From an uncultured Bacteroides sp. (GTDB lineage: Bacteria > Bacteroidota > Bacteroidia > Bacteroidales > Bacteroidaceae): a stretch of 40,633 bases of DNA. The position numbers were made by a program, and so were the translations under genes. Location: contig CAMWRY010000003.1 of assembly GCA_947176775.1 (NCBI GenBank), positions 1 to 40,633 of the forward strand, given 5' to 3'. Below are positions 1 to 40,633 of the stretch, in pieces. The notes beneath the pieces are model-generated. The model was not told the origin of the DNA and did no database searches. It saw only the letters and a list, made by a program, of their open reading frames with translations. Position 1 is the first letter of the stretch; every line of letters begins with the position of its first letter.

Positions 1-104
1 GGTAGAGAGCACAAAGCAAGGAAAAGTTTTTTAATAGGTATTCTTTTCTACCTACCACCTCCCCCTTCGGGTAGGCATGTAAGCTATCGCTTATATCACG
101 TTAA

Positions 105-674
105 TTACAGAAAAAGAAGAAGGTAACAATAGTAGTAATCCATAAGGTATTTACGCAGTTTCTTATAAGCTGTCTTTTTAAGCGTATGCACCGTTTCGGG
201 AGAGATTTGGAGGGCTTCGGCAATCTCGGCATTCTTCTTTCCCTCCAATGCCAGCTGCATGATGGCCTTCATCTGCATGGGAAGCTTTTCGATGGCTTCC
301 GAAAGAATCCGGAAGGTCTCTTCCTCCACAACGCCGTCGTGAAAGAAAATGTCTGCTTTCTTAGCCATGACCTTCCGCTCATACTCCTGAGCAACTTTCG
401 AATGTTCCAGTTCATTCAGGGCACGGTTGCGCACGGCTGTATAGAGAAACGCCTTTACCTGATGCAGATAAAAGAAGTCCGCCCTTATCTGCCACAGTTT
501 GGTAAACACGTCCTGCACGATATCTGCCGAAAGTTCATCATCTTCCATGTAGCGGAAGGCAAAAGAACAGAGGGGTGCATAATATTCTTCGAAGATATTA
601 TGAAACTCCTGTTCACCAAGCCTGATGCTCACGACAGGAACAGATTTTTCCTTTCCAATCAAATTTAGCGCCAT
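105..674 (-). CDS. ECF-type RNA polymerase sigma-70 factor
   Basis: This 189-residue protein has the two-domain layout of extracytoplasmic-function sigma factors. Region 2 lies near residues 25-95, with the typical stretch DIVQDVFTKLWQ that contacts core polymerase and the -10 element. Region 4 lies near residues 120-180 and has a helix-turn-helix around NAEIAEALQISPETVHTLKK. The family in Bacteroides usually works with a FecR-like anti-sigma factor and a SusC/SusD pair to switch on a glycan locus. No anti-sigma gene is visible in the 104 bases left of the stop, so the partner, if any, is outside the window. The C-terminal tail is unusually rich in Tyr and Leu. The family call is firm; the regulon is unknown. 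Confidence 0.9.
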   Translation of the reverse strand: MALNLIGKEKSVPVVSIRLGEQEFHNIFEEYYAPLCSFAFRYMEDDELSADIVQDVFTKLWQIRADFFYLHQVKAFLYTAVRNRALNELEHSKVAQEYERKVMAKKADIFFHDGVVEEETFRILSEAIEKLPMQMKAIMQLALEGKKNAEIAEALQISPETVHTLKKTAYKKLRKYLMDYYYCYLLLFL

Positions 675-900
675 GTTTATTTAATTCGGCTGCTAATATA
701 AGTAAAATTCATAGATTTATGCCTATTCCTACTATATTCTTTCCTATCCGACAGGAAAACCAAGATAATTTAGGTTACAATAACTTTACAAGTTGCCATT
801 TCTACGGAATGATTCTATTTTAAGTATACGCTTCATTCCATTTCGCGAAACAAGAGCAATGTTTTACCTCCCAGCCTTCAATGCAGAAGGTGTATCTTTT

Positions 901-942
901 GATTTTCGTGTACGAGAACGAAGATTTTTGTGCACGATAACG
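901..942. repeat. Tandem 20-bp direct repeat, 22-bp period, upstream of permease promoter
   Basis: Two copies of a 20-bp sequence start at 901 and 923 and agree at 17 of 20 positions. The shared core is GTGYACGANAACG. The start-to-start distance of 22 bp is about two helical turns, so both copies would face the same side of the DNA. They lie about 50 bp upstream of the -33 box at 993, a natural place for an activator. The surrounding gap, 675-1085, holds no convincing gene; a 60-codon open frame at 793-975 has no family features. Confidence 0.5.
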
Positions 943-992
943 GCAAAAATCGTCCAAAATCGCTCCTTTTACTAATAATTATGCTTTTCAAG

Positions 993-1023
993 TTTGATTA
1001 ATAAAGAAAAGGTCTTATTTTTG
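993..1023 (+). promoter_or_regulatory. Bacteroides-type promoter for the uronate block
   Basis: A TTTG -33 element at 993-996 is followed after 19 bases by TATTTTTG at 1016-1023, an exact match to TAnnTTTG. Transcription would start near 1030, leaving a leader of about 55 bases before the permease start at 1086. Confidence 0.65.
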
Positions 1024-1085
1024 ACCCGGTTTTAACCCGTATCTATGTAAAAACAAACTCAATTACCTAATTAAATTACAAGAGA

Positions 1086-2476
1086 ATGGAACAAGTTTTC
1101 GGTTATATTATCGGCTTAGGAGCAGCAGTGATGATGCCTATAATCTTTACAATTTTGGGTGTGTGCATCGGCATAAAATTCAGCAAGGCACTGAAAAGCG
1201 GTTTGCTGGTAGGTGTTGGTTTCGTAGGTTTGTCAGTAGTCACTGCACTGCTGACCAGCAGCCTCGGCCCTGCCCTGAGCCAGTAGTGGAAATTTACGGT
1301 CTTCAGTTGAAGGTATTCGACATGGGATGGCCGGCAGCGGCAGCGGTAGCCTATAACACATCGGTGGGTGCGTTCATCATTCCGGTATGTCTGGGAGTCA
1401 ACCTTCTGATGCTACTGACGAAAACCACCCGTACAGTCAACATCGACCTTTGGAACTACTGGCATTTCGCATTTATCGGTGCAGTAGTCTACTTCGCCAG
1501 CGGCAACATCTGGTGGGGCTTCTTTGCCGCTATCATCTGCTACATCATCACCTTGATTATGGCGGACTACACTGCCGACAAATTCCAAGGATTCTATGAC
1601 AAGATGGAGGGTATCTCCATTCCTCAGCCTTTCTGTGCGGGTTTCGTACCATTTGCCGTGGTCATCAACAAAGTATTGGACAAGATTCCCGGCTTCGACA
1701 AGCTGAACATCGATGCGGAAGGAATGAAGAAAAAATTCGGTTTGCTGGGCGAACCTTTGTTCTTGGGAATTCTGGTAGGTTGCATCATCGGTAGCCTGTC
1801 CTGCAAGAGCAGTCAGGAATTGGTTGACAAGATACCTTATATATTGGGACTGGGCATCAAGATGGGAGCCGTTATGGAGTTGATTCCGCGCATCACCTCC
1901 CTGTTTATCGAAGGTCTGAAACCTATTTCCGATGCTACACGCGAGCTGATTGCCAAGAAATTCAAAGGTGCTGTCGGCCTGAATATCGGTATGAGTCCCG
2001 CATTGGTTATCGGCCATCCTGCAACGCTGGTGGTTTCCCTGTTGCTGATTCCCGTAGCCATCCTGTTGGCTGTCGTCCTGCCGGGCAACCAGTTCCTTCC
2101 TTTGGCGTCTTTGGCCGGCATGTTCTACCTGTTCCCGTTGGTACTGCCCATCACAAAGGGTAACGTTGTAAAAACATTCATCATCGGACTTGTAGTATTG
2201 ACCATCGGCCTCTATTTTGTGACAGACCTCGCCCCCTACTTCACACAAGCCGCTCACGATGTTTACGAAAAGACACAAGATGCCGCCGTAAACATCCCGG
2301 CCGGTTTTGAAGGCGGTGCGCTCGACTTTGCCTCCAGCCCCTTTGCATGGGTTATCTTCCACCTGACCTATTCGCTGAAATGGATAGGTTCCGGCATCCT
2401 TGTATTGTGTACCCTGTTCCTGATGGTTCTGAACCGTCGTGCCATTATCAAGTATCAGAAGGGAATTAAAAATTGA
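1086..2476 (+). pseudogene. GatC-like (PTS galactitol IIC family) sugar permease, split by a -1 frameshift
   Basis: The first frame (1086-1286, 66 residues) begins MEQVFGYIIGLGAAVMMPII and matches the start of GatC-type membrane permeases. It stops at TAG 1284-1286 just after GPALSQ. The protein resumes in the -1 frame as VVEIYGLQLKVFDMGWP and runs to 2476 with many hydrophobic segments and a GNQFLPLASL region typical of the family. Joined together, the length (about 460 residues) is that of full GatC. One missing base at about 1283-1284 (CAGTAG for an expected CAGGTAG) explains the break, and no slippery heptamer is visible. Bacteroides generally lack a full PTS, so this orphan IIC would be a plain permease, probably for uronate products given its neighbours. 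It could be a true mutation or an assembly error. Confidence 0.85.
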
Positions 2477-2504
2477 AAATTGAAAATTAAAAAAATAACG
2501 GATT

Positions 2505-3461
2505 ATGAAAAAGTTAGTACTTGCATGTATGATGGGAGCCGCTGCCATAGCAGCCAATGCCCAAATGAACTACAAAGTGCAGACTGCCTGCCATCCGCAG
2601 GATGTGAAGCACTATGATACGGAGCTTCTGCGCAGCAGATTCATGATGGACAAAGTGATGGCTCCGGACGAAATCAACATCACCTATACGCTCTACGACC
2701 GGTTGATTTACGGTGGCGTTATGCCGGTGAACAAGACGTTGAAACTGGAAGTGTTCCGCGAATTGGGTCCGGAAATCACTTACTTCCTCGAACGCCGCGA
2801 ACTGGGTGTCATCAATACCGGCGGCGACGGAGTGGTAACAGTAGACGGCAAGGAATACCCGATGAAGTATAAGGAAGCGCTTTACGTAGGTTGCGGCAAC
2901 AAGGAAGTCACCTTCAAGAGCAACAATGCTGCCAATCCGGCCAAATTCTACATCAATTCGGCTCCGGCCTACAAACCATACGTGACTCAGTTGATTACCA
3001 CTGACGCCAAGATCCAAAAAGCCAACCCCAAGAAATATGCACTGGCCATCTCCGACCATTATGGAAAGATGGAGGACAGCAACGACCGCATCGTAAACCA
3101 GCTGATTGTGAAAGATGTGCTGGAAAGAGTGAAAGACGGTGGCACCAACCAGTTGCAGATGGGACTCACGGAATTGGCTCCCGGCTCCGTATGGAACACC
3201 ATGCCTGCCCACACGCACACACGTCGTATGGAGGCTTACTACTACTTCAACCTGAAACCGGGCAATGCCATCTGCCACCTGATGGGCGAACCGCAGGAAG
3301 AACGTCTGGTGTGGCTGCACAACGAACAGGCCATCACCTCTCCCGAGTGGTCCATCCATGCTGCTGCCGGAACCAGCAACTATACCTTCATCTGGGGTAT
3401 GGGTGGTGAAAACCTGAAGTACAGCGACAAGGACGAAATCAAATACACTGATATGGAATAA
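2505..3461 (+). CDS. kduI: 5-keto-4-deoxyuronate isomerase with an export signal
   Basis: KduI isomerises 5-keto-4-deoxyuronate, made from unsaturated uronates released by polysaccharide lyases, to 2,5-diketo-3-deoxygluconate. The 318-residue protein has the cupin metal site His236, His238 (in [10 protein letters not shown]), Glu243 and His285. These lie at a constant offset of 40 from the E. coli ligands 196, 198, 203 and 245. The first 20 residues, [20 protein letters not shown], form a classic signal peptide with an ANA-Q cleavage site, whereas textbook KduI is cytosolic. The gene starts 28 bases after the broken permease and is followed by a strong terminator, so the two were probably one transcript. 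A start at Met21 would give a cytosolic form, but the upstream sequence is in frame and signal-like. Function is sure; location is inferred. Confidence 0.93.
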
Positions 3462-3484
3462 GCCACTTTCGGAACATACTTTGA

Positions 3485-3528
3485 TGAAGGGTGTGCCAGA
3501 ACCATTTTGACACACCCTTCATTTTATT
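3485..3528 (+). terminator. Intrinsic terminator after kduI
   Basis: An 11-bp perfect stem pairs TGAAGGGTGTG (3485-3495) with CACACCCTTCA (3511-3521), closing a 15-base loop. A T-rich run, TTTTATTATT, follows. It ends the permease-kduI unit and separates it from the MFS gene. Confidence 0.85.
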
Positions 3529-3581
3529 ATTTCACCAACCTTTTTTACCGATTATTAGACCTCGGGAAGTACATAACCCTT

Positions 3582-3589
3582 TACATTTG
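3582..3589 (+). promoter_or_regulatory. -7 box of the MFS transporter gene
   Basis: TACATTTG matches TAnnTTTG exactly and lies 23 bases before the start codon at 3613. No clear TTTG is seen at the -33 distance, so the promoter may need an activator. Confidence 0.5.
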
Positions 3590-3612
3590 CAATCAAATAT
3601 AAATCTGTTATC

Positions 3613-5082
3613 ATGAATGCAACTCCAAACATACCGAACCGGATGACCAATTACCGCTGGGTCATCTGCTCCATGCTATTTTTTGCAACCACCGTCAACT
3701 ACCTGGACCGCCAAGTCTTGTCACTAACTTGGAAAGATTTCATTTCCCCGGAATTCCACTGGACCGATACGCACTACGGTTACATCACGGGCATCTTTAC
3801 CCTCATCTATGCCGTGGGCAACCTGTTTGCCGGACGCTTCATCGACTGGATGGGTACGAAAAAAGGATATTTATGGGCGATTGGCGTATGGTCTGTCGGC
3901 GCCTGCCTGCATGCCTTGTGCGGCATTGCCACAGAATTGACCCTCGGCATCGACACTCCCTCCCACTTGGTTGGCGCCGCCGGAGCACTTGCTTCTACTA
4001 TTGCCATCACCAGCGTTTACTATTTCATTGCCGCCCGTATCATCCTGGGCATCGGCGAAGCAGGAAACTTCCCTGCTGCCGTCAAGGTGACAGCCGAATA
4101 TTTCCCTAAAAAAGACCGCGCTTTCTCCACTTCCATCTTCAATGCCGGCTCCACCATCGGGGCGCTGATAGCCCCCTTGTGCATTCCGAACCTTGCACGC
4201 TACTTCCAAAACATAGGCGTGGGCAACGGTTGGGAAATGGCATTTGTCATCATTGGCGGACTGGGATTTGTCTGGATGGGAGTCTGGCAGTTCATCTATA
4301 AGAAGCCCCACAAAAACCCACGTGTGAATGCCGCCGAACTTGCCTACATCGAACAAGACAAGCTTCACGAGGCAGCAGCGGCAACCGCCCCGGCAGCCAA
4401 GGAGGAGAAGGGCATCTCTTTCCTGCAATGCTTCAAGTATCCGCAAACCTGGGCTGTGTTCTTCGGCAAGTTCATGACCGATGGTGTGTGGTGGTTCTTC
4501 CTTTTCTGGGCACCCGCCTACATTTCAGACGTCTACGGATTCTCCTCAGACACTCCTACGGCACAGATGCTCATCTTTGTGCTCTATGCCATCACGATGC
4601 TGTCCATCTATGGCGGAAAATTGCCCACTATCATCATCAACAGGACGGGCAAGAATCCGTATGCCGCACGCATGCAGGCGATGTTCATTTTTGCCTTGTT
4701 CCCACTGCTGGCCCTGTTCGCACAGCCATTGGGCAACTATTCCTACTGGTATCCCATCATCATCATCGGCATTACCGGAGCCGCCCACCAATCTTGGTCG
4801 GCAAATATCTATTCGGTAGTAGGTGACATGTTCCCCAAAAGCGCCATCGCCACCATTGTAGGCATTGGCGGCATGGCAGGTAGCGTCAGCTCCTCCCTCA
4901 TCAACATGGGCTCCGGCCTGCTGTTCGACTATGCCGACAAAGTACAAATGCAGTTCCTGGGATTCCAAGGCAAGCCTGCCGGCTACTTCATCATCTTCTG
5001 CATCTGTGCCGTCTCCTATCTGGTAGGTTGGTGCATCATGAAGGCGCTGGTCCCGAAATACAAGCCGATTGTAGTGGATTAA
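3613..5082 (+). CDS. MFS hexuronate-type transporter (ExuT/ACS family)
   Basis: This 489-residue inner-membrane protein has about twelve hydrophobic segments. It carries the MFS loop motif GRFIDWMGTKKG between segments 2 and 3 and an NYLDRQVLSL start typical of the anion:cation symporter branch (ExuT, GudP). That branch moves hexuronates, aldonates and similar anions with protons. Next to kduI it most likely imports a uronate, possibly the product of the exported KduI. It has its own promoter after the kduI terminator. The stop codon overlaps the stop of the convergent nrnA gene by four bases. The exact substrate cannot be read from the sequence. Confidence 0.88.
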   Translation: MNATPNIPNRMTNYRWVICSMLFFATTVNYLDRQVLSLTWKDFISPEFHWTDTHYGYITGIFTLIYAVGNLFAGRFIDWMGTKKGYLWAIGVWSVGACLHALCGIATELTLGIDTPSHLVGAAGALASTIAITSVYYFIAARIILGIGEAGNFPAAVKVTAEYFPKKDRAFSTSIFNAGSTIGALIAPLCIPNLARYFQNIGVGNGWEMAFVIIGGLGFVWMGVWQFIYKKPHKNPRVNAAELAYIEQDKLHEAAAATAPAAKEEKGISFLQCFKYPQTWAVFFGKFMTDGVWWFFLFWAPAYISDVYGFSSDTPTAQMLIFVLYAITMLSIYGGKLPTIIINRTGKNPYAARMQAMFIFALFPLLALFAQPLGNYSYWYPIIIIGITGAAHQSWSANIYSVVGDMFPKSAIATIVGIGGMAGSVSSSLINMGSGLLFDYADKVQMQFLGFQGKPAGYFIIFCICAVSYLVGWCIMKALVPKYKPIVVD

Positions 5083-6107
5083 AGGAGTAACGGCTTATAT
5101 TTTTCCAAAGCCTGTTCAAAGACCTTGCGAGCCTCCTCCATGGTTCCGTAGAACTCGCCGCCGGAGGCGTTCAGATGACCGCCTCCGCCAAAGAACTCAG
5201 CAGCCAGCCGGTTGCAGGGGAAAGTGCCGACTGAACGTAAAGAGATTTTTATCATCGGCTTCTCGGTATCTTCGCGCAGGAAGCAAGAGAAGACGACACC
5301 CTTGATGCTCAGGGGAATGTTCACGAAGCCCTCGCTGTCACCGCGGATGTAGTCGAAACTGTTCTGCTCCTTTTTGGTCAGCGAGATGAGGGCGGCATGG
5401 TAGTCGGGATAGACCTTCATCTGGGAAAGCACGTAGCCCATCAGGCGCAGACGGCTTTCGGAATAGGTATTGTAGACCTTGCGGTAGATGGCATCCTTGT
5501 CAATGCCTTTCGAGAGCAGTTCGCTGATGATGAAATAGATTTCCCGATTATTGGAGTTATAGGTGAATCCGCCGGTATCGGTCATCATGCCGGTATAGAT
5601 GCACTCGGCTCCTTCCTTCGAGATATCGCTGAAGTAGCCCATACGGCAAATCAAGCGGAAAATCAGCTCGGAGGTAGAGGAGATTTCGGGATGGGAGATG
5701 ATAATCCTACAGAAATCTTCCGGATGGAGGTGATGGTCTATCAGTATCTTCCTTGCCGGAGAGGCCAAGACGGCATCACCCATGGCGTCGATGCGGTGGA
5801 TGGCATTGAAGTCCAGGCAGCAGATGACATCGGCCTCGGCAATCAGCTTGTCGGCAAACTCCTTGTAACGGTCGTACAAAAGGACATCCTTGCTTCCGGG
5901 CATCCACTTCAGGAAGTCGGGAAAAGCATTCGGCACAATCACGTGGACCGTCTTGCCTTGTGAGCAGGCGAAGTGCCACAGTCCCAAGGAGGAACCGATA
6001 GCATCACCGTCGGGGCCTACATGTGAGACGATTACGATTTTCTCTGCACGGTCAAACCATTTGGTGAAATGGTCTATCTTGGATTGTTCTATTACTTTGG
6101 TCAACAT
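5079..6107 (-). CDS. nrnA: DHH-family phosphoesterase, NrnA-like oligoribonuclease/pAp phosphatase
   Basis: NrnA enzymes degrade very short RNA oligomers and hydrolyse 3'-phosphoadenosine 5'-phosphate to AMP in the cytosol. The 342-residue protein has the DHH-domain metal motifs in order: SHVGPDGDAIGS (28-39), CLDFNAIHRID (97-107), the signature DHH at 124-126 and DTGGFTY further on. The C-terminal DHHA1 domain has the substrate motif GGGGHLNASGG near residue 310. The gene is last in the minus-strand housekeeping run and has its own -7 box at 6151-6158. Its stop overlaps that of the MFS gene, and no terminator separates them. Confidence 0.9.
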   Translation of the reverse strand: MLTKVIEQSKIDHFTKWFDRAEKIVIVSHVGPDGDAIGSSLGLWHFACSQGKTVHVIVPNAFPDFLKWMPGSKDVLLYDRYKEFADKLIAEADVICCLDFNAIHRIDAMGDAVLASPARKILIDHHLHPEDFCRIIISHPEISSTSELIFRLICRMGYFSDISKEGAECIYTGMMTDTGGFTYNSNNREIYFIISELLSKGIDKDAIYRKVYNTYSESRLRLMGYVLSQMKVYPDYHAALISLTKKEQNSFDYIRGDSEGFVNIPLSIKGVVFSCFLREDTEKPMIKISLRSVGTFPCNRLAAEFFGGGGHLNASGGEFYGTMEEARKVFEQALEKYKPLLL

Positions 6108-6150
6108 ACGATTCTGTTTCTTAGTTTATGTCTATAACAAATTAGGCGTG

Positions 6151-6158
6151 CAAAAGTA
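6151..6158 (-). promoter_or_regulatory. -7 box of nrnA
   Basis: On the minus strand this reads TACTTTTG, an exact TAnnTTTG match about 44 bases before the nrnA start. A possible TTG -33 element lies at 6184-6182 with a slightly long spacer of 23 bases. Confidence 0.5.
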
Positions 6159-6173
6159 CAAAAAGTTTGTGAT

Positions 6174-8255
6174 TTATAACACAATGCGGTAAGAACCTTT
6201 TCGGGAAAGGGAGAGGCAAGGGATGCCCAAGCGGAGGCAGTCGCCTGCGATTTTTTCCTGATAACGGGCTGAAAGGGAAGCATCGAGCACCACCATGCCT
6301 ACGGAAAACAGGGAGGTCAGTTCCTCGACCCCACCCCGGTAACCCTTGGAGATGTAAAGGTAGTCTATCGGAAGAGGAGACGAAGCGACCTTGTGTCGCC
6401 AACGGTCGTCACAGAGCAGGCAGATGCGCTTGCCGGCATAGAAGAGCATCCGGTTGCGCACCGAGAGGCCGGGAGCGGAATAGTCTCCGGCAACCAGCCG
6501 GGGAGGCTCCAGGCGCATACGGTTCCAATGCGGAGAAAGGGCACGCCGCAAACGCCCCACATCCGGCAACGTGTCGGGAGACACCAGCCAGGAGCGGCGG
6601 CTGTCCGTCAGGCAATGGACCACCGGACAACCTCTTACATTGTAAAAGGCGATGCTACGACAAGGAGCATTGGCCAGCATCGAGCCGGTGTACCAGAAAG
6701 CCACGGCCAGCAAGGCTCCCAAAGCGAGAAAAAGATTGCGCGACGTGCGCCGCAGAAGTCCACGGTACGCCATGGCCAAGAACAGGTAAAGCAGCAGCAC
6801 GCCTCCCACATCCAGCCAAATGCCATCGGCCGCGGCACCGGGAAGCTGCTCTATCCGGCGAAGTCCCTCATTCTGGAGCAGTATCAATCCCTCCACGACT
6901 CCGGCAAAAGCCTGCTGCAAGAACGGGAAAGGAGTCAGCAACAGCAGGAGCACTGCCGAATAGAGGACGAGCGACACCAAGGGAATCACCCAGAGATTCG
7001 TCAGCAGGAAGTGGGTGGAGAAACGGGAAAAATAGAAAGCTACCAGAGGCGCCGTGCCCAGTTGTGCCGACACCGACACCGTCAGAAGCCCCCATACATA
7101 GCGCAAGAGAGGATTCTCCGGCTGCCAAAGCGCATAAAGCCGAGGCTGCACCAGTACAAGGGCCGCCACGGCCGAAAAGGACAACTGGAAGCCGACATCG
7201 AACAGCCAGGCCGGCTTGCAAAGCAGCATCAGGAACGCCGTTGCCGCCAGTGTGTTCAGGGTCAGCGGCTTCTCCGACTGCAAGCTGCCCAGCGCCAGCA
7301 GCAAGCAGATGACAACCGACCTGACGACCGAAGAGGACAGCCCCGTGAAGAAAGCGAAACTGGCCAGCAGCAGGCCAAGCAACATCAGCAGCAGAGGCTT
7401 CAACCTCTGCCACCGCCTCCACCAGGGAGAGAACAGCAGCCAAAGCAACGCATAGAGCAGTCCGACGTGCAGCCCCGAAAGCGCCAACACATGGCTGGCG
7501 CCTGCCACGGAATAAGTCTCCCGGAGCTCGTCATCCAGTTCTTCCTTGTCACCTACCGTCAACGCGGAGAGCACAGCCCGTACCTCACCCTCAAAGCCCA
7601 GACTCCGGTATAGGCTGATAACCTTCTCCCGATAGTCCTGAGCCACCTGCGAGAGGGAACGGGAGGCATCATGTCCCGTTTTCTTCCAATGCCCGGCAGC
7701 CACGTAGGCCGTACCGCTATACCCCCTCCGCCGCAAGTGGCGGACATAATCGAATTCATTCGGATTTCCACCGTTTACCGGCGGTGCGAGCCGGGCATAT
7801 AGCAGCAGTTCGTCGCCACGGCGCAAGGCTGCCGCAGCCGAGTCTTTCGGGAAATAGGCCAGAAAGCGGTGCTTCCGGGCATGGCGCACCATCGTATCTT
7901 GCCGGAACTCTTCCAGCAGGGCGACCCGGCACAGCAGGCTTCGCTCCTTCTCTTCGGGATGTTCACGAAGGCATACCTTGTAGACTGCCGCTTCACCGGA
8001 GAAGGGGAACGCCGTCTTCTCCCACTGCCGGCTCATCAAGCCGAAGCCTATGCCACCCAAAAGCAAAAATACCGTAACCCCATGCCCCCATCCGGCACGC
8101 CCGTACCGGCTTATCATAAAAAAAAGGAGCAGAACAACTGCTCCGTATTCCCACATCGGGAACGCGTGCGGAAACGCATCTCCGCACCCTATACCTACCG
8201 CCAACGGCATCAGCAGCCGAAGGAAAGGATACCGTTGCCAGCCGTTGGCCGCCAA
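6174..8255 (-). CDS. comEC: ComEC/Rec2-family inner-membrane protein
   Basis: The 693-residue protein starts with hydrophobic segments and a DUF4131-like soluble part. The Competence membrane domain follows, with the signature SHVLALSGLHVGLLYALL near residue 255 and about eight more membrane segments. In transformable bacteria ComEC forms the channel that takes single-stranded DNA into the cytoplasm. The C-terminal part (after AFYNVRGCPVVHC) sits where other members have a metallo-beta-lactamase-like nuclease domain, but no HxHxDH motif is seen, so that domain looks reduced. It starts 13 bases after the rpe stop, which suggests one transcript. Uptake of DNA has not been shown for this protein and is only a family inference. 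Confidence 0.88.
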   Translation of the reverse strand: MAANGWQRYPFLRLLMPLAVGIGCGDAFPHAFPMWEYGAVVLLLFFMISRYGRAGWGHGVTVFLLLGGIGFGLMSRQWEKTAFPFSGEAAVYKVCLREHPEEKERSLLCRVALLEEFRQDTMVRHARKHRFLAYFPKDSAAAALRRGDELLLYARLAPPVNGGNPNEFDYVRHLRRRGYSGTAYVAAGHWKKTGHDASRSLSQVAQDYREKVISLYRSLGFEGEVRAVLSALTVGDKEELDDELRETYSVAGASHVLALSGLHVGLLYALLWLLFSPWWRRWQRLKPLLLMLLGLLLASFAFFTGLSSSVVRSVVICLLLALGSLQSEKPLTLNTLAATAFLMLLCKPAWLFDVGFQLSFSAVAALVLVQPRLYALWQPENPLLRYVWGLLTVSVSAQLGTAPLVAFYFSRFSTHFLLTNLWVIPLVSLVLYSAVLLLLLTPFPFLQQAFAGVVEGLILLQNEGLRRIEQLPGAAADGIWLDVGGVLLLYLFLAMAYRGLLRRTSRNLFLALGALLAVAFWYTGSMLANAPCRSIAFYNVRGCPVVHCLTDSRRSWLVSPDTLPDVGRLRRALSPHWNRMRLEPPRLVAGDYSAPGLSVRNRMLFYAGKRICLLCDDRWRHKVASSPLPIDYLYISKGYRGGVEELTSLFSVGMVVLDASLSARYQEKIAGDCLRLGIPCLSLSRKGSYRIVL

Positions 8256-8268
8256 TCTTGAAGAGGGA

Positions 8269-8919
8269 TTACAGATTTCTCAACGCTCGGATAGCCTCTT
8301 CCGGGTCGGGAGCCGAGAACACGGCATTGCCGGCCACCAGTGCATCGGCACCGGCTTCTATCAGCCGGGCACCGGTCTCTTGGTTCACGCCGCCATCCAC
8401 CTCTATCAGGGCTTGCGAACCGGTCTGCGCAATCAGCTCGCGCAACTCGCGCACTTTCTCCACCGAATGTTCGATAAACTTCTGCCCTCCGAAACCGGGA
8501 TTCACACTCATCACCAGCACCATGTAGACCTCGCGGATGATGTCCTTCAGCAGCGCCACGGGCGTTGCCGGATTGATGGTCACCGCCGGCTGCATGCCGG
8601 CCTCGCGAATCTGCTGCACCACGCGGTGCAGATGCGGACACGCCTCGTAGTGCACATTCATGATGTGGGCGCCCAGCGCCTTCACTTCCGGAATGAACTT
8701 CTCCGGCTGCACAATCATCAGGTGCACGTCCAGGGGTTTCTGCGAAAGCTTTGCCACGTATTTCAGCACCGGGAAGCCGAAAGAGATGTTGGGAACAAAT
8801 ACACCGTCCATGATGTCGATGTGCACCCACTCGGCCTCACTGCGGTTCAACATTTCAAGGTCTCTGGCCAAATAACCGAAGTCGGCCGAGAGAATGGAAG
8901 GGGATATGATTGGTTTCAT
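8269..8919 (-). CDS. rpe: Ribulose-phosphate 3-epimerase
   Basis: This cytosolic pentose-phosphate enzyme interconverts ribulose 5-phosphate and xylulose 5-phosphate. The 216-residue length is normal. The TIM-barrel motifs are all present: SPSILSADF at the start, HIDIMDGVFVPNISFG with the metal-binding His and Asp, MSVNPGFGGQKF, and IEVDGGVN with the catalytic Asp. A TATATTTG -7 box lies about 40 bases upstream, so the gene can be read on its own as well as from fmt. comEC follows after 13 bases. Confidence 0.96.
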   Translation of the reverse strand: MKPIISPSILSADFGYLARDLEMLNRSEAEWVHIDIMDGVFVPNISFGFPVLKYVAKLSQKPLDVHLMIVQPEKFIPEVKALGAHIMNVHYEACPHLHRVVQQIREAGMQPAVTINPATPVALLKDIIREVYMVLVMSVNPGFGGQKFIEHSVEKVRELRELIAQTGSQALIEVDGGVNQETGARLIEAGADALVAGNAVFSAPDPEEAIRALRNL

Positions 8920-8957
8920 AACGCTATGGTTCTATAGTTTACAAGCATTGTCATGCA

Positions 8958-8965
8958 CAAATATA
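8958..8965 (-). promoter_or_regulatory. -7 box of rpe
   Basis: The minus strand reads TATATTTG, an exact TAnnTTTG match 39 bases before the rpe start codon. No good -33 element is visible. Confidence 0.5.
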
Positions 8966-9032
8966 AGGAAAAGAATTAAGCTTGCCTAACGTTTTGGAGC
9001 AAAAAAACTGGTTGCTGACTTTCTGCACAACT

Positions 9033-9142
9033 GTTGCAGAGTCACTGCAAGCCTGTTGCAGAGTTACTGCAAGCCCGTTGCAGAGTCACTGCAAGCCCGT
9101 TGCAGAGTCACTGCAAGCCCGTTACAGAGTCACTGCAAAGCA
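9033..9142. repeat. Five tandem 22-bp repeats, each a small hairpin
   Basis: Units start at 9033, 9055, 9077, 9099 and 9121. Each contains TTGCAG-N5-CTGCAA (or a one-base variant), so every unit can fold into a 6-bp stem with a 5-base loop. The last unit is more divergent, and related fragments (GACTGCAAAAGG, CACTGCTTTTGCAG) continue to about 9185. The array fills most of the 289-bp gap between fmt and rpe. Open frames through it encode only the repeat and are not credible genes. Confidence 0.85.
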
Positions 9143-9208
9143 GAGTGCAGTAAGACTGCAAAAGGCTTGCACTGCTTTTGCAGCAGGAAGTTACTGAATA
9201 AAAGTCTG

Positions 9209-10177
9209 TTATTTCATCCTCCAATCTTCCGTCAGCCGGAAGCCACGCAGCAGTTCGTCCGTCTTCAGACGCTTCTTGCCCGGAAGCTGGAGGGAGCGGA
9301 TGCCGACGAAGCCATCCTCGGCAGCCACGTGCAGGTAAGTCTTCCCGTCCGTCCGCAACGTGCCGGGAGTGAATTGATGGGGCTGCGCAATCTTTTCCGT
9401 CTCGAATACCTTTACCACGACCGATTCGCCGTCGGGCTGCACCAGTTCCGTCCAAGCGGCAGGATAGGGAGAGAGGCCGCGCACAAAGTCATAGATGCGC
9501 TTCACGGGGCGATCCCACGCGATACGGCAGGTCTCCTTGAAGATTTTCGGCGCCGGGCGCAGTTCGCCCACAACAGCCATCTCCTCCTGCGGAATGCGCT
9601 TCACCGTGTCGTTCAGGATGGCATCCACCGTTTCCACCACCAGACGGCCGCCCAGCGTCATCAGTTTGTCGTGCACCACGCCCACGTTGTCCGTATCGGC
9701 AATGGGCACACGCACCTGCTGTATTACCTCACCCGTGTCGATCTCGTGTTTCAGGAAGAAGGTCGTGATGCCCGTCTCCGTATCTCCGTTGATCACCGCC
9801 CAGTTGATGGGAGCCGCGCCGCGATACTGCGGCAGCAACGAGGCATGCAGGTTGAAAGTGCCCAGCCTCGGCATGTTCCATACCACCTCGGGCAGCATGC
9901 GGAACGCCACCACAATCTGCAAATCGGCCTCCCAGGCATGCAACGCCTCCAGAAAAGCCTCATCCTTCAGTTTCTCCGGCTGAAGGAGCGGCAGATCGTG
10001 CTCCAGCGCATACTGCTTCACCGGCGAGTACTGCACCTTATGACCACGTCCGGCAGGTTTGTCGGGCATCGTGATGACGCCCACTACGTTGTAACCGCCC
10101 TCTATCAGGCAACGAAGGGCCTCCACCGCAAAGTCGGGAGTGCCCATATAAACGATTCGTAACTCTTCTTTCTTCAT
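9209..10177 (-). CDS. fmt: Methionyl-tRNA formyltransferase
   Basis: Fmt formylates initiator Met-tRNA using 10-formyl-tetrahydrofolate. The 322-residue protein has the N-terminal formyltransferase domain with YMGTPDFAVEAL at residues 10-21. The catalytic Asn109 and His111 are in FNLHASLLPQYRGAAPINW, and Asp147 is in HEIDTGEV. The C-terminal oligonucleotide-binding domain starts near residue 205 with the usual WDRPVKRIYDFVRGLSPYP. It lies 21 bases after the ClC channel gene on the same strand and is followed by the hairpin-repeat array. Confidence 0.97.
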   Translation of the reverse strand: MKKEELRIVYMGTPDFAVEALRCLIEGGYNVVGVITMPDKPAGRGHKVQYSPVKQYALEHDLPLLQPEKLKDEAFLEALHAWEADLQIVVAFRMLPEVVWNMPRLGTFNLHASLLPQYRGAAPINWAVINGDTETGITTFFLKHEIDTGEVIQQVRVPIADTDNVGVVHDKLMTLGGRLVVETVDAILNDTVKRIPQEEMAVVGELRPAPKIFKETCRIAWDRPVKRIYDFVRGLSPYPAAWTELVQPDGESVVVKVFETEKIAQPHQFTPGTLRTDGKTYLHVAAEDGFVGIRSLQLPGKKRLKTDELLRGFRLTEDWRMK

Positions 10178-10198
10178 GCTCTTTCTTTTAGAATCTTG

Positions 10199-11989
10199 TC
10201 AGTCTTCCGAGAAGTGCACCAGCACCTCGCGGTAGGAATTGAATATCTTCGACTTGGACACAAAACCCAAGTATCTGTTTTCCGAGTCCACCACCGGCAG
10301 GTTCCATGCCTTCGTATCGTCGAAGGTGCGCATCACCTGCTCCATGCTGTCCGTATCGTACAGGCGTGCCGGAGCCGAAGTCATGAACTTGCCCACCGTG
10401 AAGCGGTGATACAACTCCTGCCTGAACATGATGTTTCGGATGTCGTCCAGCAGGACGATGCCCATCAGCACGCCTGCCTGGTCCGTCACCGGGAAGACGT
10501 TGCGACGGGAAGAGGAGATGGCCTTCACCAGCTCGCCCAGGTCCATCTCCGGGCGCACGGTCTTGAAGTCCTTCTCCACCACGTTCTCCATCTTCATCAG
10601 CGTCAGTATGGCCTTGTCCTTGTGGTGAGTCAACAGCTCGCCCTTCTTGGCCAAGCGCATGGAGTAGATACTGTGAGGCTCGAACACGATGATAGTCAGG
10701 TAGGAGCTGACCGAAACAATCATCAGGGGCAGGAAGAGGTCGTACCCACCCGTCAGTTCGGCTATCAGGAACACGCCCGTCAGCGGAGCGTGCATCACGC
10801 CGCTCATCACGCCTGCCATGCCCATCAGGGCAAAATTCTTCTCGGGCAGAAAAGCTGTCACCTCGAACTCATTGCTGAAGTGGGCAAACACAAACCCGGC
10901 GATGCACCCCAGGTACAAAGAGGGCGCAAAGATACCGCCACAACCGCCGCCGCCATTCGTGGCACTCGAGGCAAAGACCTTGAAAAGAATAATCAGCACC
11001 AGGTAGAGCAGCAGCAGATTGCCGTGCCCGTAGAAGAAGGAGTTGTTCATCACCGTGTCCCACTGCTCGTTGCTCACGCCGTTCAGCAGCAGCTCTATCG
11101 TGTTGTACCCCTCGCCGTAGAGCGGCGGAAAGAGGAAAATCAGGATGCTCAGCATGGCACCGCCCAGCATCAGTTTCTTATAAGGAGTCTTCAGCCTGCC
11201 GAACACGCCCTCCACCGAATTCATGGCCCGGGTGAAATAGAGCGACACCAGTCCGCAGAAGATACCCAGCAGGATGACATAGGGAATGCGCTCCAGCGCG
11301 AAAGGCTGGTCCAGATGGAACTTGAACATGGCGTCCGTGCCCGACACGATGTAGGACACGGTGGCCGCCGTCACGGCCGATATCAGCAGAGGCAGCAGCG
11401 AGGACATCGTCAGGTCTATCATCAGCACCTCCAGCGTGAACACCAGTCCGGCAATCGGCGCCTTGAAGATGCCGGCCACCGCACCGGCAGCACCACATCC
11501 CACCAGCAGCATCAGCGTGCGGTGCTCCATCTTGAAGATGCTTCCCAGGTTGGAACCGATGGCCGAACCCGTCAGCACAATCGGCGCCTCCGCCCCGACC
11601 GACCCACCGAAACCGATGGTGATGGAACTGGCGATGATGGACGACCACGCGTTATGACGCTTGATGCGCCCCTGCCGCCGTGAAATGGCATACAGAATCT
11701 TGGTCACTCCGTGGCTGATGTCGTCTCTCACCACCTGGCGCACGAACACTCCGGCCAGGAAGATGCCCACCACCGGATAGACCAGGTATAGGTAGTTGGC
11801 CTCCGTTGTATTGAAGTTCTCTGTCAGGAAGTTCTGTATCCAGTGTATGATAACCTTCAGTATCAAGGCAGCAAATGCCGTAAAGATACCTACCAGAAAG
11901 CTGAGAATCAAGATAAACTGCTTCTCCTTGATATTCTTCTCGCGCCACAGGATGAAACGTTGCAGCACGCTGTTCTTCTCTTCTGTCAT
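10199..11989 (-). CDS. ClC-family chloride channel/antiporter with CBS domains
   Basis: This 596-residue membrane protein has the ClC signature loops. GSVGAEAPIVLTGSAIG carries the gating glutamate (the GREGP position of E. coli ClcA), and GGGGCGGIFAPSLYLG corresponds to the GxFxP loop. About ten membrane helices occupy residues 20-440. A cytosolic pair of CBS domains fills residues 450-596; such domains bind adenine nucleotides and tune gating. Because the glutamate is present, proton-coupled exchange is more likely than a pure channel, but that is inference. It starts 16 bases after tsaC and ends 21 bases before fmt, so it belongs to the same run. Confidence 0.93.
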   Translation of the reverse strand: MTEEKNSVLQRFILWREKNIKEKQFILILSFLVGIFTAFAALILKVIIHWIQNFLTENFNTTEANYLYLVYPVVGIFLAGVFVRQVVRDDISHGVTKILYAISRRQGRIKRHNAWSSIIASSITIGFGGSVGAEAPIVLTGSAIGSNLGSIFKMEHRTLMLLVGCGAAGAVAGIFKAPIAGLVFTLEVLMIDLTMSSLLPLLISAVTAATVSYIVSGTDAMFKFHLDQPFALERIPYVILLGIFCGLVSLYFTRAMNSVEGVFGRLKTPYKKLMLGGAMLSILIFLFPPLYGEGYNTIELLLNGVSNEQWDTVMNNSFFYGHGNLLLLYLVLIILFKVFASSATNGGGGCGGIFAPSLYLGCIAGFVFAHFSNEFEVTAFLPEKNFALMGMAGVMSGVMHAPLTGVFLIAELTGGYDLFLPLMIVSVSSYLTIIVFEPHSIYSMRLAKKGELLTHHKDKAILTLMKMENVVEKDFKTVRPEMDLGELVKAISSSRRNVFPVTDQAGVLMGIVLLDDIRNIMFRQELYHRFTVGKFMTSAPARLYDTDSMEQVMRTFDDTKAWNLPVVDSENRYLGFVSKSKIFNSYREVLVHFSED

Positions 11990-12005
11990 CTTCCTTCCTC
12001 CCCGT

Positions 12006-12569
12006 TTATTCGCGAATAATCTTGATGACTCCCCCCTTGCCCAGCTTGATGATGCTGGAGGGCTTCGGCCGCCCCGTCTCCTCGCGCCGGCACTCCACCA
12101 CGTAGTCCACGGCTGCCTTTATCTCCTCGCTTATCTCGCCGAAGCTGCTCGGCGAAGGCTGTCCGCTCACATTGGCCGAAGTAGAGACAATCGCCTTGCG
12201 GAACTGCTGGCAGAGGCGTTTCGAAAAAGGCTCGTTCGTCACCCGGATGCCCACGCTGCCGTCCTCGGCCAGCAGGTTGGGTGCCAGGTTGCGCGCACCG
12301 GAGTAGATGATGGTAAGCGGCTTGTCGGCCAGCTCTATCAAGTCCCAAGCCACCTCCGGCACATCCTGCACGTAGAAGTCCACCTTCACGGGCGAATCCA
12401 CCAGCACCAGCATCGCCTTGCTGTCCAGGCGTTGCTTTATCTCATACACGCGGCGCACCGCCTCTTCATTGGTAGCATCGCATCCTATCCCCCAAATGGT
12501 ATCGGTGGGATACAGAATCACTCCACCTTCACGCATCACTTGGCAGGCTTTTTTAATATCTTCTATCAT
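12006..12569 (-). CDS. tsaC: Threonylcarbamoyl-AMP synthase (Sua5/YrdC/YciO)
   Basis: This enzyme makes threonylcarbamoyl-AMP from threonine, bicarbonate and ATP, the first step of the universal t6A modification of tRNA position 37. The YrdC fold signatures are GGVILYPTDTIWGIGCDA near the start, the KQRLDSKAML region with the conserved Lys and Arg, and STSANVSG. I chose the ATG at 12569 (187 residues). A longer open frame to 12650 would run through the divergent promoter and add a segment without similarity. It heads the minus-strand housekeeping run and shares a two-way promoter with the thioesterase. Confidence 0.92.
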   Translation of the reverse strand: MIEDIKKACQVMREGGVILYPTDTIWGIGCDATNEEAVRRVYEIKQRLDSKAMLVLVDSPVKVDFYVQDVPEVAWDLIELADKPLTIIYSGARNLAPNLLAEDGSVGIRVTNEPFSKRLCQQFRKAIVSTSANVSGQPSPSSFGEISEEIKAAVDYVVECRREETGRPKPSSIIKLGKGGVIKIIRE

Positions 12570-12600
12570 TTCTTGGTGTATAAAAACGATGATTAACATG

Positions 12601-12617
12601 CAAAAGTAGTACTTTTG
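12601..12617. promoter_or_regulatory. Back-to-back divergent -7 boxes
   Basis: CAAAAGTAGTACTTTTG is a near-perfect palindrome made of two TACTTTTG boxes pointing away from each other. One (12608-12601) serves tsaC and the other (12610-12617) serves the thioesterase. A loose TTG -33 candidate for tsaC lies at 12633-12631; none is clear for the other side. Confidence 0.6.
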
Positions 12618-12649
12618 TGCCATTAATAAACAATGTTTAAGAGAAAACA

Positions 12650-13084
12650 ATGGGAGAAATTCAATTTAACCACACCTTGCCCATCCAATTGCGTTTTAAC
12701 GATGTTGACAAATTCGGGCATGTAAACAACACAGTCTATTTCTCTTTCTATGATTTGGGAAAAACGGAATACTTTGCCTCCGTGTGTCCGCATATCGATT
12801 GGGAAAAGGATGGCATCGTTGTGGTCCACATCGAAGCCGACTTCTTGGCCCAGATTTTCAGCTCGGACCGCATCGCCGTACAAACCGCCGTAACGGAAAT
12901 CGGAACCAAAAGCTTCAAACTGGCCCAACGGGTCATCAACATGGATACACAGGAAGTGAAATGCGTATGCACCTCGGTCATGGTCACTTTCGACCTCACC
13001 AGGCGTGAAGCCAAACCAATAGAGGAGGAATGGATTGAAGCCATCTGCAAATATGAAGGAAAAGATTTGAGGAAACAGAAATAA
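12650..13084 (+). CDS. Hot-dog-fold acyl-CoA thioesterase (YbgC/4HBT family)
   Basis: The 144-residue protein has the 4-hydroxybenzoyl-CoA thioesterase signature RFNDVDKFGHVNNTVYFSF at residues 15-33. Asp18/Asp20 and the GHVNN loop are where the catalytic acid and CoA contacts lie in the family. A second hot-dog strand block follows around ADFLAQIFSSDRIAVQT. The length is normal. It probably hydrolyses a medium- or short-chain acyl-CoA in the cytosol; the substrate is not readable. It is divergent from tsaC and is followed after 69 bases by the XylR-like gene, which has its own promoter. Confidence 0.88.
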   Translation: MGEIQFNHTLPIQLRFNDVDKFGHVNNTVYFSFYDLGKTEYFASVCPHIDWEKDGIVVVHIEADFLAQIFSSDRIAVQTAVTEIGTKSFKLAQRVINMDTQEVKCVCTSVMVTFDLTRREAKPIEEEWIEAICKYEGKDLRKQK

Positions 13085-13089
13085 AGCCC

Positions 13090-13097
13090 TATATTTG
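13090..13097 (+). promoter_or_regulatory. -7 box of the XylR-like regulator
   Basis: TATATTTG matches TAnnTTTG exactly and starts inside the last bases after the thioesterase stop. It gives a leader of about 50 bases. Confidence 0.5.
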
Positions 13098-13102
13098 CCT
13101 GC

Positions 13103-13147
13103 CGGGGTACCCCGTACACTACTAACTATCAGAGATACATTGTATCT
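13103..13147. promoter_or_regulatory. Two perfect palindromes in the regulator's leader
   Basis: CGGGGTACCCCG (13103-13114) sits at the expected transcription start. AGATACA-T-TGTATCT (13133-13147) ends six bases before the ATG at 13154. Either could be an autoregulatory operator, and the second could also fold in the mRNA over the start region. Confidence 0.4.
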
Positions 13148-13153
13148 ACAGCT

Positions 13154-14332
13154 ATGATTCGATTGATATTACTGACTGACTTTACCGAATCCTTCTCCTA
13201 CAACCTGCTGAAAGGAGTGCTGGCCTACTCCAAGAGCCACGAGCCCTGGGTGGTATGCCGGATGCCGCCTTCCTACAAACGGACCTACGGCATAGAAGGC
13301 GTACTGAAATGGGCCAAAAGCTGGCAGGCGGATGCCATTATCGGGCAGTTTGACAACGATGACAATGTAGACCTTTTCCGCCAAAACGGAATCATTGCCG
13401 TTGCCCAAGACTACAAGGCGAGGTTCAGCAACATTCCCAACATCACGGGCGACTACCGCAACACCGGCAAGATGGCAGCGGAGTTCTTCCTGAGCAAGGG
13501 GTTCCAGCACTTCGCCTTCTATGGCTATCGCGATGCCGTCTGGTCCCAGGAGCGTTGCGAGGGTTTCTACGAGTGTATCGCTGCCCACGGTTTCGGGAGC
13601 AACTTCTCTTCCTATCAGGAACAATCGCTCGACGACCTGTGGTTCTACGAAGCTCCTCCCCTGCTCAATTGGCTCCAATCGTTGCCGCAACCCACAGCCC
13701 TTATGGCCTGCGACGACAATCAGGGCAACCGCATCACCGAAATCTGCAAAGTCAACAACATCCGAGTGCCCGAGAAGATTGCCATTCTGGGCGTGGACAA
13801 TGACGAGATTATATGCAACCTGTCCGACCCTCCTTTGTCCAGCATCAACCACAACATTGTCAGAGGAGGATTCGAGGCCGCCGAACTCATAGAGCAGCTG
13901 CTGAACGACGAGGAGAGCACCTACCAGGACGTAGTGCTTCGCCCGGTGAATGTCGTCAACCGGCTCTCCACCGACTTCTACTCTACGACGGACGTTCATA
14001 TCCATACTGCCCTGAAGTATATCCATCAGAATCTGTCCAACGACATCAGCGTGTCGGACATCGTCAAGGAAGTGCCCTTGTCCAGGCGGTTGCTGGAAAT
14101 GCGCTTCAAGGAGGTCACCAAACAGTCCATCCACAAGTACATCCTGAGTCTCAGAATGGAGCGTTTCGCCCAATTACTGCTGGCCGGCAACGACCCGATT
14201 GCAGACGTAGCGGCACAAGTGGGAATCACAAACCTGAAGAACCTGTCGCGCCAGTTCAAGGCTTTAAAAAATATGTCACCCAACGAATACAGGAAAAAGA
14301 ATCGGACAAAAGACCGGAACCACGAAAGCTGA
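13154..14332 (+). CDS. XylR-like regulator: sugar-binding domain plus AraC HTH
   Basis: The 392-residue protein combines a LacI/periplasmic-binding-type ligand domain (residues 1-270, with FFLSKGFQHFAFYG and the AILGVDNDEIICNLSDPPLSS hinge strand) with an AraC-type double helix-turn-helix at about 285-385 (YIHQNLSNDISVSDIVKEV, then DVAAQVGITNLKNLSRQFK). This is the build of E. coli XylR and its Bacteroides relatives, which sense a sugar and act on a nearby transporter or catabolic operon. The ligand and target are unknown; the kduI region and the glycan operon are both candidates by proximity only. The gene ends four bases before a decayed minus-strand gene. Confidence 0.9.
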   Translation: MIRLILLTDFTESFSYNLLKGVLAYSKSHEPWVVCRMPPSYKRTYGIEGVLKWAKSWQADAIIGQFDNDDNVDLFRQNGIIAVAQDYKARFSNIPNITGDYRNTGKMAAEFFLSKGFQHFAFYGYRDAVWSQERCEGFYECIAAHGFGSNFSSYQEQSLDDLWFYEAPPLLNWLQSLPQPTALMACDDNQGNRITEICKVNNIRVPEKIAILGVDNDEIICNLSDPPLSSINHNIVRGGFEAAELIEQLLNDEESTYQDVVLRPVNVVNRLSTDFYSTTDVHIHTALKYIHQNLSNDISVSDIVKEVPLSRRLLEMRFKEVTKQSIHKYILSLRMERFAQLLLAGNDPIADVAAQVGITNLKNLSRQFKALKNMSPNEYRKKNRTKDRNHES

Positions 14333-14336
14333 TTCT

Positions 14337-14841
14337 TTAAGAAAAAAATGTATATCCGAAAAAGGCCGCTTCGGAACGCTGCTGCCAGTACTCTTCCAGG
14401 ATGTTGGCAAGGAAGAACCTTCCGCCCTTGATGGCTCCCCATTATCACCGGTCGCCGGTCATCGACCAGGTGGTGTATCGCTTCTGCATTCTCGGGATGC
14501 CTTCGTCGGGTACTTGTGCTTTTTTCTGTCCGCCGCCCACGCCCCAGTCCACAAACAGCAGGTATCTGCGGAAGAAGAAGTCCACGGCCACGGTGTTCCC
14601 TCCGGCGCCGTTCACTACTTTGCGTAGAGGTTCTGCTTGGCAAATGCCGCGCCGGTGCTTCGGTATTTCTTGCTCCGCGCCATGTTGATGATATAGTAAC
14701 CTTTGTAAGGTCCACCGCCTTTCGGCCAGATACGTTGAATCTTGAAGTTCATGCGGATGCGCTGAACATGATGTCCGCCCACTTCTCCAATTGTAGCCTG
14801 CCTTCTTCACGGGCCTGCTCGATGCTTTGCAGTTTTGCCAT
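14337..14841 (-). pseudogene. Decayed phage-like hypothetical gene
   Basis: A coding trace can be followed on the minus strand from ATG 14841 but needs several repairs. It starts MAKLQSIEQAREEGRLQLEK, shifts frame after about 28 codons into MNFKIQRIWPKGGGPYKGYY, then continues as VVNGAGGNTVAVDFFFRRYL with a stop (TAG) in between. A tandem TGA-TAA follows before WGAIKGGRFFLANILEEYW and the final stop at 14337. The pattern recalls small structural proteins of Bacteroides prophages, but that is recollection and not proof. No other prophage genes flank it, so it is an isolated remnant. Confidence 0.55.
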
Positions 14842-14917
14842 TGCTTTTCGTTTCTTTTGATGTGATAAATATACGGCAAAGCAGCGGAAGTTCAGCGGAC
14901 GGATTCATAAAGACTCA

Positions 14918-14960
14918 CATTTGGAAACACCTAAATCTTCGGTTTAAGAGTTTCCAAATG
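14918..14960. terminator. Strong hairpin after the toxin gene
   Basis: A perfect 11-bp stem CATTTGGAAAC / GTTTCCAAATG (14918-14928 and 14950-14960) encloses a 21-base loop that can itself pair in part (TAAATC with GGTTTA). It sits 13 bases beyond the toxin stop codon. There is no long T run, so it may act as an mRNA end or an insulator. Confidence 0.45.
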
Positions 14961-14972
14961 CAAGTTAAATAG

Positions 14973-15251
14973 CTATTTCTGGTTGTAGTGTCCTTTTGCG
15001 GAAATCACTGTAACAGTCACTATTTCTTCTTCAATGGTATAAATCATTCGATTAAACCTGTCTATTCTTCTACTTCAAAATCCCGAAAGGTTGTTTTTTA
15101 AGGCTTCTACTTGTCCCGTTCCTGTGGTGGGATGTTCTCTTAATTCTAAGAGCAACCTTTCAATTTTGGCTATTGCAGCTTTATTCCCTGCTTTTTTCAG
15201 TTCTGCAATATCTTGTACCGCTTTAGGCTCAAACTCAATGATATATGCCAT
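14973..15251 (-). pseudogene. Txe/YoeB-type toxin with an in-frame TGA stop
   Basis: The reading frame gives 92 codons, the normal size of YoeB/Txe mRNA interferases, which cut mRNA at the ribosome. It begins MAYIIEFEPKAVQDIAELKK and ends VTVTVISAKGHYNQK, the usual C-terminal strand with a His-Tyr near the end. Codon 59 (15077-15075) is TGA in the block LSGF-stop-SRRIDRFNRMIY, where the family has a tryptophan (LSGYWSRRI). A single TGG to TGA change would explain it. The start codon lies one base after the antitoxin stop, so the pair was one operon. The toxin is most likely dead. Confidence 0.8.
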
Positions 15252-15252
15252 A

Positions 15253-15567
15253 TCAAAGACTTTTGATAAAATTTGTAATATCTTCCGCAGAGTGCAAAAC
15301 TACGGTAGCTTTTGTTTTTCCCTCTTTGTGTTCTCTTACTCGTTCTTCTACTTCTGCAAGATTGGCAGAATTTGCAAAGTATGCGTCACCGCTTGGGCTT
15401 GGGTTTGAAATCTCAATCTTTAGGGTGTCAGCTTTTGAAACTAAAATGTATTCAATAAAAGCCTTTAAGCTTTTGCCCTGTGAAGCGGCCATGATAGACA
15501 GTTTTTGTAAAGTTTCAATAGGTAAATCAATGTTTTTCCTTTTCTTATGTAATGCTATTGTTGCCAT
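15253..15567 (-). CDS. Antitoxin of the Txe/YoeB-type pair
   Basis: This 104-residue protein begins with a ribbon-helix-helix-like segment, NIDLPIETLQKLSIMAASQG, suited to DNA binding. An acidic, flexible C-terminal half with VEERVREHKEG and EDITNFIKSL probably wraps the toxin. It is the first gene of a two-gene unit whose toxin has a nonsense codon. The frame itself is intact. An AT-rich palindrome at 15607-15623 just upstream may be its operator. I cannot assign it to a named antitoxin family with certainty. Confidence 0.7.
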   Translation of the reverse strand: MATIALHKKRKNIDLPIETLQKLSIMAASQGKSLKAFIEYILVSKADTLKIEISNPSPSGDAYFANSANLAEVEERVREHKEGKTKATVVLHSAEDITNFIKSL

Positions 15568-15606
15568 AATCTTTTAGTGTTTTTACAAAGGTGGAAAATA
15601 TATATT

Positions 15607-15623
15607 ATATACACAAAGTATAT
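15607..15623. promoter_or_regulatory. Palindrome upstream of the antitoxin
   Basis: ATATAC-ACAAA-GTATAT is an inverted repeat with 6-bp arms, 40 bases before the antitoxin start, in AT-rich DNA suited to a promoter. Antitoxins usually repress their own operon by binding such a site. The rest of the 224-base gap (15568-15791) shows nothing clear. Confidence 0.4.
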
Positions 15624-15791
15624 TATTGATTTAACATAAGCAAGCAAGATAAAAAAACATTTCATAGTTTACAAAAATACGAAATTACATCTGTTTTGCA
15701 AACCATATCAGCTTTTAACACTGTCAGCTCCCACGAAGAGTGATATAGCTGATGGAAAGCACATTACGCTCCACATACATTAGAACGTCAT

Positions 15792-17240
15792 CTATTCCGG
15801 CAAGTACAGCATCGTATCCGGCAGAGGTGTTTCCGGAATATTCCGTCCCGAATAGCCCACTTCCAGCTCTTGCCCCATATAGTCTTCAAAATAGAGCACG
15901 CGAAGCTCGTGAAGCCCTTTCTCCAGAGCCACTTTTCCTTCGCGGCGACGGGCACTGTGACCACCGTCGTTGTCTACCACCGGCTGACCGTCGATAGAGA
16001 GTACGGAACCATCGTCCGAATAGGTATAAAAGCGATATACTCCCCTCTCCGGAATCCGTATCAGTGTACGGAATTCATAGGCAAAATGGTCTGTGACAGC
16101 CGCCCCTTCTATCGAGAAGTTCTTCATCTCCCCCTTCTTCACCACCTTGCAAGAGGCGATATCGGCCACCTGTTTGCACTTTCCTTCATAGTAGGTATAT
16201 GCCACGCCATGCTTGCCGGAAGCCACCTGCTTTGCAGGCAGATAGGTCATGGTCTGCGCCTCTTTGGAATTCAGACCGGAGGGATAATAATAGACCGCCT
16301 CGCGCCCCTTGGGAGTCGTAATCCATGTATCGAACTTGAACTGCCCTTCAAACAGCTCAATAATTCGGGCACCTCGGGTCAAAGAGCCATACGCGTCCGC
16401 CCCGGTTACCCGGCCGTAGGCAAGCGCAATGCCACGGTCTATGCCGATGTAGTCATTGTCGTGGTCGTGTCCGGCAAACACACCCATCACATCCTGCATG
16501 TCGGCAAACGAGGCAAACATGCCTGAATTGATGTTAGCGGAGGCCACTCCCCCTTCCAAAGCATTGCCGAAAGTCTTCTCATCGTCCGTCAGTTCGTTGT
16601 ATTCGAGCAGCGGAATGTGGAAGAAGGCCAATGCTGGCACGGGGTTGCCACCGTTTCCGGCTGTAAAACGGGTGCTTTGCTTACGATACCAGTCTATTTG
16701 ATTGAAGTGAATCCAGTCGTAAGCCCCATAAAGCTTGTTCGGCTGATAGTCGTTGGAATCTATGCAATAAAGCAATGCCTCTACACGGTCTTTCTGCCGG
16801 GAACCGTACACCGGTATCACGCAGTTTCCACATCCCATAATCTCCTCCGGCCCCTTGGCACCTACGTAGTAGGGAGATTTCAGAAGAAAATCATAGATGG
16901 CATCCTTAGCCATGTACTCGGCATCGTGGTTTCCCATGGTCACGATAAAAGGAACTTTCGCCTCATTGAATATATCTGTTACCGCTTTCCAGCCTTCCAG
17001 GGCAGGGTCGTCGGTCACCACATCTCCGCTCAGTACTGCCATATCCGGCTGCTCGGCCTTCAGCACCGCCCGAATGGTAGCAGCTGTCTCGGCACACTTG
17101 GACGACTGGGGTGTCCAGTGCAAATCAGTAAACTGAGCCACCACAAACCGGCCATCTTTGAAAAAGAAGCGCTTCTGTCCCACAACCGCCAGCGGCATGC
17201 AGACCCACAAGAGCACTAAGAGAACAACTATTTTCTTCAT
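15792..17240 (-). CDS. Secreted calcineurin-like metallophosphoesterase with C-terminal PA14-like module
   Basis: A signal peptide (residues 1-21, ending PLAVVG) leads into a metallophosphoesterase domain with its motifs in order: FTDLHW (D39, H41), GD at 72-73, GNHD at 103-106, FHIP, and GHDHDND. These residues hold two metal ions. The family cleaves phosphomonoesters or diesters. After about residue 330 comes a PA14-like module with the SDDGSV and VDNDG motifs; this fold often binds carbohydrate. A near relative of that module ends the GH92 protein at the other end of the operon. Last gene of the six-gene unit, 15 bases after GH20. The substrate is not known. Confidence 0.88.
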   Translation of the reverse strand: MKKIVVLLVLLWVCMPLAVVGQKRFFFKDGRFVVAQFTDLHWTPQSSKCAETAATIRAVLKAEQPDMAVLSGDVVTDDPALEGWKAVTDIFNEAKVPFIVTMGNHDAEYMAKDAIYDFLLKSPYYVGAKGPEEIMGCGNCVIPVYGSRQKDRVEALLYCIDSNDYQPNKLYGAYDWIHFNQIDWYRKQSTRFTAGNGGNPVPALAFFHIPLLEYNELTDDEKTFGNALEGGVASANINSGMFASFADMQDVMGVFAGHDHDNDYIGIDRGIALAYGRVTGADAYGSLTRGARIIELFEGQFKFDTWITTPKGREAVYYYPSGLNSKEAQTMTYLPAKQVASGKHGVAYTYYEGKCKQVADIASCKVVKKGEMKNFSIEGAAVTDHFAYEFRTLIRIPERGVYRFYTYSDDGSVLSIDGQPVVDNDGGHSARRREGKVALEKGLHELRVLYFEDYMGQELEVGYSGRNIPETPLPDTMLYLPE

Positions 17241-17255
17241 AATTTCTTAAACCAA

Positions 17256-19574
17256 TTAGTGTATTTCTATTTCATCTATCGCCAACTCACTCTGTGCCCC
17301 CTCATTGTAGTATCCCTTAGGACACAGGCCGCCGCTCAGCAACTCCAGACGTACAAACGCCGCTTCCGCCTCCGGGAATGAGACGGATATGGGGAAACGG
17401 GTTCCTTCCGTCAAAGTGAAATCATAAGCCGGCTCTTTACTCCCCACCGGCACAAAGGTCTCTCCATCCGCAGAGAGGGAAACGCCTATCGCCCGAACCG
17501 GCCATATCGCATTGACCGGACGCCACAGGGAAGAGAGCGCTACCTCCTTGATTTTTTGCGGTTTTCTGAGTTGCACCACAATCTGCACACTGTCCTGATA
17601 GAAACTAATCCAGCGCCGCATATCACGGGCATATCCACGACGGCCGTCCGTCAGTCCGAAACCCTTATTCAGATGTTCCCAGCCTGCTTCCGGGCGGCAA
17701 GTATAGCTGCATCCGGTAGCCTTATTGACGGCAAAACTCTTATGAGTCACCTTCCCCAATGGCTTGCCATCTCTGTAGACCGCCGCATAAAGGGTAGCAT
17801 CCTTGTCCAATGGTACAGGGGCTTGATACCGGGAAGAAGCATTCGTGACCACCGAATCGTTCACCGCATAGTAAATCTCAGCATCGGGACAGAAGGTTTG
17901 CAAAGTCACCTCGTAGGTCTGACGGGCATCGTTCCACGCACCAATCAGGTTTGCTTCGTAGAAATTGCGGCAGGCATTGACTCCGTAGTCATCCAGCCGG
18001 CAAAACTCTCTGTCCAGCCTCCGGGCAAATGAACCGAAGTCTTTATGTTCCGGCTGTGTCCATTGCACCTCTGCCATGGCCAGCAGACGGGGGAAAGCCA
18101 TGTACTCGAAGTATTCGGGAGTCTGTATATACTCTCCCCAGATGTTACCTTGCACACCGATGACATACGTTTGCTCTTCCGGCGTCAGTGCGGCAGGAAG
18201 GGGATTATATCCGTACACCGTATCCAGCGGAAGATAACTGCCGATGGCCAACGGAGCAAATTCCGGGCTTTCCTGATAATGGTCCAGATAGCATTTGGCA
18301 CCGGGTGTCATAATGACCTTGTGCCGCTGACGGGCGGCCTCAATGCCTCCCTCCTCTCCACGCCATGACATCACGGTGGCATTGGGGGCAAGTCCTCCCT
18401 CCAAGATTTCATCCCAGCCGATGATGTCCCGTCCCTTGCTATTCACAAACTGCTCTATCCGATGGATAAACCAGCTCTGCAAAGCTTCTTCGTCCGGCAA
18501 GCCTTCCCGTTTCATCAGGTTTTGGCAATGGGTGCACTTCTTCCAGGCTTTCTTGGGGCATTCGTCGCCGCCAATGTGGATGTAGTGGCTGGGGAAAAGT
18601 TCCATGACTTCCGTCAAGACGTCTTCCAGGAATTCAAAAGTGTGTTCTTTGGGACAATAGACTTCATCAAAGACATCGAAATAATCGCGTACCACATACG
18701 TCTTCCCCAGTCCGCACGAAAGTTCGGGATAGGAGGCCAGTGCGGCAGAGGCATGCCCAGGCATCTCTATTTCGGGGATAACCGTGATGAAACGGTCAGC
18801 AGCATACTGCACGATTTCCCTTATCTCTTCCTGTGTATAGTAGCCTCTTTGCTCCTTACCGTCGTAACGCCGTGGATAGTAGTAGTCGGAATGGCCTACT
18901 TGCGTCTGCTTGCGGTAAGAGCCTATCTCGGTCAATTTCGGATATTTCCTGATTTCGATTCTCCATCCTTGGTCATCCGTCAGATGGAAATGGAATTTGT
19001 TCAGTTTGTAGAACGCCATCAGGTCGAGGAATTTCAGCACCTCTTCTTTGGGCAGAAAGTTACGGCCTACATCCATCATTGCCCCCCGATAAGGAAAACG
19101 GGGAGCATCTTCTATCGTGACGGCCGGAATCACCAGCGGCTGTTCCGGCCTGCGATGGGCATCATAAATATCCGCCGGCATCAATTGCAGCAAGGACTGG
19201 ACACCGTAGAACAATCCTGCTGCGGTGGCATTGGAAGTTATCCGGATGCCTGCACCGGAAACCTCCAACGTATAAGCCTCATCGGGCAAAGGGTCACGGA
19301 TGGCCAGAGTGATGTCGGCTTTCTCTGTTTCCGCCACACGTACCAAGACGACGGAAGTTCCTTTCAAAGCGCTCTCCAGATAACGGAATACCTTCATCGG
19401 AGCCTCTGCGGAAGAGACGGCCACTTTGGTTTCACCTTGCAAGATATATTCTCCTTGCATCAAGTGTATGTCATTCGGCATCGGTATGATACCTCCACCG
19501 AGAGCCGTATCACTCTGCCCTCCGCAAGAGCAGAGAAAAAGGGATGCAGCCAGTAACCAATATACTATCTTCAT
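17256..19574 (-). CDS. GH20 beta-N-acetylhexosaminidase lipoprotein
   Basis: The 772-residue protein starts with a lipoprotein signal (LFLCSC), then a GH20b alpha/beta domain, then the catalytic barrel from about residue 155. The catalytic Asp337-Glu338 pair is in HIGGDECPKKAW; the Asp positions the substrate acetamido group and the Glu is the acid. The C-terminal part carries a chitobiase-type domain and an F5/8-like domain near residues 640-770. Such enzymes remove terminal beta-linked GlcNAc or GalNAc from N-glycans or other host glycans. It sits between the GH63-like and metallophosphoesterase genes with short gaps (59 and 15 bases). Confidence 0.95.
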   Translation of the reverse strand: MKIVYWLLAASLFLCSCGGQSDTALGGGIIPMPNDIHLMQGEYILQGETKVAVSSAEAPMKVFRYLESALKGTSVVLVRVAETEKADITLAIRDPLPDEAYTLEVSGAGIRITSNATAAGLFYGVQSLLQLMPADIYDAHRRPEQPLVIPAVTIEDAPRFPYRGAMMDVGRNFLPKEEVLKFLDLMAFYKLNKFHFHLTDDQGWRIEIRKYPKLTEIGSYRKQTQVGHSDYYYPRRYDGKEQRGYYTQEEIREIVQYAADRFITVIPEIEMPGHASAALASYPELSCGLGKTYVVRDYFDVFDEVYCPKEHTFEFLEDVLTEVMELFPSHYIHIGGDECPKKAWKKCTHCQNLMKREGLPDEEALQSWFIHRIEQFVNSKGRDIIGWDEILEGGLAPNATVMSWRGEEGGIEAARQRHKVIMTPGAKCYLDHYQESPEFAPLAIGSYLPLDTVYGYNPLPAALTPEEQTYVIGVQGNIWGEYIQTPEYFEYMAFPRLLAMAEVQWTQPEHKDFGSFARRLDREFCRLDDYGVNACRNFYEANLIGAWNDARQTYEVTLQTFCPDAEIYYAVNDSVVTNASSRYQAPVPLDKDATLYAAVYRDGKPLGKVTHKSFAVNKATGCSYTCRPEAGWEHLNKGFGLTDGRRGYARDMRRWISFYQDSVQIVVQLRKPQKIKEVALSSLWRPVNAIWPVRAIGVSLSADGETFVPVGSKEPAYDFTLTEGTRFPISVSFPEAEAAFVRLELLSGGLCPKGYYNEGAQSELAIDEIEIH

Positions 19575-19633
19575 AATGTTCAGAATAACAGGTAACGAAT
19601 AAAAAGCTTTTCAAGCCCTATCTAAACAGACTC

Positions 19634-21238
19634 TTAATAAGTATGTTTACCGGACGTCACATGTATCTTTTTCTCTTTTCCGCCATAGCGTACACATAGT
19701 TCAAAGTCTATGTTGGAATCAATGCTGATGCGAGGTTCATCGTTGGCCGAACGGCGTGCCTCTGCCTTCAGACTGATTACTCCTTCCGGACCGAAAGGAT
19801 AACGTTCTATCCCGTTCGCCTCTGTCAGATTCATATCCCAGACTATCTGTTTCTTGGCATAATCTCCCCGGATGCCGATAATGAACTCTATCAGTTCGGC
19901 AATGGGGGGAAGTCCTGCCCAGCCCACAAAATTGTCTCTTGCCATAAATCCGGGGTCGGCACTCTCGGGTGCATAATACTCCCAGAAAGTTCCTGTCTTC
20001 TTATATACTTCCAGCACCTGTGCATAATGGTTCAGACAAATCTCGCGTGCCAATTTACTATACCCTTTCTGCATGAGACCCTGCATCACCATGTAATTGG
20101 TGCCCGGCCATACGCCGCCTTGCCAGTAACGGCCGTTCTCCTTGTACTTGGGATTATCGGCCGACAGGGAAGGAACGCGGTGCTTGCGGTTGAAAGTAGC
20201 CGGGTTATCCAGTTCTTTCACCATGCGATCCAGTTGTACAGAATCCAGCACATCCGTAAACAAAGCCCAGTAAGCACCTACGCCCTTGGTCTTGCAAAGC
20301 GAACCGTCGGCATACTGGTCGTAAAGGAAACCGGTCTCCTCATCCCACAGGTTGTCATGGATATATTTTCCCAACATCTTGGCCTCATCCTCAAATTCCT
20401 CTATCTCTTGCCAGCGCTCCAGATAAAATCCCATTTCAAGCAACAAGTTGGCTGTAAACAGTTGTTGCAGGTTAGTATCCAGCCAAATCATGTGTCCGTG
20501 GCTGTAGATAGGGCTATATTCCGAAGGAACACGGGGCATATTATCCATACCGGTTCCCCATCCGCTCGACCAATAAGTGCCATTCCGCCACGTATGATTC
20601 ATTTTCAACCATTTATAATAGGCGCAAAGCACCGGAAATATCTTATGCAGGCGTTCCGTATCTCCAAACTGATGGAAATAGACCATTTCACACCACGGCA
20701 TCAGGTTGGGACCGGTGCTTACGGGGTCATACCGCTCGAAACAGTCAGCACCGTCGGCCTTAATCTCGCGGCAGATAAATCCGTCGGGATGCTGCTTGGC
20801 ATAAAAATTGTTCAACGTATTCTGGAAGGGGAAGAAACGGGTGCCATAACGGGCAAACATCAAGATGAAGGAGGAGTCCCACATAAAGATGTTGCCATTG
20901 TAGGCCGTATCCAGGTAGCTTGAGACAAAGCCCGACCCGGCTTGTGGAGCACGGATATTACCGATGGCTATTTCCCATGCCTTCCAATACATCTCAAGTT
21001 CCTTGTCATGTCCGCTCCAGATGGGGTTGGGAAGAATCTGCCGGGCTTCCTCGAAGCTTTTTGGCTCAATGGTTTCAGGCTTGGCCACGCGATACTCGTT
21101 TTCAGTGACCAACGGTTCCTTAACATACGTATTCTTGTAAGGCAAATGATATTTCTCGTCATTGCCGCAACTCTGGGCCTTCAGCAAGGAAACGGCTGAA
21201 AGGGAAAACAGAGTTGCCAATAAAACTGGTTTCAGCAT
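19634..21238 (-). CDS. Secreted six-hairpin glycosidase, GH63/GH37-like
   Basis: A signal peptide (1-21, ending SLLKAQ) is followed by an (alpha/alpha)6-barrel protein of 534 residues in all. It resembles the MGH1/GH63/GH37 group: MWDSSFILMFARYGTRFFPF, WSSGWGTGMDNMPR, GRYWQGGVWPGTNYMVMQGL and TFWEYYAPES are typical substrate-site blocks. Members act on alpha-glucosides or alpha-mannosides such as trehalose, the glucose cap of N-glycans, or mannosylglycerate. I cannot pick the substrate; the GH92/GH20 context favours N-glycan or mannoside. It lies 16 bases after the alkaline phosphatase gene, within the operon. Confidence 0.85.
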   Translation of the reverse strand: MLKPVLLATLFSLSAVSLLKAQSCGNDEKYHLPYKNTYVKEPLVTENEYRVAKPETIEPKSFEEARQILPNPIWSGHDKELEMYWKAWEIAIGNIRAPQAGSGFVSSYLDTAYNGNIFMWDSSFILMFARYGTRFFPFQNTLNNFYAKQHPDGFICREIKADGADCFERYDPVSTGPNLMPWCEMVYFHQFGDTERLHKIFPVLCAYYKWLKMNHTWRNGTYWSSGWGTGMDNMPRVPSEYSPIYSHGHMIWLDTNLQQLFTANLLLEMGFYLERWQEIEEFEDEAKMLGKYIHDNLWDEETGFLYDQYADGSLCKTKGVGAYWALFTDVLDSVQLDRMVKELDNPATFNRKHRVPSLSADNPKYKENGRYWQGGVWPGTNYMVMQGLMQKGYSKLAREICLNHYAQVLEVYKKTGTFWEYYAPESADPGFMARDNFVGWAGLPPIAELIEFIIGIRGDYAKKQIVWDMNLTEANGIERYPFGPEGVISLKAEARRSANDEPRISIDSNIDFELCVRYGGKEKKIHVTSGKHTY

Positions 21239-21254
21239 GGGAAACAGGTATTGA

Positions 21255-22397
21255 TTATAGTTTAAGCAATTTCTTTATCTTGTCGAAGATGGCCGTATTC
21301 TCGAAGATTCCGGTAAACTCCTCTGCACCGGGACCGAAAGCGTACACCGGTACCATCACGCCACTATGACTGCCCGTTGAGAACTTGCATACAATCTTGC
21401 CCTCTTTCAGGTCGCCATCTACCAGCGTAAGGCCGCCTGTCTCGTGATCGGCAGTCACCACAACCAGTGTTTCACCATCCTTGGCTGCCCATTCGTAAAT
21501 GGCTCCGATAGTCCGGTCGAAGTCATGCGTCTCCTGCATCAGCAAGTCCAGGTCGTTGAAGTGTCCGTAGTCGTCCAGCTGCGAACCCTCTATCATCATA
21601 AAAAATCCTTTCTTGTTTTGATTGAGCAACTCAATGCCTTTCAAAGAGGCACGTGCCAGCAAGTCGCCCCGTTCGGCAGGAAGCGGCGTATCTTTCGGAT
21701 AGGGCACGGCAAACACTTTACCACTCCCGATGGCAGCCAGTTCATCCCAAGTACGCGGTGTCTGGAACCCCTTCGCACGCAGTTCCTGGAACAAATCGCG
21801 TCCATCCTTCCGGTTTTCAAAGAATTGTGCACCACCACCAAACACATAATCGGCCTTGCAATCCACATAACCGGTCACCACATCTTCCTCAGCATCCCGA
21901 TCCTTGTTATGGCAACAGAAATCGGCAGGCGTGGCATCCCACAGGCGGCAAGTCACAGCAAGTCCGGTAGACTTGCCTTTTTCCGAAGCCAAATCAATCA
22001 AAGATTTCAAAGGACGGCCTTCCGTATCTACTCCTACGTAATGATAGTTGGTCTTCTGTCCGGTGGCAATGGCTGTCCCACCGGCTCCTGAATCGGTAAT
22101 CAGCTTGTCAGCACAATATGTCTTAGACAATCCCACCGTCTGACAGTTATCCAAGAAGAGTTTGCCCCGATTGGCTGTCCATGCAGAATACACGTGCATC
22201 AGACTCATACCGTCGCCAATCATCAGAATCACATTTTTCACTTTCTTGCCTTGGGGTGGAGTTATCTTGGTCACCTCATAAGGTTGTTGTAATACATAAG
22301 TCTGCTCTTTATCACGGCGGTCTTGTGCCCAAGCATTCATCGGCAGTAGTCCTATCAGCAGACCTGCAAGAATACTGCTCTTCACTATACTTTTCAT
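21255..22397 (-). CDS. Periplasmic alkaline phosphatase
   Basis: The 380-residue protein has a signal peptide (MNAWAQ end) and the alkaline phosphatase core: MIGDGMS with metal ligand Asp62, TDSGAGGTAIATG with nucleophile Ser103, TADHETGGL, and the late GSHSG histidine. It hydrolyses phosphate monoesters in the periplasm using two zinc ions and one magnesium. It is shorter than E. coli PhoA (471), as is common in this branch. Being inside a glycosidase operon, and not a phosphate-starvation locus, it probably works on phosphate from glycans. The lead gap to the EEP gene is 38 bases. Confidence 0.93.
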   Translation of the reverse strand: MKSIVKSSILAGLLIGLLPMNAWAQDRRDKEQTYVLQQPYEVTKITPPQGKKVKNVILMIGDGMSLMHVYSAWTANRGKLFLDNCQTVGLSKTYCADKLITDSGAGGTAIATGQKTNYHYVGVDTEGRPLKSLIDLASEKGKSTGLAVTCRLWDATPADFCCHNKDRDAEEDVVTGYVDCKADYVFGGGAQFFENRKDGRDLFQELRAKGFQTPRTWDELAAIGSGKVFAVPYPKDTPLPAERGDLLARASLKGIELLNQNKKGFFMMIEGSQLDDYGHFNDLDLLMQETHDFDRTIGAIYEWAAKDGETLVVVTADHETGGLTLVDGDLKEGKIVCKFSTGSHSGVMVPVYAFGPGAEEFTGIFENTAIFDKIKKLLKL

Positions 22398-22435
22398 TGT
22401 TATTCTTGTTTATATTACCTATTTTCCTACCATAA

Positions 22436-23302
22436 TTATTCTACTGTCACCAACACCGGAGCATGGTCGGACAGGAAACTGTTATTCTCCATCTCGGCCA
22501 ATACGCCATACTTCACTACCTTCAACCCGTTGCCCACAAATACATAGTCTATCAGCGGACGTTGTTCGTAGGGAATGCTCCCGAAGTCATGGAAGCTCCA
22601 TGACGGGCCGTAAACCAAAGCAGACACCTCACGTGCATCCGTCAGATGCCCTGGATCTGCCGGGTTGGTAATGTGCTTGATGACATCCGATTCCGGAGTA
22701 GAATTGAAATCGCCGGTAACGACTATCGGCGCCCCATTGCTCAACTCCTTCACTTTATCCAAAATCAGACTGATTCCTTCACGGCGTGCCGCAACACCCA
22801 CATGATCCAGATGCGTATTCAAAGCAAAATATTCCTTACCGGAGCGTTTGTCTTGCAGTTTCGCCCACGAAGCCACGCGCTCGCAAGCACCGTCCCACCC
22901 TTTGGAACCGGCTACTTCGGGAGTCTCGCTCAACCAGAACGTACCGGAGTCGATTACCTCAAACCGCGTTTTCTTATACCAAAGCGCGCTGTATTCTCCT
23001 TTTTCCTTACCGTCCTCGCGGCCTACGCCTATCACTCCATATTCGGGAAGGCGTTGCTGCAAATCCTGCAACTGATTGTGCAATACTTCCTGTGTGCCCA
23101 CAATGTCCGCATCATAAAAACGAATGGCATTGGCTGCACGTTCTTTCCGGTACTGCCAGTTGTTCAGACTATCGCCCGGATTGTCATAGCGGATATTGAA
23201 AGACATCACATTCATAGATTCCTGCACAGCAGGCATAGTCTGCTTCCCCTGCCCACACGATACGAGCAATAAGGGAAAAAGCAATAAAGTTATTTTCTTC
23301 AT
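22436..23302 (-). CDS. Endonuclease/exonuclease/phosphatase-family lipoprotein, possible sugar phosphatase
   Basis: A lipoprotein signal with lipobox LVSC (Cys16) anchors a 288-residue EEP-fold enzyme. Its motifs are complete: MSFNIRYDN (Asn36), GTQEV (Glu72), LNTHLDHVG, GDFNSTPESDV and the final SDHAPVLV with the catalytic Asp-His. EEP enzymes split phosphodiesters or phosphomonoesters using magnesium or calcium. From memory, a related Bacteroides thetaiotaomicron protein in a yeast-mannan locus (BT3783) acts on phosphorylated mannose, so a mannoside phosphatase role is a fair guess next to GH92. It lies 15 bases after GH92. Confidence 0.85.
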   Translation of the reverse strand: MKKITLLLFPLLLVSCGQGKQTMPAVQESMNVMSFNIRYDNPGDSLNNWQYRKERAANAIRFYDADIVGTQEVLHNQLQDLQQRLPEYGVIGVGREDGKEKGEYSALWYKKTRFEVIDSGTFWLSETPEVAGSKGWDGACERVASWAKLQDKRSGKEYFALNTHLDHVGVAARREGISLILDKVKELSNGAPIVVTGDFNSTPESDVIKHITNPADPGHLTDAREVSALVYGPSWSFHDFGSIPYEQRPLIDYVFVGNGLKVVKYGVLAEMENNSFLSDHAPVLVTVE

Positions 23303-23317
23303 GGTAATTTATTTTTA

Positions 23318-26251
23318 TTATTTCACATACAATGCAGAAGAAGGAATCGGAGTAAGTTCCTGTGCCGAAGGCAATTTCCAAGCCCAACTTAAGGACTCTC
23401 CTTCGTAGTCCTCAAAATAATAGAGTTTATAAGGATGGAAGCCTTTTCGCAAAGCAATGGCTCCGGTAGCAGGAATAGCAGCATGAGAACCGTCGTTATT
23501 CACCACCATTTCATCACCGATATACAGCACACTACCATCATCCGAACTGGTCATGAATGTGTAGATGCCGTCCTCCGGTACCTCTATCAGACCAGAAAAG
23601 ATATATCCGAAGTGGTCCTCCTGTCTGGCATTCGCAATGGACGGTTCCGGCATGACTCCCGTATCCAGCAGAGGAGTCTTTTCCATATCGGCTACCTTCT
23701 GATAAGTGCCTTCATAATATCGGTAAGAGGTACCGGCCTGTACAGGATGTACGGCAAGTGCCGGCCTCATCTCTGCTTTGGTGGCCAGCATAGACAGGGT
23801 ATGGCTTGCACGGAATCCCTCCTTAAATCCTTTTACTTTGATGAGAGTTGTCTTGTCCAGTTCAAACGGCTTTTCATAAAGCGGTGACTGCTGTGTCGGT
23901 TCGCTTCCATCCAGCGTATATCTGATTTCAGCTCCTGCCGTCGCCGTACCCAATGCCACTGTAATCTTGTCCATAAACAGATTCAGGTCTTTGTCTACAT
24001 AAGGAATGGATACGACATTTTCCTTCGTATAAGAATAAGGAGCCGATTCGGCAGAAATACCTCGAGCCATTTCCGGTTTATCAGTCAGCGTAAAACGTAG
24101 TTCACCACCCTCCATCAATTGGGAGTAAGTAATAAAATTACGTTCTATCGGCTTTCCATTCAGTTCTACTTTATCTATATAGACATTCTTTTGCGGATTG
24201 TTGGCCAATATAGAGAGCGTCTTTCCGTTTGTCAGTTTCACCACTGCTTTCTCAAACAGCGGAGTGGTCAAGGCAAATTCATTGCTACCGGGACATACGG
24301 AATAAAATCCCAGACTTGAAAGGATATACCAGGCCGACATCTGTCCGCAATCTTCGTTACCGATAATGCCTTCGGGAGTCGGCGCATACATTTCGCGAAG
24401 CAACCGACGAGTCATCTCTTGTGTCTTCCATGGTTGTCCTACGTAGTCATACAAATAAGCAATATGGTGACTGGGTTCATTGCCATGTACATACTGACCT
24501 ATCACACCGGTGATGTCCGAAAGCTCTCCTTCCAACTTCAAGTCCGAAGAGAAGATAGAGTCAAGTGCCGCAACAAACTCCTCTTTGCCGCCAAAAAGCT
24601 GCATCATGCCATTCACATCATGAGGCACGAAGAAACGGTATTGCCAAGCAGTAGCCTCGGTATAGGCACGCCCCACCGCCAAGGGCTTGAAGGGTGTTTC
24701 CCAGTTGCCATCCATCCGTTTGGGACGGAAAAACCGGGTAGCCCCATCGAACACGTTCACATAGTTCTGCGAACGGGCCATGAATGTTTCATAAATTTCT
24801 TCTTTTCCCATCTCCTGTGCCATACGGGCTATACACCAATCGTCGTATGCAAACTCCAGCAAGCAGGATATGGACTCCCTCTTGATGTTCGAGGGAATAA
24901 AGCCGTTCTGCACATAGTAGTCCGCTCCTTTTTCATTTTTTTCAGCAGAAACTACCATTGCTTCCAATGCCTTTTCCGCATCAAACCCACGAATACCTTT
25001 CAAATAGGCATCGGCAATGACGGAAACAGCATGGTAACCAATCATCGTTCCTGTTTCTCCGGCTGAAAGGGGCCAGATGGGAAGTTCGCCCGAAGCATCG
25101 TAAATATCAAGGTAAGCGTTTATCATATCGTTCACCAAATCGGCATTGACCAGTGTCATCAATGGATTCCACGTCCGGAAAGTATCCCACAAGGAGAAAG
25201 TGGAATAGTGCTTCTTGCCCTCCGGCATCCGGCCTATGGTCATGTCGTGCCGGCGATACTCACCGTTGACATCGCTCACTACATTCGGCACCACCATCGA
25301 GTGATACAGAGCAGTATAGAAATTCTTCAAGTCGTCCGTACGACCGCCTTCCACCGTAATGACAGAGATTGCTTCTTCCCAAGCCGAACGGGCAGCAGTA
25401 CGCACAGCCTCAAAATCAAAGCCCTTCACTTCTGCTTCCAGGTTCTTGTGGGCATTCTCTTCACTCACCACGGACAGTCCCACCTTAACTACCAATGGCT
25501 CATTTCCTGCTTCGGCAAACGTAACCACTGCCAGTAAATCGGTACCGGATATCCGAGCCTCTGCAGGCATCGGTTTCTTGTCTTGTATGAAACGGACCAT
25601 GCGGAATGGTTCCGAGAACTGTGCCACAAAATAGACATACTGATTGTCGGTCCATCCCCTGGTTCTACGCATACCGGTTATTTCATTAGCTGCCGTCTGT
25701 TCCAGCGTAGCTTCATAAATATGTTCGTTATCCAGCAAATGTGCCAAATCTATGATGACAGACGCTTCCTCTCCGGCCGGAAACGTATAGCGGTGCATAC
25801 CCACATGTGACGTAGCAGTCAGCTCTGCTTGGATGCCATCTTCTTTCAATAGGACGGAATAATATCCGGCAGATGCCTTTTCTTCTTTGTGGTTGAAAGC
25901 AGCAGGCTGATAAAGGTGTTCAGCAGACAGGTCCAGCTTCTGTGTTGTAGGACGAAACAGGATATCACCCAAGTCGATACAGCCCGTGCCGCTAAGGTGA
26001 GTATGCGAAAATCCTTTCAATGTCGTATCGTCATAATGGTAGCCGCTGCAAGCATCCCAGTTTCCGACACGTGTATCCGGACTTAGCTGCACCGCTCCAA
26101 AAGGCACCGTAGCCCCCGGATAGGTATGTCCATGAAAACCGGTACCGATAAAAGGATCTATGTAATCAACAGGAAATTGCAGTTTGTCAGCCGTGCAAGC
26201 GCCACACACCATGCACACAAAAGCCACATATATTAATTGTTTCAGTTTCAT
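23318..26251 (-). CDS. GH92 alpha-mannosidase lipoprotein with C-terminal PA14-like module
   Basis: GH92 enzymes are calcium-dependent exo-alpha-mannosidases that trim N-glycans and mannan. The protein (977 residues from the ATG at 26251; an in-frame TTG lies one codon earlier) has a lipoprotein signal with Cys19 in VCGAC. The GH92 N-terminal domain begins DPFIGTG and continues GATVPFGAVQLSPDTR. The (alpha/alpha)6 catalytic domain includes NEDCGQMSAWYILSSLGFY near residue 675. A chitobiase-like segment (TLDGSEPTQQSPLY) and a PA14-like module with SSDDGSVLYIG follow at about 800-975. It is the first gene of the operon. The ICE is inserted 36 bases upstream, at the -7 box. No SusC/SusD genes are in the window. 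Confidence 0.95.
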   Translation of the reverse strand: MKLKQLIYVAFVCMVCGACTADKLQFPVDYIDPFIGTGFHGHTYPGATVPFGAVQLSPDTRVGNWDACSGYHYDDTTLKGFSHTHLSGTGCIDLGDILFRPTTQKLDLSAEHLYQPAAFNHKEEKASAGYYSVLLKEDGIQAELTATSHVGMHRYTFPAGEEASVIIDLAHLLDNEHIYEATLEQTAANEITGMRRTRGWTDNQYVYFVAQFSEPFRMVRFIQDKKPMPAEARISGTDLLAVVTFAEAGNEPLVVKVGLSVVSEENAHKNLEAEVKGFDFEAVRTAARSAWEEAISVITVEGGRTDDLKNFYTALYHSMVVPNVVSDVNGEYRRHDMTIGRMPEGKKHYSTFSLWDTFRTWNPLMTLVNADLVNDMINAYLDIYDASGELPIWPLSAGETGTMIGYHAVSVIADAYLKGIRGFDAEKALEAMVVSAEKNEKGADYYVQNGFIPSNIKRESISCLLEFAYDDWCIARMAQEMGKEEIYETFMARSQNYVNVFDGATRFFRPKRMDGNWETPFKPLAVGRAYTEATAWQYRFFVPHDVNGMMQLFGGKEEFVAALDSIFSSDLKLEGELSDITGVIGQYVHGNEPSHHIAYLYDYVGQPWKTQEMTRRLLREMYAPTPEGIIGNEDCGQMSAWYILSSLGFYSVCPGSNEFALTTPLFEKAVVKLTNGKTLSILANNPQKNVYIDKVELNGKPIERNFITYSQLMEGGELRFTLTDKPEMARGISAESAPYSYTKENVVSIPYVDKDLNLFMDKITVALGTATAGAEIRYTLDGSEPTQQSPLYEKPFELDKTTLIKVKGFKEGFRASHTLSMLATKAEMRPALAVHPVQAGTSYRYYEGTYQKVADMEKTPLLDTGVMPEPSIANARQEDHFGYIFSGLIEVPEDGIYTFMTSSDDGSVLYIGDEMVVNNDGSHAAIPATGAIALRKGFHPYKLYYFEDYEGESLSWAWKLPSAQELTPIPSSALYVK

Positions 26252-26286
26252 CAAGACAGATTTTTAATTACCTTTTTGTTTTCTTC

Positions 26287-26296
26287 GCAAAGTTAC
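26287..26296 (-). other. ICE left junction (attL core)
   Basis: The minus strand reads GTAACTTTGC, which fits GTANNTTTGC, the 10-bp sequence known to be shared by CTnDOT and its target sites. A 5-bp coupling sequence lies next to it, so the exact switch from element to chromosome is within a few bases of 26282-26296. The right junction is outside the window. Confidence 0.8.
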
Positions 26297-26319
26297 TACA
26301 AAAAAGTGAAATGCGGAAA
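26288..26319 (-). promoter_or_regulatory. Promoter of the glycan operon, overlapping attL
   Basis: On the minus strand TAACTTTG (26295-26288) is an exact TAnnTTTG -7 box lying inside the att core, 36 bases before the GH92 ATG. With a 20-base spacer the -33 position reads TTTC (26319-26316) in place of TTTG, and it lies in ICE sequence. The original -33 region and any activator site were therefore replaced when the element inserted. Confidence 0.55.
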
Positions 26320-26492
26320 GATATAGTGATAGAATTGAGTTACAAGGGTTTTGGTTGAAGTGGCGATAATCCGTGAAGCCATTACAATCCCTGCCGAAGC
26401 CAAATCCTGACGCCGCTACGTTACTTGTTCGTAACCATGCCCGAAAATGCGACAAACGGGTACGAATAGCGAAACAAGGCTCTAAGGAATAG

Positions 26493-26510
26493 TGAGTTAT
26501 CCATAACTCA
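26493..26510. promoter_or_regulatory. Perfect palindrome in the attL-int region
   Basis: TGAGTTAT-CC-ATAACTCA has 8-bp arms and a 2-base centre, about 107 bases before the int start. It may be a protein-binding site for int control or for assembly of the recombination complex. The rest of the gap 26297-26616 has repeated GTTAC pentamers and no gene. Confidence 0.45.
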
Positions 26511-26587
26511 TGCGAAAAATCAGGTTACGGAAAAAGATTGCGCCGTTCCTCCCCGTTTTGCGTACCAACACCGGACTCTTCACCAAC

Positions 26588-26595
26588 TAATTTTG
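26588..26595 (+). promoter_or_regulatory. -7 box of int
   Basis: TAATTTTG is an exact TAnnTTTG match 21 bases before the int ATG. A TTTG at 26557-26560 is too far for a normal -33 element (27-base spacer). Confidence 0.4.
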
Positions 26596-26616
26596 AACCT
26601 AAAAAAATTAAGGACG

Positions 26617-27852
26617 ATGAAGAGTACATTTTCAGTTATCTACTACCTCAAACGTCAGGTAGTGAAAAAGGACGGGACAGTACCCGTCATGGGACGTATC
26701 ACGGTGGACGGAAGCCAGACACAGTTCAGCTGCAAACTGACCGTCGATCCCAAGCTGTGGGACACCAAAGGAGGACGTGTCACGGGCAGAAGCACGGCGG
26801 CACTCGAAACGAACCGTATGCTTGACAAGATGCGGGTACGCATCAACAGGCATTATCAGGAAATCATGGAGCGTGACAACTTCGTCACGGCGGAGAAGGT
26901 GAAGAACGCCTTTCTCGGACTGGAACACCGCTACCACACGCTGATGCAGGTGTTCCGCCAGCACAACGAGGACTACGAGAAGCAGGTGGAGGCAGGCATG
27001 AAAGCCAAAGGCACGCTGCTGAAGTACCGCACCGTTTACAAGCACATGCAAGAGTTCCTCGACATCCGCTACCATGTGAAGGACATCGCCCTAAAAGAGC
27101 TTACCCCGGCTTTCATCTCCGACTTCGAGATGTTCCTGCGCACGGACAAGCACTGCTGCACCAATACCGTGTGGCTGTACGTCTGCCCGTTACGGACGAT
27201 GGTATTCATCGCCATCAACAACGAGTGGCTGACGCGCGACCCGTTCCGCGAGTATGAAATCAAGAAGGAGGAAACAACACGCAGTTTCCTGACCAAAGAT
27301 GAGATCCGCCTGCTGATGGAGGGGAAACTGAAAAACGCCAAACAGGAATTGTACCGCGACCTCTACCTGTTCTGCGCCTTCACGGGGCTGTCGTTCGCGG
27401 ATATGCGCAACCTTACGGAAGAGAATATCCGCACCTACTTCGACGAACACGAGTGGATAAACATCAACCGCCAGAAAACGGGCGTGGTGTCCAACATCCG
27501 CCTGCTCGACATCGCCAACCGCATAATCGGCAAATACCGGGGACTGTGCGGGGACGGCAGGATATTTCCCGTTCCGCATTATAACACGTGCCTTGCCGGT
27601 ATCCGTGCCGTCGCCAAGCGTTGCGGCATCACCAAGCATATCACGTGGCATCAGAGCCGCCACACGGCAGCCACGACGATATTCCTCTCCAACGGTGTTC
27701 CCATCGAAACGGTCAGCTCCATGCTCGGACACAAGAGCATAAAGACGACGCAGATTTACGCAAAGATAACCAAAGAGAAGCTCAATCAGGACATGGAGAA
27801 CCTTGCCGCAAGATTGAACGGCGTCGAGGAATTTGCAGGTTGCACCATCTAA
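26617..27852 (+). CDS. intDOT: Tyrosine recombinase IntDOT
   Basis: The integrase cuts and joins the ICE at attDOT/attB for integration and excision. From the ATG at 26617 it has 411 residues, the known IntDOT length; an in-frame TTG at 26593 overlaps the -7 box and is less likely. The arm-binding domain is N-terminal, the core-binding domain lies at about 100-215 and the catalytic domain after that. Catalytic residues are Lys287, His345 and Arg348 (HQSRHT), His372 (LGHKS) and the nucleophile Tyr381. The first catalytic Arg is replaced by Ser259 in TGLSFADM, a trait described for IntDOT, and Arg247 is also present. This numbering match makes the call firm. Confidence 0.97.
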   Translation: MKSTFSVIYYLKRQVVKKDGTVPVMGRITVDGSQTQFSCKLTVDPKLWDTKGGRVTGRSTAALETNRMLDKMRVRINRHYQEIMERDNFVTAEKVKNAFLGLEHRYHTLMQVFRQHNEDYEKQVEAGMKAKGTLLKYRTVYKHMQEFLDIRYHVKDIALKELTPAFISDFEMFLRTDKHCCTNTVWLYVCPLRTMVFIAINNEWLTRDPFREYEIKKEETTRSFLTKDEIRLLMEGKLKNAKQELYRDLYLFCAFTGLSFADMRNLTEENIRTYFDEHEWININRQKTGVVSNIRLLDIANRIIGKYRGLCGDGRIFPVPHYNTCLAGIRAVAKRCGITKHITWHQSRHTAATTIFLSNGVPIETVSSMLGHKSIKTTQIYAKITKEKLNQDMENLAARLNGVEEFAGCTI

Positions 27853-27863
27853 AAAGAAAAGCC

Positions 27864-28226
27864 ATGAAACGTGACACAATCATCATCGAGGACAAGGCAG
27901 TCAGCGTAACCGGTAACGACGTGTGGATGACCGCCACCGAAATAGCCGGATTGTTCCATACGACCGTCCCGGCAGTGAACGCCGCCATCAGAGCCGTCCG
28001 CAAGTCGGACGTGCTGAACGACTACGAGGTGTGCCGCTACATGCAGCTTGAAAACGGGCTGCACGCGGACGTGTACGCCCTTGAAATCATCATCCCGGTC
28101 GCTTTCAGGGTGAATACCTACAACACCCACCTGTTCCGCACATGGCTGGTGGGAAAGGCACTCTCACAAGAGAAACGGCAGACATACGTGATGTTCATAC
28201 AGAACGGAAAAGCCGGGTATTGCTGA
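27864..28226 (+). CDS. Short RhuM-like protein
   Basis: This 120-residue protein lies 11 bases after int on the same strand. The middle part (VWMTATEIAGLFHTTVPAVN, then YALEIIIPVAFRVNTYNTHLFRTW) resembles the N-terminal domain of RhuM-family proteins, which has a helix-turn-helix character. Full RhuM proteins are about twice as long, so this is a single-domain form or a truncation. The frame is clean and ends before a strong terminator, so it is probably expressed. Its role in the ICE is unknown. Confidence 0.65.
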   Translation: MKRDTIIIEDKAVSVTGNDVWMTATEIAGLFHTTVPAVNAAIRAVRKSDVLNDYEVCRYMQLENGLHADVYALEIIIPVAFRVNTYNTHLFRTWLVGKALSQEKRQTYVMFIQNGKAGYC

Positions 28227-28247
28227 TTGCACATACCCCATAAGACA

Positions 28248-28292
28248 AGTAAACGGGTAGCACCACAAAAGGTGTCACCCGTTTACTTTTTC
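28248..28292 (+). terminator. Intrinsic terminator between convergent ICE genes
   Basis: AGTAAACGGGT-AG-CACC (28248-28264) pairs with GGTGTCACCCGTTTACT (28271-28287) apart from two central mismatches. A six-base loop and a TTTT run follow on the plus strand. It ends the int transcript and may also slow the opposing HTH transcript. Confidence 0.85.
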
Positions 28293-28303
28293 ATGAAACC
28301 GCC

Positions 28304-28609
28304 TCACTCCAGCGGCTTGCGGTAGTTCGCTTCCAGTACCCCGCGCAGCCCCGTTTCCGGGTAAAGCACCTTCCCTCCCAAAAGTATGAAGGGCAACACG
28401 CGGTTGTTGCGGTATTCCTGCAAGGTGCGCCGGCTCACACGGAGCAGTTCCGACACCTCGCCGTCCGTCAGGTAACGTTCCCCGTCCAGCGGAGGACGGT
28501 AGCTTTCCAGAAATGCGGACAGCCATTTCGAGCCTTTGCGCATATCCTGCACCACAGAGGCTATCGGCTCGTCTTCCATCGTAAAAACATCGTTGTTCTC
28601 GTTCATCAT
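28304..28609 (-). CDS. Excisionase-type helix-turn-helix protein
   Basis: From the paired ATG at 28609/28606 the protein has about 101 residues. The C-terminal half is a MerR/excisionase-like helix-turn-helix: YLTDGEVSELLRVSRRTLQE, then a wing ending in PFILLGGKVLYPETGLRGVL. Such small DNA-bending proteins steer tyrosine recombinases or act as regulators. It is second in a two-gene minus-strand unit, 31 bases after the next gene, and diverges from xis2c. In CTnDOT the matching position holds orf2a/orf2b, but I cannot fix the naming. Confidence 0.8.
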   Translation of the reverse strand: MMNENNDVFTMEDEPIASVVQDMRKGSKWLSAFLESYRPPLDGERYLTDGEVSELLRVSRRTLQEYRNNRVLPFILLGGKVLYPETGLRGVLEANYRKPLE

Positions 28610-28640
28610 AACTTCGGATTCAGTGGGTGAATAAATCAAA

Positions 28641-28940
28641 TCATCTGCCGTGCGGATAGAGCGTGCCGACAAGCGGTATCAGCCGCTTCACCTCCTCTGG
28701 CTTGTAATAGAACCTGCGGTTTATCTGCGAGTAGCCGATAAGCCGCCTGTCACGCAGCGTCTGCAACGTGCGCGGGCTTATTCTCAACTGCCCGCAGACC
28801 TCCTCGCCCGTGAGCCATCTTTCCATGCGCCCCGTGTCGCTTTTGCGCCTCAGGGCGGCGACCTTCTCCGAGAGTGCGCCGAATGCCGCCACCATCATCT
28901 CGAAAGTCTTTTTCTCGATAGATACTATTTCCATATTCAT
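28641..28940 (-). CDS. Excisionase-type helix-turn-helix protein
   Basis: The protein has 99 residues from the ATG at 28940 (97 from 28934). An N-terminal helix (SIEKKTFEMMVAAFGALSEK) precedes a MerR/excisionase HTH: WLTGEEVCGQLRISPRTLQT and the wing LIGYSQINRRFYYKPEEVKR. It is the first gene of the minus-strand pair. The short leader follows a TACCTTTG -7 box at 28966-28959. It is related in build to Xis2c and Xis2d across the divergent gap, so the four genes look like old duplicates. Confidence 0.8.
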   Translation of the reverse strand: MNMEIVSIEKKTFEMMVAAFGALSEKVAALRRKSDTGRMERWLTGEEVCGQLRISPRTLQTLRDRRLIGYSQINRRFYYKPEEVKRLIPLVGTLYPHGR

Positions 28941-28958
28941 GTCATTTAGAGTTTGCCG

Positions 28959-28966
28959 CAAAGGTA
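28959..28966 (-). promoter_or_regulatory. -7 box of the minus-strand HTH pair
   Basis: The minus strand reads TACCTTTG, an exact TAnnTTTG match just upstream of the HTH gene starting at 28940. The start codon may be 28934, which would leave a less cramped leader. Confidence 0.45.
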
Positions 28967-29058
28967 ACGAAACGGCATACAAGACGTATCGTTTTCCGCT
29001 GAAAGGCTGCCTGTTGCGCCGTTTGACCGGGTTACGGAGCCATCTTCCGCAAAAATCT

Positions 29059-29073
29059 TACGTGAGTCACGTA
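29059..29073. promoter_or_regulatory. Palindromic operator upstream of xis2c (RteC site candidate)
   Basis: TACGTGA-G-TCACGTA is a perfect 15-bp palindrome. It lies about 54 bases upstream of a plausible start near 29120, after the imperfect -7 box GAATTTTG (29106-29113). In CTnDOT the activator RteC is known to bind inverted half-sites upstream of the xis2c promoter, and this is the only strong palindrome in that place. A weak -7 box fits an activator-dependent promoter. Confidence 0.6.
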
Positions 29074-29141
29074 GTGAGTTGTTAAAGCCCCTTTTGTTTA
29101 TTGCCGAATTTTGTCGCAGAAACAAAAAGAAAGGACTGAAC

Positions 29142-29504
29142 ATGAAAGTGATAACAATGGAAAGTTCCGCCTACAAGGAGATGATGGCGCAGATTGCGAA
29201 CATCGCAGGGTACATCCGCGAGGCAAGGGACGAGAAGAAACGGAAGCGGGAAACCGAAGACAAGCTGCTTGACACGGCACAGGCGGCGAAGATGCTCAAC
29301 GTGAGCAAGCGCACCATGCAGCGTATGCGCACCGACCACCGTATCGAGTATGTGGTGGTACGCGGAAGCTGCCGCTACCGCCTTTCCGAGATACTGCGGC
29401 TATTGGAGGACAACACAGTAAGGAACGAGGAAGGGACAATAGACACCCTGTTCCACAACCACACGCTGCGCACGGGCGGCAAACCAAAAGGAAGGAGGAC
29501 ATAG
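29142..29504 (+). CDS. xis2c: Excision factor Xis2c
   Basis: This 120-residue basic protein has a helix-turn-helix of the excisionase type (LLDTAQAAKMLNVSKRTMQR, then the wing YVVVRGSCRYRLSEILRLL). It is the first gene of the four-gene excision operon, and the gap to xis2d is only three bases. In CTnDOT, Xis2c and Xis2d are needed with IntDOT to excise the element. Identification rests on the order HTH-HTH-DUF4099-topoisomerase next to intDOT and on size. The start at 29142 follows an AAAGGA-type ribosome site. Confidence 0.88.
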   Translation: MKVITMESSAYKEMMAQIANIAGYIREARDEKKRKRETEDKLLDTAQAAKMLNVSKRTMQRMRTDHRIEYVVVRGSCRYRLSEILRLLEDNTVRNEEGTIDTLFHNHTLRTGGKPKGRRT

Positions 29505-29507
29505 GTC

Positions 29508-29858
29508 ATGGAACTGCTCACACGAAACAACTTCGAGGGCTGGATGCAGAAGCTGATGGAACGGCTCGACCGTCAGGACGAACTGCTGCTGGCGATGAAG
29601 GCTGAGGGGAAACAGCCCACTATCACGGAAAGCATCCGCCTTTTCGACAATCAGGATTTGTGCATGTTGCTCCAGATAAGCAAACGCACCCTCCAACGCT
29701 ACCGCAGCGTAGGCGCATTGCCCTACAAGACGCTGGGCAAGAAGACCTATTACAGCGAGGAGGACGTGCTGACATTCCTTTCCAACCATATCAAGGACTT
29801 CAAAAAGGAAGATATAGCCTTCTACAAGGCTCGTATCCATAATTTCTTTCATAAATAA
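29508..29858 (+). CDS. xis2d: Excision factor Xis2d
   Basis: This 116-residue protein has an N-terminal coiled-coil-like stretch (WMQKLMERLDRQDELLLAMK) and an excisionase HTH (LCMLLQISKRTLQRYRSVGA, wing LPYKTLGKKTYYSEEDVLTF). It is the second gene of the excision operon, three bases after xis2c and 20 before orf3. By analogy with CTnDOT it binds attR/attL DNA together with Xis2c to favour excision. The family call is sure; the symbol rests on synteny. Confidence 0.88.
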   Translation: MELLTRNNFEGWMQKLMERLDRQDELLLAMKAEGKQPTITESIRLFDNQDLCMLLQISKRTLQRYRSVGALPYKTLGKKTYYSEEDVLTFLSNHIKDFKKEDIAFYKARIHNFFHK

Positions 29859-29878
29859 CCCATTAAAACATTTTTCAG

Positions 29879-31450
29879 ATGGCAAAGAAAAAAGACGAAA
29901 AGGACGTGCTGGTAGTCCGTGACGAGAAGACAGGCGAGATCAGCGTGGTAGCCGGGCTGAACGCGGACGGCACACCCAAGCGCACCCCCGCAAAAGCGGA
30001 GAACGCGCAGAGTTTCCTGCAATTCGACCGACATGGCGACGTGCTGGACAACTTCTTCAAGAACTTCTTCCGGCAGTGCAAGGAACCCAGCCGCTTCGGT
30101 TTCTACCGCATTGCGGCAGACCAAGCTGAAAATCTCTTAGAGGTGATGAAGCAACTGCTGAAAGACCCCGAAGCGAACAAGGAGCTGCTCGCCCCTCACA
30201 AGGTGGACACCTCCGACTATGAGAAGAAGGTGCAGGAAGAGATGGCAGCACAACAGACAGAGAAACAAGAACCTCAAAAACAGGAGAACATGGAACAACG
30301 GAAAGAACAGCAACAGGACAAATCCGAACAGATGCAGGGCAAACGTGGCTACCAGCCCATCGACGAGAGTAAAATCAACTGGCAGGAGCTGGAGGACAGA
30401 TGGGGCGTAAAGCGGGACAACCTTGAAAAGTCCGGCGACCTTACGAAGATGCTCAACTATGGCAAGTCCGACTTGGTAAAGGTCAAACCGACCTTCGGCG
30501 GCGAATCATTCGAGCTGGACGCCCGCCTCTCCTTCAAGAAGGACGGTGAGGGAAACATCAGCCTCGTGCCGCACTTCATCCGCAAGGAGCAGAAGCTGGA
30601 TGAGTACAAGGAACACAAATTCTCCGACAATGACCGGAAGAACCTCCGCGAAACGGGCAATCTCGGTAGGGTCGTGGACATTGTGGACAGGGAAACGGGC
30701 GAGATCATCCCCTCCTACATCAGCATCGACCGCAAGACGAATGAAATCACGGACATTCCGGCAAGCAGGGTGCGCATCCCGGAGCGCATCGGCAAGACGG
30801 AAATCACCACGCAGGAGCGGGACATGCTCCGCGCCGGACTGCCCGTACGCGACAAGCTCATCGAGCGCAACGACGGCAGAAAGTTCGTCACCACCCTGCA
30901 AGTGAACGTGGAGCAGCGCGGCGTGGAGTTCGTGCCGGGAACCGGCAAGTCGCCCCGTACCGCACAGACACAGGAAACCAAAGGCGACACATCGAAAAGT
31001 CAGGCGCAGGGCGGGGAAAATGCCGCACAGACCAAGAAGGAGCAACGCCGCAACACGTGGACGAACGAGGACGGCAGCATCCGCCCCATCAGCAAATGGA
31101 GCGGCGTGAGCTTCACCGACCAGCAGAAAGCCGACTATGTGGCGGGTAAAGCCGTGAAGCTGGAGAACGTGACCGACAAGCAGGGCTTCCATGCCACGAT
31201 GTATATCAAGTTCAACCCGGAGAAGGGACGCCCGTACCGCTACGACACGAACCCTGACAATGCACAGCAGGTTGCTCCGTCCAACGAGAGCCGCACGCAG
31301 GTGGCGGTGAACAACGATGGCAAGACCAACGAGGCTACAAAGAATCTGAGAGAGCCGTTGCAGAAAGGTCAGACCAACCCGAAGGACGCCCGCCAGCAAC
31401 AGCAGCAGGAGAAGCCGCAGAAGAAAACGGGCAAGGGCATGAAAATGTAA
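29879..31450 (+). CDS. Orf3 of the excision operon, DUF4099/DUF3945 protein
   Basis: The 523-residue hydrophilic protein has an N-terminal DUF4099-like domain, a Gln/Glu-rich linker (about 125-155), a second folded block starting INWQELEDRWGVKRDNLEKSG, and one or two DUF3945-like repeats (YISIDRKTNEITDIPASRVR and the region from WSGVSFTDQQKADYVAGKAV). The tail is rich in Gln and Lys. No enzyme motif is visible. In CTnDOT the homologous orf3 sits between xis2d and exc and its role is unclear. It is 60 bases from exc. Confidence 0.85.
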   Translation: MAKKKDEKDVLVVRDEKTGEISVVAGLNADGTPKRTPAKAENAQSFLQFDRHGDVLDNFFKNFFRQCKEPSRFGFYRIAADQAENLLEVMKQLLKDPEANKELLAPHKVDTSDYEKKVQEEMAAQQTEKQEPQKQENMEQRKEQQQDKSEQMQGKRGYQPIDESKINWQELEDRWGVKRDNLEKSGDLTKMLNYGKSDLVKVKPTFGGESFELDARLSFKKDGEGNISLVPHFIRKEQKLDEYKEHKFSDNDRKNLRETGNLGRVVDIVDRETGEIIPSYISIDRKTNEITDIPASRVRIPERIGKTEITTQERDMLRAGLPVRDKLIERNDGRKFVTTLQVNVEQRGVEFVPGTGKSPRTAQTQETKGDTSKSQAQGGENAAQTKKEQRRNTWTNEDGSIRPISKWSGVSFTDQQKADYVAGKAVKLENVTDKQGFHATMYIKFNPEKGRPYRYDTNPDNAQQVAPSNESRTQVAVNNDGKTNEATKNLREPLQKGQTNPKDARQQQQQEKPQKKTGKGMKM

Positions 31451-31510
31451 TCCCGTGTCCGCCACTGAATCCAAAATAAAATCCAAAGTATCAACAAAAA
31501 AGAAGAAGAC

Positions 31511-33598
31511 ATGAAGACAATCATTGCAGAAAAGCCCTCCGTGGCACGTGAAATCGCCCGCATCGTGGGCGCGACAAAGAGAGAGGAAGGATATTTCGAG
31601 GGAGGCGGTTATGCCGTGACATGGGCATTCGGACACCTCGTTCAGCTTGCCATGCCCGACGGCTACGGCGTGCGCGGATTTGTCCGTGACAACCTCCCGA
31701 TTATTCCCGACACATTCACGCTCGTCCCCCGTCAGGTCAGGACGGAGAAAGGTTACAAGCCCGACAGCGGCGTGGTGTCGCAGATAAAAGTCATCAAAAG
31801 ACTGTTCGACACAAGCGAACATATCATCGTGGCGACCGATGCCGGACGCGAGGGAGAGCTTATCTTCCGCTACCTCTACCACTATACGGGTTGCACCACT
31901 CCTTTCGTGCGCCTGTGGATCAGCTCTCTCACCGACAAAGCTATCCGCGAGGGACTGCGGAAACTCGAAGACGGCAGCAAATACGACAACCTCTACCTCG
32001 CCGCCAAAGCGCGGAGCGAATCCGACTGGCTCGTGGGCATCAACGGCACACAGGCGTTATCCATCGCCGCCGGACACGGCACGTATTCCGTGGGGCGGGT
32101 GCAGACACCAACGTTGGCTATGGTATGTGAACGCTACTGGGAGAACCGCCGCTTTACGTCCGAAGCATTCTGGCAGCTCCATATCGCAACGGACGGTTGC
32201 GACGGCGAAGTCGTGAAATTCTCATCCTCCGAGAAATGGAAAGAGAAAGAACCGGCGATGGAACTATATAATAAGGTAAAGGCGGCAGGTTGCGCCACTG
32301 TCACGAAAGCCGAGCGCAAGGAGAAGACGGAGGAAACTCCCTTGCTCTACGACCTGACCACGCTCCAGAAAGAAGCCAACGCCAAGCACGGCTTCACGGC
32401 GGAACAGACGCTTGAAATCGCGCAGAAACTCTACGAAAAGAAGTTGATAACCTATCCGAGAACGGGAAGCCGCTACATCCCCGAAGACGTGTTTGCCGAA
32501 ATTCCCAAACTGCTCGCTTTCATCGGCACACAGCCCGAATGGAAAGACAAGGTGCGGGCAAAAGCCGCCCCGACACGCCGCAGCGTGGACGACGGCAAGG
32601 TGACAGACCACCATGCCCTGCTCGTCACGGGTGAGAAACCGCTCTTCCTCTCCAAAGAGGACAATACCATCTATCAGATGATTGCCGGGCGCATGGTCGA
32701 GGCATTCTCTGAGAAATGCGTCAAGGATGTGACCACTGTCACGGCGGAATGTGCCGGAGTGGAGTTTACCGTAAAAGGCAGCGTCGTGAAGCAAACCGGA
32801 TGGCGTGCCGTCTATGGCGAGGAAAAAGAGGAAATTACCATCCCCGGCTGGCAGGAAGGCGACACGCTGACACCGAAAGGCTCGTCCATTACCGAAGGAA
32901 AGACCAAACCCAAGCCGCTGCATACCGAAGCCACCCTGCTCTCGGCAATGGAAACGGCGGGCAAGGAAATTGAGGACGACGCACTGCGGCAGGCGATGAA
33001 GGACTGTGGCATCGGTACTCCCGCCACACGCGCCTCCATCATCGAAACGCTTTTCAAGCGCGGTTACATGGAACGCTGCAAGAAGTCGCTTGTTCCCACC
33101 GAAAAAGGACTTGCCCTCAATTCCGTCGTCAAGACGATGCGCATCGCCGATGTTGCCATGACGGGCGAATGGGAAAAGGAGCTGGCGCGTATCGAGCGCG
33201 GGGAACTGTCCGACGACACCTTCCGCAAGGAGATAGAGGCGTACACACGTGAGATAACCTCCGAACTGATCTCGTGCGACAAGCTCTTCGGCAGCCGTGA
33301 CTCCGGCTGCGCGTGTCCCAAGTGTGGCACGGGCAGGATGCGGTTCTACGGCAAGGTGGTACGCTGCGACAACACGGAGTGCGGACTGCCCGTGTTCCGG
33401 CTGAAAGCGGGACGCACCCTGTCCGACGATGAAATCAAAGACCTGCTCACCGAAGGGCATACCAAGCTGCTCAAAGGGTTCAAGAGCAAACAGGGCAAGA
33501 GTTTCGATGCTGTTGTCGCCTTTGACGGGGAATATAACACGACTTTTGTGTTCCCGGAGGCTAAAAAGGACAAGAAATTTTCAGGACGGAAGAAATAG
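31511..33598 (+). CDS. exc: Type IA DNA topoisomerase III (Exc)
   Basis: The 695-residue enzyme begins with a Toprim domain (TIIAEKPSVAREIARIVGA; metal motif ATDAGREGELIFRY). The central domain carries the nucleophilic Tyr in LITYPRTGSRYI, followed by the type IA gate region. A C-terminal zinc ribbon (CPKCGTG near 600, CDNTECG about 20 residues later) precedes a short TopB-type tail. It would relax or decatenate negatively supercoiled DNA. In CTnDOT, Exc is a topoisomerase III in the excision operon. The Asp-Ala-Gly form of the Toprim motif is shared by many bacterial TopB proteins and does not imply loss of activity. A terminator at 33676 lies downstream. Confidence 0.95.
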   Translation: MKTIIAEKPSVAREIARIVGATKREEGYFEGGGYAVTWAFGHLVQLAMPDGYGVRGFVRDNLPIIPDTFTLVPRQVRTEKGYKPDSGVVSQIKVIKRLFDTSEHIIVATDAGREGELIFRYLYHYTGCTTPFVRLWISSLTDKAIREGLRKLEDGSKYDNLYLAAKARSESDWLVGINGTQALSIAAGHGTYSVGRVQTPTLAMVCERYWENRRFTSEAFWQLHIATDGCDGEVVKFSSSEKWKEKEPAMELYNKVKAAGCATVTKAERKEKTEETPLLYDLTTLQKEANAKHGFTAEQTLEIAQKLYEKKLITYPRTGSRYIPEDVFAEIPKLLAFIGTQPEWKDKVRAKAAPTRRSVDDGKVTDHHALLVTGEKPLFLSKEDNTIYQMIAGRMVEAFSEKCVKDVTTVTAECAGVEFTVKGSVVKQTGWRAVYGEEKEEITIPGWQEGDTLTPKGSSITEGKTKPKPLHTEATLLSAMETAGKEIEDDALRQAMKDCGIGTPATRASIIETLFKRGYMERCKKSLVPTEKGLALNSVVKTMRIADVAMTGEWEKELARIERGELSDDTFRKEIEAYTREITSELISCDKLFGSRDSGCACPKCGTGRMRFYGKVVRCDNTECGLPVFRLKAGRTLSDDEIKDLLTEGHTKLLKGFKSKQGKSFDAVVAFDGEYNTTFVFPEAKKDKKFSGRKK

Positions 33599-33601
33599 TA
33601 T

Positions 33602-33609
33602 TAACTTTG
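33602..33609 (+). promoter_or_regulatory. -7 box of the DUF1896-bmhA unit
   Basis: TAACTTTG matches TAnnTTTG exactly, four bases after the exc stop. It would give a leader of about 145 bases that contains the terminator and nested hairpin below. No clear -33 element is seen. Confidence 0.5.
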
Positions 33610-33657
33610 CCACTTGTTCAGAGTAATGAATTGTTCTTCGATACCGGATTACACTCA

Positions 33658-33760
33658 TACTTTGGATTTAGTGGTGGCACTCGGAGGGATACCGAGTGCC
33701 TTTTTCTTCCTTTTTCCAACCGATTATCCCGTTAATTATCAATCCGCTAAATCCAAAGTA
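33658..33760 (+). promoter_or_regulatory. Nested leader hairpin ending at the start codon
   Basis: TACTTTGGATTTAG (33658-33671) is the exact reverse complement of CTAAATCCAAAGTA (33747-33760), and pairing extends to 16 of 17 bases. The second arm touches the ATG at 33761, so the fold could hide the ribosome site. The intrinsic terminator at 33676-33705 lies in the loop. This layout suits attenuation or translational control. Confidence 0.55.
33676..33705 (+). terminator. Intrinsic terminator downstream of exc, within the next leader
   Basis: GGCACTCGG (33676-33684) pairs perfectly with CCGAGTGCC (33692-33700) across a 7-base loop and is followed by TTTTT. It would end exc transcripts and also stop many transcripts that begin at the -7 box at 33602. 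Confidence 0.85.
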
Positions 33761-34213
33761 ATGAACAACAAGAAGAAAAACGAGGGTCAGACCGACTTTT
33801 CCTATTACGGTCTGTACCTGCTGGACTATCTCCGCACGAACAAGTTTGAACAGGCTGACGACACCGCTTTCATACGGGAACGGGCCGACCGTGCCGCCGA
33901 AACGTATGAGAGGGCACGGCTTGAAGGCTATCCCGCCGATGGTGCGCAGGAACTGGCGATGGACACGCTGCTGCGCGGGCTGCATTATTCCCGTTACGCC
34001 ATCCTCCGCGAAGTCGTGGAAAACGAGTTTGCCGATGAAGTGCCGGAAGAGAAGCGTGAAGCCTTTGTCCTGAAACTGCTGCCGCTTGTCGGCAACGTGT
34101 TCTCCGTCTATGACCTCTCGGATGACAATTTCGCCCTGTCTTCCGATTACGACCTGCTCTACACGGAGCTGACGGGAGCAACCGTCCTTTACTTAGACGA
34201 ATATGGCGTTTAA
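33761..34213 (+). CDS. DUF1896-type ICE protein
   Basis: From the ATG at 33761 this acidic protein has 150 residues ([20 protein letters not shown] near the start, [18 protein letters not shown] in the middle). Small proteins of this type are found next to the large helicase in Bacteroides ICEs; I place it in the DUF1896 group from memory. The frame stays open upstream to 33614, with an ATG at 33626, but that stretch crosses the terminator hairpin, so the later start is preferred. Its last 11 bases overlap the start of the helicase gene, so the two are probably translationally coupled. Function is unknown. Confidence 0.75.
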
Positions 34214-37200
34214 CCGCAAACAGAAACTGCGGGACAACATCGAGGCGATACGGACGGCATTCATCCTTGACAGGGAAAATAGGACAGCGACAACCGAAGA
34301 GCGTGCCATACTTCAAAGGTACTGCGGTTTCGGCGGTCTGAAATGTATCCTCAACCCTGCAAAGGAACTGACGGATGCCGTCCGGTGGGCGAAATCCGAC
34401 CTCGAACTGTTCGCCCCGACGGTGGAGCTGCACAGGCTTATCCGTGAGAACAGCAAGGACGAAACAGAGTACAAGCGGTTTGTGGATTCGCTGAAAGCGT
34501 CCGTGCTGACCGCTTTCTACACCCCCAAAGAGATAACCGACACCATCGCGGACGTGCTGGCAGATTACAGCGTCCGCCCCGCCCGTATGCTCGAACCGTC
34601 GGCAGGTGTCGGCGTGTTCGTGGATTCCATGCTGCGGCACAGCCCCAATGCGGATGTGATGGCTTTCGAGAAGGATCTGCTCACGGGTACAATCTTGAGG
34701 CATCTCTATCCCGACCAGAAAATGCGCACCTGCGGTTTTGAGAAAATCGAAAGACCGTTCAACAATTATTTCGACTTGGCGGTGTCCAACATTCCGTTCG
34801 GTGACATTGCCGTGTTCGACGCGGAGTTTCAGCGGAGCGACTCTTTCGGCAGACGCTCCGCCCAGAAAACCATCCACAACTATTTCTTTCTCAAAGGACT
34901 GGATGCCGTGCGTGACGGCGGTATCGTGGCGTTCATCACCTCGCAAGGGGTATTGAATAGCACCAAGACCTCCGTGCGTAACGAGCTGTTCAGTCAGGCC
35001 AATCTGGTATCCGCGATACGCCTGCCCAACAACCTGTTCACGGACAACGCGGGCACGGAGGTGGGCAGTGACCTGATTGTCCTGCAAAAGAACCTCAGCA
35101 AGAAGGAAATGTCGCAGGACGAGCGGCTGATGACCGTGATACAGACGGACACGAAAACCGCCCTGACCGACAACGCCTATTTCATCCACCACCCGGAACG
35201 CATCGTGCATACGATGGCGAAACTTGACACAGACCCCTACGGGAAGCCCGCTATGGTTTATCTGCACGAGGGCAAGGCAGCAGGCATCGCCGGGGATTTG
35301 CGCCGTATGCTCGACGAGGATTTCCATTACAGGCTTGCCATGCGCTTGTATTCGGGTTCAATCCGGCAGGCAGGAACGGAAGAAAAAGTTGCCGTTCAAA
35401 ATAAAGTAGAGCGTCCTGCCATAAAATTGGAAACAGTATCCTCGGCGCAGACGGTGGAAACTCCGACAGAAAAGCCGCAACCCGCAGATGAAAAGCCGGA
35501 GATAGAACCGCGCCCGCAATATTCCGCAGGCGTGCAGCTCACCCTGCTTGACCTCTGGGGGATGACGGAAGAGGTCAGCCAACCGAAAACCTCCAAAAAG
35601 AAAAAGACGGTGAAAAAGGCAGTTACGGCAAAGTCCACTCCGCCCAAACCGAAAGTCACGGTTACACCGACAGCTCCAACTGCAAAACCCGCAATGGAGA
35701 ATAAGGAGGTGAAAGCGGAGAACACCGCCAAGCCTGCCGACCCGGACGACATCTATGCCACACTGGACTGGGATACCAATCCTCCCATCAACGGTTTCTA
35801 TGAAATGATGATGGGTTTGACGCCGGAGCGTAGGAAAGAACTTCGGGAACTGGCAAGGCAGCATAACGAGAAACAAGTGGCGGAAAAGACGGAAGTGAAA
35901 GCCGTGCCGGAAACTTCCCGTGAGCAGCCACGACAGGAGGAAACACAGCCGGAGGCAGTCGCCGCACCTGCCGTTACAGATACCCCATCGGAAGCGGTGG
36001 GGACTTTCCTTTTCCCCGACATCGAAGCGGAAAAGCCGAAGGAGGAAGTCGTGGACCTTTCTCCGCGTGCCTACCACCGCACGCCGGAGATGCACCTGCG
36101 CGAAGGGTCGCTGGTGGCTGACCGGGGGCGTCATAACATCGGCTACCTGAAAGACATCACGCCATACGGGGCGACATTCCAGCCGCTCGACCTGAAAGGA
36201 TACCAGAAGGAAAAGGCGTTGTTGTATGTGTCGCTGCGTGACGCCTACGAGCGTCTGTACCGTTATGAATCGCTCCGGCGCGAGGCAAATGTTCCGTGGC
36301 GAGAGCATCTGAATACCTGTTACGATGAGTTTGTCATGCGCTACGGCAACCTCAACGCCAAGCAGAACGTGAAGTTAGTGATGATGGATGCGGGCGGGCG
36401 CGACATCCTTTCGCTGGAACGGATGGAAAACGGAAAGTTCGTCAAGGCGGACATCTTCGAGCATCCTGTTTCCTTCGCGGTGGAGAGCCATGCCAACGTA
36501 GGCTCTCCCGAAGAAGCCCTGTCTGCGTCGCTCAACAAATATGGTACGGTCAATCTCGACTATATGCGGGAGATAACCGACAGCACGGCGGAGGATTTGC
36601 TCACTGCCCTGCAAGGGCGCATCTACTACAATCCGCTCGTGACCGGTTACGAAATCAAAGACCGTTTCATCGCCGGAAATGTCATAGAGAAAGCGGAACG
36701 CATAGAGGCATGGATGGGTGACAATCCCGAAAATGAGCGTATGCCGGAGGTGAAGCAGGCGTTGGAGGCTCTGAAAGATGCCGAGCCGCAGCGCATCGCC
36801 TTCGAGGATCTGGACTTCAATTTCGGGGAACGCTGGATTCCGACGGGTGTCTATGCCGCCTACATGAGCCGGCTGTTCGACACGGAGGTGAAAATCGCCT
36901 ATTCCGCAAGCATGGACGAGTTTTCGGTGGTGTGCGGCTACCGCACCATGAAAATCACGGACGAGTTTCTGGTGAAGGGGTATTACCGGAACTATGACGG
37001 TATGCACCTCCTAAAACACGCCCTGCACAACACCTGCCCTGACATGATGAAGTCCATCGGCAAGGACGAGCATGGCAACGACATCAAGATGCGCGACAGC
37101 GAGGGAATACAACTCGCCAACGCCAAGATTGACGAGATACGAAACGGCTTCTCCGAATGGCTCGAAGAGCAGTCGCCGCAGTTCAAGGAGCGGCTTGTGA

Positions 37201-40019
37201 CGATGTATAACCGCAAGTTCAACTGTTTCGTGCGCCCGCGCTACGACGGCTCCCATCAGACCTTTCCCGACCTCAACCTGAAAGGGCTGGCAAGCCGGGG
37301 TATCAAGAGCGTCTATCCCTCACAGATGGATTGCGTCTGGATGTTGAAACAGAACGGCGGCGGAATTTGCGACCACGAGGTGGGAACCGGTAAGACGCTG
37401 ATAATGTGCATCGCCGCGCATGAGATGAAGCGTCTGAATTTGGCACACAAGCCGATGATTATCGGGCTGAAAGCCAACGTTGCGGAGATTGCAGCCACCT
37501 ATCAGGCGGCATATCCCAACGCACGTATTCTGTACGCTTCGGAGAAGGACTTTTCGACCGCCAACCGTGTGCGCTTCTTCAATAATATAAAGAACAACGA
37601 CTACGATTGCGTCATCATGTCGCACGACCAGTTCGGCAAGATACCGCAGTCGCCGGAATTGCAGCAGCGCATCCTGCAAGCAGAGCTTGACACGGTGGAG
37701 GAAAACCTCGAAGTGCTACGGCAGCAGGGAAAGAACGTGTCGCGGGCGATGCTGAAAGGATTGGAGAAGCGCAAGCACAACCTTGAAGCGAAGCTGGAGA
37801 AGGTGGAACACGCCATAAAGTCACGCACGGACGACGTGGTGGATTTCAAGCAGATGGGCATCGACCACATCTTCATAGATGAGAGCCACCAGTTCAAGAA
37901 TCTGACTTTCAACACGCGCCACGACCGTGTGGCGGGATTGGGAAACAGCGAGGGAAGCCAGAAGGCACTTAACATGCTCTTTGCCATACGCACCATACAG
38001 GAGCGCACAGGAAAAGACTTGGGTGCGACCTTCCTCTCCGGCACGACTATCAGCAACTCACTGACTGAATTGTACCTGCTGTTCAAGTACCTGCGCCCGA
38101 AGGAGCTGGAACGGCAGGACATAAGGTGTTTCGACGCTTGGGCGGCGATATTTGCCAAGAAGACGACGGATTTTGAATTTAACGTGACGAACAATGTGGT
38201 CCAGAAGGAGCGTTTCCGCTACTTCATCAAAGTGCCGGAGCTTGCCGCCTTCTATAATGAAATCACGGACTACCGCACGGCGGAGGATGTGGGCGTTGAC
38301 CGTCCTGCCAAGAACGAGATACTGCACCATATACCGCCCACGCCGGAACAGGAGGACTTCATACAGAAACTGATGCAGTTCGCCAAGACGGGCGATGCCA
38401 CCTTGTTGGGCAGGCTGCCGCTTTCGGAAACGGAAGAAAAGGCGAAGATGCTCATCGCCACGGACTATGCCCGGAAAATGGCACTCGACATGCGCATGAT
38501 AGACCCGAATTACGAAGATCATCCCGACAACAAAGCGAGTCACTGTGCCAAGATGATCGCGGAGTATTATCAAAAATACGACGCCCAGAAAGGCACGCAG
38601 TTCGTTTTCTCTGATTTGGGGACATACCAGCCGGGCGACGGGTGGAACGTCTATTCGGAAATCAAGCGCAAACTGACGGAGGACTACGGTATACCGCCAA
38701 GCGAGGTGCGCTTCATTCAGGAGTGCAAGACCGACAAGGCGCGGAAGGCGGTGATAGACGCCATGAACGCCGGGACGGTGCGTGTGCTGTTCGGCTCTAC
38801 CTCTATGCTCGGAACGGGTGTGAACGCCCAGAAACGGTGTGTGGCTATCCATCATCTCGATACGCCGTGGCGACCGTCCGACTTGCAACAGCGTGACGGA
38901 CGCGGAGTTAGGGCAGGTAATGAGATTGCCAAACATTTCGCCGGGAACAACGTGGATGTAATCATCTACGCGGTGGAGAAGTCACTGGACAGCTACAAGT
39001 TCAACCTCCTGCACTGCAAGCAGACTTTCATAAGCCAGCTCAAAAGCGGTGCGATGGGTGCGCGTACCATCGACGAGGGGGCAATGGACGAAAAATCGGG
39101 CATGAATTTCTCGGAATACATGGCGTTGCTCTCCGGCAATACCGACCTGTTGGACAAGGCGAAACTGGAAAAGCGGATCGCATCGCTCGAAGGGGAACGC
39201 AAGTCGTTCAACAAGGGCAAGCGTGATTCGGAGTTCAAGCTGGAGTCAAAGACCGGCGAGTTGCGCAACAACACGGCTTTCATAGATGCCATGACGGAGG
39301 ACTGGAACCGCTTCCTGTCGGTGGTGCAGACCGACAAGGAGGGCAACCGCCTTAATATAATAAAGGTGGACGGAGTGGATTCCGCCGATGAGAAGGTCAT
39401 CGGAAAGCGTTTGCAGGAGATAGCCAAGAATGCCACGACCGGAGGGTTGTACACGCAGGTCGGTGAACTTTACGGTTTTCCGATAAAGGTGGTGAGCGAA
39501 AGGATACTCAAAGAGGGATTGGAGTTCACCGACAACCGCTTCGTGGTCGAGGGGAACTACAAGTACACCTACAACAACGGGCATCTGGCGATGGCTGACC
39601 CGTTGGCCGCCGCCCGCAACTTCCTCAACGCGATGGAGAGGATACCCTCCATCATCGACCAGTACAAGGCGAAGAACGAGGTGCTGGAGATGGAGATACC
39701 GCAGTTACAGGAGATAGCGGGTAAGGTGTGGAAGAAGGAGGACGAGCTGAAGCAGTTGAAGTCCGAACTTGCCGCCCTTGACCGAAAAATTCAGCTGGAG
39801 CTTGCGCCACCCACGCCCGAAGTCGCAGAAAAGGAGAATGAAGGGCAACAGCTCAAGCCGGAAGCGGAAGATGTGAGGAACAGGCAGGCGCAATATCCCG
39901 AAAATGCACCGCCGCAGATACGCAGTCCGGCGGATAGTATCGTTGCCAACCATGTCATAATCGGGCGTCCGGGACTGTATGCCAAGGAGGAAACCCGGTC
40001 CAAAGGATTGAAAATATAA
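34203..40019 (+). CDS. bmhA: Giant N6-adenine methylase-helicase fusion, BmhA type
   Basis: The 1938-residue protein joins two machines. Residues 1-390 form a class I DNA methyltransferase with motif [10 protein letters not shown] near 132 and a catalytic SNIPFGD (NPPF-like) near 194. A low-complexity linker rich in Pro, Lys and Glu spans about 395-660. The C-terminal half is an SF2/SNF2-type helicase: Walker A EVGTGKTL near 1058, DESH box ([11 protein letters not shown]) near 1225 and motif [14 protein letters not shown] near 1562. Coiled coil follows. A homologue, BmhA, is known at this place in CTnDOT. It could modify and remodel incoming or transferring ICE DNA. It overlaps the DUF1896 gene by 11 bases. 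Confidence 0.9.
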
Positions 40020-40042
40020 CCTAAGGAATTTTATCTGAAGTA

Positions 40043-40146
40043 TTAATAAGGGCTATCCCAAAAGGTCTAAAAGTAAATTTTATCCTTTCTGCAAGTATCT
40101 ATAGGATGGCAACTGCATTTTTTTCTTTTTGGGCAGCCCTTATTAA
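40043..40146. repeat. 104-bp MITE-like inverted repeat
   Basis: The ends TTAATAAGGGCT (40043-40054) and AGCCCTTATTAA (40135-40146) are perfect 12-bp inverted repeats. Pairing continues inward with few mismatches (ATCCCAAAAG against GCCCAAAAAG). The inside is AT-rich and codes for nothing. It could be a miniature transposable element or a large terminator hairpin after bmhA. No transposase is present. Confidence 0.6.
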
Positions 40147-40223
40147 AATTTATTCTTATTTTAGGTTATATACATTCATGTCCATTTATGTAAAAAATTC
40201 CTGCTGACCTTGTTTATGTCTTG

Positions 40224-40429
40224 TCAGTCACCATTTGCAAAACCATATTTGACCCTCAAAGAGGCTGAATTTGATAAGTAACTTGCTACATACTCATAAT
40301 AAGGAGCTAAATAGAACACGAATGGGAAATACACAAATGCTAAACTAAAGAAGATATTGGCCAAAATAAACGCTATACCGAGAGAGAAACTTGATTTTTC
40401 AACTTCCTAAAACGGTGTTGTTCAAACAT
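40224..40429 (-). pseudogene. Frameshifted small membrane-protein gene
   Basis: On the minus strand an ATG at 40429 begins MFEQHRFRKLKNQ and soon meets a stop. A one-base shift of frame continues as SSFSLGIAFILANIFFSLAF and on to LAPYYEYVASYLSNSASL before a stop at 40224. Joined, this gives about 68 residues with one or two hydrophobic helices. It lies between the inverted repeat and the tetQ promoter. I do not recognise the family. It may be a chance open frame, but the clean hydrophobic pattern favours a broken gene. Confidence 0.4.
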
Positions 40430-40511
40430 TTCTACTTATTTGTACTTGCCAGTTGAACCTACGCTTCCCTAATAAAATGTCTATGGTAAAAAGTTAAAAA
40501 ATCCTCCCACT

Positions 40512-40542
40512 TTTGTTAGATATATTTTTTTGTGTAATTTTG
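40512..40542 (+). promoter_or_regulatory. Promoter of the tetQ operon
   Basis: TTTG (40512-40515), a 19-base spacer and TAATTTTG (40535-40542) form a textbook Bacteroides promoter. The leader from about 40549 to the window end includes GAGGAGGTA near 40613. I recognise this stretch as the upstream region of tetQ, whose leader is known to regulate tetQ-rteA-rteB translationally in response to tetracycline. The tetQ coding sequence itself is not in the window. Other DNA between 40147 and 40223 shows nothing. Confidence 0.75.
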
Positions 40543-40633
40543 TAATCGTTATGCGGCAGTAATAATATACATATTAATACGAGTTAGTAATCCTGTAGTT
40601 CTCATATGCTACGAGGAGGTATTAAAAGGTGCG

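Follow-up and report, generated by a model that had tools for sequence, protein, structure and literature searches.

The DNA analysed here, a stretch of 40,633 nucleotides from an uncultured Bacteroides sp. that is referred to below as the window, very probably holds the end, on the integrase side, of a CTnDOT-type ICE that has entered the −7 box of a GH92 operon promoter, with the upstream half of that promoter swapped and a hybrid promoter left in its place. In the proposed mechanism, the integrase would recognize a G followed by TANNTTTG and Y, i.e., the Bacteroides −7 consensus TANNTTTGY with a preceding G, and strand exchange would take place at the end of the box. Start region, leader and gene would stay where they were and acquire GTAACTTTG from the ICE, with the ICE DNA that lies upstream of this sequence, and the native upstream half, together with the native box, would be moved to the far end and point into the ICE. 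The operon would be left with a −7 box and upstream DNA from the ICE and with a start region of its own. Judged by sequence comparison, the target, the swap, the orientation and the enrichment before gene starts are established, and the structural part, a promoter box as the target and an exchanged upstream half, is solid; it is likely that the hybrid promoter is active and that the gene is uncoupled from its earlier upstream control. The ICE in the window presumably obeys the same rule at its own far end.

The junction in the window (Table 1) has an exact match to GTAACTTTGC, within which TAACTTTG fits the pattern TANNTTTG, and the box as TAACTTTGC matches the Bacteroides −7 consensus, printed as TANNTTTGY (PMC12632263). 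The initial annotation had placed ICE DNA on one side of the junction and the GH92 operon on the other, and this holds, with a tyrosine integrase as the first ICE gene and with the GH92 start codon (ATG, 26251) 36 nt downstream of the core. By Pfam, the operon comprises six genes for glycan and phosphatase functions, and its gene order recurs in a related genome (G033) except for GH20, which has no match there. Another genome (G076) has an ICE that shares 97% identity with the ICE portion of the window over 14.4 kb. Among solved structures, the integrase matches distant recombinases only and the second HTH protein has no match; the 1938-aa protein has weak matches, under the cut-off, to the DISARM DrmD and MADS2 models. 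The first six or so bases past the box in the window could be of either ICE or chromosomal origin.

Table 1. Features on the two sides of the ICE junction in the window.
Feature	Positions	Strand	Basis
Remainder of operon: endonuclease/phosphatase-type, alkaline phosphatase, MGH1-like, GH20, metallophosphoesterase with PA14	15792..23302	−	Pfam
GH92 gene, first in operon	23318..26251	−	Pfam Glyco_hydro_92
Chromosomal leader and start region of operon	26252..26287	−	3′ part aligns with G087 leader up to start codon; empty-site comparison
ICE core, integrase-side end, GTAACTTTGC with −7-like box TAACTTTG	26287..26296	−	Exact match; recurrence at ICE ends
ICE end from integrase start to junction; proposed outward promoter region	26288..26616	−	Single outward TANNTTTG, the terminal one
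TTTC, proposed −33 element (doubtful), 20 nt upstream of box	26316..26319	−	Sequence; TTTC/CTTC variation among ICE ends
Tyrosine integrase, 411 aa, first ICE gene	26617..27852	+	Pfam Arm-DNA-bind_5, Phage_int_SAM_5, Phage_integrase
Excisionase-like HTH protein (presumably Xis2c-like, by position)	29079..29504	+	HTH_17; TIGR01764 25.4 bits, under cut-off 28.8
Second HTH protein (presumably Xis2d-like, by position)	29508..29858	+	HTH_17
DUF4099/DUF3945 protein	29879..31450	+	Pfam
Topoisomerase III (presumably Exc-like, by position)	31511..33598	+	TIGR01056 topB, above cut-off
N6-methylase/SNF2-type helicase ICE protein, 1938 aa	34203..40019	+	Pfam N6_Mtase, Helicase_C

The core motif occurs five times in the window against 1.19 expected, and a count of five or more was reached in none of 100 shuffles. 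The other four GTANNTTTGC matches, all on the minus strand, lie at 6150-6159, 8063-8072, 10926-10935 and 15294-15303, and the one at 6150 stands 43 nt before the start, at 6107, of a minus-strand ORF. The chance that the junction is an assembly join with no real insertion behind it is extremely slim. The assembly, in 285 contigs and 64.5% complete, contains four ends of the ICE type, of which two coincide with contig ends, as such an error might produce; against this, the break falls at the same base as in the other junctions, 36 nt before a start codon, and near the position of the box in the closest relative. The contig breaks off within the window's own ICE, whose far end was not found in this assembly.

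The question of whose −7 box stands beside the gene was addressed by a survey of integrase-side junctions. Junction loci came from an integrase search, of which 80 of 169 relatives were taken, and from genomes of the genus, where 43 of 158 matched; the search of these 158 gave 30 junction loci at first and more were added later. Five loci with less than 400 bp of flank and one that ends before the ICE end (L095) were left out of the counts, and 98 distinct junctions are those left after merging flanks that differ at no more than 12 of their first 60 bases. Aligned at the integrase, the loci share an identical or nearly identical terminal stretch, typically CACTTTTTTGTAGTAACTTTG, with unrelated DNA beyond it. 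The gene-side box is TAACTTTG at 94 of the 98 junctions, TATCTTTG at two, and TACCTTTG and TAACTTTA at one each, and the base after it is C in 49 and T in the other 49. Since TAACTTTG and the adjoining ICE DNA recur before unrelated genes, the −7 box at the gene side is, by this comparison, the ICE's own copy, brought with the ICE and not chromosomal.

The native boxes are to be sought at the far ends. In three ICEs traced that far, the chromosome enters the ICE through the box GTATCTTTGC, five variable bases and then GAAGTTACG; one ICE of 49.19 kb is 99.99% identical in two genomes (G176 and G066) and has different genes adjoining it. A search with the far-end sequence matched 37 of the 158 genus genomes. 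At 43 distinct far ends, two of which (L199 and L223) resemble copies of one site, TANNTTTG is in place in 34 cases and absent in nine. The 34 native boxes read TATCTTTG (13), TATATTTG (8), TAACTTTG (3), TATTTTTG (3) or otherwise (7), with a G directly before the box in 32. The ICE itself shows TAACTTC at this end, which is no box, and its outward box, TAACTTTG, is found at the integrase end only. Twenty of 22 end pairs could be rejoined, the two left out having a far end without a box; the native far-end box can be told from the gene-side box in 18 of the 20, and in all 18 the two differ.

These counts bear on the view, put forward in the initial annotation, that the junction retains the −7 box native to the operon while ICE DNA takes the place of the −33 region alone. 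The window alone is indecisive on this point, and native TAACTTTG boxes do exist, as seen in three of the 34 far ends. The presence of TAACTTTG at 94 of 98 junctions and the difference in 18 of 18 informative pairs nevertheless rule out a chromosomal origin for the −7 box of the junctions and, with TATATTTG in the closest relative of the operon, they contradict that view and make a retained native box very improbable.

The claim that the target of the ICE is a −7 box has fared better, as the 34 of 43 far ends that keep their native TANNTTTG are joined by evidence from empty sites. Six rejoined sites were compared with the 158 genus genomes, and each was found uninterrupted in one relative or more, with the carriers breaking at the join; the best identities seen were 99% (G014), 75% (G030), 94% (G030), 90% (G090), 78% (G114) and 99% (G070). 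When sites were compared base by base (12 comparisons), agreement with the gene side began at the first base after the box in the closest relatives (G014, G030 at the G066 site, G070 and G021). An exception is the G176 site, where a 75% identical relative (CTCCAC) is closer to the far-end bases, CTCCAT, than to those at the gene side, so that up to about six bases after the box may derive from either partner. Taken together, the native boxes at far ends, the contiguous empty sites and the TATATTTG box of the closest relative (G087) indicate that the upstream promoter half is exchanged on integration and the start region retained, and to this extent the promoter would indeed be rewired without loss of its layout, as had been proposed.

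Some further observations concern the far ends. Under a strict hairpin rule, a terminator is found inside 21 of 42 far ends, and one was also found in a scan of a single end; in one locus (L147:16131-16156), a terminator-like hairpin is situated some 160 bp within the far end, where transcription from the displaced native promoter would meet it. That a terminator there stops the displaced promoter is a weak suggestion. A circular record, NZ_OR675140.1, was considered as a case of joined ICE ends and rejected, its sequence diverging from the ICE end before the core. One locus (L237, G022:C11:695200-704700), with the gene-side box TACCTTTG, has proximal and far ICE-like ends about 3.3 kb apart and is possibly a miniature ICE derivative.

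For the operon in the window, orthologues were sought through the MGH1-like protein, which has some match in 68 of the 158 genomes, and upstream DNA was taken from 15 orthologues and from G033; with two unreadable (G078 and G079), 14 remained. The closest, G087, whose GH92 protein is 86% identical, has TATATTTG 53 nt before the start, which is 9 nt farther off than the box in the window, and its leader aligns with that of the window up to the start codon. In a MAFFT alignment of the two, the leaders align and the boxes do not; a second, gapped alignment sets box on box with 44 of 63 columns alike. In seven others (G096, with GH92 84% identical, G089, G176, G074, G094, G133 and G033), TANNTTTG lies 57–69 nt before the aligned start, which brings the readable relatives with a box in this stretch to eight of 14, and both of the closest are among these; six (G178, G071, G091, G156, G080 and G032, at 72–80%) have no TANNTTTG within 300 bp upstream. 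The expectation that uninterrupted relatives would have a promoter at this motif was thus borne out in the two closest and failed in those six. The native box of the operon in the window can be presumed from such uninterrupted relatives. Several relatives (L277-L288, upstream of GH92) have the native box after a hairpin with a run of T, e.g., CTTGCAGAATTTTTTTATATTTG in G087, so that terminator and promoter seem to touch.

The position of the insertions relative to genes was also surveyed. At 62 of the 98 junctions, the first called gene is codirectional, i.e., points away from the ICE, and has its start no more than 80 nt off; at the remaining 36, the first gene starts farther off (18) or lies on the opposite strand (18). 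Control positions from the same flanks had such a start at 11 of 49 GTANNTTTGY sites, 73 of 252 TANNTTTG sites and 164 of 760 random places. Fisher tests gave p values of 3.7e-6 against the GTANNTTTGY sites and 5.5e-9 against the TANNTTTG sites, which serve only as guides because some of the controls were drawn from the flanks of the junctions themselves. The start distance is 19–31 nt in 36 of the 62 near-start junctions, and leaders in B. thetaiotaomicron are most often 23 nt long (PMC7366714). A reading by eye of the 36 uncounted junctions found eight extra codirectional genes that are short, overlapped or GTG-started (murB, an RbfA-like and a PcrA-like gene included), and these were kept out of the tests since the controls had not been read by eye.

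With one gene caller applied to the rejoined sites, 15 of 20 are intergenic with a codirectional start within 100 nt, compared with 19 of 85 motif sites (found in 729 kb, 51 of them inside genes; p 1.7e-5); three of the 20 were called inside a codirectional gene, the start of which was probably called too far upstream, and were counted as misses. Among intergenic sites alone, the figures are 15 of 17 for the rejoined sites and 19 of 34 for the motif sites (p 0.028), a modest enrichment, from which it follows that the avoidance of gene disruption explains much of the pattern and a preference for promoters some of it. By these counts, in which target choice and later selection are combined, it holds that gene starts are the usual insertion place of this type of ICE, and the suggestion that promoters could be hot spots for the family stands with the same proviso. 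Three separate insertions (L085, L057 and L136) lie before LacI-type regulators that are mutually 40–59% identical.

A short AT-rich core might also be picked without regard to promoters, with survival mostly intergenic, the likeness to a −7 box incidental and the gene either silent or read from elsewhere in the ICE. Of 34 intergenic motif sites, 19 precede a codirectional start anyway, 36 of the 98 junctions are not near such a start, and the match at −33 is weak and inconstant, all of which an incidental likeness would accommodate. It would sit less easily with the clustering of start distances at 19–31 nt, with C or T after the box in 98 of 98 junctions, as in the published −7 consensus, or with single-copy argS and murB behind ICE ends whose terminal box is the sole outward TANNTTTG in the last 364 bases, and this explanation is considered unlikely.

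Under the preferred reading, in which a promoter box is the target and its upstream half is exchanged, the ICE end is proposed to act as an outward promoter. The last 364 bases of the ICE end (26287-26650 in the window) contain a single outward TANNTTTG, at the very terminus, and the integrase gene is oriented in the opposite direction. Genes directly behind ICE ends include, in G066, argS (with a class I tRNA synthetase (R) domain) at 23 nt and, in an Alistipes, murB at 4 nt, each the sole match in its genome, cysS at 58 nt in the window's own genome, and purH (27 nt), folB (20 nt), ruvX (10 nt), miaA (74 nt), mtaB (26 nt) and surE (37 nt). Both argS and murB are usually needed for growth; if they are needed here, transcription must enter from the ICE DNA, and the single-copy argS and murB, together with cysS, argue for outward transcription.

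What the ICE offers at −33 is less clear. TTTG is found near −33 in Bacteroides promoters (PMC7366714), and the tetramer at this position is TTTC in 80 and CTTC in 18 of the 98 ICE ends. At spacings of 18–23, a match to TTTG at three or more of its four bases occurs in about 31% of shuffled upstream regions. The TTTC that had been read as a −33 element is thus present at 20 nt upstream of the box, but given its replacement by CTTC in 18 of 98 ends and the chance level of the match, it is a weak candidate for that role. Native target sites have TTG at about the −33 spacing in nine of 34 cases, against 9% in shuffles, so many native targets are also without a clear −33. On the whole, the observation in the initial annotation is partly confirmed and the interpretation given to it partly supported.

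The window's assembly (G000) has its four ICE-type ends on contigs C3, C10, C144 and C213 (L001, L257, L258 and L259), each less than 60 nt before a codirectional ORF; the ORFs are the GH92 gene (36 nt), cysS (58 nt), a DUF1573 gene (27 nt) and a 76-aa ORF (20 nt). The end on C144 (L258) and one in G089 (L077) are at one promoter, with the DUF1573 gene ahead and an apparently alpha-2-macroglobulin-like gene behind, which places an ICE there in two species; the downstream genes of C144 and G089 are 67% identical. Another contig of the same genome, C56, was considered as the far flank of the window's ICE and rejected, as it ends in an apparently alpha-2-macroglobulin-like gene, like the far flank of the G089 site. 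This shared flank and the downstream similarity of C144 and G089 pair C56 with C144.

Beyond the window, the main promoter box of the hosts probably serves the whole ICE family as its attachment site, with an outward promoter half present at just one end of the ICE. Each transfer would then replace the upstream control acting on a single gene or operon, a promoter swap across the Bacteroidales in which the gene is kept alive, even where it is argS or murB. CTnDOT is said to be present in 80% of natural Bacteroides isolates (PMC10865816). If each copy swaps the upstream half of a promoter, strain differences that consist of an ICE only may alter the control of glycan, cell-wall and translation genes. 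Promoter swapping would also help to explain how hosts tolerate a low-specificity integrase so well.

Members of the CTnDOT family have a core with about five coupling bases at the crossover and an excision operon that encodes two HTH proteins, a third ORF and topoisomerase III. The ICE in the window is like CTnDOT, CTnERL and CTn341 of Bacteroides in the tyrosine integrase at one end, in the core GTANNTTTGC with its coupling bases and in the order of integrase, two HTH proteins, DUF3945 protein and topoisomerase III, and nothing tested separates it from the family. By core, coupling bases and excision-operon layout, the element fits a CTnDOT-family ICE; the nearest printed link for the integrase concerns another element (PMC5729914). 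An ICE of the same type in G066 has MobB, MobC, TraG, TraJ, TraK, TraM and TraN above the cut-offs, and an EF-G-like protein of 641 aa, the length of TetQ, with a 772-aa hybrid histidine kinase after it. The tetQ-rteA-rteB and tra/mob genes are absent from the window, whose contig stops inside the ICE. The literature searched, in which the subscription journals that are said to have printed much of the IntDOT work were thinly covered, held no statement of CTnDOT-type ICEs replacing a −7 box.

Two other systems offer a comparison. The TnGBS elements of streptococci are likewise ICEs that insert in one orientation before the promoters of many genes, using a DDE transposase and inserting 15–17 bp upstream of the −35, where the promoter stays whole (PMC3942029); the ICE in the window, in contrast, has a tyrosine integrase and would insert at the end of the −7 box, with the upstream half exchanged. 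The function of the target is likewise restored when PvCTn inserts in ppdK, where the stop codon is regenerated (PMC11005914), but there a coding end is rebuilt at one fixed site, whereas the type of ICE seen in the window would rebuild a promoter, and at many sites. What is new here, then, is that the target of a CTnDOT-type ICE appears to be a −7 box and that the box beside the gene is exchanged.
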